A stretch of DNA of 64,000 bases from Ignavibacteria bacterium (GTDB lineage: Bacteria; Bacteroidota; Ignavibacteria; Tepidaquicellales; OLB5): assembly GCA_020852705.1 (NCBI GenBank), contig JADZAP010000029.1, positions 1 through 64,000 of the forward strand. Reading direction: 5' to 3'. Positions 1-64,000 of this stretch are shown piece by piece. The position numbers and the translations under genes are program-made. The notes beneath the pieces were generated by a model. It ran no database searches and was not told the origin of the DNA. It saw only the letters and a list, made by a program, of their open reading frames with translations. The number at the start of each line of letters is the position of its first letter. The first letter of the stretch is position 1.

Positions 1-1425
1 AGCGGTACAGCTAAACTGCTGAAGGAAAACGGTATTTCACTCAAAACAATTGAGGAAATTACCAATGCTCCTGAAGTACTTGGAGGCAGAGTTAAAACTC
101 TGCAGCATCAAATCTTTGCCGGAATTCTTGCAGATAAATCCAATAATGCGCACCTTGATGAAGTTAAATCTCATGGCATTGAGCTCTTTGATCTGGTCTG
201 TGTAAGTTTATATCCCTTCAAACAAACTATCAGCAGCCCAAACTGCACAGAAGCCGAAGCTGTTGAACAGATAGATATTGGCGGGGTCTCGCTTATCCGG
301 GCAGCTGCTAAGAATTTTTCAAGCGTAAGCGTACTTGTTGACCCTAATCAATACAGTATATATCTGAATGCACTTAAATCAGGTAAAAATATTAACCGCT
401 TGCTTGCTGCTGATGCCTTTGAATATATTGCATCTTATGATATTAGCATTGCAAATTATTTTCGCAGGATAAATAAACAAAACAGCGGGATATTTGATAT
501 CTATTACTCAGATTATGTGCAGCTTAGGTATGGTGAAAATCCGCATCAGCGTTCAGGATTATATAATATTGGTCAATCCGGTTTCTCGCAGATCTTCCAT
601 AAACTGCATGGCAAAGAGTTATCTTACATAAATATTATTGATATTGACTCTGCATTTAATTTAATTAATGAGTTCACCATGCCTGCCTGTGCAATCATAA
701 AACATACTAATCCATGCGGAGTTGCTATTGGCAGTGATATTAATGATGCATACATTAAAGCTTTTGAAACCGATACAGTTTCACCTTTCGGGGGAATTGT
801 AATTGTAAACCGTAGGCTTAAACTTGAGGCAGCAAAAGAAATTGATAAGGTATTCACTGAAATTATAATTGCTCCTGAGTATGATGATAATACCCTTGAA
901 TTTCTGTTTAAAAAGAAAAACCGCAGAATAATTAAGTATAACATCCCTGAGCCCTCAAATACAATGGAGCTGAGATCAGTTACAGGGGGATTGTTAGTAC
1001 AGGAGTTTAACAGTATGCTTGTCAACGAATCTGAAATGAAAACAGTTACGAGCAGAAAACCCACTGATGATGAATTAAGTGATATGCTCTTTGCTATGAA
1101 AGTCTGCAAGCATACAAGATCAAATGCAGTTATATATGCCAAGGAGGGCAGAACTTTGGGAATAGGAGGCGGGCAGCCTTCCAGAGTTGACTCAAGTATG
1201 CTTGCCGTGCAGAAGGCACGGCGTTTTGGACTTCCGCTTAATGGATGTTCAGTTGCCTCAGATGCATTTTTCCCTTTCCCCGATGGCATTATTGAAGCAA
1301 CCACAGCCGGAGCAATGTCAGTAATTCAGCCCGGCGGCTCTGTTAATGATGAAGATGTCATAAATACTGCCAACCAATATGGTTTAGCAATGATATTCAC
1401 AGGTATAAGGCATTTTAAACATTAA
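1..1425 (+). CDS. purH: Bifunctional AICAR transformylase / IMP cyclohydrolase PurH (5' end outside window)
   Basis: PurH catalyses the last two steps of de novo purine synthesis: formylation of AICAR by 10-formyl-THF and ring closure to IMP. The reading frame is open from base 1 and gives 474 codons; about 35-40 N-terminal residues are missing compared with the usual ~510-residue enzyme. The visible N-terminus belongs to the MGS-like cyclohydrolase domain (STG.A..L-type phosphate loop, then LYPF and IDIGG). The transformylase domain shows RYGENPHQ (visible residues 176-183) and the catalytic KHTNPCG (Lys234, His235 of the visible part). The C-terminus ends in the family-typical RHFKH, so the 3' end is intact. 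An internal TTG at 400 is not the start, because homology continues upstream of it. It is followed by an accessory island rather than another housekeeping gene. Confidence 0.97.
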   Translation, partial: SGTAKLLKENGISLKTIEEITNAPEVLGGRVKTLQHQIFAGILADKSNNAHLDEVKSHGIELFDLVCVSLYPFKQTISSPNCTEAEAVEQIDIGGVSLIRAAAKNFSSVSVLVDPNQYSIYLNALKSGKNINRLLAADAFEYIASYDISIANYFRRINKQNSGIFDIYYSDYVQLRYGENPHQRSGLYNIGQSGFSQIFHKLHGKELSYINIIDIDSAFNLINEFTMPACAIIKHTNPCGVAIGSDINDAYIKAFETDTVSPFGGIVIVNRRLKLEAAKEIDKVFTEIIIAPEYDDNTLEFLFKKKNRRIIKYNIPEPSNTMELRSVTGGLLVQEFNSMLVNESEMKTVTSRKPTDDELSDMLFAMKVCKHTRSNAVIYAKEGRTLGIGGGQPSRVDSSMLAVQKARRFGLPLNGCSVASDAFFPFPDGIIEATTAGAMSVIQPGGSVNDEDVINTANQYGLAMIFTGIRHFKH

Positions 1426-1463
1426 AATATTGATAGGATTATATAAGGCAAAAGGGTAGATAA

Positions 1464-1543
1464 ATTTGCGGGCAAATTTGTTCAAGGCTATTGATTTTCA
1501 AGTTTGCACTTCAGCCCGCATGACGTAAAACCGATGTTAGCGG
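1464..1543 (-). repeat. attC-like recombination site 1 (degenerate, terminal copy)
   Basis: Read on the minus strand, the hydrolase gene runs into CCGCTAAC, a good match to the integron R'' core (RYYYAAC class); the TAA stop is part of it (1537-1539). The site continues with an inverted repeat TGCGGGC/GCCCGCA (arms 1467-1473 and 1514-1520) around a ~40-nt spacer. A clear R' core (GTTRRRY) is not visible at the far end, so this last copy looks truncated or decayed. Seen directly: the core and the inverted repeat. Inferred: the attC identity, by analogy with the better copies at 2474, 3257 and 5455. Confidence 0.45.
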
Positions 1544-2442
1544 TATTTTTTTATAGTTTCTCCGATATAGCTCATTGCCTTGTCATAGGTTTCTATTCCA
1601 TGTACAACGTTATCAAAAACTTTTATATCTTTTAATGTTTTGATATATTTTCTTGCGTTATCAATTGATTTTTGATATGGGAATAACAAATCTTTATTAC
1701 CTTCAAGAAGATATGTGTCAACTTTAACGTCAGCCAACTGTTTGTCCATATAATATGGTTTCTGTGTATTGTCTTTGTAACGTTTTATAGCAAATACTTC
1801 ATATTCTGTAATTAACGCTTCTGATTTTTGTGATAATTGATGATTGGGTTTTGAAAAAACTGCCTTGTCTAAAAATGTGAGAACATTTTTTTCTGTGGGT
1901 TTTATTATTGGTAATAGATTGAAGTAAAGATTGCTCCATTTCAATGAAAACGGCTGCAAACATCCGGGGTTTAAAAGAAAAGCTGCCTTTAGTTTGTCAG
2001 GATTTGTAATTCCCAATTTCATACAAATCAAACCACCAAAAGATGCCCCAGCTACAAAAGCTCTTTCGATTTTCAGTTTCTCTAAAACTTCATTTGCCCA
2101 ATGTCCATAATCTAATGATTTAATGTCAGGCGTTGCCCCGTTACTGAAGTTAGGAAGTCCGTTTGTTTCAACCAGAAAAATTCTGAGTTTGAGATTTAGG
2201 TTATCAAGTCCTTTGTCAAAATCCCAGAACAAAGAAGTCGTTCTTGCTCCGGGAAATATCACTAATGTGTCTAATTGCTCTTTGGTGTTTATACCCCAAA
2301 CGTGGGTTTTGCCCAAAGCGGTGTCAATTTCAATTCGTTCATATTCTCTGCCGTTACTTCGTTCTAATTTTTTTACCCAATTCTCAAAAAATAAAAAGTC
2401 CTGTTTTTCATCTTTAAAAAATGATTGTCGTTTTATCTGCAT
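1537..2442 (-). CDS. Alpha/beta-fold hydrolase
   Basis: A 301-residue soluble protein of the alpha/beta hydrolase superfamily, without signal peptide. The nucleophile elbow reads AGASFGG (Ser134). A plausible catalytic acid is Asp251 in EGNKDLLFP and a plausible His is His281 in VVHGIE, giving the order Ser-Asp-His expected for the fold. The oxyanion region resembles VIFPGARTTS (residues 61-70). The substrate cannot be predicted; carboxylesterase- or lactonase-like activity is possible. It is the first member of a minus-strand cassette array; its stop codon lies inside an attC-like core and another attC-like site lies upstream. No promoter was identified. Function beyond the fold is unknown. 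Confidence 0.85.
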   Translation of the reverse strand: MQIKRQSFFKDEKQDFLFFENWVKKLERSNGREYERIEIDTALGKTHVWGINTKEQLDTLVIFPGARTTSLFWDFDKGLDNLNLKLRIFLVETNGLPNFSNGATPDIKSLDYGHWANEVLEKLKIERAFVAGASFGGLICMKLGITNPDKLKAAFLLNPGCLQPFSLKWSNLYFNLLPIIKPTEKNVLTFLDKAVFSKPNHQLSQKSEALITEYEVFAIKRYKDNTQKPYYMDKQLADVKVDTYLLEGNKDLLFPYQKSIDNARKYIKTLKDIKVFDNVVHGIETYDKAMSYIGETIKKYR

Positions 2443-2473
2443 ATTTTCTTTGTTGTATGGTTTGGCAAAAATA

Positions 2474-2607
2474 CCACTAACGGTTCAGGCATTACCGAAG
2501 TGGCGGATTTTTAGCACAAAAGCTCAATAGAATTACTGTTGTTGAATTTAGCTCAAATGTTTCATTGTAGAAGTTCAGCCCCGCCTATTGGCAATAACTT
2601 GTTTCAC
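2474..2607 (-). repeat. attC-like recombination site 2
   Basis: A ~134-nt imperfect palindrome between the hydrolase and nuclease cassettes. On the plus strand it starts CCACTAACGGTTCAGG and ends GGCAATAACTTGTTTCAC. Inner arms GGCGG (2502-2506) and CCGCC (2581-2585) pair perfectly; outer arms pair with unpaired extra bases, as in folded attC sites. On the minus strand the R' core reads GTTAGTGG and the R'' side GTGAAAC (degenerate). Spacing and asymmetry fit integron attC sites of the long (VCR-like) kind. No ORF spans it. Confidence 0.6.
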
Positions 2608-2641
2608 GCATGTGCTTCACGTTTGTCTGTCAATCGTGCCG

Positions 2642-3211
2642 TCATTTGTTAAGTCGCAACGGTCGGTGTAGCGATGTAAATTTTGTCCTGTCCTTAGAAC
2701 GTGAATTGAAAATTATTTCATCAAGTGTCCTGCTTGCGCAAACCTCGTCCACTATAAACTCAATTAATGTTTTGAGTTCTTTTTTGTCGGGCTGAAGTGT
2801 CCGCCAAGAAAGCATGAAGTCAAAATGTTGACCATGTCTAAAAAGTCGACCAGGTAGTGGATAATGCTCTCTGTTACCAATTAAAATACCATAGCGTAAG
2901 TATGGGTGAACATTTTTATGTGCCTGGGCTTTTTGACTGTAAGTAATACTGTCGTGAGTTGTAACGCTGTCAAGTTTGGTCTCAATAATTAGTCTCGGCT
3001 TCCAAATGTCTGTGGAAAGTTGCTCGTAAACTAAGATGTCTGTCTCGTAACTCTTAAGTTGTTTCGTGTCGGCTTTGTCGCCCTTGTAAGTCAGGATTTC
3101 GTTGGCATACGGCAGCCGTCTGCTGTCCGTCACAAATAATTTTTTGTCGGTCTTTTGAAGTCCTGATTGAATGTCAGGAACTATTGATTTTACCCATACT
3201 CTTTCAGTCAT
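2642..3211 (-). CDS. Predicted small PD-(D/E)xK-fold nuclease, cassette gene
   Basis: A 189-residue protein with a recognisable restriction-endonuclease-like core: YETDILVYE (Asp58) followed by a beta strand ending in RLIIETK (Glu77, Lys79), then a helix with YSQKAQAHKN (Gln93) and a strand RYGILIG. Asp-(~18)-Glu-x-Lys plus a following Gln is the signature of PD-(D/E)xK nucleases. The C-terminal ~40 residues are basic and look unstructured. There is no methyltransferase in the same cassette, so it may be an orphan nuclease or act with the methyltransferase one cassette away. It is flanked by attC-like sites on both sides. The fold is moderately sure; substrate and biological role are unknown. 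Confidence 0.65.
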   Translation of the reverse strand: MTERVWVKSIVPDIQSGLQKTDKKLFVTDSRRLPYANEILTYKGDKADTKQLKSYETDILVYEQLSTDIWKPRLIIETKLDSVTTHDSITYSQKAQAHKNVHPYLRYGILIGNREHYPLPGRLFRHGQHFDFMLSWRTLQPDKKELKTLIEFIVDEVCASRTLDEIIFNSRSKDRTKFTSLHRPLRLNK

Positions 3212-3256
3212 GTGTTTTTAAAGTACTGTGTTATGTTAAGCGGTCGCCTCGTATTG

Positions 3257-3373
3257 CAGCAAACGTATTGCGGCTTGGCGTTCGGGTGGGTATTGTTGCA
3301 CCGAACTTTCAACCAGTATCAAAGTTCAATCGGAGTACGAATGTTGGACCTTGCACAAATGTTTGTTATAACC
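3257..3373 (-). repeat. attC-like recombination site 3
   Basis: Between the nuclease cassette and the methyltransferase cassette. The plus strand contains GCGGCTTGGCG (3270-3280), shared word for word with site 4, and ends in TTTGTTATAACC (R'' on the minus strand = GGTTATAAC, like the V. cholerae VCR core). Internal inverted segments GCACCGAACTT / TTGGACCTTGC give a partial stem. The R' side is poorer (GTTTGC). Judged a diverged attC-like site because of the shared words and identical position relative to genes. Confidence 0.5.
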
Positions 3374-3451
3374 TCTACAGATATTTCAACCACCAGCACA
3401 GCCACCGTAATAAAATATATACGCTGTTACAAGCTAGCCGATCTTGAAAAT

Positions 3452-4477
3452 TTATTTTAACAATTTGTCTGGACTTTCAAGGGTATATTCAATATTGTTA
3501 CCACTTGTCATAGCCCATGAAAGCGGATTCTTTTTAATAAATTCTTTAAATGTTTGAATAGTTATTGTTTTTTTATCTCCTTTGAAATCACCTTTTTTGA
3601 ATTGCGAGAATTTCATATTTTCCCAACAATTCCAATTGTCTAACTTGTATTCCCATGTTGTTAATTCGGAGAGTATTTTTATGAAGTCTATTATTCTTTT
3701 TTTAGCATCAGTGTTAATATAGCAATTTTTATTTTGAATATTTTCTATATTTGCTGGAGATCCATCTTTATTTGAAATTCTTAATCTGTCACCTCTTTCC
3801 CTTCTTACACTAATTGAATCTCTTTTTCTAAAAAAATTATCCATTTCCTTCATCAAGGTAAATACACTATATTTATCGTTCTCAAATATTGGTTTTAATG
3901 GATTCCAGTCTTCATGAATCCTCAAATAACTCAACCAATTTAAAACATTCTCAGGGTAACTGAAAAGAACATTAAAAACACCATCTGTAAAAAATAAAGC
4001 AGGTATTGCAGATTCAGGTATTTTGATATTTTTATGTTTCCAAGCAACAATACTAATTAGCATATGAATAGTGGCTAATGGATATTTCAATCTAAAATTA
4101 GTTTTCCCATCATAATTTCTAAAATTATTTGGTTGAATACAGTTGTCGAAATTTGACCATTCAGCAGGTTTATGACGTTTGTTAACTAGAAGCATATGAT
4201 GCCCCATGCTTCTAATTTCTTTACGAAATATTTCAATATCTAAGAATATTGGATTGCTTTTTAGATATGCTTTATTAACAACTGATACTTTGCCATCATA
4301 GAAGCCGACAATCTTCCAGCCCCGAAACATTGACATAAATAAACCACAAAGCAAGCCGTCACTATCTGGGCTTAAAACACAACAATGATTTTCCTCTAAA
4401 ATCCAACTGTATTTTTTACAAATTGAACCATAATCAATTTGTTCATTTTTATCTTTTAATAAATCTTGAATCGCCAT
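3452..4477 (-). CDS. Unknown protein coupled to DNA methyltransferase; candidate restriction or effector subunit
   Basis: A 341-residue protein of no family I recognise. Its ATG follows the methyltransferase stop with no gap (TAAATG), so the two are co-translated. The N-terminal part shows a strand followed by LSPDSDG (residues 35-41), then IFLD (77-80) and MGHH (91-94). The order DxDG - D - (x)HH recalls the metal-binding motifs of DHH-type phosphoesterases, but the match is by eye and incomplete. The C-terminal half is rich in Trp and Lys and has no recognised motif. In type II restriction-modification pairs the gene next to the methylase is normally the endonuclease, which is the most natural guess. 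It has no signal peptide or membrane segment. Confidence 0.6.
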   Translation of the reverse strand: MAIQDLLKDKNEQIDYGSICKKYSWILEENHCCVLSPDSDGLLCGLFMSMFRGWKIVGFYDGKVSVVNKAYLKSNPIFLDIEIFRKEIRSMGHHMLLVNKRHKPAEWSNFDNCIQPNNFRNYDGKTNFRLKYPLATIHMLISIVAWKHKNIKIPESAIPALFFTDGVFNVLFSYPENVLNWLSYLRIHEDWNPLKPIFENDKYSVFTLMKEMDNFFRKRDSISVRRERGDRLRISNKDGSPANIENIQNKNCYINTDAKKRIIDFIKILSELTTWEYKLDNWNCWENMKFSQFKKGDFKGDKKTITIQTFKEFIKKNPLSWAMTSGNNIEYTLESPDKLLK

Positions 4478-5338
4478 TTATAACGATATTAAATTATTTT
4501 GTAGTTCATTAGTCGGAATATCGGAAAAAAGTTTTGTTTGGTCATCATCAAATTCTTTTTTTAATCTTTCCTTTGTTAAATCGCAATATTCTGGCTCTAT
4601 ATCAAACCCAATAAATTTTCTATTTAACTTTTTTGCCATTACTAATGTAGAGCCACTTCCTGCAAATGGGTCTAAAACAATACCATTCTCCGGGCAAAAG
4701 CATTGAATAAAATCAAAAGGTATTTTATCTGGAAAAACAGCAGGATGTTTTCTTTTTAATGGATTTTTATCACCAGCCATTAAATAATCCCATATTGTTC
4801 CTCTGCATTTAGTCATGTTAATTGGTCTGGTTACAGTTTCTTGTGTTTCACCATTTGTTTTTCTTGCCCCACTTCCTGTCATTACCTTCCCACCATGCTT
4901 AGATGGCACTTTCAATGGCTCTTTATTAAAATAATTTGGTCTTTCTCCTTTCAGAAAAATAGGCATGTATTCATGGTCCACTCTAAATCTTTGTCTCCAC
5001 CAGGCGCCCTCAGGGCCATGTTTTCTATAAATTACGGTTTCAAAAAGTTTAAAACCAATATTGTCGCACCAATCAATTATCGTTTTAAAAGATGTTAAAC
5101 TTTTTCCAAAATTATGTGTTTGATCTTGAATCACCATCGCAGCAATTCCGCCATTCCTTAATATTCTAAATATCTCCTCACCAGTTTTATGTAAATCAAA
5201 TTGTAAATTTCCTTTATAATCTCTTATTTTATCATATGGTGGTGAGGTTACAACAATGTCAATTGTATTTGAAGGTATTGATTTCATTAATTCAACACAA
5301 TCTCCACAATAAATTTCATTTAATTCAATATTTCTCAT
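4478..5338 (-). CDS. Site-specific DNA methyltransferase (N4-cytosine/N6-adenine, beta-class)
   Basis: A 286-residue amino-methyltransferase of the N-4/N-6 DNA methylase family. Catalytic motif IV is TSPPY (residues 31-35) near the N-terminus; AdoMet-binding motif I is DPFAGSGST (223-231) near the C-terminus, followed by GFDIEPEY. This order defines the beta class. The Ser in TSPPY is commoner in N4-cytosine enzymes, but the base cannot be decided. Length is normal. It is likely the protective half of a restriction-modification pair with the gene directly downstream. The cassette is bounded by attC-like sites 3 and 4. Confidence 0.92.
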   Translation of the reverse strand: MRNIELNEIYCGDCVELMKSIPSNTIDIVVTSPPYDKIRDYKGNLQFDLHKTGEEIFRILRNGGIAAMVIQDQTHNFGKSLTSFKTIIDWCDNIGFKLFETVIYRKHGPEGAWWRQRFRVDHEYMPIFLKGERPNYFNKEPLKVPSKHGGKVMTGSGARKTNGETQETVTRPINMTKCRGTIWDYLMAGDKNPLKRKHPAVFPDKIPFDFIQCFCPENGIVLDPFAGSGSTLVMAKKLNRKFIGFDIEPEYCDLTKERLKKEFDDDQTKLFSDIPTNELQNNLISL

Positions 5339-5454
5339 TTTGCTCTTTTACTTTATTTAAACAAATATACCGATATAATTTAATATTTATGTCTTTTCTA
5401 TAATCTCATTTCTCGATGTTAATAAATTTTATTCAGTCGAATCATCCCGGCATG

Positions 5455-5589
5455 CTTGTAACGGTTTGCGGCTTGGCGATAGTAGCGGATTTAGAAGCAC
5501 CAAACTTTCATTAAACCACAAAAGTTGATGCGAGGTAGAGCGTTCAATTAACAATGTCACCCGCCATTGAGTCAAACGCATGTTATAAG
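5455..5589 (-). repeat. attC-like recombination site 4 (best preserved)
   Basis: The clearest copy. On the minus strand it begins CTTATAAC (R''), which contains the TIR gene stop codon TAA, and ends GTTACAAG (R'); these two cores are complementary at 7 of 8 positions. Inside, ATGCGTTTGACTCAATGGCGG pairs imperfectly with the complement of the plus-strand segment GGTTTGCGGCTTGGCGATAG (5462-5481) and adjoining GTAGCGG, leaving extra unpaired bases. R'' is the same as in the V. cholerae VCR repeat as I recall it. Total length about 135 nt. Confidence 0.65.
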
Positions 5590-6371
5590 CCGTTTTTAAT
5601 TCTTTGAGGAATAAATTCATATTTATCTTCTTCAGTTTTATGCATAATGCCAATAAACTGAAGTTTTTTGTCACTCATTGTTTCTATTGAAATTGAAAGC
5701 GGATGTTTTGGCGTTATTGGTATGCCACTTCTCATTAATTGAGCATTAATGACCTTTCCGTTGTTCAGCTTGATACCTTTATTAAACCCACCAAAAAAAG
5801 AACCTTCTTTAGGCAAATTAAAATTCAATTCGTTTTCATTGTTTTCTACTGCAACAAGAAATTCAGGAATAGGCTCTAAGAAATGACTTGCATATATTTT
5901 TATTTCAAACTTTTTAGAGCTCTCCTCCGTCAACGTATATGTTAGATTTGAAAACTTTTGAGAAGATGTATTGTATGTAGAATTTCCCTGTATTACGTTT
6001 ACAATCTGTGTAATTGTCGTTTCAATTCCGTTAGAATATAAGTCTATATACAAGCTCTGAGATAAAATAGGAGGCATAGAAGTTCCGTCTAATCTTATAG
6101 GTATTACTTTGCAAGTTCCTTTAGAGGCTTTAAATATTGCATTTTGCCATTCCATTTTAACCATATTACTTTTTATGCTGTTTTCCGAAACGAAGAAAAA
6201 GAAATGCGTAACATTGGTTAATCCTTCATTCATTTTATCAATGATACCGTCTCCCGGTTGAATTGACCAAGAGTCATAAAACACTTTGTCTCTACCAAAA
6301 ATGTCCGCTATTCTTTCTGCAATTGGCGCAATGACAATCTTGTCGTTGTAATTGTGGCTAATAAAAATCAT
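5583..6371 (-). CDS. TIR-domain protein with beta-rich C-terminal domain, putative NADase effector
   Basis: 262 residues. Residues 1-125 form a bacterial TIR domain: FISHNYND at the first strand, a WSIQPGDG segment (35-42, BB-loop-like region) and EW at Glu74-Trp75, at the position of the catalytic glutamate of NAD-cleaving TIR domains. Residues ~135-262 are strand-rich and unassigned; they may sense a ligand or mediate assembly. Bacterial TIR proteins are often anti-phage effectors that deplete NAD+. It is a single-gene cassette: no obvious sensor partner is beside it, although the neighbouring cassettes are also defence-like. The stop codon lies in attC-like site 4. Confidence 0.82.
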   Translation of the reverse strand: MIFISHNYNDKIVIAPIAERIADIFGRDKVFYDSWSIQPGDGIIDKMNEGLTNVTHFFFFVSENSIKSNMVKMEWQNAIFKASKGTCKVIPIRLDGTSMPPILSQSLYIDLYSNGIETTITQIVNVIQGNSTYNTSSQKFSNLTYTLTEESSKKFEIKIYASHFLEPIPEFLVAVENNENELNFNLPKEGSFFGGFNKGIKLNNGKVINAQLMRSGIPITPKHPLSISIETMSDKKLQFIGIMHKTEEDKYEFIPQRIKNGL

Positions 6372-6771
6372 AATAATCTTATTTCGTTAGTCGTTTCGTA
6401 AAATGCCCCCCAACCTTCAAATTTACGCATTGCGTCAATTTATATTATCTATTTTTTGTTAATGTATTAAAATAGAAAGTTATTAATTTCTTACTTCCCA
6501 AATATAATTAATCAGGAATATTATTACAATTTACAATTGATGAGTTAATGCCCACGGGGCAAATTTGCAAAATTTGCAAAATCCGGTTTTGCCCTATACA
6601 ATATTTATTTCATTCCATTAAAATGCACTGAAAAATTCACTAAAATTAATTAAAATTAATCTTATATTTGCAAATTAGTTTTTACATAATCCTTGTTTTT
6701 TACATATTTTTAATATTTTACCTGAACTCGATTTTTATAAAATTTTATATCTTTTAGGAATACCTCAATAA
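6372..6771. other. 400-bp intergenic region between cassette island and mreB
   Basis: AT-rich and without an ORF. It contains GTTAGTC near 6387 (possible isolated core-site remnant), an inverted repeat GGGCAAA/TTTGCCC (6557-6563 and 6588-6594) enclosing short direct repeats of CAAATTTG-like words, and TATATTTG (6663-6670), a match to the Bacteroidota -7 element TAnnTTTG, about 100 nt before mreB. No matching -33 TTG/TTTG is found at the right distance. No integrase gene or attI-like site is recognisable. Confidence 0.5.
6663..6670 (+). promoter_or_regulatory. Possible -7 element for mreB operon
   Basis: TATATTTG fits TAnnTTTG. It lies about 100 nt upstream of the mreB start. The upstream -33 motif is not visible, so this is a half-match only. 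Confidence 0.3.
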
Positions 6772-7797
6772 ATGGCTTTATTCGGATTTTTATCAGCAGA
6801 TATTGCAATCGATCTGGGGACTGCAAATACCCTAATTTACATTAAAGGCAAAGGCATAATTTTAAATGAACCTTCAATTGTTGCCTTTGATGAAACTACT
6901 AAAAAAATTATTGCCGTTGGTCACGAAGCCAAGCAAATGCATGAAAAAACCCACAAGGGAATAAAAACTATACGCCCTATGGGAGATGGTGTTATTGCAG
7001 ATTTTGAAATTGCCGAAGGCATGCTTCGCAACTTCATCAAAAAAGTTCATTCAAGTATCTTTCCAAGTTCTCGTGTTGTTATCTGTGTACCTAGCGGAAT
7101 AACCGAAGTTGAAAAGCGTGCAGTTCGTGATTCTGCCGAGCATGCCGGTGCTAAAGAAGTTTATCTGCTTGCTGAACCTATGGCTGCTGCAATTGGCGTT
7201 GGACTTGATGTTTCCTCACCGGTTGGCAATATGATAATTGATATTGGCGGCGGCACAACTGAAATTGCTGTGATTTCTCTAAGCGGTATCGCTAACGGTG
7301 CATCTATTCGCGTTGCAGGTGATGAACTTAATATTTCAATTGTTGAATATTTCAGGAAAAATTATAACATCTTAATTGGTGAAAGAACTGCTGAAGAAAT
7401 AAAATGTCAGGTTGGCTCTGTTATGCCGCTTAAAGAAGAAGTTATTATTGAGGTAAAAGGTCGTGATCTTGTTTCGGGGCTGCCCAAAATGACTGAGGTA
7501 AGCTCTATTGAAATCCGCGAAGCATTAAGCGACCCCGTCAACCAGATGATTCGTGCAGTTAAAGTTGCATTAGAAACTACACAGCCCGAGCTTGCAAGCG
7601 ATATTCTTGATAGGGGAATAATGCTCTCAGGCGGCGGTGCCCTTATTAAAGGGCTCGATGAACGCATTAGACTTGAAACCAATCTGCCTGTTCACGTTGC
7701 AGAAGATCCGCTGACTGCTGTTGTAAGAGGCGCTGGCATGGTGCTGGAAAACCTTCAGAAATACTCTAAAGTTCTTATCAGAAGCAAAAAATATTAG
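6772..7797 (+). CDS. mreB: Rod-shape-determining actin homologue MreB
   Basis: 341 residues, normal family length. MreB is a cytoplasmic actin-like ATPase that forms membrane-associated filaments and directs lateral cell-wall synthesis. The phosphate-1 motif DLGTANT lies at residues 15-21, phosphate-2 is DIGGGTTE, and the adenosine motif LSGGGALI is near the C-terminus; the hydrophobic N-terminus MALFGFL could be the membrane-binding segment. It is the first gene of the cluster mreB-mreC-mreD-mrdA-rodA, so the cell is probably a rod. No anomaly was seen. Confidence 0.98.
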   Translation: MALFGFLSADIAIDLGTANTLIYIKGKGIILNEPSIVAFDETTKKIIAVGHEAKQMHEKTHKGIKTIRPMGDGVIADFEIAEGMLRNFIKKVHSSIFPSSRVVICVPSGITEVEKRAVRDSAEHAGAKEVYLLAEPMAAAIGVGLDVSSPVGNMIIDIGGGTTEIAVISLSGIANGASIRVAGDELNISIVEYFRKNYNILIGERTAEEIKCQVGSVMPLKEEVIIEVKGRDLVSGLPKMTEVSSIEIREALSDPVNQMIRAVKVALETTQPELASDILDRGIMLSGGGALIKGLDERIRLETNLPVHVAEDPLTAVVRGAGMVLENLQKYSKVLIRSKKY

Positions 7798-7800
7798 TCA

Positions 7801-7891
7801 CCTCTCCCTTTCCTGGTTTAGGAGCTGGGGCAGGTTTGATGGACTCCTGCATAGGTGCCTGACTTGTAAAGTTGATGTAAAAAAAGTCAGG
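7801..7891. repeat. Degenerate REP-like sequence and inverted repeat between mreB and mreC
   Basis: CACCTCTCCCTTTCC followed by GGAGCTGGGGCAGGT resembles a decayed copy of the palindromic REP-like family seen elsewhere in the window. Next comes an inverted repeat CCTGACTT (7858-7865) / AAGTCAGG (7884-7891) with an 18-nt loop. No T-run follows, so it is not a typical terminator; it could affect mRNA stability between the two cistrons. Confidence 0.4.
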
Positions 7892-7948
7892 TAAATTCAG
7901 GTAGCCAAAGCTATAAACACAATTTAACACTTAACAGTACTTCAATTA

Positions 7949-8782
7949 ATGAAGATCCTGCTTTCATATTTAGGAAATTTAAAAGAATACATAATATTTT
8001 CATCCCTTGTTGTTATAAGTTTAATTCTTATATTTCAAAATGATAATGTGCAGATACGCTTTGTGCGTGTAATTGCAGTAAATGTTATTGGTACTATACA
8101 AAACGGATTTTCATTTATTCCCAACATTTTTGAGCTGCAGCGTGAAAATAAATCATTGCGCGAAACTAATATTGATCTCTCAAAAGAGCTTAGCATTCTT
8201 AAAGAGTCAAAGCTAGAAAATCTCAGACTGAATTCAATGCTTGAATTTAAGCAGCGTACAAATTACCGCATTGTTACAGGAAAGATTATTGGTAAAACTT
8301 TAATACAAACCAGAAACAATATTACTTTAAATATCGGTGAGCGGGATTCTGTTAAAATTGGTATGCCCGTTATTACCGATAAAGGTCTGCTTGGAAAAAT
8401 AGTAGCTGTAAGCAGTAATTACAGTATTGCACAGATATTGCTTAATAAAGATCTTAAGGTAACAGCAAAAGATCAGCGGAGCCGTGTTGATGGCATCATT
8501 TCATGGGATGGACAGGGAAAAGTAAGAATGAAAAATGTTTCCAAAAGTGCTGATGTTAAAATAGGGGATGTGCTTATCACAAGTGAATACAGCAATAATT
8601 TTCCCGCAGGTATTCCAATAGGTTATGTTACAACTGATAATACACTTGATAATCTTTTTAAGAATATTGAAGTTGAGTGTTTTGTGAATTTTGAAACTGT
8701 TGAAGAAGTTTTTGTACTAAAATTCTTAAGCGATGATGAAAGAAAAGAATTGGAAAAAAAATATAATGAAAAAACCAATTAA
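7949..8782 (+). CDS. mreC: Rod-shape-determining protein MreC
   Basis: 277 residues. MreC is a bitopic inner-membrane protein whose periplasmic domain activates PBP2-RodA. It shows a short cytoplasmic N-terminus, one membrane segment (~13-30), a coiled coil (~61-100, pattern LRETNIDLSKELSILKE) and the two-barrel MreC domain (~105-270, including the VITDKGLLGKIV stretch). It sits 151 nt after mreB and 20 nt before mreD. Length and layout are standard. Confidence 0.95.
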   Translation: MKILLSYLGNLKEYIIFSSLVVISLILIFQNDNVQIRFVRVIAVNVIGTIQNGFSFIPNIFELQRENKSLRETNIDLSKELSILKESKLENLRLNSMLEFKQRTNYRIVTGKIIGKTLIQTRNNITLNIGERDSVKIGMPVITDKGLLGKIVAVSSNYSIAQILLNKDLKVTAKDQRSRVDGIISWDGQGKVRMKNVSKSADVKIGDVLITSEYSNNFPAGIPIGYVTTDNTLDNLFKNIEVECFVNFETVEEVFVLKFLSDDERKELEKKYNEKTN

Positions 8783-8802
8783 TAAATACCGTTTATTGCT
8801 GA

Positions 8803-9297
8803 ATGAAAGATTATCTTAAGTATGCCGGTATTTTACTTGGACTTATTCTGCTGCAGAAAACTGTAATTGGTTTTATAGATATTACTGAATTTCAGATTAC
8901 GCCTGATTTGGTCATAATTGGTCTGGTATATTTTGGTATTAAAAAAGGTAAAATTAGCGGCAGTATTGCCGGGTTTGCTTCGGGACTTATATTGGATATA
9001 TTCAGTTTTTCATTTATCGGACTTATGGCACTTTCTAAAACTGCTGCCGGTTTTGCTGCCGGATTTTTACATGATGACCAAAAATTAGAACGTTATCTTA
9101 ATTCTTATATTTTTGTTATATTTGTTTCAGTCTGTTCCGTAATTAATAATTTTATCTATTATACTTTTTACTTTCAAGGAACAAATTTAACTGTATTTGA
9201 TATTCTGTTAAGGTATGTGCTGCCCACCACGGTTTATACAGCTATATTCAGTATAATTCCTGTTATATTTGCCAGAAAGCGGAGATTTACCCGGTAA
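8803..9297 (+). CDS. mreD: Rod-shape-determining membrane protein MreD
   Basis: 164 residues, strongly hydrophobic with about five or six membrane segments and a basic C-terminus (ARKRRFTR). MreD family sequences are poorly conserved; identification rests on hydrophobicity, size, the GxxxGLxLDxFSF-like segment (ASGLILDIFSFSFIG) and its fixed place between mreC and mrdA. It is an inner-membrane partner of MreC in the elongasome. Confidence 0.9.
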   Translation: MKDYLKYAGILLGLILLQKTVIGFIDITEFQITPDLVIIGLVYFGIKKGKISGSIAGFASGLILDIFSFSFIGLMALSKTAAGFAAGFLHDDQKLERYLNSYIFVIFVSVCSVINNFIYYTFYFQGTNLTVFDILLRYVLPTTVYTAIFSIIPVIFARKRRFTR

Positions 9298-9330
9298 TTT
9301 ATTATTTTTATATTCATCTTTTGTTTTAAA

Positions 9331-11112
9331 ATGGATCTGAGCAAACGAAAAAATTTCTATTATATATTTTCACTCGCTATAGTTCTTATCATTTCAGGCA
9401 GACTTGTTCAGCTTCAATTAATTAATCCTGAAAAATTTGATAAAGATGCCCTACGCAATTCTGTAAAAACAATTATTACTTCCCCTGCTCGCGGATTAAT
9501 TTATGACCGTAACGGAACTCTTCTGGTTGATAATAAACCTTCTTATAGTGTTACAATTGTTAAAAAAGAATTTGATACTAACAATATTCCAGTTGTGTGT
9601 ACCATGCTTGGCATTGAACCCGATTATTTAAGAGATGAACTTAAAAAAATTAAGGGTACTAACAGGTTTCTGCCTACAAGAATTCAGCGAGATGTTGATT
9701 TTAAGGTAATTTCTTTCATTGAAGAAAACAGGGAAATTCTAAGCGGTGTTGATTATACTGTGGACCCAATCAGACTTTATCCTACAGATTTCAGAGCTTC
9801 TCATATTATTGGATATACTAAAGAAATTTCTGAAAGCATGCTTAATAAACAGCAGGGTGATTATTATAAACAGGGTGACTTGATTGGCACAACCGGACTG
9901 GAATCCGGTTACGAAAATTATCTTCGGGGTGAAAAAGGATTTGAATTTATTTTACAGGATAATAAAGGCAGAGAAGTTGGTCCTTTAAATGATGGGAAAA
10001 ACGATGTTAAAGCTCTCAGCGGTTACGACCTTATATTGAGTATTGACGCAAATGTACAGAAATATGCCGAAAAACTGCTTGAAGGCAGAACAGGCGGTAT
10101 TGTTGCTATGGACCCAACCAACGGCGAAATTATTTGTATGGTTAGTAAGCCGGACTATGATCTGAACTATTTCAGCGGGAAACTTAAGCCGGAAATTTGG
10201 ACAATGCTCAATACCGATAAGAATAAACCTCTTTTTAATCGCGCAACTATGACAAAATACCCTCCGGGCTCAACATATAAAATGGTTTCTGCCTTGGCAT
10301 CACTGCAGGAAGGTATTCTTAAACCTAATTCAACCATTCCGTGCGAAGGCAGCTTCCGCTTTGGCGATAGAGTTTTTGGCGATCACGGTGCCTATGGCTC
10401 AATTACTATTCCTACCGCTATTGAGCACTCAAGTAATGTTTTTTTCTATAAACTTGTGCTCCGTATCGGGCTTGATAATTGGAATAAATATGGACAGATA
10501 CTTGGTTTTGGAAATAAAACCGGTATCGATATCCCGGAAGAAACCAAAGGACTGCTCCCTTCTACAGAATACTATAATAAAAGATACGGACCCAATGGAT
10601 GGACTGAGGGATTTGTTGTTAGTTTAGGAATAGGGCAGGGCGAACTTGGTGTTTCACCTCTTCAAATGGCTGTTTATACCTCTATCCTTGCAAATTCAGG
10701 TACCTTTTTGCAGCCCCACCTTGTCAGGTCTTTAAAAAATCCTTTAACCGGAGAAATTACTCCAATTCAATTTAAAAGACATGAAGTGCCAATTAATAAG
10801 GAATACTTCAAAACTATTCAAAAAGGTATGTATCTAGTTGTTAATGGAAACGGAACCGCTAGATCAATTAGGACAAGTGATATTACTATTGCTGGCAAAA
10901 CCGGAACTGCTCAAAACCCGCATGGTCAGGATCATTCTTGGTTTATTGCCTATGCTCCCGCTGATGACCCTAAAATTGCCATTTGTGTTATGGTTGAAAA
11001 TGCCGGATTTGGTGCTACGGTTGCCGCTCCTATTGCACAGCGTATTATATTAAGATATTTACTTGGTTTGCAGGATGAGTCTGAAGTTCAGGATTCATTT
11101 GGAGAACGTTAA
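9331..11112 (+). CDS. mrdA: Penicillin-binding protein 2 (peptidoglycan DD-transpeptidase)
   Basis: 593 residues. PBP2 cross-links peptidoglycan during elongation, paired with the glycosyltransferase RodA. One N-terminal membrane anchor (~9-28); pedestal/dimerisation domain with RGLIYDRNG (54-62); transpeptidase domain with SxxK at Ser314-Lys317 (GSTYK), SxN at Ser367-Ser368-Asn369, and KTG at 523-525 (AGKTGTAQ). All catalytic residues are present. It is 21 nt before rodA and clearly in one operon with mreBCD. Confidence 0.97.
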   Translation: MDLSKRKNFYYIFSLAIVLIISGRLVQLQLINPEKFDKDALRNSVKTIITSPARGLIYDRNGTLLVDNKPSYSVTIVKKEFDTNNIPVVCTMLGIEPDYLRDELKKIKGTNRFLPTRIQRDVDFKVISFIEENREILSGVDYTVDPIRLYPTDFRASHIIGYTKEISESMLNKQQGDYYKQGDLIGTTGLESGYENYLRGEKGFEFILQDNKGREVGPLNDGKNDVKALSGYDLILSIDANVQKYAEKLLEGRTGGIVAMDPTNGEIICMVSKPDYDLNYFSGKLKPEIWTMLNTDKNKPLFNRATMTKYPPGSTYKMVSALASLQEGILKPNSTIPCEGSFRFGDRVFGDHGAYGSITIPTAIEHSSNVFFYKLVLRIGLDNWNKYGQILGFGNKTGIDIPEETKGLLPSTEYYNKRYGPNGWTEGFVVSLGIGQGELGVSPLQMAVYTSILANSGTFLQPHLVRSLKNPLTGEITPIQFKRHEVPINKEYFKTIQKGMYLVVNGNGTARSIRTSDITIAGKTGTAQNPHGQDHSWFIAYAPADDPKIAICVMVENAGFGATVAAPIAQRIILRYLLGLQDESEVQDSFGER

Positions 11113-11133
11113 AATTTATTAACAGAAATTTTT

Positions 11134-12363
11134 ATGCAGGTAAAATTATTTGATCGTTTTAATTTAGTAGTTTTTATTTCAGCTTTTGGTCTGATTACAT
11201 TCGGACTTGTTGCTATTTATAGTGCAACTTATGGTAATGAACTTGTATCAGGTAATTTTACAAAACAGCTCATTTCTGCCTGCATTGGCATTTTTGTTGT
11301 TCTGGGTATTATGTTCACTCCCTCCAAATATCTGGCTATGTCCTCTTATATTTTTTACGGATTAGTTATTTTAATGCTTATTGCCGTTCTGGTTATTGGT
11401 AAAAAAATTAAAGGACAAACAAGCTGGTTTAGTGTTGGTGGATTTGGCATTCAGCCATCAGAATTTGCTAAAGTTGCTGTTGTACTTGCTTTAGCATCTT
11501 TTTTAAGCAATAAAAATAATGAAACCGATGTTACCCGTGTGCGTGATTTTCTGTATGCCGTTGGAATTTGTTTAATGCCCGTTGCACTTATTATGCTTCA
11601 GCCTGATATGGGTACTACTTTAGTCTTTCTTTTTCTGCTGCTGCCTGTTTTATATTGGGCAGGTATGCCTAATTATATTCTTTTCTTTATTGTTGCACCT
11701 GTAATTACTGCTGTTTGTGCGTTCTTGGGAACATGGTATTTTGTTGCTTCTGTAATATTTGTAATTGCTATGATGCTGGTATTGAAAAAAAATATACTTA
11801 TTTCTGCAATTATTGTTTGCATTGCCATTGGCGCGGGATTATCGGTAAATATGGTTTACAATAAACTTCAGCCTTATCAGCAAAAACGCATACAAAGCAT
11901 GTTTAACCCTGAGTCAGACCCGCTTGGTGCCGGTTATAACGTTATTCAGTCAAAAATTGCAATTGGTTCAGGCGGTTTTACCGGAAAAGGTTTCCTTCAA
12001 GGCACACAAACTCAGCTTAAATATATCCCTGAGCAGTGGACTGATTTTATTTTCTGCATGGTTGGTGAAGAGTTTGGTTTTATTGGCTCAATATCTGTTG
12101 TTTTGCTATTTCTTATCCTGATCTGGCAAACTATTCGTATTGCATATATTTGTAAAAACCAGTTTTTAAGTATTTGCTGTATTGGTTTTGCTACTATATT
12201 TTCATTTCACATTTTAATTAATCTGGGCATGATAATGGGTATTATGCCCGTTATTGGTATTCCTTTGCCATTTATGAGCTATGGTGTTTCTTTTTTGTTA
12301 AGTAATCTGATTATGCTTGGTATTATTCTTAATGCTTACCGCAACAGAAAAGAATATACTTAA
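11134..12363 (+). CDS. rodA: SEDS-family peptidoglycan glycosyltransferase RodA
   Basis: 409 residues, about ten membrane segments. RodA polymerises lipid II with PBP2. Family marks are the periplasmic FGIQPSEFAK (residues 104-113), the acidic PEQWTDFIF segment near residue 300 that contains the essential SEDS aspartate, and the C-terminal GIPLPFMSYGVS. It follows mrdA by 21 nt. RodA rather than FtsW is favoured because of the mre/mrdA context. Confidence 0.96.
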   Translation: MQVKLFDRFNLVVFISAFGLITFGLVAIYSATYGNELVSGNFTKQLISACIGIFVVLGIMFTPSKYLAMSSYIFYGLVILMLIAVLVIGKKIKGQTSWFSVGGFGIQPSEFAKVAVVLALASFLSNKNNETDVTRVRDFLYAVGICLMPVALIMLQPDMGTTLVFLFLLLPVLYWAGMPNYILFFIVAPVITAVCAFLGTWYFVASVIFVIAMMLVLKKNILISAIIVCIAIGAGLSVNMVYNKLQPYQQKRIQSMFNPESDPLGAGYNVIQSKIAIGSGGFTGKGFLQGTQTQLKYIPEQWTDFIFCMVGEEFGFIGSISVVLLFLILIWQTIRIAYICKNQFLSICCIGFATIFSFHILINLGMIMGIMPVIGIPLPFMSYGVSFLLSNLIMLGIILNAYRNRKEYT

Positions 12364-12416
12364 CAAATTAAAAAAATATTTGTAATTCTTGATTTCTAAT
12401 TTCTAATTGAAATATA

Positions 12417-13244
12417 TTGCACTTTTCAAAAAAATTTAAAAATGCTTTAAGAGAAACAAACTCACATCTTATTGTGGGGCTTGATACCGATATATCAAAA
12501 ATACCTCAATTCCTTAAATCAGAAACAAATCCTATATCTGCATTTAATGATCTGGTTATAAATGCAACTAAAGATCATGTTACCGGATATAAGCTGAATA
12601 TAGCATTTTACGAACGCGAAACAGAGCGAGGCTTTGCCGCAATAAGAGGCGCAATTAAAGCAATCCCTCAAAACCTTATAACTATTGCAGATGCAAAAAG
12701 GGGGGATATTGAAAATACTACCGAACTGTATGCTAAAGCTTTTTTTGATGAATTGAATTTTGATTCTATTACTGTTCATCCTTATATGGGGCAGGATTCT
12801 GCCCGCCCGTTTTTAAGAAGGAAAAATAAATTCGTTTGGATTCTTGCTCTTACTTCAAACTATGGCGCTAATGATTTTCAGTTTCTTAAAGTTAATAATA
12901 AACCCCTTTGGGAGCATGTTGTTGAAAAAGCTTTAAGCTGGAATGATCATAAAACGGGATTTGTATTTGGCGCCTCCCATACAAGAGAGCTTGAAAAAAT
13001 GACACGTAACTTCCCTGAAGTTCCCCTTTTAATTCCCGGTATTGGTGCACAAAAAGGTTCACTTCAAAAAACAATAAACTCTCTTAACCATAACTTATTC
13101 ATTATTAATCAAAGCCGCTCAATAATTTACTCAGCACCTAAAGTTCAAAATGCAGATGAATTTACCGAAATTCTAAGCAATGCAGCTAAAAATGCAAAGG
13201 ATGAAATAAATTATCTGTTGGATTTAAAAAATAAGAAAAGTTAA
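12417..13244 (+). CDS. pyrF: Orotidine 5'-phosphate decarboxylase (type 2)
   Basis: 275 residues. It converts OMP to UMP in pyrimidine synthesis. The catalytic motif DAKRGDIENT is at residues 92-101, with GLDTD at 21-25 and a conserved Lys59 (GYKLN). The length and the motif variant correspond to the longer 'type 2' PyrF. The start codon is TTG: no in-frame ATG lies near and the sequence upstream is unrelated. There is no clear ribosome-binding site. It lies 53 nt after rodA and may be read through from that operon. Confidence 0.95.
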   Translation: MHFSKKFKNALRETNSHLIVGLDTDISKIPQFLKSETNPISAFNDLVINATKDHVTGYKLNIAFYERETERGFAAIRGAIKAIPQNLITIADAKRGDIENTTELYAKAFFDELNFDSITVHPYMGQDSARPFLRRKNKFVWILALTSNYGANDFQFLKVNNKPLWEHVVEKALSWNDHKTGFVFGASHTRELEKMTRNFPEVPLLIPGIGAQKGSLQKTINSLNHNLFIINQSRSIIYSAPKVQNADEFTEILSNAAKNAKDEINYLLDLKNKKS

Positions 13245-13257
13245 ACTCCAAAATAAA

Positions 13258-13281
13258 TATACTTATACTTTGATAAGTATA
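13258..13281. promoter_or_regulatory. Perfect 9-bp inverted repeat ahead of DUF2851 gene
   Basis: TATACTTAT and ATAAGTATA flank a 6-nt loop, ending 13 nt before the TTG start of the next gene. There is no T-run after it. It could be an operator or a weak RNA hairpin limiting translation; there is no independent support. Confidence 0.35.
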
Positions 13282-13294
13282 TCAACTATTCGCA

Positions 13295-14719
13295 TTGAAA
13301 CCAAAACTTAATATAAACGAAGATTTCATCTGCAGGATATGGGAAGGAGGGAAATTGTTCCTTTCCGGCATGCAGACTCTTTCAGGTGATGATCTCGAAG
13401 TTGTTTCACTTGGCACAAGAAACTATTCTTCCGGTCCTGACTATACCAACGCTAAAGTTAAAATTGCCGGTAAAACCTATTCCGGCGATATTGAAGTTCA
13501 CCGTGATTTTAAAAATTGGCTCCAGCATTCTCATCAGCTTGACCGCAGGTATAATTCTGTAATCCTGCACATTGTAATGTGGGATTCCAATGAACGAATT
13601 TCACCTAAACTAAGAATTAAAAGGTACCTTCCAAGTGTAATACTTTCAAATCATCTTAATACTTCAATTCATAATATCTGGCAGCAAATAATAACAAACC
13701 CTTCCAAAAAATTCAGAATTCCCTGTTTTAAAAAAAATTCAGATATTGCCGATGATATTATTCTAAAAATGCTGAAAATGACTGCGGCCCAAAGGCTTGA
13801 ATTAAGATCTGATCGCATCAAAAACAGACTTTTTGAGCTCTCTGGTTATTCTAATGACCTGCCTAAAAATAAAAATTTGTGGCAGCAGGTATTATATGAG
13901 TTTATTTTTGAAGCCCTTGGCTTCGCTAAAAATAAAGAGCAAATGCTTAAGCTTTCTTCATCTGTTACTCTTATGAAACTACAACAATATGCCGGAAATG
14001 ATATTCTAAAAATTCAGGCATCTCTGTTTGGAGCCGCCGGTTTGTTTTTTGATGTTAGGTCACCTGACCCCTATATAAATGAACTGAAATCTATATGGCA
14101 TTCCTTTGAAAATAAGCTGATGATTAAACACCTTGATCGCAGCAATTGGCATTTTTTTGGGCAGCGACCGCAAAACTTTCCAACTCTTAGAATTGCTTTT
14201 GGCTCACAAATTGCTTTAAAAATTATTCAGTATGAATTATTCAAAAATATGGTTCTTTTATTCAGCTCAAATGTTAAAAAGCCGGCAATATTATTTTCAG
14301 AGCTTAAAAAATTGTTCCATCCCGAAAAAGATAATTACTGGTCTAATCATCACGATCTTGGTAAAGCTTCAAAAGCTGTTAATATACTTGGCGGTGAGCA
14401 AAGGATTACAGATATTATTATAAATGCAATATTTCCCCTAATGCACTTTTATGGCAATACATTTAAAAATCAATTAATTATTAATAATGTTAATCAGCTT
14501 TATGAAAATATTAAGATAAAACCCGATAACAGTATAATCAGAATTATGCAGCAGCAGTTACTTTCAGGCAGAAAAATAAAAATAAATACACCGGCTTTAG
14601 AGCAAGCAATTATTCAGCTGCATAATTTTTATTGCACACGTGAAAAATGTGATAAATGTTTAATAGGGAAAGATGTTTTTAAAAATAAAGGATATGATTA
14701 TAAAATATTATATTATTAG
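13295..14719 (+). CDS. DUF2851 family protein
   Basis: 474 residues. The N-terminal stretch (WEGGKLF, SGPDYTNAKVKI, GDIEVH) is typical of the DUF2851 family found in Bacteroidota and Chlorobi; function is not established for the family to my knowledge. The C-terminal part carries CTREKCDKCLIG, three cysteines that might bind a metal. No signal peptide or membrane segment. The start is TTG; no alternative ATG precedes the conserved region. It is followed by a convergent gene with only a ~23-nt gap. Confidence 0.85.
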   Translation: MKPKLNINEDFICRIWEGGKLFLSGMQTLSGDDLEVVSLGTRNYSSGPDYTNAKVKIAGKTYSGDIEVHRDFKNWLQHSHQLDRRYNSVILHIVMWDSNERISPKLRIKRYLPSVILSNHLNTSIHNIWQQIITNPSKKFRIPCFKKNSDIADDIILKMLKMTAAQRLELRSDRIKNRLFELSGYSNDLPKNKNLWQQVLYEFIFEALGFAKNKEQMLKLSSSVTLMKLQQYAGNDILKIQASLFGAAGLFFDVRSPDPYINELKSIWHSFENKLMIKHLDRSNWHFFGQRPQNFPTLRIAFGSQIALKIIQYELFKNMVLLFSSNVKKPAILFSELKKLFHPEKDNYWSNHHDLGKASKAVNILGGEQRITDIIINAIFPLMHFYGNTFKNQLIINNVNQLYENIKIKPDNSIIRIMQQQLLSGRKIKINTPALEQAIIQLHNFYCTREKCDKCLIGKDVFKNKGYDYKILYY

Positions 14720-14742
14720 TTAAATGTATTTTGCTCTGCATT

Positions 14743-16560
14743 CTAAAAATCATTTATAAGTCCAAAATGAATTTTACCTTCAAGTAATGAATCACCTCTG
14801 CCTAATGCATAGCTTACTCCAAACATTCCCAATGCAGTTTCTATTCTGATACCAAGACCGTATCCGTATAATAATCCTTCCTGTGCGGGAATTTTGTATA
14901 AATCATCCTCCGGTTTCCTGTAATAACCCATATCAAAAAATACTGAGGCAAAACTTTTGCGGGTAAGCGAATATCTGATCTCAAAATTTCCCCACGCTGC
15001 GCGTGATGCAAGGTATTGACCTTCCCTGTAACCCCTAATTGTACTGTTACCTCCTAACCTATATAAATCCGCAGCTTCAAATCTGGGGGAGCGTATTTCA
15101 ATTCCATGCAGGCTTATTAGTGAACTTTGCCTTTTAAAAAATGAATAGTAAAAATCTAACTGCAATATACCTCTTTGTACGGTTATATCTGCGGGAATAT
15201 TAAGTGCAGGATATGATAATGCGTTATATATTTTTTTCTGCCCTGCTGAGTAACTTGTTCTGTACAACAAACCCGAAAACGGATTATAAATATAATCTCT
15301 GCTGTCATACCTGAACTCTGCTCCTATACTCAGCAATCTGCTGTCAAATAATGTAAAAAGATTGCCTGTTGATGTTGGTATAACCCTTTCGTAATCAAAC
15401 AATGCCGAAAGAGTTATTCTTTTTGAAATCAATGCATCTCCTTTTACATTAAAACTGCGTTTTATATATAATGAATCTTCAATCCTCTGATTGAACAATA
15501 GATTTGCATTTAACGGATAGCCCAATATCCATGGTTCAAGGTAACTTATTTCAAGCTCCTGAGTAGTTTTAACCTCTTTTTTAAACCTCGCTTCAACTTT
15601 TCTGCCGGTGCCAAATAAATTCCTTATTGATAAATTTACAAATCCGGTAAAATATCCTTTATCTTCATTCTGATTTGGCGGTACATATCCAATTATTCCG
15701 TCAAATGTATTTGTATTTCCTTCTTTAACTTTTATTAAAAGTACAGTCTCGTTCTTGTATTTTAATATTTTTGGCTGCTCTACACTTTCAAAATATCCAA
15801 GGTTCTCTAATCTTCTCCTTATTTCTAACAGATTTTCTTTTGTAATTGAATTACCCTCTCCTAAGGTAATTTCTCGTGTTATGACATTTTTGTTTGTTGA
15901 TGTATTGCCTTCTATTTTTATATCATCAATTTTAATGCGGTCATTTTCATCAATCTTTATCTTAACCTTAAGCAGGGAATTATTTGAAATATCTTTATAT
16001 TCACTAATTTCAGTTACACTTACAGTTGCAAATGTATATCCTTTCTTTTCGTAAAGATTAAGTATTTCAGTCATATCTCCGCTAAGGATTTGGCTATTTA
16101 AAATTCCGCCTTGCTTGGTATCAATATTATCCTTCAAATATTTATCCGTAAATAACTTGTTGCCTGAAATTATAAGCTCTCCAATATGTGACTGTTTCCC
16201 TTCTGTAAGATTAACTATTAAATTAATACCTGATGAATCAAAATTGTAAACTGTTTCTGAGTTGTTTATGGTGCATTCGGTAAATCCGTTTTCCTGATAA
16301 ATTTTTATTATATTCCGCTGGTCAAGTTCAAACTGCTGTTGTATATATGGTGTACCCGGCTTTGAAAGTATGAAATTTATCAGTTCTTTATCTGAAAAAA
16401 ATTCATTCCCTCCAAATTCAATTTCTGTAACCTTTGTTTGTATTGACTGTGATTTTGAAGTAACTGTATTTATCAAAATAAATACAGTTATTAAGAATAT
16501 TAAATACTTAATATTTGATCTGAATTTAAGCATTATTCGGCTAATATTTAAGAGTTGCAT
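14743..16560 (-). CDS. Omp85/BamA-type outer-membrane protein with POTRA domains
   Basis: 605 residues: signal peptide/N-terminal hydrophobic segment (~17-35), three POTRA-like domains (~44-120, 124-205, 209-280) and a 16-strand-type beta barrel (~285-605) with RGYREGQ near residue 515, the conserved loop-6 (V)RGY/F motif of Omp85 proteins. BamA itself usually has five POTRAs and ~750-900 residues, so this is probably a paralogue (TamA- or Bacteroidota BamA-like) serving outer-membrane insertion or secretion. The Met at codon 10 is an equally good start. Monocistronic; no partner lies beside it. Confidence 0.85.
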   Translation of the reverse strand: MQLLNISRIMLKFRSNIKYLIFLITVFILINTVTSKSQSIQTKVTEIEFGGNEFFSDKELINFILSKPGTPYIQQQFELDQRNIIKIYQENGFTECTINNSETVYNFDSSGINLIVNLTEGKQSHIGELIISGNKLFTDKYLKDNIDTKQGGILNSQILSGDMTEILNLYEKKGYTFATVSVTEISEYKDISNNSLLKVKIKIDENDRIKIDDIKIEGNTSTNKNVITREITLGEGNSITKENLLEIRRRLENLGYFESVEQPKILKYKNETVLLIKVKEGNTNTFDGIIGYVPPNQNEDKGYFTGFVNLSIRNLFGTGRKVEARFKKEVKTTQELEISYLEPWILGYPLNANLLFNQRIEDSLYIKRSFNVKGDALISKRITLSALFDYERVIPTSTGNLFTLFDSRLLSIGAEFRYDSRDYIYNPFSGLLYRTSYSAGQKKIYNALSYPALNIPADITVQRGILQLDFYYSFFKRQSSLISLHGIEIRSPRFEAADLYRLGGNSTIRGYREGQYLASRAAWGNFEIRYSLTRKSFASVFFDMGYYRKPEDDLYKIPAQEGLLYGYGLGIRIETALGMFGVSYALGRGDSLLEGKIHFGLINDF

Positions 16561-16809
16561 TGAAATTTCAAGTCATTTATAAACCTTTAAGTTAATTGTT
16601 CTGCTGAATATTCTAAACATTAACGCATTTATAACAATTTCAATTTAACTGTATATTTGCCTCTTTGTGGTATATCTTGTTTTTTAGGATTGAGCGATTT
16701 AAAGTAATAATTATCTACTGGCTGGAAATATGCTGGAGGTAAAGCGGGAATACTAACGGTAATTTTATTATTAATGAATAGGGGTGAAAATTTTATGACC
16801 TTGTAAGGT

Positions 16810-16944
16810 TTATTTAGCTACAACACTTATCAAATTCTGAACTGTGCCGTAAAGTGACCAGAAATACTGTACATTATAAAATAATATGTAAAGTATAACT
16901 GCTGTAACCTGAAACATCGAAATTATAAAATTTATTGCTTTCAT
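16810..16944 (-). CDS. Possible small membrane protein (44 aa)
   Basis: ATG at 16944 to TAA at 16810 encodes 44 residues starting MKAINFIISMFQVTAVILYI, with one strongly hydrophobic helix (~5-25) and aromatic residues after it. AGG lies close upstream of the ATG but is not a convincing ribosome-binding site. Size and single helix fit a small membrane peptide, but by chance AT-rich DNA produces such ORFs. Confidence 0.3.
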   Translation of the reverse strand: MKAINFIISMFQVTAVILYILFYNVQYFWSLYGTVQNLISVVAK

Positions 16945-17269
16945 ACCTTATTTAATTAGCTGTAAAAACTAAACAAAAATAGGGGTGAGCATTACATATC
17001 TCAATACCATATATTGGGGATATTCAATGTAATTTATAAAATATGTTACGTTTAAAGACTATAAACGTAATAATTATCAGTTATAATCTAACGTTAAAAC
17101 GTTATATAGGTTCTATCCATACCGTAATCACATTGGGCAATTTTACTAAAAAATCATTTGTGGTAATTGAATAAATTTGATTAAAAAATTAATAATGGGT
17201 TAAAATATTATGGGAAAATTAATATTTCTTACAGTTTCTGTTTGAAGCTCGTTAATTGCAGGGTAATAT

Positions 17270-17303
17270 TTATAAAAAAAGACCGGCAGTTTTACCGGTC
17301 TTT
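17270..17303 (-). terminator. Rho-independent terminator of the 1203-aa surface protein gene
   Basis: Stem AAAGACCGG / CCGGTCTTT (17278-17286 and 17295-17303) with a short loop; on the minus strand the stem is followed by a run of seven T (complement of A at 17274-17280). It lies 22 nt after the stop codon of the minus-strand gene. Confidence 0.85.
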
Positions 17304-17325
17304 CAAATAACATAATAAATTTATC

Positions 17326-20300
17326 TTATTTTATAAGTATCATTTTCATTGTTTTAGTGAATCTTTGGTTGTTACCCTCTGCAATTATTCTGTAAAAATA
17401 TGTTCCTGATGATAAATTTGATCCGTCAAATTCAACTGTGTAAAAATCTGCTGACTTATATTCATTTACTAATGTAACAATTTCTTTGCCTAATATATCG
17501 TAAACCTTAATATTTACTTTACCATCAAACGGAATCTGAAAATCTATCCTGGATGTTGGATTTGAGGGATTAGGATAATTCTGAGATAAATCAAAATTTA
17601 CAGGTTTGCCAATAATTATATCAGTATTTACTGATGGAGAAAAATATTCAAAATTGCCGTTAAAATCTACCTGTCTAAGTCTGTACTGATAACTGCCGCT
17701 GTTTAGCTTTGTATCTGTAAATGAATAATTAACCGGAGAATTTGTATTGCCTTTGCCATTTACAAAAGAAATTTCTTTCCAGCCGCTATAATTGATATCT
17801 GCAACCTTTGACCTGCGTTCAATTGAAAATCCTTTATTGTTTATTTCCATTTCAGTTGTCCAGTTTAAAGTAACATTCCTGCTTGTTGAAAATATATCAA
17901 ATTTGGAAAGTACTACCGGCAGGGGTGAATCTTCATCCTCTAATGCAAATACAGATGTTACCGGCCACCCTTGACCAATTGGTAAAGTTACTTCAACATA
18001 ATTACCTGCAATATTTACTGATTGAATAAATGTATCATCCCAAATTATTCCGTTCCAGAAACTAATCTTCAGTTTAGTTTCATTGATAGTAGCTAACTGT
18101 TCATCATTATAATAAAAACGCAGAGTTATTGGTTCGGTAATTGGACTTATATTATCTATTTCCCAGTATATCCATGGTGTTTGAATTGCGGATGAACTAG
18201 AGCTTCCCCCCGAATTTCCTTTCGTTTTCTGTGCTGTACTTTTTATTTTAGATTTATTTAAATAACCTTGTTCATTAATTTTATTATCCCGTTTTAAATC
18301 ATCATTTTTTACCGATTCCAAATCAAAAATTATATCAGGTGTTAATTGAAGTTTGGTTTCACTAATTATGCCGGGTACTTCTTTTAATTTTCCGGGGAAA
18401 TTTTCTATATCAAAATGACTTGTCTTTTTCTGATTGCTTTTCTTCAGCATAGAACTGTTCGGAGGTCTTACTCCTGTGAACTGTCTTAAGCCCATAGTAT
18501 TAAAGCTGCCCGAAGTTATCTCTATTGCCTTTAAGTTTCCATCATATGCCGCAGGTCCGTTAATTGTTAATACATTACCTGTATAGTTAGAAGCGGTAAA
18601 TTGATCTGCTCCAATATCAACCGGACTAACTGTGCTGCTTTGTGTTATTGGTCTAATATCTCCGTCAAAATCATTTGATACTCCGCTAATATATGTCCCC
18701 CTGCCTTTTGTAAAAATAACACTTGGGTCAATATGCAAATCAACCGTACTTGCATTACCCGTTGCATTTATAAAACCGGGATTACCATTTATACTCTTTA
18801 AATCCTGTCCTGTTGCTGTTCGCCAGTCATCTATTGTTGAATAAATTATATTGTTAAAAACACCAACTACTCCGCTGTTACCGCTTGCATACAGTAAATT
18901 ATAATTTGATGTTAACCCTGGTGGATTAGGGACTGTTCCGCCAACCCAGATTGATATATTTGCTATATTTCCTGAGCTGTTGCTCCTTGCATTCCAGAAT
19001 ATATTATTCTGAAAATTGCGTAAGTTTGTTACAACATTACTAAGAAAACAAATAGTGTTTGAAGCCGAAATTACACCTGTGCCTCCTATATACACGCTGT
19101 TATTGTAATAACTGGAAGTTGTACCTGATACATCTCTTATGCCAATTATGGATATGCCTGTTGTAATTGAACTTCCGTCTGGTTTTATTCCCAATCTGAC
19201 TATATTGTTTTTATATACCGCAGCACCAAACCCGCGCATTATAATTCCGTATAACTGAAATCCAGTTACTGATGTTGAAGGGTTGCATGAATGAATAAAA
19301 TTTTTCTCTATTACATTTGCTGCTGAATTTAACTGCAGGTCCATTGCATATATTGCTCCGGCACTGCCTCCTGTAACTGTGTTATTTAATGAATGTATTG
19401 TATTTTGAGTAATTGAAGTAACTCCGCTTGCAGTATTGCTTATCATTGCAATCCCGCTCATTAAAACAACCGCTCCGTTTGCATTACCATTAATATTATT
19501 GATATTATTCCCTGAAATGACCGCTGAAGGTGAAATTACATTTATGCAGTACATTGCATAATTTCCAACCTGATTGTCTGTTACACCGGAAATTGTATTA
19601 TTTGAAATTGTACAATTGTTCACATCTGATGTATTTACTAAAATCCCCCGGAATCCATTACTTGTACCTATACCTTGAATTGTAATATTGCCAATTATAT
19701 TATTTGAAATATTGTTATTGCAAAAACTGTAATCATAAATCCCATTAATTGTACCGGTACCTCCGGAAGAATTTATTACAATTGAGCTCAAACCATCCGT
19801 ACTGCCAATTGTATTACCTGTTATATTTCCAACATCAAACCTGCCATCTGTAGTACCAAGCATAATTGCAGTAAAACCGGTTGATGTACCGGTTAAAGTT
19901 GTTGAAGTTGATTGGATAATACCGGAAATTATATTTCCTTGAATACTTGTTGCTGTTGTTGTTCTAACACTTGGTATATCTATTCCCCTGAAGGTATTTG
20001 TTGAGCCAGAAATATTTGTAACCCCTGTACCTGCAGATGAACCAAATCCTATTTTATTTGATATAATATTAAATGCCCCCGGATATGATGAGCCGGTTGC
20101 AATTGTAATTGCAGCATAACGCCGTGTTGTAGTGGTAAAAACTCTTGGTGCAGTTTGATATATTCTGTTATTTGAAATTGTCCAATTATCATTACCCTGA
20201 TTTATATATATACCGGATACTGATTCAGTCGGCGAAAAAAAGTCGTATATGTTATTATTATCTATTATATTTCCGCTGTTTGCAATGTTTAATGATGTTT

Positions 20301-20937
20301 GTGAACCATTACCGTAAATACATTTTGTCGGAAGGTTTGAACCTGCCGGTCCTATATTACAATTAGAAATTGTATTATTATCGTTTCCGTTTCCGCCCGA
20401 TGCTGCTGTACTGAAAAAAACTACACCACCGTTCATTGTAAGTGAAATTGGCATTGAGCCCTGCAAGTTACAGTTTGTTACTAAATTATTTGTTGCATCA
20501 TTAATAAATCTGATTGCACAAGTTGTACTTGCGCTTGCTGTATATGTATTTGAAATTGTTAATGTATTTCCGCTTGCATTTAATCCGTTAATATTAACAT
20601 TATCAGCACCGTTTAAATCTATTAAGGGTGCTCCTAAATTTCCTGTAATTGTTCTGGCAGCTCCGCCTTTTGGTTTTATAGTAATACTTGTATAATTTGC
20701 TAAGCCGCTACCGCTTGCATTTAATACTGCTGTGGATGTTTCTGTGGTATTGCTTGCAAGTTCAATTAAAATTATACCTGTATGTGTTCCTGCATTAATC
20801 GCAGTAAATGCTGCCTTTAGCGTTAAGTAATTTGTGATAGGACCGCCTGTTGAAACTTCAACATTTTGAGAATTACTTGCTGAAGTTAAAATAAAAACAA
20901 ATACAAACATTAAAGTAATTGTAAAAAACTTGTTCAT
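17326..20937 (-). CDS. Large T9SS-exported protein with parallel beta-helix repeats
   Basis: 1203 residues. Signal peptide at 1-23. Residues ~25-780 consist of short repeats rich in Asn, Ile, Gly and Thr (NNTISN, NIIGNI, GNNINNI types), the pattern of right-handed parallel beta-helix proteins. A low-complexity linker (Lys/Ser-rich, ~830-930) and an Ig/FN3-like region precede the C-terminal T9SS type A sorting domain (~1115-1203; SQNYPNPSNPTSRI, then DGSNLSSGTYFYRI and final KMILIK). Beta-helix proteins of this kind are adhesins or polysaccharide-active; no catalytic residues can be named. Monocistronic with its own terminator. Confidence 0.88.
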   Translation of the reverse strand: MNKFFTITLMFVFVFILTSASNSQNVEVSTGGPITNYLTLKAAFTAINAGTHTGIILIELASNTTETSTAVLNASGSGLANYTSITIKPKGGAARTITGNLGAPLIDLNGADNVNINGLNASGNTLTISNTYTASASTTCAIRFINDATNNLVTNCNLQGSMPISLTMNGGVVFFSTAASGGNGNDNNTISNCNIGPAGSNLPTKCIYGNGSQTSLNIANSGNIIDNNNIYDFFSPTESVSGIYINQGNDNWTISNNRIYQTAPRVFTTTTRRYAAITIATGSSYPGAFNIISNKIGFGSSAGTGVTNISGSTNTFRGIDIPSVRTTTATSIQGNIISGIIQSTSTTLTGTSTGFTAIMLGTTDGRFDVGNITGNTIGSTDGLSSIVINSSGGTGTINGIYDYSFCNNNISNNIIGNITIQGIGTSNGFRGILVNTSDVNNCTISNNTISGVTDNQVGNYAMYCINVISPSAVISGNNINNINGNANGAVVLMSGIAMISNTASGVTSITQNTIHSLNNTVTGGSAGAIYAMDLQLNSAANVIEKNFIHSCNPSTSVTGFQLYGIIMRGFGAAVYKNNIVRLGIKPDGSSITTGISIIGIRDVSGTTSSYYNNSVYIGGTGVISASNTICFLSNVVTNLRNFQNNIFWNARSNSSGNIANISIWVGGTVPNPPGLTSNYNLLYASGNSGVVGVFNNIIYSTIDDWRTATGQDLKSINGNPGFINATGNASTVDLHIDPSVIFTKGRGTYISGVSNDFDGDIRPITQSSTVSPVDIGADQFTASNYTGNVLTINGPAAYDGNLKAIEITSGSFNTMGLRQFTGVRPPNSSMLKKSNQKKTSHFDIENFPGKLKEVPGIISETKLQLTPDIIFDLESVKNDDLKRDNKINEQGYLNKSKIKSTAQKTKGNSGGSSSSSAIQTPWIYWEIDNISPITEPITLRFYYNDEQLATINETKLKISFWNGIIWDDTFIQSVNIAGNYVEVTLPIGQGWPVTSVFALEDEDSPLPVVLSKFDIFSTSRNVTLNWTTEMEINNKGFSIERRSKVADINYSGWKEISFVNGKGNTNSPVNYSFTDTKLNSGSYQYRLRQVDFNGNFEYFSPSVNTDIIIGKPVNFDLSQNYPNPSNPTSRIDFQIPFDGKVNIKVYDILGKEIVTLVNEYKSADFYTVEFDGSNLSSGTYFYRIIAEGNNQRFTKTMKMILIK

Positions 20938-21357
20938 AATGTTAGTTAATTGATTTAAAGTATTATATTTAATAACTAATTTCTGGGGGAAATATTCTGA
21001 AATTAAATTATTCCCATATTTCTCAAAAATCTAAAAACGTTAAATTTAAGGTATTTTATGTTCAATTTTACTAAATTTTATACAATTTTGCAAATTTTCA
21101 GAAGAATTTTATAAAAATACCTATATTTAGCTATAAATTTAAATTTAGTTAAATTATTAGTTTAAATAATTTATGCAACTTCATTAATAGTTTTAGTTAT
21201 AAATTGAATTTATTAGATCCTTGTAAGAGATTTTGTACTGTTTTTTTCCAGAAATGTAACGTGTTCACGGTAAATTGAAGTTAAGGAACCAAAATTTATC
21301 TAAAATTATAATATTGTAACTGAATTTCTGTAAAGTAAATTTTCCATTGATAATTTA
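20938..21357. other. 420-bp AT-rich intergenic region
   Basis: No ORF, repeat or convincing TAnnTTTG promoter was found for the minus-strand gene that starts at 20937. Nothing else to report in it. Confidence 0.5.
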
Positions 21358-22020
21358 CTATGAATTTTTTCCAACTGCAATTAATGATTTATTTAAAAAA
21401 ATAAATCTTTCCTTCAAAATTTTGCAATCTTTAAAATAAGATTTTAACTCGCCTGCTGTTAATAATCTGTTGCATTCAAGCAGTTCATCAGCTTCTTTTT
21501 TATTCCCGCATTTTTTAAACCACCCCATATTAAAATGTGTAAGCATATAAATTTTTAACCATTTTGGCAAAAACTGAAAACAGGGGAATAAAAAATGCGG
21601 CTCAAAAGGAAAGTAATAATTTGGTGTCTGTATAAAATACATTTTACTTACCCTAACCGCTTCTTCAGACATCTTTCTGCGCATTGAACTATCTTTTATA
21701 TGCTCTATCACTGAATTTGAAAATACTACGTCAAAACTATTATCACTAAATTGGCTAAGGTTACAGGCATCTCCTTTTATAAATCTTAAATTATTTTTTT
21801 GCGGAAATTCAGGTTCGGTAATATTTATTATTGTAATTAAATATTCATTTGTCTCAGCTAAACCAACATTGTGCCAGTAATTTTCAGTCCCCCCTAGATC
21901 TAGAATTTTTACAGGTAAGGTAACATCTTTTATAAATTCTTTAAACAATCTGTGTCTCTTTTTTCTGAATTTATTTGCCAGAGACCCGGCTTTGGTATTA
22001 TCTAATAATTTTTTAAACAA
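21358..22020 (-). CDS. Class I SAM-dependent methyltransferase
   Basis: 220 residues with a Rossmann-type methyltransferase core: motif I ILDLGGTENYW (39-49), an acidic end of strand 2 (NITEPE), GDACNL, then FDVVFSNSVIEHI (motif IV/post-IV typical of Methyltransf_11). The later TPNYYFPFEPHFLFP segment is common in small-molecule and sugar methyltransferases of polysaccharide loci. It is the last gene of the 21358-38156 minus-strand cluster, 6 nt after its neighbour. The acceptor is unknown; a sugar or lipid-linked glycan is likely. Confidence 0.85.
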   Translation of the reverse strand: MFKKLLDNTKAGSLANKFRKKRHRLFKEFIKDVTLPVKILDLGGTENYWHNVGLAETNEYLITIINITEPEFPQKNNLRFIKGDACNLSQFSDNSFDVVFSNSVIEHIKDSSMRRKMSEEAVRVSKMYFIQTPNYYFPFEPHFLFPCFQFLPKWLKIYMLTHFNMGWFKKCGNKKEADELLECNRLLTAGELKSYFKDCKILKERFIFLNKSLIAVGKNS

Positions 22021-22026
22021 AATTAT

Positions 22027-24726
22027 TTATTTCAATACTACCATTTTCTTAACTGCAGAATATTTACCTGACGTTAATCTGTAAAAATAAAGCCCGCTTG
22101 CCAAATCCCCGGCATCCCAGTTAATGCTGTATTTACCTGCTTTTAAATACTCATTTACCGGAATTCCTGCTATTCTTCCTGTAACATCAAATATCTCTAG
22201 CTTAACATTCCCTTCGGCTTCTGCTGAAATATCAAATTTTATTGTGGTTACTGGATTAAACGGATTTGGAAAATTTTCATACAATTCAAATTTATCCGGA
22301 ATTACACTGCCAATCGGTTCAATTCCAATTACCTGTGTTGTAAAATGCCATGTAACTGACCAAGGTCCAAATCCTCCTGTATTAAATCCGCGAACTCGCC
22401 AAAAATATAATGAACTGCCCGTTAGCAAACCTGGTTTTACAGTTAAATTTGAATTTGTTACTGTTGTATCATGCAGTGTTGTATTAAAAAGTGAATCTGT
22501 TGAAATAATTACTTTATATCCCGTAGTTCCAAATACATCATTCCAGTCAAGTGTTAATGTTAACGGCTGATTTACAGCACCGTTTGGCGGTGCAAGCAGT
22601 GTAGGTGCTGCAACAGGCGGTGATATTACTGTACGGAATTTCCACACTTGGCTATATGGACCTTCTCCCGCATTATTTGTTGCTTTAACCCTCCAGAAAT
22701 ATACAGTATTATTAGAAAGTGTTCCGCCCGGTACATTATATTGCGAAAAAACCAACCCCGCTGCATTTATTAATGTTGTGGAAAATGTTGAGTCTGTTGA
22801 AAGCTGCAATTTAAATGTTTCAGCATATTGTACTGAATCCCAATCCAATGTTGGAGTTGTTGATATTTCAACTGAATTATTTGGCGGATAAACCAATTGC
22901 GGAGCTGCAGGGGGTATTAATAGTGTTGTAAAACTAAACGGCTCAGCCCAAGGTCCTGTTCCAATTGGATTAGTTGTTCTAACTCTCCAATAGTAAGTCT
23001 GAACATTTGTAAGTAAACCCGCTCTTACTTGTACTTGAGAAATATTGAATCCCGTTGTATCCCATAATACATTGTTAAACGTTGAATCCTGCGAAACCTG
23101 AACTTGATAATTAGTTGCACTTATATCTTCAACCCAATCTAACACCGGAGTTAAGCTTATCCCTGTTGCATAATCCGGTGGTGTAAGCAGTGTTGGTGCT
23201 GCCGGCATACCAAGTACTGTAGTAAAATTAAATTTTACTGACCACAACCCTGTACCTGCAATGTTTGTTGCGTTTACACGCCAGTAATATCTTAGATTAT
23301 TGCTCAGCGGGGGAGAGTTCAAATTTAAAAATGAATGCGTAATCCCTGAAATAAATATCTCGGGATTACTGAATGATGTATCAAGCGCTGCCTGAAGTGT
23401 GTATGAATCTGCCGGTGAAGTACTATCCCAGTCAAAAAATGGTGTTAATGAAACATTGCTTGCTCCATTTACAGGCAGTAACAACCCTGGAGCGTTTGGA
23501 ATTGCAACAATTGTCCTGAAATTGAAACTTGCAGACCAATTGCCTTCTCCGCCGGCATTTGAACACCTTACACGCCAGTAATAACGTGTATTATTTTGAA
23601 GTATGTTTGCAGGTATCGTAATACTTGTTGGAATAATTAAAGCTGAATCAAGAACAGGTGAACTATAAGTTGAATCTTCATCAACTTGAATATGGTATGT
23701 TTTACCATAAGTAACGCTGTCCCAATCAAGCAGGGGAGTAATGCTAACATTAACAGCACCATTAAGCGGTGCTGTTAAAACTGGAGCTGCCGGAATCGGA
23801 AATCCTCCGGTTGTAGTTTTTAATATAGTTCCGTTAGTACCCGCTGCAAAACCCGTTTGTACATTCAGAAAAAAAACTGAATTAAAATTTTGCCCTGATG
23901 TTCCGGTTGGCTGTGTAATCCAGGTTGTACCTCCATCAGTTGTCCTGATTATATTATTCCCGTGTGAACAGGCGGTACCGGTATTTGCATTTAAAAAACT
24001 TAAACTGGTAATTAATCCGGTAATTCCTGAGTTTAACTGAATCCAGTTTGTGCCATAGTTTGATGATTTTATAATAATACCCGGATCACCTGAAGCAAAA
24101 ACAATGTTGCCCGAACATGATAAACCGAATAATAAATCAGAAGTACCTGTGTTCAAAATGTTCCAAGTATTACCTCCGTCAACGGTTTTTAAAACAGTTC
24201 CATTTTCCCCGGTTATAAATCCTGTGTTATTATCAGAAAATTTTATATTGTATAAAAATACGTTTACTCCGCTTGGAACTGCAATCCAATTTGTACCGCT
24301 ATTTGTTGTTTTTGAAATTATGCCGCTGCTTCCGCAAAATAAACCTGTATTTGCATTGAAAAAAAATATACCCCTGTAAAGACTTGCCGGAGGGGATTGC
24401 AGCATCCAATTTAAACCTCCGTCTGAACTTCGGTATAGTACTCCATTACCTGCTGCAAAACCCGTATTTGCGTCTGTAAAAAATATGGCATAAAAATGAT
24501 TTGAACCGGCACTTTCTGATACCCAATTTGAACCGGAATTTGTGGTCTTATATATCTTGCCGTTTAATCCTGCAACCCAGCCCGTATTTTGATCAATAAA
24601 ATATACACTGTTCAGGTATTCCGTAATCCCTGTATTAAGCGGAACCCACTGTGCTAACGTTGAATTAAAATGATATTGAAATATTAAAAATAAAATTGTT
24701 ACTGTTATTTTTAATGATCTGTTCAT
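22027..24726 (-). CDS. T9SS-exported protein with YCF48/BNR-type propeller and five FN3-like domains
   Basis: 899 residues. Signal peptide ~1-25. Residues ~27-330 carry seven YCF48-like repeats (NSVYFIDQNTGWVAG...KTTNSGSNW type), which suggests a seven-bladed beta propeller. Five ~95-residue FN3-like modules follow, each opening with a P.AP.L..P..G pattern and containing YYWRV. The C-terminus is a T9SS type A sorting domain (YENFPNPFNPVT ... KMVVLK). Probably a cell-surface binding protein. It sits 5 nt downstream of the C25 peptidase gene, so the two are co-transcribed and may be functionally linked. Confidence 0.9.
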   Translation of the reverse strand: MNRSLKITVTILFLIFQYHFNSTLAQWVPLNTGITEYLNSVYFIDQNTGWVAGLNGKIYKTTNSGSNWVSESAGSNHFYAIFFTDANTGFAAGNGVLYRSSDGGLNWMLQSPPASLYRGIFFFNANTGLFCGSSGIISKTTNSGTNWIAVPSGVNVFLYNIKFSDNNTGFITGENGTVLKTVDGGNTWNILNTGTSDLLFGLSCSGNIVFASGDPGIIIKSSNYGTNWIQLNSGITGLITSLSFLNANTGTACSHGNNIIRTTDGGTTWITQPTGTSGQNFNSVFFLNVQTGFAAGTNGTILKTTTGGFPIPAAPVLTAPLNGAVNVSITPLLDWDSVTYGKTYHIQVDEDSTYSSPVLDSALIIPTSITIPANILQNNTRYYWRVRCSNAGGEGNWSASFNFRTIVAIPNAPGLLLPVNGASNVSLTPFFDWDSTSPADSYTLQAALDTSFSNPEIFISGITHSFLNLNSPPLSNNLRYYWRVNATNIAGTGLWSVKFNFTTVLGMPAAPTLLTPPDYATGISLTPVLDWVEDISATNYQVQVSQDSTFNNVLWDTTGFNISQVQVRAGLLTNVQTYYWRVRTTNPIGTGPWAEPFSFTTLLIPPAAPQLVYPPNNSVEISTTPTLDWDSVQYAETFKLQLSTDSTFSTTLINAAGLVFSQYNVPGGTLSNNTVYFWRVKATNNAGEGPYSQVWKFRTVISPPVAAPTLLAPPNGAVNQPLTLTLDWNDVFGTTGYKVIISTDSLFNTTLHDTTVTNSNLTVKPGLLTGSSLYFWRVRGFNTGGFGPWSVTWHFTTQVIGIEPIGSVIPDKFELYENFPNPFNPVTTIKFDISAEAEGNVKLEIFDVTGRIAGIPVNEYLKAGKYSINWDAGDLASGLYFYRLTSGKYSAVKKMVVLK

Positions 24727-24731
24727 TTAAT

Positions 24732-27700
24732 TTACTTTAAAATTGCAAGTTTCTGAATAGATGTCTCTGTCTTTCCCATTCCTTCAAGTATCAGTTTATA
24801 TAAATAAATGCCGTTTGCCATAGTTTCACCATCTCCATCTTTGCCATCCCAGTATATCTGATTGAACCCAACAACTGCCGGTGCTTTAACTTCACGAATT
24901 AACCTGCCGGCTACTGTATATATTTTAATTGTACATGATTGAGGCGGTTCAGGCGAAAACAGATCAAAAGTAAAATATGTTTCACCCTGCATCGGATTTG
25001 GATAGTTAAAAAGATTTCTGACTGCAAAATCATAGCTTATATAAATATTATTTAATAATGTATCTTTGTGGTCATTTTTATCAGTCCCAAAATATTTTAA
25101 CTGATGCAATCCTGCAGGTAATTCCGGTTTATATGTTACAAGTGTTTTAAGTGTCCCGTCATTCAGCGGATTAAAATTAAGCTCTGGATTTGGAGTTCCG
25201 TTTAAAGTATAATAAATCCTTCTTTCATCTAATTTTATGTATATTCCTGTTGTATCTGTAATGCTGTATTGCTGCGGTGAGTCATCATAAAACCTGAAAA
25301 GTATTTCCGGCTTTGCCTGTATTATATCACCATCAAGTATCTTTATGCCATTATAAGTTACATCAATTGCCGGACCGGTTGAGTCACCAAGTATTACAAT
25401 ATCTGTAAATGCAAAATTATTGAACGGATAGTAATCATTCTGATTATTCAGCATTGATACTTCAAAGTTTATGTCTAATGTATCAGCCCTCGTTTGAGGA
25501 TTCTTTAAACCTTGTGTATTAAATGTTACTGTTGATAAATAACTGCTATCTACCCCAAGAAGTGTGTAAATTGTATCAGTCCTTAAATTTACAAGCCCGT
25601 TGTAGGCATTGGCTGTCCATTTATATACTACTGTTCCTGCCGGTACAAATCCAACATTATAATTTTTTACACTTATGTTTATTTCCGTACCTTCATCAAC
25701 TATAGAATCACTGCGAACAAATGAATAATTATCGGGAATAATTTCTGCAGGCGGTGTATATTTAAAAAATAACGATCTGAATTCCGGTGACTCTAACCCC
25801 GAAAGCGTATCTATTTCAATTGTAGCTTTTAGTTTAAGTTCTGGATATATAAAACTTGAAATTGTATCAAGGTTTGTAAATGTGTTTGTTTGCAGCCCTG
25901 AATAAAGTGTTACATTTTGACCTGTATATGTTATACCTGTTACATCAAAGTTTACTGATGAACCTCCCGGTAATATTCTGTTCCATGAAAAGTATTTCCA
26001 TCTGTGTGCAGGACCTAGTGAAAAATTTATTGTTCCGTGTGTACTTAAAAATACCGGGGTACGGTTTGCAAATGATGGCTCCCAGTTTGAATTTGAGCTA
26101 TACCTGTGAAATTGTTCTGAAACATCCTGATTTTGTGCATTCAAATATCCGATAAATGCGTAACTGTCAAACTGATCAAACCTTGTTACTGAATCTATCA
26201 ACACACTGCCAAATTGACGCATCTTATTTTTAGCTGTTTGTCTTAAGCTGTCTGATACTGATACATAAGAAGCAATTCCTGCCATTATGTAGTGTGTTGT
26301 ATCAAATGTGTTCAGAAATGATAATACTGAATCTGATGATTGCGGTGTTGACATTCTGAAATTTCTGAACTCTACCAAACCGCCTGTCAGCTTCCTTAGT
26401 TTTACTATATTCAGTCCGGTGTTTTGACCCGCATCTGCATATAATGTATATTGATTAATTATAAAATATGATGCTTCACTTCCGTTGCTTCCGTATGATT
26501 TAACCTCAAGTGTCCCTTCCTCATTATTTAGCTTAAATCCTGAACCTGTATAATATAGCCCGCTGTAAGTATTTTGAGGAAATTGCCCCGAAAGTCTTGG
26601 ATACAATACAACAATGGAATCATTATCTATTGAACGTGCAAATGTTGATGCTATAAATGGATTATATACAAATTTCATCGTTTCAGACCATCCCGTGCTG
26701 TCATTATTTATTATGGAGTTCGTTCTCCAGTAATAAACAATATTGGTATCAGGAAACGGTACTCTGTATTTTACTTTTGTTGTAACTCCGCTTACTGAAC
26801 CTGTTGAATAATTAAGTAATGGTGCAGTAAAATTACTGTTTGTATCAATCTGCAATACCAGCTTTACATTGTTTTGCAAAAGATTTACCTGCGGATTTAA
26901 TCCTGTAAATTCAACCGAGTCACTTTTTATTACTGAATTATTTATTGGCTTTAGCGGTGTATATGAAATGTTCCTGAGCGGAAGAGGAATAGTTAGTATA
27001 TTGTTTGATGGGTCTTCATTGGAGAATTGATTATTTGGATCAAGTGATGCTTTTAATGTATAATTACCAATTGTATCAATACTAAATGTATATGAAAGGG
27101 TATCATATATTTTAAAATCAGAAATTAACGTATCTTTTGTTCTGAAATTTATTCCGTTTTTAATAATTTCAAATCTTACCTGACAATTTTGTACATATAA
27201 ACCGTAATTCTTAGGAAAAATTTTCCAGGTTACTGTTTCACCAATAAGCGGATATTGATTTGTTATTCTGTAGTCAGTTTGCCCAATCACAAATTCCGGA
27301 CCAGTTGGAAGCATTAACCTGCTTGCCGGGTCACCCAAAAGCATATAACTATTTATCATGTTACGAACCTGAAAATTTGAGGTATCCTGAAGCATGTTAT
27401 TAAATGCATTTTGCACCAATGACCCTAATCTTCTAAGTGTATCCTGTGAAAATCCCTGGAATATTTGTTTGTTTATTTGATTTCCAGCCCCGCTGAAGCT
27501 CCACCCTGTTGTACCTAAAAACCCCAATGCACCGCGGCCGGGTGCAAGTATAAATTTTTCACCAAAACTCCTCTGATTTACTTCTGAATTTTTACCTGTA
27601 AAACATGTCATACTTAGTACAAATGGCAATTTACTGCCGTTATTTAAAATATAAGGGTCTTCTAAACCAAGTTCCCAGTTTTGGCTTGCTGCATGTCCTA

Positions 27701-29594
27701 TAAAATTTACTATCAAACCTCCTCGGTTAATTGCATTCTTTATTGAGTCTGAATAATTAAAAGTAATAAATCCTGCTGAATCATTTCTGTATATTTTTTC
27801 AGATAAACCTGAAACCGGCTGAGGTGAAATATAGCTGTTAATTAATTCATTTGACTGCGTTTGATATTGTATCTGCTCTATTCTGTTTGGACCGCCTGTT
27901 ATCATATTAAAATTCTTCCACCAGCTTTGTGGCGGTTCGTTTTCATACTCCATTATCTTATTTACTACATCCTGTGCCTCCTGTTGTGTGTAAACCGGAA
28001 GTCTTCCTGTTGCTATTTGATGCCAATATGAAAAATTATTCTGTATAAAATTCACAAAATATCCGTCAGTTGGGGGATTGCCGTAAACCGGTATAAGATT
28101 TTTATAAAGATTCTGTGAATTCTTGTTGTTTTTAGGGTCAAGCGAACCTCTTCCCATCAGCAAAACATAAGATGGTTTTGGCTGCTGCCAATTATCATAA
28201 GCATTCTTTAGGAAATTTTTAATCCCTTCCGGAGTTTCCATTCCGTAACTGAATATATCTGTTATATCTTCTGATTTTACTTTTACTGCTCTAAAGTTAT
28301 CTCTGCTTGCCCTAAATTGCCTTAATTGTTCTGCTTGTGAATCAAATAAGCTATTATAAATTATTATATAATCTGCAGAACCATTTACAAGTCCCGGTAC
28401 CTGCCTTGCTGAATATCTGTATGGAAGGTTTGAAATTTGTTTGTTATAGATTTCAAAATTACCGTTCTTTTTGCCTGTAAAAAATAAAGTGTCTCCGTTT
28501 GAACTGATATTGGTTATCTTTATTTTATTTTTTATATCATAAATACTAATGGGCTGAGTGGAATTATAACCGCTAATTTTAAACTTTGCTGAAGTTGTAT
28601 CCTGTGAATTTAATTTGATACTGCAATATGAATTATTGAAAATAAATTTTTTTGGATATGAAACTTCTATCAGATCAAAATACAGACTTGGTGTTGCATT
28701 TGGGTTGCCAAACGTGGGAGAATATGTTACAGAAACTGTGTTTTGTCCGGTATTAAGCAAATTACTTTGAAAACTTACTGTTGTATCAAACCTGTTGTAA
28801 TCATCTTTTTGTAATGTTGAAATTCCGGTTGAATTAACACTTAATATAATTCTATGCTCATTATAACTTGTATCTTTTGAATTTGGAAATGCAAATACCC
28901 TGAATGTACATTGTTCTGTTTGAGGACTTAATAATGGAAGCTGAAATGTTCCTGTTACCGTGTAACCATACTGCGGTGTAAGGTTTTTCCAAAACCAGCC
29001 TTCGCCTGATATTTTTTCATTGTTAAAATACCTGAAATCTGTATTTGGATTTAATGTCATTCCCGGAGAATACAGCGAATCATATTCAATGTGTATTTTT
29101 TCAAATGAATAATTTTCACTGTATTCATTTACGGCTGAATATGAAGAAAGATTATATCTTAACCCGTTGCTTCCGTCCCAGCCAATCCAGTAAACGCTTG
29201 TATCTGAGTAAAGATTGAAATATTCATCCGTTGTATAATCTATTGCAATTGGTCCAAAACTTGCCTGATATGTGTTTGTAATCCCGCCATAATTTCTTGT
29301 TCCGTAGAAATCAATATAATCATTTGCATCAAATGAACCATCTTGCTCGCCTTCAAAATAAATTGGGAATTCAATTCCTTTAAAATATATTTTAACTGTT
29401 CTGGGGTCAATATTAGAAGTGTTGATGCCTGAGGTGATAAACTCATTTCTGCTTATCCTGTAAATGCCGTCATTTACAATATACATTTTAAGGTAAATTT
29501 TATTTGGAACTATCCAGTTGAAATTCTGGCTCTTTAGTGAAAAACTAAGTGTAAATAAAACAAATGTAATTATGCTTAATTTCACGGCATTCAT
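24732..29594 (-). CDS. C25 (gingipain-family) cysteine peptidase, PorU-like, with sorting domain
   Basis: 1620 residues, signal peptide 1-22. The C25 peptidase domain spans ~405-770: GRGSLDP, WHQIATGRLPV, catalytic His634 in FIGHAASQNW and Cys664 in LSMTCFTGKN. Large Ig-like regions follow, then a C-terminal sorting-type domain (FNYPNPMQGETYFTFDL ... QKLAILK). The T9SS sortase PorU is a C25 peptidase that removes the sorting domain of cargo and links cargo to anionic LPS; this protein is a candidate PorU or a paralogous secreted protease. It is longer than the P. gingivalis enzyme. Its ATG overlaps the stop of the upstream WecG/TagA gene (ATGA, 29591-29594), so expression is coupled to glycan synthesis. 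Confidence 0.87.
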   Translation of the reverse strand: MNAVKLSIITFVLFTLSFSLKSQNFNWIVPNKIYLKMYIVNDGIYRISRNEFITSGINTSNIDPRTVKIYFKGIEFPIYFEGEQDGSFDANDYIDFYGTRNYGGITNTYQASFGPIAIDYTTDEYFNLYSDTSVYWIGWDGSNGLRYNLSSYSAVNEYSENYSFEKIHIEYDSLYSPGMTLNPNTDFRYFNNEKISGEGWFWKNLTPQYGYTVTGTFQLPLLSPQTEQCTFRVFAFPNSKDTSYNEHRIILSVNSTGISTLQKDDYNRFDTTVSFQSNLLNTGQNTVSVTYSPTFGNPNATPSLYFDLIEVSYPKKFIFNNSYCSIKLNSQDTTSAKFKISGYNSTQPISIYDIKNKIKITNISSNGDTLFFTGKKNGNFEIYNKQISNLPYRYSARQVPGLVNGSADYIIIYNSLFDSQAEQLRQFRASRDNFRAVKVKSEDITDIFSYGMETPEGIKNFLKNAYDNWQQPKPSYVLLMGRGSLDPKNNKNSQNLYKNLIPVYGNPPTDGYFVNFIQNNFSYWHQIATGRLPVYTQQEAQDVVNKIMEYENEPPQSWWKNFNMITGGPNRIEQIQYQTQSNELINSYISPQPVSGLSEKIYRNDSAGFITFNYSDSIKNAINRGGLIVNFIGHAASQNWELGLEDPYILNNGSKLPFVLSMTCFTGKNSEVNQRSFGEKFILAPGRGALGFLGTTGWSFSGAGNQINKQIFQGFSQDTLRRLGSLVQNAFNNMLQDTSNFQVRNMINSYMLLGDPASRLMLPTGPEFVIGQTDYRITNQYPLIGETVTWKIFPKNYGLYVQNCQVRFEIIKNGINFRTKDTLISDFKIYDTLSYTFSIDTIGNYTLKASLDPNNQFSNEDPSNNILTIPLPLRNISYTPLKPINNSVIKSDSVEFTGLNPQVNLLQNNVKLVLQIDTNSNFTAPLLNYSTGSVSGVTTKVKYRVPFPDTNIVYYWRTNSIINNDSTGWSETMKFVYNPFIASTFARSIDNDSIVVLYPRLSGQFPQNTYSGLYYTGSGFKLNNEEGTLEVKSYGSNGSEASYFIINQYTLYADAGQNTGLNIVKLRKLTGGLVEFRNFRMSTPQSSDSVLSFLNTFDTTHYIMAGIASYVSVSDSLRQTAKNKMRQFGSVLIDSVTRFDQFDSYAFIGYLNAQNQDVSEQFHRYSSNSNWEPSFANRTPVFLSTHGTINFSLGPAHRWKYFSWNRILPGGSSVNFDVTGITYTGQNVTLYSGLQTNTFTNLDTISSFIYPELKLKATIEIDTLSGLESPEFRSLFFKYTPPAEIIPDNYSFVRSDSIVDEGTEINISVKNYNVGFVPAGTVVYKWTANAYNGLVNLRTDTIYTLLGVDSSYLSTVTFNTQGLKNPQTRADTLDINFEVSMLNNQNDYYPFNNFAFTDIVILGDSTGPAIDVTYNGIKILDGDIIQAKPEILFRFYDDSPQQYSITDTTGIYIKLDERRIYYTLNGTPNPELNFNPLNDGTLKTLVTYKPELPAGLHQLKYFGTDKNDHKDTLLNNIYISYDFAVRNLFNYPNPMQGETYFTFDLFSPEPPQSCTIKIYTVAGRLIREVKAPAVVGFNQIYWDGKDGDGETMANGIYLYKLILEGMGKTETSIQKLAILK

Positions 29595-30328
29595 CTTGCC
29601 AAAATACGCATTTTTAATTTAATAATTCTATATATAAATAAGGGGTTTCCAATAATATACCTGTTAAAATACTTTAAGGGATTTTTTATTAATCTGTAAA
29701 ACCATTCAAAACCAAATTTTCTTAAAAATTCAGGACCTCTGTGTTTTGTCCCTGCAAATACTTTTATCCCTTCTCCAACGGTTAATATAACATTGCAATT
29801 TATCTTCAAATAATTTTCATATACCCATTGTTCCTGCTTTGGTGTTCCCAGCCCTATAATAAGAATTTCAGCTTTAGATTTATCTATTTCTTGTATTACT
29901 TCATCAGTTTCAAATCCAAACCCGGTAAATGTGCCTGAAATATTTAATCCCGCATTTTGCGTATTTACGCTGTTTAATGTATCACTATCATGTCCAAAGA
30001 AAAATAAACTATAATTATTTTTCCTGCATTCATTAATTAATAACGGGTAAAAATCTGATCCAGTAAATCTGTTTTTTAATGTGCTCTTTCCAAACAGAAT
30101 ATTTGAAGCAAATTTAATACCTATGCCATCCGGGTGATTTATATGGCTAACAGCAAGATATTCTGCAAGATGCTTATCCTTATATGAAATATTAATAGTA
30201 TTTGCATTTACATAATTTATTATGATCTTTTTGTTATCTTTTATTGATCTTTTAATTTCAAAAATAAGTTCATCGTAATTGATTGTATTAATTAAAATAC
30301 CATTTATATTTATTTTTTTATAACTCAA
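29591..30328 (-). CDS. WecG/TagA/CpsF-family glycosyltransferase
   Basis: 245 residues. The family transfers N-acetylmannosamine (or its uronic acid) to lipid-linked GlcNAc. Conserved marks are HPDGIGI (69-75 region), RFTGSDF, LGTPKQEQW and VGEGIKVFAG, with the C-terminal GFEWFYRLIKNP helix that binds the membrane. Normal length. It overlaps the following C25 peptidase gene by 4 nt and follows a GT4 gene by 1 nt. Likely adds the second sugar of the surface polysaccharide repeat. Confidence 0.93.
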   Translation of the reverse strand: MSYKKININGILINTINYDELIFEIKRSIKDNKKIIINYVNANTINISYKDKHLAEYLAVSHINHPDGIGIKFASNILFGKSTLKNRFTGSDFYPLLINECRKNNYSLFFFGHDSDTLNSVNTQNAGLNISGTFTGFGFETDEVIQEIDKSKAEILIIGLGTPKQEQWVYENYLKINCNVILTVGEGIKVFAGTKHRGPEFLRKFGFEWFYRLIKNPLKYFNRYIIGNPLFIYRIIKLKMRILAR

Positions 30329-30329
30329 A

Positions 30330-31427
30330 TCAATCAGCAGTGCTAAACTTCTTTGATTGTATTAATTGTTTGTATAAACCATCAATTTTTGGTATAATAC
30401 ACTCCTGTGTATAATTACTGATAACATCACGGTATAGATTTGCTGAGCATTTCTCAGCTAATTTATTGCTGCTTTTATAAAGAATTATTTTTTTTGCCAG
30501 CTCAATTTCATTGCCCGATTCAAATAAAAGCCCGTTTAAACCATCTTTAATTAACTCGCCTATCCCGTCAACATTAGCACCAATAAACGGCACCCTGTGC
30601 AGCCCTGCCTGAAGCATAAAATTAGGAAAAGGATCACGGGAAGATGGTAAAACGCAGATATCTGCCGTTAAAAAGTATTTTAACAATTTTTTCTGCGGTT
30701 CTATTATTTCTGCGTTAAGCTTGTTTTTTGAAATGTATCTCCGGTAATTTATTTCATTTTTGCCTTCGCCAATCATCAGCAGAGTAATCTGTTCATTCTT
30801 CAAAATTTTTAAAGCTCTTAAAAGGGTCTCGAAATCTTTATCCTTATGAAATCTGCCTATTGCCAGAATAATAAATGGATTTCTTTTTTTACCTTTTCGG
30901 GAAAAGTTCATTTTTGTTTTCTTAAGCTCATCTGTATCTGTAAAATTATGTATAAGAGATATTTTATTTTGAGGGATATTGAATTTATCTCTCAGCATTT
31001 TAACTATCGAATTACTTACCGCTATTATCCTGTCTGATTTATATTCAATATTATATTTCCTTTTAACAATGCTTAACGAAGTAAAAACTGTAGCAGGTTT
31101 ATTATGTTTTATTCTTAAAATGGCTCTTATACTCAGCATTTCAGGCAAACGGTGGTGATTATGTATTATATCTATCTTGTTTTCTGCAATAAATTTCCTT
31201 AACTTTTTTATGTTGCCCGCAATTGAAATAGGGTTCTTGGATTTTAAATTTTTGATTATAGTGCAGGGTATTCTGCATTCTTCAAGCCGTTCAATGGAAT
31301 CACCCCCGTTTGTTATTACAAACACACGGTGTTGTTTGTTTTGATATTTACATAATAAATTAACATAATAACTTCTGCCGCAGGCATAATTAAAATCAGG
31401 TGTTATATGCAGTATATTTAATTTCAT
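30330..31427 (-). CDS. Glycosyltransferase family 4 (GT-B fold)
   Basis: 365 residues. N-terminal acceptor domain with NILHITPDF and HNHHRLPEML; C-terminal nucleotide-sugar domain with ILAIGRFHKDKDFETLLRAL and the acidic/glycine pattern LPSSRDPFPNFMLQAG...GIGELIKDGLNGLLF, diagnostic for GT4 retaining enzymes. Cytoplasmic, peripheral at the inner membrane. Sugar specificity is unknown. Part of the tightly spaced polysaccharide operon. Confidence 0.92.
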   Translation of the reverse strand: MKLNILHITPDFNYACGRSYYVNLLCKYQNKQHRVFVITNGGDSIERLEECRIPCTIIKNLKSKNPISIAGNIKKLRKFIAENKIDIIHNHHRLPEMLSIRAILRIKHNKPATVFTSLSIVKRKYNIEYKSDRIIAVSNSIVKMLRDKFNIPQNKISLIHNFTDTDELKKTKMNFSRKGKKRNPFIILAIGRFHKDKDFETLLRALKILKNEQITLLMIGEGKNEINYRRYISKNKLNAEIIEPQKKLLKYFLTADICVLPSSRDPFPNFMLQAGLHRVPFIGANVDGIGELIKDGLNGLLFESGNEIELAKKIILYKSSNKLAEKCSANLYRDVISNYTQECIIPKIDGLYKQLIQSKKFSTAD

Positions 31428-31450
31428 TCCCTCCTGTGAATTTATTTTAC

Positions 31451-33091
31451 TCAGTATATCTTCTTAAATCCAAGTCCATCAGCTGCAAAGCACTCAACAT
31501 TACTGTTCAAGATTTTCAATGTCAATTTTATAGGTTTATCCACAATATTAAATTCCGTGAACTCAACTGATATATCTTTATTTTTAAAACCTGTCCTTAT
31601 TCTCTCCGGATTATATCCTTCTATGTAAAAAAACTGCTGCGGTGCTTTTGTCTTTATCTCAAATTCATCCGATGAAATATTTTTTATTTCAAATCCGGCT
31701 CCTATAGAACTTTCCTGAAATGCGGCACTTTGTATTACATCATTTATTGTATCTTTTATTATAAACTCACGTTCCTTCCAGTAATTATAAGCACCTGTCA
31801 TTTTATCAAACATAAATGTTTGTTTATATCTGCCCGGATTCCCAATTATTATTAATTTCTTATCTCTATCCCTTTTTGTATTTATCAGATTATTTACATT
31901 TTCAATTGATTTATTATAAGATGTTACCCAGTCTGTAACTGCTGTTCCTGTCCAGAATATCCAAAATGCCAATGCAAGGGCAAAGCTTACTTTGAATATA
32001 TTTTTTTTCATATTCAAACTTTCATTGATTTGCTTGCTGTAAATATATAAAATGAAAATATTGATTATTGTAAATGGCAGCAGTATCATTTGTGGTCTTA
32101 TATAACCCACAATTGCATAGGGAGTAATTAATACAAAAAAGAAAGAGGTTAACTGCCAAAGTATCTTATATACATCAGATCTTATTGCTGACCAAAACAA
32201 ATAAAACAGCGATCCGTACAAAATTAAAAGATATAGAAATATCAGCTTATTATTATTTCTTAACTGAAAGTTTAATGTTATAAAATCAAGCGGAATTGAT
32301 AATGCAATCAATGCCCTTGCATATACACCCGGCGCATTAGATAAAGGAAAACTTTGGTATAGAGTTGTAATTTCTGCTGCATTATTTCCCAATATCGAAA
32401 TTCTAAAAACAAAATACGCTGCAACTATTATAAAAAAAGTTATTAATAAGGGATAAGTTTTTTTTATCCCCTGCTTACCGTTTCTGTATAACTCAAATAA
32501 AAATATTACTACCGGAAATGTTATTGCCAGCTCTTTGGTAAATAATGACATAAGGAAACTAAATAGTGATAATATTAAAAATATCCATTTGCCTGAATCA
32601 CTGTAAAGCAGAAAAAGCAGGATTGCTGTTACATAAAAAAATGCGCAAATTAAGTCAACTCTTGCTGCCATCCAGCAAATATTGTTTACATTATTGGGAT
32701 AAAGCAAAATTGCCGTTAAACAAACCAAAGATACTGAAGCTTTCTTGGTTAAATAATATACCGTTAAACCTGCTGTAAAGGATAAGAATATTAACATCAT
32801 TAAATTTTGTATTCTAAACCACACAAAATTATCATACCCCAGCCCCAAAAACTGATTTATTGTTATACTTTTTTCTAATGATAAATAATAAAAAGGTCTT
32901 ATATGAAAGGCATTTGTAAAAGGAAGACTGCCGGTTATTTTTTGATAAAATGTGGAGTTAATTGCATCATACAAATTAAGGTAATCATCTGATAAAAGTC
33001 CTATATTAAAAAATCCAAGAAAATATATTATTGCCGAGTAAACTGCAAATATTCCTAAGGAATAATAGATAAATTTACGGGATTCTTTCAA
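31451..33091 (-). CDS. Polytopic membrane protein, GT-C-type glycosyltransferase-like
   Basis: 546 residues with about eleven membrane segments in the first ~400 residues and a soluble, probably periplasmic C-terminal domain (~400-546). Asp35-Asp36 in the first external loop (LLSDDYLNLYD) match the DD/DE motif of GT-C enzymes that use polyprenyl-phosphate sugars, and TKELAITFP resembles the loop of GT39/TMTC-like proteins. It could add a side sugar in the periplasm; a polymerase role (Wzy) is less likely but possible because no other Wzy candidate is present. Confidence 0.7.
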   Translation of the reverse strand: MKESRKFIYYSLGIFAVYSAIIYFLGFFNIGLLSDDYLNLYDAINSTFYQKITGSLPFTNAFHIRPFYYLSLEKSITINQFLGLGYDNFVWFRIQNLMMLIFLSFTAGLTVYYLTKKASVSLVCLTAILLYPNNVNNICWMAARVDLICAFFYVTAILLFLLYSDSGKWIFLILSLFSFLMSLFTKELAITFPVVIFLFELYRNGKQGIKKTYPLLITFFIIVAAYFVFRISILGNNAAEITTLYQSFPLSNAPGVYARALIALSIPLDFITLNFQLRNNNKLIFLYLLILYGSLFYLFWSAIRSDVYKILWQLTSFFFVLITPYAIVGYIRPQMILLPFTIINIFILYIYSKQINESLNMKKNIFKVSFALALAFWIFWTGTAVTDWVTSYNKSIENVNNLINTKRDRDKKLIIIGNPGRYKQTFMFDKMTGAYNYWKEREFIIKDTINDVIQSAAFQESSIGAGFEIKNISSDEFEIKTKAPQQFFYIEGYNPERIRTGFKNKDISVEFTEFNIVDKPIKLTLKILNSNVECFAADGLGFKKIY

Positions 33092-33103
33092 TTTATATAC
33101 TTG

Positions 33104-34057
33104 TTAATTTTTTAACAGCCCTAAAAGCTCCTTTTTATATCTGCTTTTATTCTCAATTATAGCTTTTATCCTGTATTTAAAATGTGAATTTATAAACTTA
33201 ATGAAATATTTATCAGGTAAAAACGTAGTACAATATGCAGTAAAATTCTTTAATGATTTTGAATTTTTTAAATAACCCCTTGCCAGCTTCCTGCTGCCAT
33301 AAAAGTAATTAAGCCACGCTGTAACCTGTGCCCAATAAAAATGATCTCCCTTTGACTTTGATTCTATCATTTTCTTAAATGCTGAAGTGCTAAGCATTTC
33401 AAATAATCTATCACTGCTTCCTGTGTTTGTTCTGGAATCTTTTCTGAGACGCGTATAAACTAAAAATTCAGGTATAATTGCAATCCTGTATTTCTCCCGC
33501 AATCTGTACATTAATTCAAAATCTTCGTAAGCATCAAATGATTCATCGTATTTGCTCTCTGCTAAAATGCTTTTTCTTATTAGTAGTGAGGATTGATTTA
33601 TCGGATTATGCAGATCCAGATATTTATTTATTTTATTATGATAAATTGGCTCTCTTAACAAAAATAACACCTTTGCCGGATCTTTAAAATAAACTGACCA
33701 TGATGAAAGTATATCAACTTCCGGATTTTCTTCAATATATTTTATCTGCCTCTCTAATCTGTTGACTGTATTCAGGTCATCTGAATCAATTCGGGCAATC
33801 CATTCATACCTGCATAATCCCGCACCGTAATTTAGAGCTGCAGATGTTCCTTGGTGTTCGGTAAAATAGTATCTTATTCTGTTATCCTGAATTTTTTTAA
33901 TTATATTTTCTGTATTATCCGTTGAGCCGTCATTTATTATTAATAATTCAAAATTTCTAAAGCTTTGTTTAAGAATGCTTCTGATAGAGCTTTCTATGTA
34001 TTTGCTGCAGTTGTAAGCAGGCATTAATACAGAAATATTTTCTATTTTCTTCTGCAT
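33104..34057 (-). CDS. Glycosyltransferase family 2 (GT-A fold)
   Basis: 317 residues. ISVLMPAYNCSKYI at the N-terminus, DGSTDNT (nucleotide binding) and the metal-binding ARIDSDDLN are the standard GT2 signatures; the catalytic-base region follows near DEDFELMYRLREKY-like EDFELMYR. Inverting transferase adding a sugar to a lipid-linked acceptor. The 3' end of the upstream GT4 gene overlaps its start by 16 nt, showing co-expression. Confidence 0.94.
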   Translation of the reverse strand: MQKKIENISVLMPAYNCSKYIESSIRSILKQSFRNFELLIINDGSTDNTENIIKKIQDNRIRYYFTEHQGTSAALNYGAGLCRYEWIARIDSDDLNTVNRLERQIKYIEENPEVDILSSWSVYFKDPAKVLFLLREPIYHNKINKYLDLHNPINQSSLLIRKSILAESKYDESFDAYEDFELMYRLREKYRIAIIPEFLVYTRLRKDSRTNTGSSDRLFEMLSTSAFKKMIESKSKGDHFYWAQVTAWLNYFYGSRKLARGYLKNSKSLKNFTAYCTTFLPDKYFIKFINSHFKYRIKAIIENKSRYKKELLGLLKN

Positions 34058-35112
34058 TTTCCGTAAAGCTCAATATGTTTAACTCTCATTTGCTCAATTG
34101 AAAACTCTTGCTTTGTGAAATCATAAAGTTTTTTTGAAAGGGATATATATTGATTATAATTATATATTGAATCTTCCAACAGACCGCATAATTTTTCAGA
34201 ACTGTTATAGCTGTATATCAAACCGTTCAAACCGTGCTTTATTACATCTTCTGCTCCTTCAAAATCAGATGTAATTACCAATGTGTTTGTTGCACCTGCT
34301 TCTGTAATTATTGCCGGGAAACCTTCATAACCCCTGATTGATGAATTTACAAGTATATTGGTATGCTTTAGTGTTTCATAAATATCATTTATTCGTTCGT
34401 TTATTATAACCTTGCTGCCAAGTGAACTGTTAAGTGCTGTTAAGCTTTCTTTAAGTTCACCTTCGCCGGCAAGATGAAATTCAGCAATATTAAATACATC
34501 TCCGGGCAGCTTATTAACTGCATGTATATATATATCCAGCCCTTTGCTTTGTATAAATCTTGATGCGGCTAAAATTTTCAGCTTTCCGTTATTTGGCTTA
34601 TCGGGCATTGGTTCTGTTATCGGAATTCCGCATCTGATAAAATGTATTCTGCTTTCATCTGCTATTTTTTTGCTTAAAATATGCCTTTTAATATGTTCGC
34701 TAATCGCAACATAATAATCAGCATTAAAATGTTTCAGCCTGCCCATTTGCGGTAAAATTCCGTGATTGGTCTGTATAGTTGGTCTGCCGGTTAATTTTGC
34801 TGCTTTAGCAGCAATTGCTGCCCCGTAATGATAATGTGAATGGATTATTTCTATACTGTTTTCTCTTGTAAAACGTGTTAAAAAATTTATTGCTTTTATC
34901 ATTGTTGTAAAAGACCTGTTTGCATGCAAAAATCTTTCATCTGAAACTATATTTACATCAATTCCGCTGAATCTGTTAATACCGTTACCGCCTCCGCATA
35001 TTATCCATAACTTTACTTTCCCTTCCTGCGTTAGTGAGCGTGATAAATGCAGAAGATGATTTGTAACGCCGCATGTATATCTTAATTCATTGGCAAGTAG
35101 TAATACATTCAT
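34042..35112 (-). CDS. Glycosyltransferase family 4
   Basis: 356 residues. GT-B enzyme: LLANELRYTCGVTNHL glycine-rich start, HSHYHYGAAIAAKAAK, then LKILAASRFIQSKGLDIYI and EGFPAIITEAGATN...GLNGLIY, the GT4 donor-binding signature. The N-terminal motif is close in style to the GT4 at 30330, suggesting related acceptors. It overlaps the GT2 gene downstream by 16 nt. Confidence 0.92.
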   Translation of the reverse strand: MNVLLLANELRYTCGVTNHLLHLSRSLTQEGKVKLWIICGGGNGINRFSGIDVNIVSDERFLHANRSFTTMIKAINFLTRFTRENSIEIIHSHYHYGAAIAAKAAKLTGRPTIQTNHGILPQMGRLKHFNADYYVAISEHIKRHILSKKIADESRIHFIRCGIPITEPMPDKPNNGKLKILAASRFIQSKGLDIYIHAVNKLPGDVFNIAEFHLAGEGELKESLTALNSSLGSKVIINERINDIYETLKHTNILVNSSIRGYEGFPAIITEAGATNTLVITSDFEGAEDVIKHGLNGLIYSYNSSEKLCGLLEDSIYNYNQYISLSKKLYDFTKQEFSIEQMRVKHIELYGKCRRK

Positions 35113-35122
35113 TTTTCTTGCT

Positions 35123-36229
35123 TTAGTATAAATTTTTGTACAATGAATAAATATTTTGCCAGTTTAAATTTTGTGCAGCCAAAATTGCATTTCTGGATAA
35201 TTTACTCAACTTATTACTGTCTGATTTAATTAGCTTTGTTAATATCTCAGTAAGTTTATCGGGTTTGCTATAACTGAATACATAACCATTTACATCTTCT
35301 GTTAACATTGAAGATATTCCGGTTTCTTCAGTTACTACAGGTATAAGCCCACCAGCCATAGCTTCTGCTGTGCTTATTGAAAAAGTATCATACTCATTTA
35401 GCGATAAAAATATATCTTTATCTTTGTAAAATTCAGCAAGTTCAATTGTTTCCATCGGAGAAATAATGTTAATCTGTTCAATAATGCTTTTTTGCAGTTT
35501 TATTTCTTCTGATGTTATTAAATATATTTCTATATTTTCAACTTTGCCGGAAAGTATATTGAGAATTAATTCAAAACCAGAGCGGTTCAGTGAATTCTTA
35601 TACATCATAACTGCTTTTAAGATACTGTTCGTTCCTTTTTTTTTGCCTGAATTAAAAAAAACACTCTCAACTCCGCCCGGAATAACTTTGATCTTATCTG
35701 CTCCTATTTTATAATATCTCTTTACAATTTCAATTGCTTGTTCTGATGGGAATATAACTACATCAGAGTATTTTAGATAAATATTTTCGCATACCCTGTC
35801 TTTAAAAGCTGTAAATCCCTTTGCTAATTTTAAATAATTATTCTCAAATAAAATTATTCCGTGTGAATTGTATATTATTTTTACTTTAAAAAATACTTTA
35901 TATAAAAAAAATAATATTCCGTATCTTTCAAACGTTGTTAAATGAATAACTGCAGGTTTAAAGTTTCTGAGGCAGGGGATAATCCTAAAAATTCCAAGTG
36001 TGAGTATAATTCCGTTTTCGGTTTGATTTATTTTATAACCAAATAATTTTTGCCATAATGAATGTTCCCTTCCGTCAAAAAAATATTGTATAAATATACC
36101 TTTATGCTCTTTACAATAATTGCTAAAAAGATTTTGAGCAGCATTTTGCGGACCTGATAGTATCTTTTCTGCTGTATATCTTCCGCCAAAAACAACAACT
36201 TCATTAATATTTATTTCTCTTCTTCTCAA
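35123..36229 (-). CDS. Glycosyltransferase family 4
   Basis: 368 residues. GT-B fold with VVFGGRYTAEKILSGPQNAA at the start, IIYNSHGIILFENN, FPSEQAIEIVKRYY and the C-terminal LNEYDTFSISTAEAMAGGLIP acidic signature with GYVFSY. Donor sugar unknown. Its start overlaps the upstream methyltransferase gene by 26 nt, so the two are translated from one transcript. Confidence 0.9.
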   Translation of the reverse strand: MRRREININEVVVFGGRYTAEKILSGPQNAAQNLFSNYCKEHKGIFIQYFFDGREHSLWQKLFGYKINQTENGIILTLGIFRIIPCLRNFKPAVIHLTTFERYGILFFLYKVFFKVKIIYNSHGIILFENNYLKLAKGFTAFKDRVCENIYLKYSDVVIFPSEQAIEIVKRYYKIGADKIKVIPGGVESVFFNSGKKKGTNSILKAVMMYKNSLNRSGFELILNILSGKVENIEIYLITSEEIKLQKSIIEQINIISPMETIELAEFYKDKDIFLSLNEYDTFSISTAEAMAGGLIPVVTEETGISSMLTEDVNGYVFSYSKPDKLTEILTKLIKSDSNKLSKLSRNAILAAQNLNWQNIYSLYKNLY

Positions 36230-36875
36230 TTTTTTCTATCATTTTCTTCATACCCAATCTGTGTTTAAGAAAATTTTTTAATCTGAAATATTTACCGAAT
36301 TTATTGGTGAATTTTATCTTTTCTTTTGAAAGCAGTATTACACTGTACTCACGGTTTATGTTATCGTAAAATGTTTTTATTTTACTATGTCTAAATTTTG
36401 TAAAATCATTATTATACCAAATACTCTTATGTGCTTCATGCGGATTTTCTTCTGTTCCTTCCTGTGCCCAATATTTTCCAATCGGAATATTAATTAGTGC
36501 AACTTTCCCTTTTTCAATTGCAAGATTAATAAGCTCTTCTCCCTCACGTTTTGTAAAATGTTCAATTACATCACCTAAATTTATAAGGTCATATTTTCCT
36601 GAATAACTGCGTAAATAATCCAGTGCATTATCTATTATAATGTTGCTATAAAAAAATTTGTGGTAGTCTTTTATGTAACCCGGAAATATCTCAACACCAT
36701 CAATAACACGTTCCCAATTACCATTATACTTTGAACCCTCCCAGATTTCTAAAAATTCTCTGAATAAAATACCCCACCTGCCAAAACCAACACCAATATC
36801 AAGTATGCTTTTAGGATCAATCTTCCTGATAAGCTCAATATTGTATGATATATTCTGCCAGTTTGATGTACCCAT
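36204..36875 (-). CDS. Class I SAM-dependent methyltransferase-like protein
   Basis: 223 residues. Motif I is SILDIGVGFGRWG (23-35); motif II-like GVEIFPGY and motif IV-like YDLINLGDVIEHF follow. The C-terminus is strongly basic (HRLGMKKMIEKIEKKR), perhaps contacting membrane or nucleic acid. In a polysaccharide locus an O-methylation or chain-capping role is reasonable. It follows the flippase gene by 6 nt and overlaps the GT4 gene by 26 nt. Confidence 0.82.
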   Translation of the reverse strand: MGTSNWQNISYNIELIRKIDPKSILDIGVGFGRWGILFREFLEIWEGSKYNGNWERVIDGVEIFPGYIKDYHKFFYSNIIIDNALDYLRSYSGKYDLINLGDVIEHFTKREGEELINLAIEKGKVALINIPIGKYWAQEGTEENPHEAHKSIWYNNDFTKFRHSKIKTFYDNINREYSVILLSKEKIKFTNKFGKYFRLKNFLKHRLGMKKMIEKIEKKRNKY

Positions 36876-36881
36876 TGTGTT

Positions 36882-38156
36882 TTAATTACCTGCTTTTACC
36901 GGTTTAATGTTTAAATTATTCAATATCATTTTAAGATAGTACCATTCAGCTGTGAAAATAAATATTTCTGTTATTACTGTAAGAATTGCTGAAGCAGTTA
37001 TGCCAAATCGGGGTAATAGATATAGATTCAGCAGTACATTCATTATTAATGCATAAAGCGTAATATACATCACAATTTTAAAGTATCCCATACCGTTTAA
37101 AATAATGCCTGTAAGGTTATTTAATCCCATTGCAATTATTCCGGCTGAAAGTATTCTTAATATTATTACAGAATTTTCAAATTTACCGGTATATATTATA
37201 TTTATAATTTGCTCCGCAAATATAAATAAAATTATTGTACTTAAAATGCTTATCGCTAATATTGGTTTATAATGTTCATTATAAAATACCCGTATTTGTT
37301 CAGTATCTCTGCCAATAAATGCTATTCGGGTGAACCCGCTTACAAGCAGAAATGAATATAACAATGAGCTTGATTTAAACAACCCGTAGGCTGCGTTATA
37401 AAATGCAGTTTCATCATAGCTTCGCATTTTTGCTATTAACAGTAAATCAATTTTATCATAAAGAAGATTAAATACAACCGCCAATCCAAGCACAAATGAT
37501 ACAGAAATAATTTTTCTGATACCTGCAATGCTGAAATAAAATAAACTAAGTCTTATCCCGTTTCTGTATAGGAAAAATAAAGATACTGTTATTTGCAGAA
37601 TCGTTCCCGCTAATAATACTGCAAAAAAATCATTTAGAGTGAATGAGAAATAAATAAAACCTGCTCCAAAAATTAAAAGTGTTAATATGTGTGTTGACGA
37701 AAAGGAAATAAATTGTTCTCTGTATTTGTTAATTCCAGAAAGTGCTTTATTAACAATGGCAGCTAAAAATGCACTGTACATAAATAATGTAATTAGCAAA
37801 AATAACCTGTACGATATTTCAGGGTAAACAAGTAATACAGTTAAACTTCCTGCGGCTAAATATAGAATTACTATCAGGCTTGCAATAAAAAATATTCTGC
37901 TAAATATTTCAGATGCTCTTTCTCTCTTAATTGCGATTTCCCTCTGTAAATATATCGGCAGCCCAAAATCAAAAACTGAAATGAAAACAATACTCAGTGC
38001 AATTAATGTAACTATCTGTCCAAATACACCTGTCGGATAATTTCTTGCTAAAAGTACAATAATTATAAAAAAGAAAATCTTATCGCTTAAATTAAGCAGG
38101 AAAATATATTTACTGCCTGCAAGAAGTTTTAAATATTTTTTGATTTTATCTGCCAA
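36882..38156 (-). CDS. Wzx-like polysaccharide flippase
   Basis: 424 residues with 12 or more membrane segments and the family-style charged N-terminus KYLKLLAGSKYIFLLNLSDKI, followed by LPIYLQREIAIKR. Such MOP-superfamily proteins move undecaprenyl-linked repeat units across the inner membrane. It is the first gene of the locus that runs down to 21358, which supports a Wzx/Wzy-type pathway. No Wzy polymerase or initiating transferase (WbaP/WecA) is in the window. Confidence 0.88.
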   Translation of the reverse strand: MADKIKKYLKLLAGSKYIFLLNLSDKIFFFIIIVLLARNYPTGVFGQIVTLIALSIVFISVFDFGLPIYLQREIAIKRERASEIFSRIFFIASLIVILYLAAGSLTVLLVYPEISYRLFLLITLFMYSAFLAAIVNKALSGINKYREQFISFSSTHILTLLIFGAGFIYFSFTLNDFFAVLLAGTILQITVSLFFLYRNGIRLSLFYFSIAGIRKIISVSFVLGLAVVFNLLYDKIDLLLIAKMRSYDETAFYNAAYGLFKSSSLLYSFLLVSGFTRIAFIGRDTEQIRVFYNEHYKPILAISILSTIILFIFAEQIINIIYTGKFENSVIILRILSAGIIAMGLNNLTGIILNGMGYFKIVMYITLYALIMNVLLNLYLLPRFGITASAILTVITEIFIFTAEWYYLKMILNNLNIKPVKAGN

Positions 38157-38226
38157 TTATCCAAAATAGCAATGTTTTAAGGTTAAATAAATCTTTTTAC
38201 AAATGCCCTTTAAGCATTATTAAAAT

Positions 38227-39102
38227 TTAATCTTTCTTTTCGTAAGGAATCCCGTCTGCAGCAGGTGGTGTGGCTTTGCCAATAAATCCTGCAAGTACAA
38301 TTATAGTCAGCAAATAAGGCAGCATTTGTATGAATTGTGTTGGCACTCCGCTGGACTGAAATTGCAAAGTAAAACTTTCAGCCAGCCCAAAAAGTAAACA
38401 GGCTAAAGCTGCACCTGTTGGCTTCCATTTACCTATTATCATAGCTGCAAGTGCAATATACCCGCGACCTGCTGACATACCGTCCGTAAAACTATGCTGG
38501 TCAAGTGCAAGCCATGCCCCTCCCAAACCTGCTAATGCTCCGCTTATAATTACCCCCATATACCTCATTTTGCTAACGCTGATCCCAAGTGAATCTGCCG
38601 CTTCAGGGTTTTGGCCAACTGCCTTTAATCTTAAACCAAATTTCGTCCGGTTTATTGCAAACACAGTGATAATTAATATTAATACACAAATAAGCAAAAA
38701 CGGATTGAAAGGAAGTCCCCATGATTCCAATCCAATTACTCTGGGTGAATTGCTTGAACTTCCAAAAATTAATTTACAGAAAAATTTTGTTATACCAAAA
38801 GCAAATATATTTAATGCTATCCCTGAAACTATCTGATTAGCTTTAAATGTGATTGTAATTAATCCGTGTAAAATTGAAACAATTATCCCGGCTAACAAAC
38901 TGCAAACTATACCAGTCAGAACGCTTCCTGTATAATAAATACCTATTATTGCTGCAAATGCTCCGCTTAACAGCATTCCTTCAAGGGCAATGTTTACAAC
39001 TCCGCCTTTTTCGGAATAAACTGCACCTAATGATGGCAGTAAATAGGGGATAGATATCCGGAATGTCTGTAATACAAAGGCAGCAGTTAATATTTCCTGC
39101 AT
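38227..39102 (-). CDS. BMP-type (nucleoside) ABC transporter permease 2
   Basis: 291 residues, ~8-9 membrane segments. PSLGAVYSEKGGVVNIALEGMLLSGAF is the hallmark N-terminus of the smaller permease of BMP/YufQ-type transporters (GxxxSExxGxxNIGxEG). It follows permease 1 by 2 nt. With permease 1, the double ATPase and the BMP lipoprotein it forms a nucleoside uptake system. Confidence 0.93.
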   Translation of the reverse strand: MQEILTAAFVLQTFRISIPYLLPSLGAVYSEKGGVVNIALEGMLLSGAFAAIIGIYYTGSVLTGIVCSLLAGIIVSILHGLITITFKANQIVSGIALNIFAFGITKFFCKLIFGSSSNSPRVIGLESWGLPFNPFLLICVLILIITVFAINRTKFGLRLKAVGQNPEAADSLGISVSKMRYMGVIISGALAGLGGAWLALDQHSFTDGMSAGRGYIALAAMIIGKWKPTGAALACLLFGLAESFTLQFQSSGVPTQFIQMLPYLLTIIVLAGFIGKATPPAADGIPYEKKD

Positions 39103-39104
39103 AA

Positions 39105-40151
39105 TTATACTGTCTTCACTTTAAATTTCTTTTCAAAAATTTTGGTAACTGCAATAATCAGCAGAATTATTATTCCCTGCATAATTGTAACTATTTCTTT
39201 GGGAACAAGTGTGTTAACTGTAAGTCCACCGTATTCAAGTATCCCGAAAAATATTGAAACAGGTATTATTGCAAATGGATTATTTCTTGCAATTAACGCT
39301 ACAGCAATTCCAATATACCCTGCATTTTCTGAAAGACCTAGTTCAAAGTAATGTTTGTATCCGTTTACAAAATTTAATCCCCCTAGTCCTGCTAACCCGC
39401 CTGAAACAGCCATTGACCATAATATTATCCTGCCGCTTTTCATTTTTGCATATTCTGCCGCAAATGGATTAAATCCGTATGTCCGGATTCTGTATCCTAA
39501 AACTGATTTATTGATTATCAAATACATTAAAATGCAGGCACCAATTGCAATTGGAAAGCTCAAATTAAATGGCGACCCTTTAAACATGCCTGTTAATATA
39601 TCAAATCTTAGTAATACTGATTCAGGTGAAATTTCAGGTGTATGAATAGTTGCAGGGACAAGGTAAATATTATTAACAATATAGCTCACTAATGCCATTG
39701 CTATAAAGTTAAGCATAATTGTGTTTATTACTTCATGCGAGCCAAATCTGGCTTTTAAATATCCTGCAATTCCAGCCCAAAATGCTCCGCCAATAAATGC
39801 CGCTAATAAACTTAAAGGAATAATTATCTGCCATGGAAAATTAACAAAAGTTATTCCAACCCATGCACTTGCAAACGCTCCAATTGTTAATTGTCCCTCA
39901 GCCCCTATATTGAATAATCCTGCCTTGAATGCAAATGCTGCTGCCAAACCCGTAAATATAAGCGTAGTTGACTTAAACATTACCTGCCCAAAACCGTATG
40001 AATTGCCAATTGTATCTGAAAACATTTTAGTATAGATATCAATAGGATTCTTCCCAATAAGTGCTATTAATACTGCTCCAAAAATTAACGAAATTATTAT
40101 TGAAAGTATCGGACCTGCTGCTGAATAAATATATTTTGTAATTTTGTTCAT
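39105..40151 (-). CDS. BMP-type (nucleoside) ABC transporter permease 1
   Basis: 348 residues, ~9-10 membrane segments. FKAGLFNIGAEGQLTIGAF is the family motif of BPD_transp_2 permeases of the YufP type. Its ATG overlaps the stop of the ATPase gene (40148-40151, ATGA), giving coupled translation. Substrate inferred as nucleosides from the BMP component and the neighbouring 5'-nucleotidase. Confidence 0.93.
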   Translation of the reverse strand: MNKITKYIYSAAGPILSIIISLIFGAVLIALIGKNPIDIYTKMFSDTIGNSYGFGQVMFKSTTLIFTGLAAAFAFKAGLFNIGAEGQLTIGAFASAWVGITFVNFPWQIIIPLSLLAAFIGGAFWAGIAGYLKARFGSHEVINTIMLNFIAMALVSYIVNNIYLVPATIHTPEISPESVLLRFDILTGMFKGSPFNLSFPIAIGACILMYLIINKSVLGYRIRTYGFNPFAAEYAKMKSGRIILWSMAVSGGLAGLGGLNFVNGYKHYFELGLSENAGYIGIAVALIARNNPFAIIPVSIFFGILEYGGLTVNTLVPKEIVTIMQGIIILLIIAVTKIFEKKFKVKTV

Positions 40152-41665
40152 CTCTTATTGCTTTTTAATCCTGTCATATATTCACCAATTTCATTTTCAT
40201 TTGTTGATTTTGGATCAAGCTCTCCGGTAATTCTGCCATTATACATTACCGCAATTTTATCCGAAAGCTTTAAAAGCTCACTCAAGTCAGATGAAATAAG
40301 CAGTATTGCTTTGCCTTTTTTGCTTTCTTCTAAAATTGTTCTGTGTACAAATTCACTTGCTAATATATCAAGTCCTCTTGTAGGGTGGCTTATCACAACA
40401 AGGTCTGAATTTTTTGTCATTTCACGTGCTGCAACCGCTTTTTGCTGATTTCCCCCCGATAGCCCTTCCATTAATGCTTTACTGTTTTCAGGACGTATAT
40501 CATATTCTTCAATTATTACCTCTGAAAATTCATTTATTTTTTTATTATTAAGTATCCATCCGTTTGAAAAATTCTCTTCTTTTTCTCTTCCTAATATTAA
40601 ATTTTCCTCTAATGTAAATTCTTTTACTATCCCGTACTTATGTCTGTTTGCCGGTATATGTGCAATTGATTTCTTGAAATCATCTATGCCTGCAATGTTA
40701 ATTGTACCTTTTGAAATTTTTCTTAACCCGCATATTGCCTCTGCTAACTCTTCTTGACCGTTGCCTTCAACTCCGGCAATGCCAAATATTTCACCTTCTT
40801 TAATTATCAAAGATATACCGTTTATTGCTAATGATCCTCGGTCATTATTTATATACAGATCATTTACTTCCAGTATTATTTTCTCTCCGCCTGCAGATTT
40901 TTTTATCACCTGACTTTCTATACTTCGTCCTGTTATCATCTTCGCAAGTTCATTGCTGCTGGTTTGGTTTGTTTTTAAAATTCCTGTAACCTTGCCTCTT
41001 CTCAGTACCGTAACTCTATCACTAATGGCAAGAACTTCGCCTAGTTTATGTGTTATTAATATTATAGTTTTACCGGAATTTTTTAATTCTGCAAGGGTTT
41101 TAAAAAGTTCTTCTGTTTCCTGCGGAGTAAGTATTGCTGTTGGCTCATCTAAAATCATTATTTCTGCGTTTCTGTAAAGCAGTTTAAGTATTTCAATTTT
41201 CTGCTGAATCCCTACCGCTAAACCGCCTGATATATCATCAAGTTCAACATTTATTTCAAAACTCTTCTTAAGTTCAATAACTTTCTGCTTGCTTCGCTTC
41301 ATATCAATTACATCAAACCTAAAAGTATCTTCATCACCTAGTATAATATTTTCCAGTACACTAAATGTGTTTACTAACATAAAATGCTGATGTACCATTC
41401 CAACCCCTAACTTTATTGCATCGGCAGGGGAGCGGAACTTTGCTTCTTTGCCGTTTATTAATATTTTCCCGCTATCTGCTTGGTACATTCCGTAAAGTAT
41501 GTTCATTAAAGTTGATTTACCCGCACCATTTTCGCCGATTAAAGCATGTATTTCCCCCGGGTAAGCAGAAAAATTTACATGATCATTGGCGTTATATCCT
41601 GCCTGAAATGATTTTACTATATCAATCAGCTGAACTGAAACTGAATTTGCGGTTTGTTCTCTCAT
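40148..41665 (-). CDS. BMP-type (nucleoside) ABC transporter ATPase, two ABC domains
   Basis: 505 residues with two fused ABC domains. First: Walker A GENGAGKST (44-52), a variant signature (SGGLAVGIQQ), Walker B IMILDEPTA. Second: degenerate Walker A GVEGNGQEE, clear LSGGNQQK signature, SHPTRGLD in place of the usual LDEP. This asymmetry is normal for sugar/nucleoside importers of this class. 49 nt after the BMP gene, 4-nt overlap with permease 1. Confidence 0.95.
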   Translation of the reverse strand: MREQTANSVSVQLIDIVKSFQAGYNANDHVNFSAYPGEIHALIGENGAGKSTLMNILYGMYQADSGKILINGKEAKFRSPADAIKLGVGMVHQHFMLVNTFSVLENIILGDEDTFRFDVIDMKRSKQKVIELKKSFEINVELDDISGGLAVGIQQKIEILKLLYRNAEIMILDEPTAILTPQETEELFKTLAELKNSGKTIILITHKLGEVLAISDRVTVLRRGKVTGILKTNQTSSNELAKMITGRSIESQVIKKSAGGEKIILEVNDLYINNDRGSLAINGISLIIKEGEIFGIAGVEGNGQEELAEAICGLRKISKGTINIAGIDDFKKSIAHIPANRHKYGIVKEFTLEENLILGREKEENFSNGWILNNKKINEFSEVIIEEYDIRPENSKALMEGLSGGNQQKAVAAREMTKNSDLVVISHPTRGLDILASEFVHRTILEESKKGKAILLISSDLSELLKLSDKIAVMYNGRITGELDPKSTNENEIGEYMTGLKSNKR

Positions 41666-41714
41666 AAGGTAATTATATAGAATAATTTTAATTTTTCAAA
41701 TTGCAATATTACAT

Positions 41715-42728
41715 TTATTTAACTGGTATTGTAATCTTACCTTCAATAATTTCTTTCCGTATTGCTTCAACTTTGGTTCTAACATCCTGCGGAATTAAGT
41801 TTTTATTCTTTTCTGTGTATGCATAATCAACACCGTTGGTTTTTAAACCAAATGTTTCCGCCCTTCCGCCTTTAAATGAACCTTCCTTCACTTCCTTAAT
41901 AACTTCAAATACTGCAACATCAACAGCTTTCACCATACTGGTTATTATAAAGCCCGGTGCTTCATCATTTTGATCTGAATCAACTCCAATTGCAAACTTC
42001 TTTGTTTCCCTTGCCGCTTCAAATACTCCAAGTCCCGTAACCCCCGAGGCATGATATATTATATCAACTCCATCATTATATTGCCCCAATGCAATTTCTT
42101 TGCCCTTTCCCGGATTTTTAAACGCATCACCAGTTACTCCTGCATATCCTATAAGTATTTGGCAGTCCTTATTTACATACTTCACTCCTGCTTCATAAGA
42201 TACCTGAAATTTTTTTATTAACGGTGATTCCATTCCGCCAACAAATCCAACTTTGTTTGTCTTTGTCATCAACCCTGCAATTGCTCCAACCAAAAATGAA
42301 CCTTCTTCTTCTCTAAATTCAAGCGCTACCAGATTTGGAGGAAGTGTTTTTGCTGAATCATAGGTATAGTCAACACATGCAAACTTTTTATCGGGAAATT
42401 CTATTGCAGCTTTTGTTATCTCATCTGTAAAAATAAATCCTATGCCAAAAATTATGCTTATATCAGGCCGGTTTGCAAACTGACGTAATGCTGCTTCTCT
42501 TTCTGCACCCGGTCCCGGTTCAATATATTCATATTCTATTCCAAGCTCCTGCTTCGCTTTTTCAAGTCCGCGGTATGCTGCATCATTAAAGGATTTATCG
42601 CCCCTGCCCCCAACATCAAATACCAATCCTACTTTAATTTTGCTTTTATCAGTTACGGTATTATTTTCTTTTTTCCCGCATGAAGTAAATAAAAATATTG
42701 TAATAAAAATCAGAAGAAAATTTTTCAT
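41715..42728 (-). CDS. BMP-family substrate-binding lipoprotein
   Basis: 337 residues. Lipoprotein signal peptide with lipobox FTSC, Cys17 as the lipidated residue. The mature part is a two-lobed BMP-family binding protein: VGLVFDVGGRGDKSFNDAA, YIEPGPGAEREAALR, GFVGGMESPLIKKF and the DGVDIIYHASGVTG hinge strand. PnrA/BmpA members bind purine nucleosides. First gene of the transporter operon; a promoter of Bacteroidota type lies at 42823-42853. Confidence 0.94.
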   Translation of the reverse strand: MKNFLLIFITIFLFTSCGKKENNTVTDKSKIKVGLVFDVGGRGDKSFNDAAYRGLEKAKQELGIEYEYIEPGPGAEREAALRQFANRPDISIIFGIGFIFTDEITKAAIEFPDKKFACVDYTYDSAKTLPPNLVALEFREEEGSFLVGAIAGLMTKTNKVGFVGGMESPLIKKFQVSYEAGVKYVNKDCQILIGYAGVTGDAFKNPGKGKEIALGQYNDGVDIIYHASGVTGLGVFEAARETKKFAIGVDSDQNDEAPGFIITSMVKAVDVAVFEVIKEVKEGSFKGGRAETFGLKTNGVDYAYTEKNKNLIPQDVRTKVEAIRKEIIEGKITIPVK

Positions 42729-42822
42729 TTTTAGCAGCTTTGGTTAAATTATTCACTCCCTTTCAAAGAGAGTTTAACACACTAGTGGTGTATTGGATAT
42801 GATAGTTTTTCCTTATTTTTTC

Positions 42823-42853
42823 CAAAATTACTTCAATTTTAATACAGGTGCAA
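42823..42853 (-). promoter_or_regulatory. Bacteroidota-type promoter of the nucleoside transporter operon
   Basis: On the minus strand: TTG (42851-42853), 20-nt spacer, TAATTTTG (42823-42830) matching TAnnTTTG. It lies ~95 nt upstream of the BMP gene start. Both boxes and the spacing fit the RpoD consensus of Bacteroidota. Confidence 0.5.
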
Positions 42854-42930
42854 TTGATTAGTTTTTCTGCTAAAGCAATAATAATTTTTAAGTTAATTAT
42901 TCTTCTCCACATTTTAAACTCTTTGCTTAT

Positions 42931-43455
42931 GAATGCTTTTGATTAATAATATCAATCTTTTGTAATTAGTGTAATTCGTGGTTAAGCTCTTTTGATTCTA
43001 TTCCCCTCTCCTCTTAGGAGAGGGGTTAGGGGAGAGGTCATAATCAAACCTCCTTCATACCTCTGACTTTTTGTCTTATATAAGTTTTGTGTCTATGTTT
43101 CAACTCCTTTGCGTCTTTTAGTATTGAATGCTTTTGATTTATAAAATCAATCTTATGTAATTCGTGTAAATTAGTGTAATTCGTGGTTAATCGCTTTTGA
43201 TTTCCTCCCCCTCTCCTCTTAGGAGAGGGGTTAGGGGTGAGGTTATAATCAAACCTCCTTCATACCCCTGACTTTTTGTCTTATGTAATTTTTGTTTCTA
43301 TGTTTCAACTCCTTTGCGTCTTTTAGTATTGAATTCTTTTTGATTTATAAAATCAATCTTATGTAATTCGCGTAAATTAGTGTAATTCGTGGTTAATCGC
43401 TTTTGATTTCCTTCCCCTCTCCTCTTAGGAGAGGGGCTAGGGGAGAGGTGATAAA
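42931..43455. repeat. Tandem intergenic repeats, 2.7 copies of a ~195-205-bp unit
   Basis: Units begin at about 42931, 43126 and 43331 (GAAT[G/T]CTTTTGATT). Each contains, in order, a GATTTATAAAATC palindrome, GTGTAATTCGTGGTTAA, the hairpin CCCCTCTCC...GGAGAGGGG (43003-43025, 43207-43230, 43414-43436), AGGGGTGAGGT-like sequence, CAAACCTCCTTCATAC, and TTTCAACTCCTTTGCGTC. The third unit stops after its hairpin. The hairpin core also occurs alone elsewhere in the window. Confidence 0.85.
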
Positions 43456-43535
43456 CAAATCCCTCTTAGCAGAGGAGGCAGGAGGGTGTGATTTATAAAG
43501 GAGATGCCATTAACACTCCTTTAACTTAAAATCAT

Positions 43536-43543
43536 TATATTTG
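43536..43543 (+). promoter_or_regulatory. Possible -7 element for the 5'-nucleotidase gene
   Basis: TATATTTG fits TAnnTTTG and lies 38 nt before the ATG, a usual distance. A -33 TTG/TTTG at ~20 nt upstream is not visible. Confidence 0.4.
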
Positions 43544-43580
43544 TAATTCAGAAATTTAAAATCAGTAATTTACTAGTAAT

Positions 43581-45119
43581 ATGAAAAGATTATCAATTGT
43601 TTTTATTTTTATTCTAACCCTTTCTGCATTCTCACAGGTTAAAGAAGTAACTATCCTGCATTGGAATGATTTCCATGCCCGAAATCAACCCTATCAGGTT
43701 TCAAAAAAAGATCCCAATACTGGTGAAAATATTTATTATTATGTTGGCGGAGTTGGCTCTATGAGCGGTTATTTAAAAAAATACCGCACACCAAACTCAT
43801 TGGTTCTTAATGGGGGAGATGATTTTCAGGGTACACCAATTTCAAACTTTACTCGCGGTAAATCACAAATTGAAATATTGAACACCTATAACATTGATGC
43901 ATTTGTACTTGGTAATCATGAATTTGACTACGGTCAATATTCCCTTGACTCCGCACTGAGTTTGGCAAACTTTGATTACTTATGCAGCAATGTTTATGTT
44001 ACTACGCAGAAACGGTTAATGGGTAAACCGTATGTTGTTAAAGAAATTAATAATGTTAAATTCGGTATAATTGGCATTACTCTCCCTGAACTTTTTGAAA
44101 CCTCAATCCCGGCAAATGTTAAGGATTTAATAATGCTAAATTCTGATTCTGTTATTGCTGCCGGAATTAACGAACTTAAAAAACAAACCTGCGATGTAAT
44201 TGTCTTGCTTTCACACAGCGGACTTAATGAAGATAAAGTATTTGCTGAAAAGTTTTATCCCGATCTTGATATTATTGTTGGGGGACATTCACACACTGCC
44301 TTGTTTAAACCCGTTAATGTTAACGGAGTTATTATCGTTCAGGCAGGTTCTTATGGCAGAGATCTTGGTAAACTTGACCTTAAAATTGATACCGATAAAG
44401 ATACTGTAATTGATTCTTACGGAGTTCTTATAGAAACTGTGCTTGACTCTAATATTTACGATAAGCAGGCAGCTCAAAAAGTTGATAACATGATTGCGCA
44501 GTACCTGCCCGAACTGAATACTAAAATTGGTACCCTCAAATCTGATTGGCGTGCTTCTTACAGCAGTGAAAGCAACCTTGGACAGTTTGAAGCAGATGCT
44601 TTTAAAAATAAAACCGGTGCTGATATTGGATTTGTTAACGGCGGTGGACTGCGTAAAAGTCTGCTTAAAGGTGATATTCTTGTTGGCGATATTTGGGAAA
44701 TTAATCCCTTTGGCAACGATATTCAAACTATTACAGTAAGCGGTAAAATACTTAAACAAATGCTGAAGAATAATATTAAGATTAGACTTGATAAAATAAA
44801 ATCAGGTGAAGGTGCAGAGCTTCTTCATAACTCGGGCTTAACTTACAGTTATGACTCAAAGAAATATTATGAAGGCAGTGATGACTATCTTGTTTCCGCA
44901 AATGTTAACGGAATTGAAATAAATGACACGCAGATGTACACAATAGCAACTAATAATTATGTTATCAGTCAGTTTAAAAAATTCTTCGGTGAAATTCCTG
45001 AAGAAATTACTCCAAAGGAAACCGGTTGGAATGACCGCGACCTTATAATTGAAACTGTTAAAGAAATGAAAGTTATAAACAGTGTGCTTCAAAATCGTGC
45101 TGTTGATGCATCAAAATAA
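43581..45119 (+). CDS. Secreted 5'-nucleotidase / metallophosphatase (UshA-like)
   Basis: 512 residues with signal peptide (~1-18). Metallophosphatase metal ligands: HWNDFH (Asp30, His32), GGDDFQG (78-84), GNHEFDYG (111-118), GGHSH (234-238). The C-terminal 5'-nucleotidase domain includes ADIGFVNGGGLR and NPFGNDIQTI, which form the nucleotide-binding part. It hydrolyses nucleotides or related phosphoesters in the periplasm or outside. Divergent from the nucleoside ABC transporter, it likely supplies nucleosides to it. Ends at a strong bidirectional terminator. Confidence 0.93.
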   Translation: MKRLSIVFIFILTLSAFSQVKEVTILHWNDFHARNQPYQVSKKDPNTGENIYYYVGGVGSMSGYLKKYRTPNSLVLNGGDDFQGTPISNFTRGKSQIEILNTYNIDAFVLGNHEFDYGQYSLDSALSLANFDYLCSNVYVTTQKRLMGKPYVVKEINNVKFGIIGITLPELFETSIPANVKDLIMLNSDSVIAAGINELKKQTCDVIVLLSHSGLNEDKVFAEKFYPDLDIIVGGHSHTALFKPVNVNGVIIVQAGSYGRDLGKLDLKIDTDKDTVIDSYGVLIETVLDSNIYDKQAAQKVDNMIAQYLPELNTKIGTLKSDWRASYSSESNLGQFEADAFKNKTGADIGFVNGGGLRKSLLKGDILVGDIWEINPFGNDIQTITVSGKILKQMLKNNIKIRLDKIKSGEGAELLHNSGLTYSYDSKKYYEGSDDYLVSANVNGIEINDTQMYTIATNNYVISQFKKFFGEIPEEITPKETGWNDRDLIIETVKEMKVINSVLQNRAVDASK

Positions 45120-45133
45120 TTTTAGTCTAAATT

Positions 45134-45165
45134 AAAAAGCCCCTGCATTTCTGCAGGGGCTTTTT
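45134..45165. terminator. Bidirectional rho-independent terminator
   Basis: Perfect 14-bp stem AAAAAGCCCCTGCA / TGCAGGGGCTTTTT with a 4-nt loop, placed between the convergent nucleotidase (+) and LamG (-) genes. A/T tracts on both sides let it act in both directions. Confidence 0.93.
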
Positions 45166-45183
45166 AATTTATGAAATTAAATT

Positions 45184-47538
45184 TTACTTAACTAAAATTA
45201 ATTTCTTAACATCGGTAAATGTTCCTGCTTCAAGTCTCATAAAATATGTACCAGAGGCAATTGATGAACCGTCAAATGAAACTTCATAAGTACCCGGCTG
45301 TGTCATTTCATTTACTAATGTTTTTACTTCTCTTCCCAAAACATCATATATAATAAGCTTAACATTTGTTGCTTTGGCTATATCAAATTTTATCTGTGTT
45401 ACAGGGTTAAACGGATTGGGATAATTTTGATATAAATTAAATCTTGATGGAATATTATTGCTCACCGGCTCAATTCCTGTAACTGTATTATTAAGTCTTA
45501 TACCCCAGCCTCTAAGTACACCTGTATCTCCGCCTGCACCATCTGATACTTCAAGTATCCATGCACCGTTTGTAGGGGAACTTCCGAAATTTCCCATTGT
45601 AACTTCCGGTCCGGCAAGATTAGAATAAGGCGGCAAGAAATTAGAAGTTGTTACTAAAGTTGCACCATCATTGAATATTGTCAGATATCCGCCATTGCTG
45701 CTGCCGCCGTTTCCGCTTGAAATATCCCTTGTTGTACCGTTTGGTGCTCTCAGCACTATAGAAAGATCAGAAGTCCATGTATGACCAATTGAAACAAAAA
45801 GCTCTACATCATTTACAGTTCCGCTTCCTGTGATATGTATTGTATCTCGGGTTGTAACGTTATCAGGTATAGTTTTAAATGGACTCTTCATTGCAAAACC
45901 GGTTGTGAACGGGTTTGGATTGATATCTCTGTTCAGTACAGTTGCATGAGGATTAAAGTTTGTTGAAATAACCCCGGTCGTGGATTCATTTGAATATGCA
46001 CTGAACCTGCCGTTATTTGTTCCGCCTGTGTTAAATGAACCGTTTATACTTGTACCTGAACCCCAGTTGATTAAATTCCCGTCAAAATTCCATGCAGCAA
46101 CTAAACCTGTCATATTGCCTGCTCTTGCTGAATTATGCATATATGCATTAATTTGATCAACGCTAAGATTTGAGCTCCATACACGAACTTCATCAAGGTA
46201 TCCATTGAAATATCCCGATGCTGAATAATATTTTCCTATTGTTACAGGATCTGTATTGGTTGGCATTGCAAGATTAAATGTTGATGAATATTCAAATTTA
46301 CCATCAACATACAGAGTTACTGTAAAGTTAGGTCCCCCTGACCATGTTGCTGCAACATGATACCATCTGCCTGTAGCAAATGTGGTTGGACCTGTACTGA
46401 TATAGTTATGTGCTCCTATATTTAAACCAAGTTTATTACCGGCGGTAATATAAAATGCAAAACTATGGTTTGCAAATGATGTTCCTTTTGAAATAATGGT
46501 ATTTAATGTACTTGCAGTAGTTAAATAAACCCATGCATCAAGTGAACCCGCTCCAGTTTGGTTAAAAATGGTACTTGTTGGTACTGTAATATAATCATTG
46601 CTTCCGCCATTAAGCTTTAATGCAAAGTTATATGGTATTGGCTGGCTTGCAAGCTGGTTGGATGCTGTGCACCCTACATAAGATCCATCATGATTTCCTA
46701 TATCATCATTTGCCGCTCCTGTATTTCCAAATGACCAGCATGCTGTTAAGCCCTGATATGATGCACTGGAGGTTAATGCACTTGATACATTTGCATTTCT
46801 GTCTTCACCAACTGATACAAATCTGTTTTCTGCAATTTCTGTAGCTGTACGCTGATCAGACCAGAATCTGACTTCATCAATGGTACCGTTTACAAAACTT
46901 GTAAACTCTGTTCCGCCGCCAATTCTTAAAGGATCAGCGTTTAATCCGTATGTTGCTGCAAGCGGACCTATAGTTGAGCCAAGTGAACCGTTTTTATAGA
47001 ATTTTACTGTAAAGTTTGTTGGACCCCCGCTCCATACAATAGCTAAATGTGTCCATACATTGTTATCGATTGTGATAGTTGAAGTAAAAAAAGTGTCACC
47101 AATTCTAAAATGAACTATACCTGTAGTTGAACTGGTTAACAGATAAAATGATCTTCCGGAACCAGTGCCCTTGCTTATGAGCATGTTAGTTGCTGAAGTA
47201 GTGGCATTAACCCACATTTCTACTGTACCATCAAAATTTTCATCAAAATTAGGACTGTCAGGAACATTTACATATTCAGTAGAACTTGTAATTCCTGTTA
47301 ATGATGCGTTATCCCTGAATTCACCAAACTCATCTGTAGGAATTTCAGTCTGCTGGTGGCGTGTATTAGTGTACTCTGAACTTGCCTCTTTAAAATTTTG
47401 ATTATCTGAATTTACCGGTTTAGGCGGTATGTAATTCGGCGGTGGCTCACCTGATGGTGTATCCTGTGCAAGTATTAAATCTGCCCTGTACAGAAAAAAA
47501 ACTGTGAATAAAATAGTGAAAAATAATGTTTTTTTCAT
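45184..47538 (-). CDS. T9SS-exported protein with two LamG domains and a P-domain
   Basis: 784 residues. Signal peptide 1-24. Two concanavalin-type LamG/LamG-like jelly rolls (~85-240 and ~310-460; TVEMWVN / SLDAWVY, GTIDEVRFW / GYLDEVRVW), a proprotein-convertase P-domain (~560-685; DLSIVLRAPNGT, GAWILEVSDGAGGD, GVLRGWGI) and a T9SS type A sorting domain (700-784; YQNYPNPFNPVTQI ... KKLILVK). No peptidase domain. Likely a carbohydrate-binding or adhesive surface protein. It has a well-matching promoter and shares the terminator at 45134. Confidence 0.92.
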   Translation of the reverse strand: MKKTLFFTILFTVFFLYRADLILAQDTPSGEPPPNYIPPKPVNSDNQNFKEASSEYTNTRHQQTEIPTDEFGEFRDNASLTGITSSTEYVNVPDSPNFDENFDGTVEMWVNATTSATNMLISKGTGSGRSFYLLTSSTTGIVHFRIGDTFFTSTITIDNNVWTHLAIVWSGGPTNFTVKFYKNGSLGSTIGPLAATYGLNADPLRIGGGTEFTSFVNGTIDEVRFWSDQRTATEIAENRFVSVGEDRNANVSSALTSSASYQGLTACWSFGNTGAANDDIGNHDGSYVGCTASNQLASQPIPYNFALKLNGGSNDYITVPTSTIFNQTGAGSLDAWVYLTTASTLNTIISKGTSFANHSFAFYITAGNKLGLNIGAHNYISTGPTTFATGRWYHVAATWSGGPNFTVTLYVDGKFEYSSTFNLAMPTNTDPVTIGKYYSASGYFNGYLDEVRVWSSNLSVDQINAYMHNSARAGNMTGLVAAWNFDGNLINWGSGTSINGSFNTGGTNNGRFSAYSNESTTGVISTNFNPHATVLNRDINPNPFTTGFAMKSPFKTIPDNVTTRDTIHITGSGTVNDVELFVSIGHTWTSDLSIVLRAPNGTTRDISSGNGGSSNGGYLTIFNDGATLVTTSNFLPPYSNLAGPEVTMGNFGSSPTNGAWILEVSDGAGGDTGVLRGWGIRLNNTVTGIEPVSNNIPSRFNLYQNYPNPFNPVTQIKFDIAKATNVKLIIYDVLGREVKTLVNEMTQPGTYEVSFDGSSIASGTYFMRLEAGTFTDVKKLILVK

Positions 47539-47648
47539 TTTTGAACTCCTTTGTTTAGTTTATTAAAATGTTAACCCCAATTTTTTAAATCTATATCACG
47601 GATTTAAAACTTAAATATCTAAATTACTTATTTACACTATTGTATTTA

Positions 47649-47680
47649 CAAAGATAAGTATGATTTTAAGAAATTGCAAA
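47649..47680 (-). promoter_or_regulatory. Bacteroidota-type promoter of the LamG/P-domain gene
   Basis: On the minus strand TTTG (47677-47680), a 20-nt spacer, then TATCTTTG (47649-47656 = TAnnTTTG). The best promoter match in the window, ~110 nt upstream of the start codon. Confidence 0.6.
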
Positions 47681-47917
47681 TAAAGTTGTAGGAAAATACT
47701 TTTTTATTGTTTGAACATTTCTATTAAGAAATTATTATAAATAATTAATAATCAATAATATAACTGTGGTAAATATTTCTAAAAATTGCAAAGGTTTGGT
47801 TGTAATTTCAAAATAACTTCAAAAACCTATTGTTCCCGGGACTTTTTCAATTATTCTTCCTAAATTAATACATTTTTTATTTTCAAATCATTTTTTGATA
47901 ATATTCTGAATAAAACA

Positions 47918-47943
47918 AAACAAGGGGATATACCCCTTGTTTA
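47918..47943 (-). terminator. Rho-independent terminator of the phospholipase-D-fold gene
   Basis: AAACAAGGGG / CCCCTTGTTT with a short ATATA loop; on the minus strand followed by TGTTTTATT. Lies ~55 nt after the stop of the 47997-50327 gene. Confidence 0.75.
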
Positions 47944-47996
47944 TTTATACATTTTCCGATTTTCAAAAAATTTATTTCTTCTATTAAATCTAATAT

Positions 47997-50327
47997 TTAT
48001 TTCACAAGCACCATCTTTTTTGAATCAATCTTAATACCATCAGCAGCTAACACATAAAAGTAAACTCCTGAGGACATATTCAGTGCTTTCAAATTCACGC
48101 GGTATATACCTGCAATCTGTTTTTCATTTACAAGTACCTGCAGTTCTTTTCCTGTAACATCAAATATCTTTAAAGTAATATTACTTTCCTTTGGCAGGGT
48201 GTACTCAATATTTGTAGTCGGATTGAACGGATTGGGATAATTCTGTTTCAACTCAAACTTCTCAGGAATTTCTGTTGATATCTGCTCTAAACCAATTACT
48301 GCAGTACCTCCTGAAACTTTATATCTTTTATACCATTCCTGTAGATAAAGGTTTGCTATGCGTGGTGAATAAACTATCAAAGCATTTTCATCATTGCTGT
48401 TATTTGCTGCATTGCTGTAATTATATGAACCGGTTTCAACTGCGGGATTGCTTGATGTATGCAGCGGGTCAAGCAGCATATACTTATGATGATATATCCC
48501 CGAACCTTCTGCAAAATCAATCAAAACATCTGCTGGCGGATTCCATGCAAACGGACCGTATCCTTTCATTTCTTCAAAAACTCCCCCCGAGGTATCTCTG
48601 TCAAACACTCCCTTTACATATCTGCCGTTTATAAATCTAGATTTTATCTTGTTGGCTATATTATAATCTGTAAATACATAAATACTGAAGTAACAGTCGT
48701 AATCAAAATTACTTGTTATAAAGTTTTGAAGTACCGTTGATGTATTATCCCCCGGTGTGAAATATACCTCCATAGCAATTGAGTTCACATTTAGTTTCTT
48801 AGGTGTATTATTTGTTTTATTCCCTCCAAATTTTGCTCTTGATGGTATCGGAAAGTCTGTAGCCGAGCCCCACATTTCTTCAAACTCACGGGTATAAACC
48901 GCTGCCAATGTTCTATCCTGAACTTCAATTACATTATTTGCATCTGTATAAAACTGATCCTGTGTTATATTTGCAGAACCTGTCCATACCCAGCAGTTTG
49001 TATGAGATGTATTATATCTGTAGTCAAACACAAAAAATTTGTTGTGCATTATAGCACTTGATGTTGGCCGCTTTATAATCGGAATCCCTGCAGCAATTAT
49101 TTCATTTACTATTGCTTGGTTAGTCCTTGAGTCATATACAAATCTTATTTTTACGCCGCGTAATTTTGCATTTATCAGGGCATCTCTTACCTGCGTAAGG
49201 TCGTTTAAACTATAAAGAGCCATATCAATTGAGTATTGGGCATTATTTATTCGCTGTAACAGCTTTGTCTGAAAATTTACATTGCCCTGTGCCGGCTCAC
49301 CTGAATTAAGCGATGTATCAACTGATCGGTTAAAATATACATTAATTGTACCGGTGGAATTTGACTGTGTGCAGAAATACTGCATCGGACTTGTTGTTGT
49401 CCCGTTTCCGTCTGTTGAGCTTACATTGTAATAATATATTCTGCCTGCCTCTAAACCGCTTAATGTAACTGAGTGATTTGTAACATTTGAACCGTTTGAA
49501 ATTGAATCAGTATATGCAACTATCTGATAGTTGCTGTCTGCTTTCTGCCAGCGTACTTTTGAGTCTGATTGTGTTGATGACTGCCAGTTTATTGTTACAC
49601 TTGATGTCAATATATTTGTATATGTTATCGAGCTTAAAAGCGGACCCGAACCGCCCTGTACAATAAAATCACTTAACGATCTTGGCAATATCTGATAACC
49701 GCTGCTGTATGGCGGAGATGAATCAAACTGACTTAACAGTGCTATTACATCAAATGGAAATGAAGGGATTTGCGAGTTTGCAATATTTGTTGTTGCATAT
49801 ATCCTTATTTCAACGGAATCATTTCCAACAAGCACCCTGTAATTTGTTCCGCTTCCTGAAACATTCCATGACGTTACATTTTGTCCCGAAGTATTATGAA
49901 CTGCTGTTACTCCATTAATCCTAATAAGCTGTGCTTCATAATTTTCTCCGTTATTACGAATATCAGCACAGGTTAAAACTCTGGGTGTAAATGGTCTGTT
50001 TGTTGCTAGTACGCTGGAATTATTCACCGGCTGAAACTCGGTTAATCCGTTATATTGCGTAACTACACCTGTAACCTGAACACTATCTCCCTGATTTGTA
50101 TTAGTCCAGAAAGTTCCGTCATATCCTATTGTGCCGCCTGTGGCATCCTGCAGGTAAACTAAAGGTGTACCAAGCTCTTGTGACATTGTAACCACACCTC
50201 TTACAGTAACTGTCTGCCCTAAAAGCAGCGGTACACCGTTGGCATCCTGCCTGCGAAGCGAATCAATCGGAATATACTGTGCGTAAATACTTACGCCTAT
50301 CAAAAGAAACAAAATTACTTTTTTCAT
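47997..50327 (-). CDS. T9SS-exported phospholipase-D-fold protein (possible extracellular nuclease)
   Basis: 776 residues: signal peptide 1-16; OB-fold-like region(s) (~37-220; TVTVRGVVT, DSVQVTGVVT); FN3 domain (~232-320); two PLD-like halves with HxK motifs at His428-Lys430 (IMHNKFFVFD) and His613-Lys615 (YHHKYMLLD), each followed by TGSAN / TGSYNYS; T9SS sorting domain ~690-776 (KQNYPNPFNPTTNI ... KMVLVK). PLD-fold hydrolases cleave phosphodiesters; the OB modules, common in secreted nucleases, favour DNA or RNA as substrate over lipid. The two HxK motifs imply a complete active site. Confidence 0.88.
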   Translation of the reverse strand: MKKVILFLLIGVSIYAQYIPIDSLRRQDANGVPLLLGQTVTVRGVVTMSQELGTPLVYLQDATGGTIGYDGTFWTNTNQGDSVQVTGVVTQYNGLTEFQPVNNSSVLATNRPFTPRVLTCADIRNNGENYEAQLIRINGVTAVHNTSGQNVTSWNVSGSGTNYRVLVGNDSVEIRIYATTNIANSQIPSFPFDVIALLSQFDSSPPYSSGYQILPRSLSDFIVQGGSGPLLSSITYTNILTSSVTINWQSSTQSDSKVRWQKADSNYQIVAYTDSISNGSNVTNHSVTLSGLEAGRIYYYNVSSTDGNGTTTSPMQYFCTQSNSTGTINVYFNRSVDTSLNSGEPAQGNVNFQTKLLQRINNAQYSIDMALYSLNDLTQVRDALINAKLRGVKIRFVYDSRTNQAIVNEIIAAGIPIIKRPTSSAIMHNKFFVFDYRYNTSHTNCWVWTGSANITQDQFYTDANNVIEVQDRTLAAVYTREFEEMWGSATDFPIPSRAKFGGNKTNNTPKKLNVNSIAMEVYFTPGDNTSTVLQNFITSNFDYDCYFSIYVFTDYNIANKIKSRFINGRYVKGVFDRDTSGGVFEEMKGYGPFAWNPPADVLIDFAEGSGIYHHKYMLLDPLHTSSNPAVETGSYNYSNAANNSNDENALIVYSPRIANLYLQEWYKRYKVSGGTAVIGLEQISTEIPEKFELKQNYPNPFNPTTNIEYTLPKESNITLKIFDVTGKELQVLVNEKQIAGIYRVNLKALNMSSGVYFYVLAADGIKIDSKKMVLVK

Positions 50328-50346
50328 TGCAAAGCTGTATTGATTG

Positions 50347-51465
50347 TTAATTATTATCCGTAGAAAGTATGAATCTCAATATGCGGTTGTTACCCGTATC
50401 GCATATAAATAGTGTCTTGTTAAAAAATGCAACACCTAAGGGATTGTTGAACTGTAAGGGTGAGCTTCCCATACCGCCAAAAGATTCTGTTCTTAACATT
50501 CCAAGTGAATTGAACTTATATAACGAATCTTTGTATGAATCTATTACAAATATATTATTGAACTGATCAAGTGTTATATCTGAAGGTTCTGATAAAAGTC
50601 CGAATCTAAGCAAGTCAACTCCGTTTGAAGGAGAAAATTTTGGCTCATATATTTCATCTATATCATTGTAAACACACCATTGAACTTTAAATGCTGCATT
50701 CTGTGATTTCTGAATATATATAAAATCTGTATTATTGTTTGTAAATGATGTTATCCCTGAAACTCCCTGAAGCGACATTAATCCCTGTCCTTCAACTTCA
50801 AATCCGGAAAGTCTCTCGGGCACCGGATTTGTATTATCAAACCTGTCTATTTTAAAAAATGCGTTATCCGGATCAATAGGGCTTGAGTTATTAGGACCTG
50901 ATCTTGCAACTATGTAATAATTGTTTTGAAAAGTTGTAATTCCCGTAAAATTTCCGTGGTCACCCGGTATTGGTGTTGGCTGATTTGCTTTAAATGCAAT
51001 TGTTGGTACAACACCGTTTAATATGCCTCCGTTTGGCTGAAGTTTATATCTGTAAACAACATCTACCGTATTAGCTATATTTGGGGGAATTGTATCAATA
51101 ACAGATGCAATTACTAATAAATCAAAATTTCTATCCTGTGTAATTTTTTTTGGTCTTAAAATAAAATTACTTATGCTTACAATATTTCCCGCTAAGTCTA
51201 ACTGAACTACTCGGTCATTGTTTTTATCTGCAACATATATCTGCTGATCATAACCAAAATGTATATCCACCGGTTCATTAAATCCTGTTATTATTGGCGT
51301 AACCGGAATATATGTTGTATCACCAATTGTTCCCGGGTCTGTATTTATAGGATAATCTTCAAGCTTTACCAAATCATCATCTGCACATGATATAAATAAT
51401 ATTGTATATAATACAATAAAACTTAATTTTAATATTCGCGGTATTTTACTGAATTTATCGCTCAA
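50347..51465 (-). CDS. NHL-repeat lipoprotein
   Basis: 372 residues. Lipoprotein signal peptide with lipobox FISC (Cys27). The mature part has NHL-type beta-propeller repeats (EPVDIHFGYDQQIYVADKNNDRVVQLD; PSDITLDQFNNIFVIDSYKDSLYKF; NPLGVAFFNKTLFICDTGNNRILRF). Likely outer-membrane-anchored scaffold or binding protein. It starts a run of minus-strand envelope genes and lies 19 nt upstream of the PLD gene and 35 nt after PorV/PorQ, so all three may be co-transcribed. Confidence 0.85.
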   Translation of the reverse strand: MSDKFSKIPRILKLSFIVLYTILFISCADDDLVKLEDYPINTDPGTIGDTTYIPVTPIITGFNEPVDIHFGYDQQIYVADKNNDRVVQLDLAGNIVSISNFILRPKKITQDRNFDLLVIASVIDTIPPNIANTVDVVYRYKLQPNGGILNGVVPTIAFKANQPTPIPGDHGNFTGITTFQNNYYIVARSGPNNSSPIDPDNAFFKIDRFDNTNPVPERLSGFEVEGQGLMSLQGVSGITSFTNNNTDFIYIQKSQNAAFKVQWCVYNDIDEIYEPKFSPSNGVDLLRFGLLSEPSDITLDQFNNIFVIDSYKDSLYKFNSLGMLRTESFGGMGSSPLQFNNPLGVAFFNKTLFICDTGNNRILRFILSTDNN

Positions 51466-51500
51466 TTATTTCTTCGGAATTAAATTATCTTGCTTTGTTT

Positions 51501-52496
51501 TTATTTTTTATTCTTTTCTCTCAGCAGTAAATTTATGCTTAGTCTGTGAGTAAATCCCAGATCTTTAAAATTTGCTATTGAATAATCTAATGATGCTGTT
51601 GTTATTGAAATCGGTGCTTTTACCCCTATGCCTGCTGAATAATTTTCTGATTCAACATTAAACTTATAACCTGCCCTTAAAAAAAGAAAATTTTTGTATG
51701 AATATTCTGCACCCAGATTCAGATTTTCTGCATTATCATTCGGATGATTAAGCTGAATTGATGTTGTTAGCTTATTTGTTTTATTATCAATCGGGTCGTA
51801 TGCAAACCCTATTCTGAACATTGTTGGAGGAGGGAATGCCTGAAAATCTGATATAGTTTCGCCCGTTGATGAAGTTACACTTCCGCTTGGCTTAACCTGC
51901 GGACCAAAGTTACTTATTGTTACTGCAAATCGTGTATTTGAAAGTCCCGTCCAGTAATAAGTCCCTAAATCAAACATAAATCCCCGCATTTTTAACTCCG
52001 CAAGGGTTTCTTCAACATATCTTAGTGTTATACCAAATGAAAATTGTGAAGTAAGTTTCCGGGCAAATGTTAATCCAATTCCAAGGTCACCATATTTAAA
52101 ATATTCACCGGTTCCACCGGGCTGAAACTCTGTTGTTTTTTGCATTGCGGGAGTATTTAACGAAATTACACTTAAGCCAACTGCATTATTCCCCCCAAAG
52201 CGGTAAACACCGCCAAAAAATTCATGGTTAAGGTCAACTAACCACTCAGTATGACTAAAATGTACTCCGTTCTCTTTAAATTGCATCAACCCTGCCGGAT
52301 TCCAGTATAATGCAGTTACATCATTTGAAACCGCTACAAATGTTTCTCCCATCCCTGTAGCCCGTGCTCCTGCTCCAATTTTAAGAAATTGAAGTGATGA
52401 TGTCCCCGCCCGCTGATTTCCTAATTGCGGTATTAACTGTGCAAATGCATTACAACCAATAAGTACAAAAATTAATATGTATAATATTTTTTTCAA
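51501..52496 (-). CDS. PorV/PorQ-family outer-membrane protein
   Basis: 331 residues. Signal peptide 1-19 (ends NAFA). The N-terminal mature region AGTSSLQFLKIGAGARATGMGETFVAVSNDVTALYWNPAG is the hallmark of the PorV/PorQ (UPF0164) beta-barrel family linked to T9SS, where PorV shuttles cargo from the translocon to the sortase. The rest alternates amphipathic strands and ends in an aromatic-poor but basic tail. Whether it is PorV itself or one of several paralogues cannot be decided. Confidence 0.88.
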   Translation of the reverse strand: MKKILYILIFVLIGCNAFAQLIPQLGNQRAGTSSLQFLKIGAGARATGMGETFVAVSNDVTALYWNPAGLMQFKENGVHFSHTEWLVDLNHEFFGGVYRFGGNNAVGLSVISLNTPAMQKTTEFQPGGTGEYFKYGDLGIGLTFARKLTSQFSFGITLRYVEETLAELKMRGFMFDLGTYYWTGLSNTRFAVTISNFGPQVKPSGSVTSSTGETISDFQAFPPPTMFRIGFAYDPIDNKTNKLTTSIQLNHPNDNAENLNLGAEYSYKNFLFLRAGYKFNVESENYSAGIGVKAPISITTASLDYSIANFKDLGFTHRLSINLLLREKNKK

Positions 52497-52599
52497 ACTT
52501 ATATCAGTTACTTACAATCTTATTATGTCTATTCTTTTAATTTTCAATTATAATAATACATTATTAATTACACATTACACATTATTCATTGCAAATTAC

Positions 52600-55440
52600 T
52601 TAATATTGAAACGATATTCCAAACTTCATCTGCCTCGGCACTAAATATCTAGCCGGATTAAAAGGATACGGTGAAAGCGGTGCCTGCAAATCAGGATACA
52701 GGGGGTCATTCCATCCGTTTGGTGTCGGGTCGCCGTATTCATAAGCTTTCCCTGTTACGGGATTTATTATAGCTGCATTTTTAACATTAAATATATTTGA
52801 TACCTCAAAAGTCAGCGTTATCTTCATATTCTTAAAACGGAAATATTTATCAATGCTCATATCCATCCAGAACCAGTTTGCAGCAAGTTTGCTTAGCGGA
52901 TTATTAATATCACTTTCATACTCCGGTCTGCCATCACTTAAATAGCCAACAAGCAATTGCGGTGTATATCGTTTGCCTGACTGATAAAATACCCTGAACT
53001 TAAATGAAATATCATCAATAATATTTTTCCCAAATCCAAATATTCCTGTTCCTTTTGAAAAAAAGAAATTTGTATTTGCTGAAACTTGTATTGGCCTATC
53101 CCAGCTTAAATAGTTTTCTCCAATTGTTTCAAATGCTCCGCCTGTTGCTACCAAATATCCCTGGTCAGTTGAAGAACTTTTTCCTGTTGCAATTGAGTAT
53201 GTTGCATTTATATTTCCATTAAACCATTTACCTATTCGTTTTTTATAATCAAGCTCTATTCCGCGTGATTTTGTGTAATCCTGATTTACATATGTTATAA
53301 AACTTTGTCCTGCAAATCTGGGATCATTAATCTTCGCTGAAACTGTTGCTACGTAATCATATATATCCTTATAATATGCCGTTACTGTAAACACATCATC
53401 ATTTGTAAACTGATTTCTTAATCCCAGTTCATAGCTTACAGTTGTTTCCGGATTCAAATTCGGGTTGCCAAACTTTTGGAAAGATGATTTTGAACTGACA
53501 TTTGAAAGCTTTGCATACACAAACTGCGGTTTTGGCCGCTTTGAAAAATGTCCGTAACTAAAAAACAAAGTCTGGTTATCTGTAATGGGGTGGGAGATAC
53601 CTATTCTGGGTGATAGTCTGCCTTTCCATCTCCTGCCAAATAGTTCATTGGTATCTTCCATATACTGTTTTTTAACTTCTGCCGGTATTGTAACAGAGTT
53701 AGGATTATTTACTGCATCATCAACCATTTTTCCGGGAAACCAGTAATCAAACCTTAAACCAAAATTCAATATCATTCCTTTGAATGTTATTTTATCCTGC
53801 GCATATATTGCACCAAACATTGGATAAACTTTATATGCATCATTGTTTAAACCAAATGTTCCTATCCACGGTTTGTAAATATCTATAAGCTGCATTTCCT
53901 GATATGCAGCTTCAATGCCTGCTTTAAACCTGTTTTTTGGATTAAATGTATGACTCAAATCAAACTTAAAGCGGTATTCATTTACAAAATGATCATGCCA
54001 TGTATAGGAATTGCCAACATCAAAAAATCCGTCTCCCGGAATTATTCCGTATGGATTATTTGTATCTCCTGTTGGATAATATACAAACGGCGGTTTTATT
54101 ATATCCTGCGGTTCCGTATATTCATCCCAATTTAATCCGTTTGCATCAACTCTTAATTGAGTAAAATATTTTGTTAGTTTTATTTCGTAAAATGTTTTTG
54201 TGCCTATTGCATGCTCCCACCCAATACTGTTGAATATGTTTAAATGAGTATATGTGTTGGCATTATCTAATATTTCTTCAAAGTTGTATTGATAACCCGG
54301 ATCCGGTTCAACATATTCCAGATTAGTCTGCAAACTTTGGCTGTTTTGATTTATTGCAACTGACTGATTCCATGAATATGTAAGCTTCATGTTTTCTTTT
54401 ATCTTCCATGTGCCTTTGGCTAACCAGTACCAGTTATTGTTCTGACGCGGTGCAAATTTTGTGCCCTTAAATATTGATGAATAAAGCTGTTTTGCTTTGT
54501 AACCCTTAAAATCATTATCAACCAACCCCGCAACACTTGTAAAACCGTCAGATATGTTCATAAAAAAACTGCCAAAAAATGTTAACTCACCCGGAAGTTT
54601 TATACCTAGCAGTTTTTTGAACAGATATTTTGTTATTGGTTCCGGTCCGCTAATATTTGCTTCAAATATTTCTGTATTAAATGATGATTTGGAATTTTTA
54701 TTGAAACCAAGATTATCACGTTTATAATTTAAACTTAATCCGTATTTTCCATAATCACCGTCTTTGGTTTTTACATTTACAACTCCTGATGTTGCCTGAC
54801 CATATTCAGCATTATAACCGCCGGTTATTACCTCAACCTCTTCTAATGACTGTGCAGAAAGCTGCAGACCGAAACCTGTTCCTGCAAGCGGATCTTGTAC
54901 TGATATACCGTCAAGTAAAAATGAGTTATCATCACTTCTTCCGCCGCGGATAAATAATGCATCATCCTGTTTTATTACTCCCGGCTGCAAGGTTACTACA
55001 TCTACTACATTTTCAACAATTTTGCCTTCTATATCTTTTGCATTCATTACATGTTTGCTCTCTGTCTGCTCTATATCAAGCAACGGACGCTCACCAACTA
55101 CAAGTATTTCCTCTCCTACTGTAAATGAAGTTGTGTTAAGTGTTATATTTAATTCTGTTGATAAATCTTTTTTCACTTTTATTCCGGTATATTCTACCGT
55201 TTTATATCCAATTGATGAAACTGCAATCGTATATTCACCCTCAGGTACATTTAATAAAGAATATTTGCCGTCTATATCTGTTGCAGTACCAATATAACTT
55301 CCTTTTATTTTTACGTTTACATCGGGAATTGGATTTTTTGCAGAATCTACCACCACCCCTGTTATACTTCCGTTTTGGCTGTAAATTACAATGGGAACAA
55401 TAAAAATTAATAGTATTATATTCTTTAAATGTTTTATCAT
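52600..55440 (-). CDS. TonB-dependent receptor with carboxypeptidase-regulatory-like domain
   Basis: 946 residues. Signal peptide 1-21; CarboxypepD_reg-like domain 22-103 (SITGVVVDSAKNPIPDVNVKIKG); a TonB-box-like EEILVVGERP (110-119); plug domain ~125-230 (IRGGRSDDNSFLLDGISVQDPL, GGYNAEYGQATSGVVNVKTK); then a 22-strand-type barrel ending in MKFGISFQY with the terminal aromatic. It imports a ligand or acts with secreted proteins. No SusD partner is adjacent; instead a lipoprotein gene lies 1 nt upstream, suggesting a functional pair. Confidence 0.93.
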   Translation of the reverse strand: MIKHLKNIILLIFIVPIVIYSQNGSITGVVVDSAKNPIPDVNVKIKGSYIGTATDIDGKYSLLNVPEGEYTIAVSSIGYKTVEYTGIKVKKDLSTELNITLNTTSFTVGEEILVVGERPLLDIEQTESKHVMNAKDIEGKIVENVVDVVTLQPGVIKQDDALFIRGGRSDDNSFLLDGISVQDPLAGTGFGLQLSAQSLEEVEVITGGYNAEYGQATSGVVNVKTKDGDYGKYGLSLNYKRDNLGFNKNSKSSFNTEIFEANISGPEPITKYLFKKLLGIKLPGELTFFGSFFMNISDGFTSVAGLVDNDFKGYKAKQLYSSIFKGTKFAPRQNNNWYWLAKGTWKIKENMKLTYSWNQSVAINQNSQSLQTNLEYVEPDPGYQYNFEEILDNANTYTHLNIFNSIGWEHAIGTKTFYEIKLTKYFTQLRVDANGLNWDEYTEPQDIIKPPFVYYPTGDTNNPYGIIPGDGFFDVGNSYTWHDHFVNEYRFKFDLSHTFNPKNRFKAGIEAAYQEMQLIDIYKPWIGTFGLNNDAYKVYPMFGAIYAQDKITFKGMILNFGLRFDYWFPGKMVDDAVNNPNSVTIPAEVKKQYMEDTNELFGRRWKGRLSPRIGISHPITDNQTLFFSYGHFSKRPKPQFVYAKLSNVSSKSSFQKFGNPNLNPETTVSYELGLRNQFTNDDVFTVTAYYKDIYDYVATVSAKINDPRFAGQSFITYVNQDYTKSRGIELDYKKRIGKWFNGNINATYSIATGKSSSTDQGYLVATGGAFETIGENYLSWDRPIQVSANTNFFFSKGTGIFGFGKNIIDDISFKFRVFYQSGKRYTPQLLVGYLSDGRPEYESDINNPLSKLAANWFWMDMSIDKYFRFKNMKITLTFEVSNIFNVKNAAIINPVTGKAYEYGDPTPNGWNDPLYPDLQAPLSPYPFNPARYLVPRQMKFGISFQY

Positions 55441-55441
55441 A

Positions 55442-56812
55442 TTAATTTATCCCAAGTTCACTTAATGCTCTTCTTAAAAATGCTCCGCCATTATTGTTAA
55501 AGTTCATTCTGTTTAGCGGTACTGACATAAATATAACTTTTGGATTTTGTGATACATCTTTTATGCATATTGTAATTTTACTTGTATCATACGGAGTGTT
55601 TATCGGAAGCTTGCATATAACCGGTGCTCCGTTATGATATAAAATTCCGCGCACTCTGTCCGGTGAAGGTGAGCCTGACTCCAGTACAGGATATGTATTA
55701 TCAATATTTATGGTTTGTGTTTGCAGTGTTAATGTTGTAAACTGAAATGCTGTTAAGCTATCAACCGGTGCAAAATTAATTATATTTCCCTGTGATGTTA
55801 TATTATCCGGAAACCCGGTTGAAAAAAATACTTTGCCGCCTGATGCAATGTAAAATGGTAATGACTGCTGCGCCAAATCAAAATTTGCAATATCACTTGT
55901 ATTATTACCGCGGTTTGCAAACCATACAACACACCTAAATAACTTCAATGTTTCTATAAACATCGGATTTATTATTTTCGGAATATTCCCTCCGTTATTA
56001 ACTTTAATATCAAGTTTACTGTATTGTATTGTATCAAGCGATTCCTGATAGAACTGAACTGCCTGACCTACATCAGTTGGTGCAGTTCTGAAATAATCGT
56101 TTATAAGCAATACCCTGCCAATAACAGGCTTAACATACCACGAACGGTTTGTATCCGGCATCTTTACCACGGGTGAAAAAATTCCGGCAATATCTTTTGC
56201 TTTTAAATATAGTTTGTTATTTTGAGCGGGTACTATACCGTTATTTTCTCTTATTGTCAGTGATGTTGTTGTTGAAGGAAGCTCATTCCATGTTGATGTA
56301 TCGTTTACTGCCCAGTAATATTTATCAATTGATGCATCTCCGTCAGGATCTGTGCCTGTCCATGAAAATGTTGCAACTGTAAAAGTTGTATCCGGTATTT
56401 CTGTACCTGCATTAAACTGCACACTTGGGGGTGAATTAAAAACAGGATATAAATTTGTTGCCGGTGTTGGGTCAATATTTCCCTTGTCATCTACTGCTGC
56501 TACCCAAAAACGGAATGTTGAGTCATTCCCCGAAATTACAAGCTGAAAAGTGCTGTCATTTTTTTCTGTATATGACCAGTTTGTACTGTCAAAAGAAAAT
56601 CTATATCCTTTAATTAAACCATCTATATCATTGCCCCACCATGTTATTTTTACTCTGGTAATATGAGGTGAAATTATACTATCCGGAAATAATGATAAAT
56701 ATGTCTCCGGGGGTTGATTTGTATTAACCCCTTCTGGAATTTCTGTGCAGCTGTATAACACAACTGCACTGATAAAAAGTATTATATAATATTTAATATA
56801 TTTAAAACTCAT
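55442..56812 (-). CDS. Lipoprotein with FN3/Ig-like domains, partner of the TonB receptor
   Basis: 456 residues. Lipobox LYSC, Cys22 lipidated. Two Ig/FN3-like modules (~35-130 and ~135-225; RVKITWWGNDIDGLIKGYRF, TVATFSWTGTDPDGDASIDKYYW). The C-terminal ~225 residues (RVLLINDYF...GQAVQFYQESL...FRCVVWFANRG...GKVFFSTGFP) resemble a glutamine-amidotransferase-like/flavodoxin-type alpha/beta domain without catalytic motif. It is 1 nt upstream of the TonB receptor, hence co-translated. Possibly a surface lipoprotein handing ligand to the receptor, by analogy to SusD but unrelated in sequence. Confidence 0.8.
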   Translation of the reverse strand: MSFKYIKYYIILFISAVVLYSCTEIPEGVNTNQPPETYLSLFPDSIISPHITRVKITWWGNDIDGLIKGYRFSFDSTNWSYTEKNDSTFQLVISGNDSTFRFWVAAVDDKGNIDPTPATNLYPVFNSPPSVQFNAGTEIPDTTFTVATFSWTGTDPDGDASIDKYYWAVNDTSTWNELPSTTTSLTIRENNGIVPAQNNKLYLKAKDIAGIFSPVVKMPDTNRSWYVKPVIGRVLLINDYFRTAPTDVGQAVQFYQESLDTIQYSKLDIKVNNGGNIPKIINPMFIETLKLFRCVVWFANRGNNTSDIANFDLAQQSLPFYIASGGKVFFSTGFPDNITSQGNIINFAPVDSLTAFQFTTLTLQTQTINIDNTYPVLESGSPSPDRVRGILYHNGAPVICKLPINTPYDTSKITICIKDVSQNPKVIFMSVPLNRMNFNNNGGAFLRRALSELGIN

Positions 56813-56840
56813 TCAGTATCTATTATCATCGTTTTTTATT

Positions 56841-56960
56841 CCCCTCTACCAGAGGGGTGTCAACTCCGTAGGAGTTGACGGGGTGTGTTCAGTTTACGCT
56901 GCCACCATCATTTATAAATACTCTTCCCTTCGGGGAGGGAAATCACGCCTATGGAGTGAT
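56841..56960. repeat. REP-like double-hairpin repeats between surface-protein genes
   Basis: Two different hairpin pairs side by side: CCCCTCTACCAGAGGGG (56841-56857) plus CAACTCCGTAGGAGTTG (56861-56877), then TTCCCTTCGGGGAGGGAA (near 56925-56941) plus ATCAC/GTGAT (56942-56960). Both end in a GGGT-rich tail. The first pair recurs at 59265. They lie downstream of the 56970-59228 gene and could stabilise its 3' end. Confidence 0.8.
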
Positions 56961-56969
56961 GGGTACAGT

Positions 56970-59228
56970 CTATTTTACCAGCACCATTTTCTTAACATCC
57001 CTAAAGTGTGTACCTTCAAATGTGTTCGCCTCCATTGAGTAAATATACATTCCGCTTGCTAGATTCCTGCCGTCAAATTTAATTTCATGCAAACCCCTGT
57101 TCTGTATTCCGCTTACAAGTGTCATAACTTCCTGTCCAAGCAGGTTAAATATCTTTACTGTAACTTCTGCTTCAGTTGGAAGATTATATACTATATTTGT
57201 AACAGGGTTAAATGGATTCGGGTAATTCTGCTTCAGATAAAATTGTGTAGCAATTTCACCAATCGGCTCTACTGCAATCACATTGCCAAAATCCGCATTA
57301 GTTCTTGGTACCATTTTATATTTGCCAAAAGCATAATACAGCACTCCCTGTAATGAAGAAATTCCGTCCCATTTCCATAACAATTGTCCGGGCAGGTTTT
57401 GATTATAATAATTTGCCATTGTTTTATCCCAGCCGTTTACTTTGCTGTGATTTCCGTCCTGAAGTTCTATTCTTGCTTCAATATTTTCTCCGGGATACAC
57501 AACCAATATCTCACCATAATTCCTCCTGAATGATGTATCCGGAAGCGGATATTCACTTGTGCATCCTGATGCTGATGGTGCATTTATACAGGAAATTACA
57601 CATTGATTTGCAAATTTTATCAATACACTTTCCCATTTTTCTGCTGTGGTATCACCATCAATTTTGTTATCTGCTACAACTGCTGGTGTTAATTCCTCAA
57701 AATTTGGAAGCGGATTATTACTTGAAATTAACTGAATATCCCCCTGTGTTGCTACAACTATTTTAGTCATCCCGTTTGTTTCAACTACTTGACCGGTTAC
57801 CATCACTTCTTGTCCTTTAACATACTGATCTGTTGGTGCGCCGTCTATCCAGATACCACTCCAGCCCCCTGCAATTAGAGGATCTTGAATAATAACTCTT
57901 CTTGGTGATGTTTGTGAACCGCCTTCACTGGAAAATGAAAATGCCGGAATATCTGATGTATCGGCTGTTATTATTCCTTTAGTGTAAACGGTATATCCGT
58001 TGTAAGCTGAGTATCCGCCGTTATTTGGTGTGTATTGAATATCTTTAATAGACATTGTATCACTGTTTCTAACATAATAAAAATATGTTGAGCGTGATGT
58101 ATCACTTGGATTAAGTCTTACAGCACCCTGATTATCTTTTGCACGTATAAAATATTCTACAAGTGTGCCAAGCGGCTGTGCAGGCATTGTTGCGGAATAT
58201 ATATTTACGTTTGGTGTCATGTGAAGTCTTGTATATGCCCCGCGGTTTACACTGTAATATAGCTGACAGCTATCTACAGATGCAGGATGGTCAAGCGTAT
58301 CAGTTATTACCGCGTTGACCTGAACTGTATTCCCCGGTTTAGGTACCCCCGGATTGCGTGATACAGTACTTATAAATGGTGGAGTATTGCCCATTGTCAG
58401 ATCATTAGGATATATCGGAACAATAACATAACCATAAAGCCCGCCATTAGCATCTGCATAAGCACTGTTAATTATAACCCCGCGTATTGATGTAACTGTT
58501 GCTCCTATAGAAGGAGGTGTCCATGCTGTCCATCCCCAGCTTGGGGTTGGAAATATGGAATAGAAGTTTGAAAAATCCCGCAAATAAATAAAATTACCCT
58601 GAGCATCAATCAATCTCCTTATATTTCTTGAACCTAATTGGCTTTGGGGTCCGATAGTTACATTATTCAACTGTACATACATACCTTCATACTTTTCACC
58701 TGTTAAAAACTTTACTGTACCAAGTGAATCAAAATCACTTACATTTACATTTATTGGTGCCGGTCTTTTCTTCACTGTTGGTAAAACAGTTATTATGCTT
58801 AATGTATCAAGTTTTAACTGCGTTGCACCAGATGATGTAATATCCGGAAATTCTCCTACAATACCTGTTAATGTTACTTTCATACCTGAATCCAGATTTG
58901 TAATTCCGGTATTTGATACAGTATCTGACTGTCTTACAATAATTCCTCCCCAAATTGAATTGGATGTATCCTGTATATAAATTGTCCTTGAATTATTTCC
59001 GCGCATTAGAATTCTGAAATCGTTCCCCGATGCATTTACAACTGATGGTGCTACAACCCTGCCTGTTACTGTAACAGTATCTCCAATCTTCAACGAGCGG
59101 TCATGTCCAATTGCCAGTGAGTCGTTTGGAACAGTTTGCACAACCATTATTGTTGAAGTATAAAAAAAGTAAAATCCAACAGCTGCTATCATTGCAAATG
59201 CTGCTAGATATGGTAGTATTCGTTTCAT
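56970..59228 (-). CDS. T9SS-exported protein with OB-fold-like domains
   Basis: 752 residues. An N-terminal hydrophobic segment (1-23) acts as signal or anchor. Repeated OB-fold-like modules (~47-145: GDTVTVTGRVVAPS, GMKVTLTGIVGEF; ~425-505: GQEVMVTGQVVETNG) similar to those in the PLD-fold protein; an Ig-like region ~285-390 (PGNTVQVNAVITDTLDHPASVDSCQLYYS); a T9SS sorting domain ~660-752 (KQNYPNPFNPVTNI ... KKMVLVK). No catalytic domain was seen. Probably a surface protein binding nucleic acid or sugar. Confidence 0.85.
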   Translation of the reverse strand: MKRILPYLAAFAMIAAVGFYFFYTSTIMVVQTVPNDSLAIGHDRSLKIGDTVTVTGRVVAPSVVNASGNDFRILMRGNNSRTIYIQDTSNSIWGGIIVRQSDTVSNTGITNLDSGMKVTLTGIVGEFPDITSSGATQLKLDTLSIITVLPTVKKRPAPINVNVSDFDSLGTVKFLTGEKYEGMYVQLNNVTIGPQSQLGSRNIRRLIDAQGNFIYLRDFSNFYSIFPTPSWGWTAWTPPSIGATVTSIRGVIINSAYADANGGLYGYVIVPIYPNDLTMGNTPPFISTVSRNPGVPKPGNTVQVNAVITDTLDHPASVDSCQLYYSVNRGAYTRLHMTPNVNIYSATMPAQPLGTLVEYFIRAKDNQGAVRLNPSDTSRSTYFYYVRNSDTMSIKDIQYTPNNGGYSAYNGYTVYTKGIITADTSDIPAFSFSSEGGSQTSPRRVIIQDPLIAGGWSGIWIDGAPTDQYVKGQEVMVTGQVVETNGMTKIVVATQGDIQLISSNNPLPNFEELTPAVVADNKIDGDTTAEKWESVLIKFANQCVISCINAPSASGCTSEYPLPDTSFRRNYGEILVVYPGENIEARIELQDGNHSKVNGWDKTMANYYNQNLPGQLLWKWDGISSLQGVLYYAFGKYKMVPRTNADFGNVIAVEPIGEIATQFYLKQNYPNPFNPVTNIVYNLPTEAEVTVKIFNLLGQEVMTLVSGIQNRGLHEIKFDGRNLASGMYIYSMEANTFEGTHFRDVKKMVLVK

Positions 59229-59264
59229 ATTTTTTATAATTTAATTTTATTAATCTTTTTTATT

Positions 59265-59301
59265 CCCCTCTGCCAGAGGGGTGGCAACTCCATTGGAGTT
59301 G
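59265..59301. repeat. REP-like double hairpin
   Basis: CCCCTCTGCCAGAGGGG (59265-59281) followed by CAACTCCATTGGAGTTG (59285-59301) and a GGGTGTG tail: the same two-hairpin form as at 56841, with compensating base changes in the loops. It lies between two minus-strand surface-protein genes. Confidence 0.85.
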
Positions 59302-59334
59302 ACTGGGTGTGTTAAACTCTTCACCCCATGCAAA

Positions 59335-61437
59335 TCACTTTATCACCAAAAATTTTCCCTTTTTAATAAATCCTGTCTTTTTATTCTTTACAGTAAATAA
59401 ATATAATCCCGTAGCTATTGCCTGATCATCCTTTGTAATAAGATCCCACGCATGTTCTCCGCCCGCAAGTATCTGAGTGCCGTCTGCAAACGTTTTAAAC
59501 CATTGTATATCACTGCCGCTGTTGTTTTTATAGTTGTGCGTGAATTTATCTACAACATCTCCTGCAACAGTATAAATAGTTACCTCAGCTTCTTCAGGCA
59601 GATTGTAAAAATATATTTTCCTTTCGCGTTCCTGTGACCCGTCCCATGCCGCATGTACATAATACGGATTTGGATATATTCCAATTGGAGTTGATTCATC
59701 TTCAACTGAACCTTTTCCGGGTATTATTCTGAATGAGTTTGCAAGCAAACTCGATTCCAATGACTCCAGTGCATTTGCTGAGTCACCCCTGTCATAAGCT
59801 GTTAATGCATATACATACTGCCACCCGCGAAGCTGATTGTTGTATTCAAACCTGTACCAATATTGGTTTGTATCATTTGGGAAAGTTTTTGGCTGCTGAA
59901 GTTTTATATAATTAAATCCGGTGTTGTTGCCTATGTTATTTATACTGTCAAAATCACCGTTTAATATAAATGATGAAAGCAGGGGAGTGGTTGGGTCAAT
60001 ATCAGCTCCTGCATTTGTTCTGTATATCCTGTATCCTTCAAAATCCTTAGAAAGTGAAATTGGATCAATACTCCGCTCTGCATTTGCTGACCAGTAAACT
60101 GTTACCTTGCTGTCTTCATTTACAATTTTGGTAATTGGTGAGTTAGGCGGGGAGGGTAATAAATACCTGTCAAGTAAACCGTTTCCGTTAATATCTTCAC
60201 CTGCGTCTAATCTGCCGTTTCCGTTTTTATCCTCGCCGTTATATGCTTTCTGGCACCAATCAGCATGACTATGCAATTCAGTACGCTGATATGTTGAGTC
60301 CCAGCTTTGAGGATCATTGCCTGTTTTCTTTGCGCATATAACACCAAATACAACTTCAAGTGTATCTAAGTAGTTTAATCTGGTATAAGGTCCTTGAGTT
60401 ACAAGTATTGATCTGTTTGATGGTTGTTTTATCTGATTAATTATTGTGGAATTTATTCTTGTTGTCCCTGTAAAAAAGCCATTCATCTTACTGTATCTTC
60501 CAAGCGTGGATTGATTTCCTTCATCGCTCTGCGGTGCAAAATAAACGGGATCAACTGTATTTCTGAACTGCCATGTAACAAAATTTCTGCCCGTAGCTCC
60601 CGTATCTGAACTGTTTCTGCCCCATGGAGTTGAACCGAGTGCCTTTATACCAATATAACTGTTTGTATAACCAACATCGCCTGCGGCATCAAACTCATAT
60701 CCCATATTATATAATGAATCCCAGCCGTTCCCGCCTTTTGTGTAAAACGATGAACCTCCCGGTCTTGTTATCTGTGTATTTCTAACAACCAAATCTGTCC
60801 ATAAACCTGCAAACACACTGTCAATCGGAGATGTATCTCCTCTGTATCCTATATTGATTATTTTATACCGCATGATGACAAAAAAATCTGCGTAGGGATA
60901 GTTCCAGCAGTATGAATGCTGAATTATTTTTAATCCTAACGGATTATGATTTACAATTACCTGTCCGCCTATCATTGTAGCAGTATCTGTGTATTCACAG
61001 ATGAAATCCTGATGTGATATTGCAAGGGGTGAGTAGAAAGGTGATGTAAGCAATGATGACCGCTGTGTTATTATTTGACCTGCTGCATTTGTATATTCAA
61101 ATCCTTCTCCGCGGTTACTCACTGATGCATCAATTGCTCCGGTAGTTACTCTAATAACACCGTTTTTCATGCCGCCTATCCACAATCCGCCGTCAAACAA
61201 ATGTTCTATTTGTGAACCTTTTGGGTATTCACATGAGGGCTGACCCGGCCATAATGTAAAACCGTGACCTATTGTTCCAAAATTGGTTATTGTTAAACCA
61301 ATACTGCCGGCATTTGTGTAATGATTTATATCATCATCAGCTATAACTAACCCGCCATACAATATTATGCATGTTAAAAGGGAAGTAACTGTATATTTTA
61401 AAATACGGCTTAAAAAAGAACCGGTAAAAATCCCCAT
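59335..61437 (-). CDS. Surface protein with EF-hand-like Ca-binding motifs and divergent C-terminal sorting domain
   Basis: 700 residues, signal peptide ~1-33. The large N-terminal part (~34-395) is Gly/Asn/aromatic-rich and unassigned (TNAGSIGLTITNFGTIGHGF...LFDGGLWIGG). Residues 402-424 carry two DxNGNGxLD motifs (DKNGNGRLDAGEDINGNG), typical of EF-hand/thrombospondin-3-like calcium loops. FN3-like module ~430-540. The last ~110 residues (IYPNPYYVHAAWDG ... FTVKNKKTGFIKKGKFLVIK) look like a divergent T9SS sorting domain. First gene of the envelope block; function unknown. Confidence 0.8.
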   Translation of the reverse strand: MGIFTGSFLSRILKYTVTSLLTCIILYGGLVIADDDINHYTNAGSIGLTITNFGTIGHGFTLWPGQPSCEYPKGSQIEHLFDGGLWIGGMKNGVIRVTTGAIDASVSNRGEGFEYTNAAGQIITQRSSLLTSPFYSPLAISHQDFICEYTDTATMIGGQVIVNHNPLGLKIIQHSYCWNYPYADFFVIMRYKIINIGYRGDTSPIDSVFAGLWTDLVVRNTQITRPGGSSFYTKGGNGWDSLYNMGYEFDAAGDVGYTNSYIGIKALGSTPWGRNSSDTGATGRNFVTWQFRNTVDPVYFAPQSDEGNQSTLGRYSKMNGFFTGTTRINSTIINQIKQPSNRSILVTQGPYTRLNYLDTLEVVFGVICAKKTGNDPQSWDSTYQRTELHSHADWCQKAYNGEDKNGNGRLDAGEDINGNGLLDRYLLPSPPNSPITKIVNEDSKVTVYWSANAERSIDPISLSKDFEGYRIYRTNAGADIDPTTPLLSSFILNGDFDSINNIGNNTGFNYIKLQQPKTFPNDTNQYWYRFEYNNQLRGWQYVYALTAYDRGDSANALESLESSLLANSFRIIPGKGSVEDESTPIGIYPNPYYVHAAWDGSQERERKIYFYNLPEEAEVTIYTVAGDVVDKFTHNYKNNSGSDIQWFKTFADGTQILAGGEHAWDLITKDDQAIATGLYLFTVKNKKTGFIKKGKFLVIK

Positions 61438-61669
61438 TCAATAATTTTCCTGTTTTTAAACAATAAATGTTTAAACATATCAATCTCTCTGCTCGTAAGA
61501 TTGAGACATTGTTCTTTATACTATAATATAGATGTTTAGAAGTGTTAAACTGCCAAATCATTGATTTTGCAGTCCTGCAAATAACCCAAAATTTGCAGTT
61601 GTAAAATAGCCAAATCACGCTAAAAAATCAATTGCTATTTTATTAGTTTGATTCTTGATTTGTTTTTTG

Positions 61670-62103
61670 TTTTTATCGCCTTTGCTTCTAAGTTTTTTTA
61701 CGTCTTTGCGTCTTAGCTTCTTTGTGAGAAATCGCCTTTGCTTCTAAGTTTTTTTGCGTCTTTGTGTCTTAGCGTGATGTTGCCTTTGCTTCTAAGTTTA
61801 TTTGCGATTTTGTTTCTTTGCGAGAAGTTGCCTTTGTTTCTATGTTTTTTTGCGATTTTGTTTCTTTGCGAGAAGTCGCCTTTGCTTCTATGTTTTTTTG
61901 CGTCTTAGCGTCTTAGCGTCTTAGCGTGATGTTGCCTTTGCTTCTAAGTTTTTTTTGATCTTTGCGTCTTAGCGTCTCAACAAAAGCAATTACATACTTT
62001 ATCCCTTTGTATTCTTATATCAATTTTTTATGCCCCTCTCCTTTCAGGAGAGGGGTTAGGGGTGAGGTTATCTTCTCTTTGCGTCTTAGCGTCTTTGCGA
62101 GAG
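61670..62103. repeat. Degenerate satellite of 'TTTGCGTCTTAGCG' words
   Basis: About eight irregular repetitions of GCCTTTGCTTCTAAGTTTTT, TTGCGTCTTTG, CGTCTTAGCGTGATGTT and TTTCTTTGCGAGAAGT words between 61670 and 61985, with a further CTTTGCGTCTTAGCGTC at 62079-62096. The unit of ~55-60 nt (GCCTTTG...GAGAA/GTGATGTT) is recognisable but imperfect. Related words (CCTTTGCGTCTTTTAG) also occur in the 42931-43455 repeats. Confidence 0.8.
62033..62065. repeat. REP-like hairpin with GGGGTGAGGT tail
   Basis: CCCCTCTCC ... GGAGAGGGG palindrome (62033-62055) with the loop TTTCA, followed by TTAGGGGTGAGGT. Same family as in the 42931-43455 tandem units. Confidence 0.85.
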
Positions 62104-62109
62104 ATAATA

Positions 62110-62760
62110 TCACTTCATAATCTTCATAATCTTTGGATTGGTTTCAATCAAATTCACCACATATTTCCCCAGTAAATCAAATTCTAAATTCACCTTTTCA
62201 CCAATTTTGTAACGACTGAATATTGTGTTATTATAAGTGTATGGAATAACCGCAACCTTTATATAAAAATAATTCCCTTTTGGTCTTGATACTTCTGCAA
62301 CTGTAAGACTTACACCATCAACTGCAATTGAACCTACATAAATCACATTCTTTACATGTTTTTTGTGAATTCTAATCCTGTACTCCCAATTATTTGATTT
62401 TTCCCCCTTTAATGATTTTACCTGCTTTATATTAGTTATAACACCGGTATCATCTATATGACCAGCAACAATATGTCCGCCTAGCTCTTTGTTCAATCTC
62501 ATTGAGCCTTCAAGATTTACCTTATCCCCAATATTGAGTTCTCCAATGTTTGTTTTCTTTAGAGTTTCATGCATACTCACAAATTCAAATTCTTTTGTGC
62601 TCTTTGCAGTAACGGTGTGGCATACGCCGTTTATGCAAACACTATCGCTTTTTGCAAGTTTCTTTCCTACTAACTTTGATCGCACACTGAATTTTAATCC
62701 TTCATTGATGATTGTCTTTTTTGTAATTGTACCTATTTCTTCAATTATTCCTGTAAACAT
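62110..62760 (-). CDS. ribE: Riboflavin synthase (alpha chain)
   Basis: 216 residues from the chosen start MFTGIIEE, the near-invariant beginning of this enzyme; an ATG seven codons upstream (62781) is in frame but adds residues not found in the family. It dismutates two 6,7-dimethyl-8-ribityllumazine molecules to riboflavin. Two lumazine-binding domains: VCINGVCHTVTA (first) and VDGVSLTVAEV (second), with GHIVAGHIDDTG between. It lies downstream of ribD on the same strand, separated by REP-like repeats, so probably one riboflavin cluster. Confidence 0.95.
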   Translation of the reverse strand: MFTGIIEEIGTITKKTIINEGLKFSVRSKLVGKKLAKSDSVCINGVCHTVTAKSTKEFEFVSMHETLKKTNIGELNIGDKVNLEGSMRLNKELGGHIVAGHIDDTGVITNIKQVKSLKGEKSNNWEYRIRIHKKHVKNVIYVGSIAVDGVSLTVAEVSRPKGNYFYIKVAVIPYTYNNTIFSRYKIGEKVNLEFDLLGKYVVNLIETNPKIMKIMK

Positions 62761-62792
62761 ATATTTATTTTTTAAAATCATTATTCTTCACA

Positions 62793-62885
62793 CCCCCTCT
62801 CCTTTCAGGAGAAGGGGCAGTGGTGAGGTTTCTCTGATTCCATTCACCCCCTCTCCTTTCAGGAGAGGGGGCAGGGGGTGAGGTC
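62793..62885. repeat. Two tandem REP-like hairpins between ribD and ribE
   Basis: Two copies of CCCCCTCTCCTTTCAGGAGA-type hairpins (about 62793-62817 and 62847-62871), each followed by a GCAGNGG(G)TGAGGT tail. They lie in the 180-bp gap between the two riboflavin genes. Confidence 0.85.
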
Positions 62886-62944
62886 GCTTTTCCCTTTGCA
62901 TAAATTAAACTATTAATATACAGCCCATAATCTGCAATTCATTA

Positions 62945-64000
62945 TCATCTCCTCAAATTCACAAGTAAATCAGCACCAGAGGTAGAGTAATCCGCATTCT
63001 TAAATTTTTCAAACAATTTCCTCTCACTTATCCCTTTTAAACCCCTGCCCATTATTTTTGGAGCAATAAAAATCATAACTTCATCTGCCAGATTATTTTT
63101 AAGGAATTCATTAAATGTATACGCTCCCCCTTCAACCATAATGCTTGTGATATCCATCTCAGCTAATTTCTTCAAGGCATCCTTAAAATCAAGTTTACCC
63201 TTTATCATTTTACATGGTATTAGAGTAACACCTGTAGCGGAATAATTTTCAATTCGTTTCATATCAGTCTTTTCTGAAAATAATACTATTGTCTTGCCGT
63301 CATTGTATTTAAATATCTTGTATTTATTGTTTAGCATTAGATCTTTATCAATTATAATTCTGTACGGATTTCTTCCCTTAACGTTTCTGACATTAAGCTG
63401 TGGATTATCATATATCACTGTATTTTTTCCAACCAATACAGCATCGTAAACTGCCCGCAGTTTATGAACAGCTTTTCTTGAATTGGCTGATGATATCCAT
63501 TTTGAGCGGTATTTATCGTCTGCAATTTTTCCGTCTATTGTCTGGGCTGCCTTTAACATTACGTAAGGCATCCCGGTTGTAACAAATTTAATGAAAAATT
63601 TATTCAGTTCCTGTGCTTCACTATTTAATATTCCGGCAGTTGACGATATTCCAGCTTTTTTTAATTTTGCTAAACCCTTACCTGAAACCTTATAATACGG
63701 ATCTTTGCACCCAATTATTACTTTGCCGATATTTTGCTCTATTATGTAATCAGCACAGGGTGGAGTCTTACCAAAATGCACACATGGCTCAAGATTTACA
63801 TAAAGATTTGCACCCTTCAACGAAATTCCTTTTTTAAGTGCTGCATTTATTGCATTTCTTTCGGCATGTGCACCTCCAAATTTTTTGTGATATCCTGCTG
63901 CAATAATTTTTCCGTTCTTAACAATCACACAGCCAACCAATGGATTAGGGGATACCTTCCCCGCACCTTTTTTTGCCAGCTCAAAACACTGCCTCATGTA
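62945..64000 (-). CDS. ribD: Riboflavin biosynthesis protein RibD (5' end outside window)
   Basis: Bifunctional deaminase/reductase for the second and third steps of riboflavin synthesis. The frame is open to the window edge; the codon before the internal ATG (63997) is Tyr, and 'YMR.C..LA' is the usual sequence a few residues after the real start, so only about 5-10 residues are missing. Zinc deaminase domain: HAERNAI and EPCVHFGKTPPC, both zinc-ligand motifs intact. Reductase domain: KAAQTIDGKIAD, DAVLVGKNTVIYDNPQLNVR and VEGGAYTFNEFL. Visible length 351 codons; family length ~360. Confidence 0.96.
   Translation of the reverse strand, partial: YMRQCFELAKKGAGKVSPNPLVGCVIVKNGKIIAAGYHKKFGGAHAERNAINAALKKGISLKGANLYVNLEPCVHFGKTPPCADYIIEQNIGKVIIGCKDPYYKVSGKGLAKLKKAGISSTAGILNSEAQELNKFFIKFVTTGMPYVMLKAAQTIDGKIADDKYRSKWISSANSRKAVHKLRAVYDAVLVGKNTVIYDNPQLNVRNVKGRNPYRIIIDKDLMLNNKYKIFKYNDGKTIVLFSEKTDMKRIENYSATGVTLIPCKMIKGKLDFKDALKKLAEMDITSIMVEGGAYTFNEFLKNNLADEVMIFIAPKIMGRGLKGISERKLFEKFKNADYSTSGADLLVNLRR

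Follow-up and report, generated by a model that had tools for sequence, protein, structure and literature searches.

In P. gingivalis, the type IX secretion system (T9SS) sortase PorU cleaves the C-terminal sorting domain (CTD) from cargo and transfers the cargo C-terminus to an amine of the linking sugar of A-LPS (PMC10202324, PMC13086638), a sugar that varies between species (PMC11969387). PorZ is a glycan-binding surface protein of the same type of system that keeps its own CTD (PMC8545088). Chemical work was needed to find the acceptor glycan of the P. gingivalis sortase. A second protein model, NF052324, carries the name 'putative type IX secretion system sortase PorU2'. In a search of the open-access literature, we found no description of a locus that combines a PorU2-type C25 peptidase with a WecG glycosyltransferase. 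Here we describe such a locus in a stretch of 64,000 nucleotides (hereafter the window) from an Ignavibacteria bacterium (contig JADZAP010000029.1, positions 1 to 64,000).

Layout of the locus

Eleven genes on the minus strand (21358-38156) formed a compact run in which a flippase, glycosyltransferases and methyltransferases surround a C25 peptidase, much as an earlier note on this DNA had described. Intergenic gaps ranged from about -26 to +23 nt, with as much as 70 nt ahead of the flippase gene, and the order along the minus strand was flippase, methyltransferase, GT4, GT4, GT2, GT-C, GT4, WecG, C25, YCF48/FN3, methyltransferase. The 1620-aa peptidase gene and its ATGA overlap with the WecG stop, both reported in that note, were borne out by the junction sequence: minus-strand positions 29594-29591 read ggcaagATGAatgcc, so that the C25 and WecG reading frames share 4 nt, from the ATG start of the one to the TGA stop of the other. 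The features of the run are as follows:

36882-38156, minus strand: Wzx-type flippase
36204-36875, minus strand: 223-aa protein with a weak methyltransferase match, conserved across linked loci
35123-36229, minus strand: GT4 glycosyltransferase
34042-35112, minus strand: GT4 glycosyltransferase
33104-34057, minus strand: GT2 glycosyltransferase
31451-33091, minus strand: 546-aa membrane protein without family match, GT-C-like according to the earlier note
30330-31427, minus strand: GT4 glycosyltransferase
29591-30328, minus strand: WecG/TagA/CpsF glycosyltransferase (PF03808, E 2e-41), with the 4-nt ATGA overlap with the C25 gene
24732-29594, minus strand: PorU2-type C25 peptidase, 1620 aa, with ATG start, signal peptide and C-terminal T9SS-type domain
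27315-28370, minus strand: Peptidase_C25 domain, residues 409-760 (E 2e-72)
27693-27695, minus strand: His634 codon
27603-27605, minus strand: Cys664 codon
26043-26522, minus strand: FAM3/ILEI domain with POMGnT1 stem fold, residues ~1025-1184 (PF15711 at 1060-1151; 5ggf, Z 19.7)
24735-25385, minus strand: PorU-like C-terminal part, residues ~1404-1620, with a PorZ-like CTD at its end (6za2, 5m11)
22027-24726, minus strand: YCF48 propeller/FN3 protein with a type A sorting domain, likely cargo
21358-22020, minus strand: methyltransferase

The WecG protein matched PF03808 over the full domain (positions 3-168) at 142 bits against a gathering cut-off of 27.4, the start of its reading frame (TTG at 30328) being a mechanical call only. 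Its gene is present in a single copy in the genome and is therefore a clean target for removal. A structure model of the 546-aa membrane protein, which had only 6 close relatives, reached a pLDDT of 50 and was unusable. A scan for promoters and terminators returned the same counts as shuffled sequence and so gives no operon evidence. The run contained neither an O-antigen ligase nor an initiating enzyme; candidates for both lie elsewhere in the genome, with all matches to PF02397, PF00953 and PF04932 on other contigs. Within the run, to which this search was confined, no genes for an amine-bearing linking sugar (Wbp/Vim) were recognised. Upstream of the flippase, positions 38227-42728 hold what looks like an ordinary nucleoside-type importer, made up of a pair of permeases with an ABC ATPase and a binding protein of PnrA-like type; a divergent 5'-nucleotidase gene occupies 43581-45119.

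The C25 protein beside PorU and PorU2

The genome (2.94 Mb, 98% complete) was searched family by family with profiles and encodes two C25 proteins, of which the window's is not the PorU that the earlier note had taken it to resemble. The other, at C40, scored 924 bits against the PorU model NF033707 (cut-off 420), and porV starts 40 nt after its gene, followed by an M6-like T9SS protein. The window C25 scored 345 bits against the same model, below the cut-off, and no PorV-family gene lies beside it in the window. Its best NCBIfam match was to PorU2 (NF052324) at 387 bits, again below the cut-off, here 450; among 119 genomes of the class none passed it. A quick maximum-likelihood tree of 91 C25 catalytic regions, with midpoint rooting, placed the 20 porV-adjacent PorU proteins together on one side of a branch (support 100), with the window C25 outside it and grouped with the C25 proteins of WecG loci and PorU2 members of other classes in the phylum (support 99). 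Model scores, tree and porV context thus rule out PorU, and we call the window C25 PorU2-type, neither a PorU nor a curated PorU2 member. None of 40 regions selected with the PorU2 model had PorV next door, compared to 21 of 21 PorU regions searched with the same profile. A PorV2-like gene at C49 fell below its cut-off, and PorV2 as a partner was uninformative, since best NF052325 matches occurred in most genomes with or without PorU2 and none was above cut-off. A third kind of C25, sister to PorU in the tree, was seen in families f8 and f16 (L082:9868-14772 and L083:5174-10000); that of L083 is followed by a 339-aa PorV-family-like protein (L083:4153-5172), and PorV2-model matches adjoin third-kind C25s in other genomes of these two families.

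The catalytic dyad, His634 and Cys664, was invariant in all 25 WecG-locus C25 proteins. The only solved structure matched by the sequence of the window C25 was P. gingivalis PorU (E 7e-15), the likeness extending to its C-terminus, which is of T9SS type with a FlgD-Ig-like (FlgD_ig) domain: residues ~1404-1620 matched PorU over its C-terminal part, and the final 100 residues matched the PorZ CTD (6za2, 5m11). Between the catalytic part and the C-terminus lies a further domain, absent from PorU. Its family, PF15711 (FAM3/ILEI), was found in 23 of 25 WecG-locus C25s and 7 of 16 PorU2 proteins of other classes, compared to 0 of 21 PorU, while Propeptide_C25 was found in 7/25 WecG-locus C25s versus 18/21 PorU. 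A model of this domain in the window protein superposed on the human POMGnT1 stem (5ggf) with Z 19.7 and 2.4 A over 150 residues, and matches to the POMGnT1 stem/FAM3 family in general lay at Z 17-20. The POMGnT1 stem domain and FAM3C bind GlcNAc, POMGnT1 through contacts R129, D179 and R207 (PMC9802357). In an alignment read by eye, these three residues were not kept in the window copy or its close relatives, and matching motifs were clear in members of families f4, f10 and f17; L060 is one relative that retains them. The modelled fold in the window C25 is like that of a known sugar-binding module, though sugar binding does not follow from fold.

Linkage of WecG and C25 across the class

Using profiles built from the window genes, we annotated and compared two sets: 13 related loci found in public genomes, whose records carry the title Ignavibacteria wherever a name is given, and 40 regions taken from whole genomes in the class. 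The 40 regions were picked by good PorU2-model scores, and are thus a non-random set that includes a few C25s of other kinds (L082, L083). The gene order of the window was repeated, up to the contig ends, in metagenome-assembled genomes whose C25 is 66-74% identical, and the WecG-C25 pair was still present at ~45% C25 identity. The 11-gene order, which the window's family retains in full wherever contigs are long enough, is beyond chance. In seven families besides the window's, C25 lies beside WecG or a few genes from it, with varying sets of GT4, GT2 and flippase genes. WecG was present in 23 of the 40 C25 regions compared to 0 of 21 PorU regions. Across the 119 genomes of the class, 34 of 67 WecG matches lay within 10 kb of a PorU2-type C25, in 8 families; 27 of them were no further than 1.5 kb away, and 31 of the 34 shared the strand of the C25 gene. 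By our own estimate, which assumes one to a few C25 targets per ~3.5 Mb genome, chance would place a WecG this close in the order of 1-2% of cases. PorU2 members elsewhere in the phylum had no such WecG glycan locus.

Presence of the two genes was also correlated, with WecG in 45/51 genomes that have a PorU2-type C25 and 8/68 that do not (family-stratified test, p 0.0005, including one genome with a partial WecG match), or 9/10 versus 3/11 when counted by family (p 0.0075); the list of PorU2-type C25s was read from a match table by near full-length model coverage, and a few genomes could move. Families f2, f10, f12, f13 and f17 each contain genomes with both genes and genomes with neither, and in f3 both are present and unlinked. 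The ATGA overlap was kept in family f1, to which the window belongs, and was also present in L054 and L057. The order wecG-C25-YCF48/FN3, proposed in the earlier note as the unit to follow in relatives, held in its first two members across 8 families, whereas the YCF48/FN3 gene adjoins C25 in f1 only. That note had also set two findings jointly against its idea of a sortase coupled to glycan assembly: a better PorU elsewhere, which exists at C40, and a gene order without conservation, which is not what we found. Conservation of the wecG-C25 linkage in 8 families means that the idea stands in a modified form.

Several arrangements in relatives were seen alongside. L016, L052, L054, L057, L073 and L115 each have a pair of PorU2-type C25 genes, arranged in tandem or at a short distance from each other. 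In f3 (L076:3062-9856, L074, L078, L079), one paralogue of PorU2 type has an overlap with a GT4 gene, in the neighbourhood of an asparagine-synthase-like gene, and a second adjoins a gene like that for DNA polymerase III alpha. The C25 gene at L051:10487-15328 is followed, 20 nt on, by what appears from its sequence to be an ABC-type polysaccharide export permease. In f12 (L061:8496-9167, L069, L071), a T9SS-CTD protein of ~220-245 aa follows C25 with a 4-nt overlap, and a 447-aa protein with a signal peptide and no Pfam match (L062:15350-16693) follows C25 in f10 and f12.

Parts of the glycan locus appear to be exchanged. WecG and C25 distances were weakly correlated overall (r 0.16, p 0.013); outside the window's gene order, where distances are near saturation, class-wide co-inheritance was unsupported (Mantel r 0.09, p 0.2). 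Other glycosyltransferases vary from family to family, so that C25 keeps its place in a glycan locus of WecG type whose contents change.

Proposed function and likeness to known systems

WecG linkage was found in 8 families and in 0 of 21 PorU loci, and the window C25 can be regarded as a sortase homologue genetically tied to glycan assembly. What the earlier note proposed keeps its sortase homologue, with an intact dyad, a T9SS-type C-terminus and an added glycan-binding-module fold, and loses its identity with PorU. We consider the chances about even that this is a locus for a second T9SS sortase, of PorU2 type, and for the enzymes that build its acceptor glycan, each biochemical step (cleavage, glycan structure, cargo attachment) being one we infer from sequence. 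Under this model, WecG, the three GT4 enzymes and the GT2 would act in the cytoplasm, probably with the 546-aa membrane protein, to assemble an oligosaccharide on undecaprenyl lipid, which the flippase would turn outward for carriage, perhaps as LPS, to the outer membrane. The T9SS would export the C25 protein, which would retain its own C-terminal domain as PorU does and grip the glycan by means of its FAM3/POMGnT1-stem-like domain. The Cys/His dyad of the protein would then cut the sorting domain off a subset of cargo, for which the YCF48/FN3 neighbour is a likely candidate in a genome with at least 150 type A sorting domains, and pass the new C-terminus to an amine of the glycan. The correlated presence of WecG and C25, the invariant dyad and the match to PorU in both the catalytic and C-terminal parts support the sortase and acceptor-glycan reading, as do the ATGA overlap and the FAM3/ILEI domain with its POMGnT1-stem fold. 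The reading is weakened by the absence of the POMGnT1 contact residues from the window copy, by the run having no recognised amine-sugar gene, by the unlinked genes of f3 and the PorU2 proteins of the phylum that are without such a locus, by WecG and C25 having no clear co-inheritance outside the window's order, and by the location of initiating-enzyme and ligase candidates elsewhere.

Alternatively, the C25 protein might be a surface protease that processes the YCF48/FN3 protein or the small CTD proteins that adjoin it elsewhere, its FAM3-like domain serving only as an anchor to glycan. Family C25 includes plain proteases, the gingipains, a CTD protein directly follows the C25 gene in f1 and f12, and the window protein falls under both sortase cut-offs, yet its only sequence match among solved structures is PorU, with no gingipain, and it resembles PorU in the catalytic as well as the C-terminal part; we regard this role as unlikely. 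Less likely still is a protein that carries or presents the glycan in the manner of PorZ, or acts in surface glycan assembly, with peptidase activity secondary. PorZ provides the precedent of glycan binding with a retained CTD (PMC8545088) and the FAM3-like domain would suit a binding role, but a dyad invariant in 25 of 25 proteins would be unexpected in a non-catalytic carrier, and the genome encodes a separate PorZ-domain protein (C61:48531). We also considered the YCF48/FN3 protein, with its propeller and CTD, as a PorZ equivalent, and dropped this since it adjoins C25 in f1 only and the PorZ-domain protein is at C61:48531.

The linkage itself might be positional, if C25 occupied a site on the chromosome into which O-antigen-type loci are placed time and again, the two being functionally unrelated. 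For this reading, families vary in WecG itself and in which glycosyltransferases they have, and f10 and f12 share flanking genes; the flanks differ, however, among f1, f2 and other families, C25 sits between glycan genes in L064 and L051, reading frames overlap, and genomes of f2, f10, f12, f13 and f17 lack WecG and C25 jointly. Since the flanks also differ and C25 lies between glycan genes, we interpret the linkage as functional and give a purely positional origin little probability. A broader form of the sortase and acceptor-glycan reading, in which the class has a second T9SS display system made of a glycan-binding PorU2-type sortase, its own subset of cargo and a glycan encoded in the same operon, apart from PorU/PorV/PorZ, with lineages swapping glycan genes and retaining the sortase, is one that we put forward tentatively and with less than even confidence.

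If the model is true, with the sortase and its presumed acceptor glycan encoded together, the specificity of sortase for glycan could be tested from sequence. Several lineages would yield candidate acceptor glycans, and it would become easier to account for bacteria that have at least 150 type A sorting domains and keep two sortase-like enzymes. Should PorU2-type enzymes use other glycans, they might become tools for joining glycans to protein C-termini.

Compared with known systems, the locus shares with the PorU/A-LPS/PorZ attachment complex of P. gingivalis the C25 His/Cys dyad, the PorU-like C-terminal part with its CTD, and a T9SS genome with many type A CTDs. It differs from PorU in its separate clade, in being encoded with a WecG glycan locus instead of porV, in the extra FAM3/POMGnT1-stem-like domain and in the rarer Propeptide_C25. 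PorU2 is its best match and lies on the same side of the tree, with ILEI domains in 7/16 members, but the window protein scores below the PorU2 cut-off, and PorU2 elsewhere in the phylum is often beside a PorV-family gene and outside glycan loci. The added domain has the fold common to the POMGnT1 stem and FAM3, a GlcNAc-binding family, and differs from them in the contact residues, absent from the window copy, and in its fusion to a sortase-like C25 protein. A sorting protease genetically tied to polysaccharide genes is also seen in the exosortase/PEP-CTERM system of exopolysaccharide loci (EpsH; PMC1569441), although exosortase is of an unrelated, membrane-embedded family and works on C-terminal signals of transmembrane type rather than on the CTDs of the T9SS. 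If our model is right, the C25 protein and its locus would work by analogy as PorU does with A-LPS.
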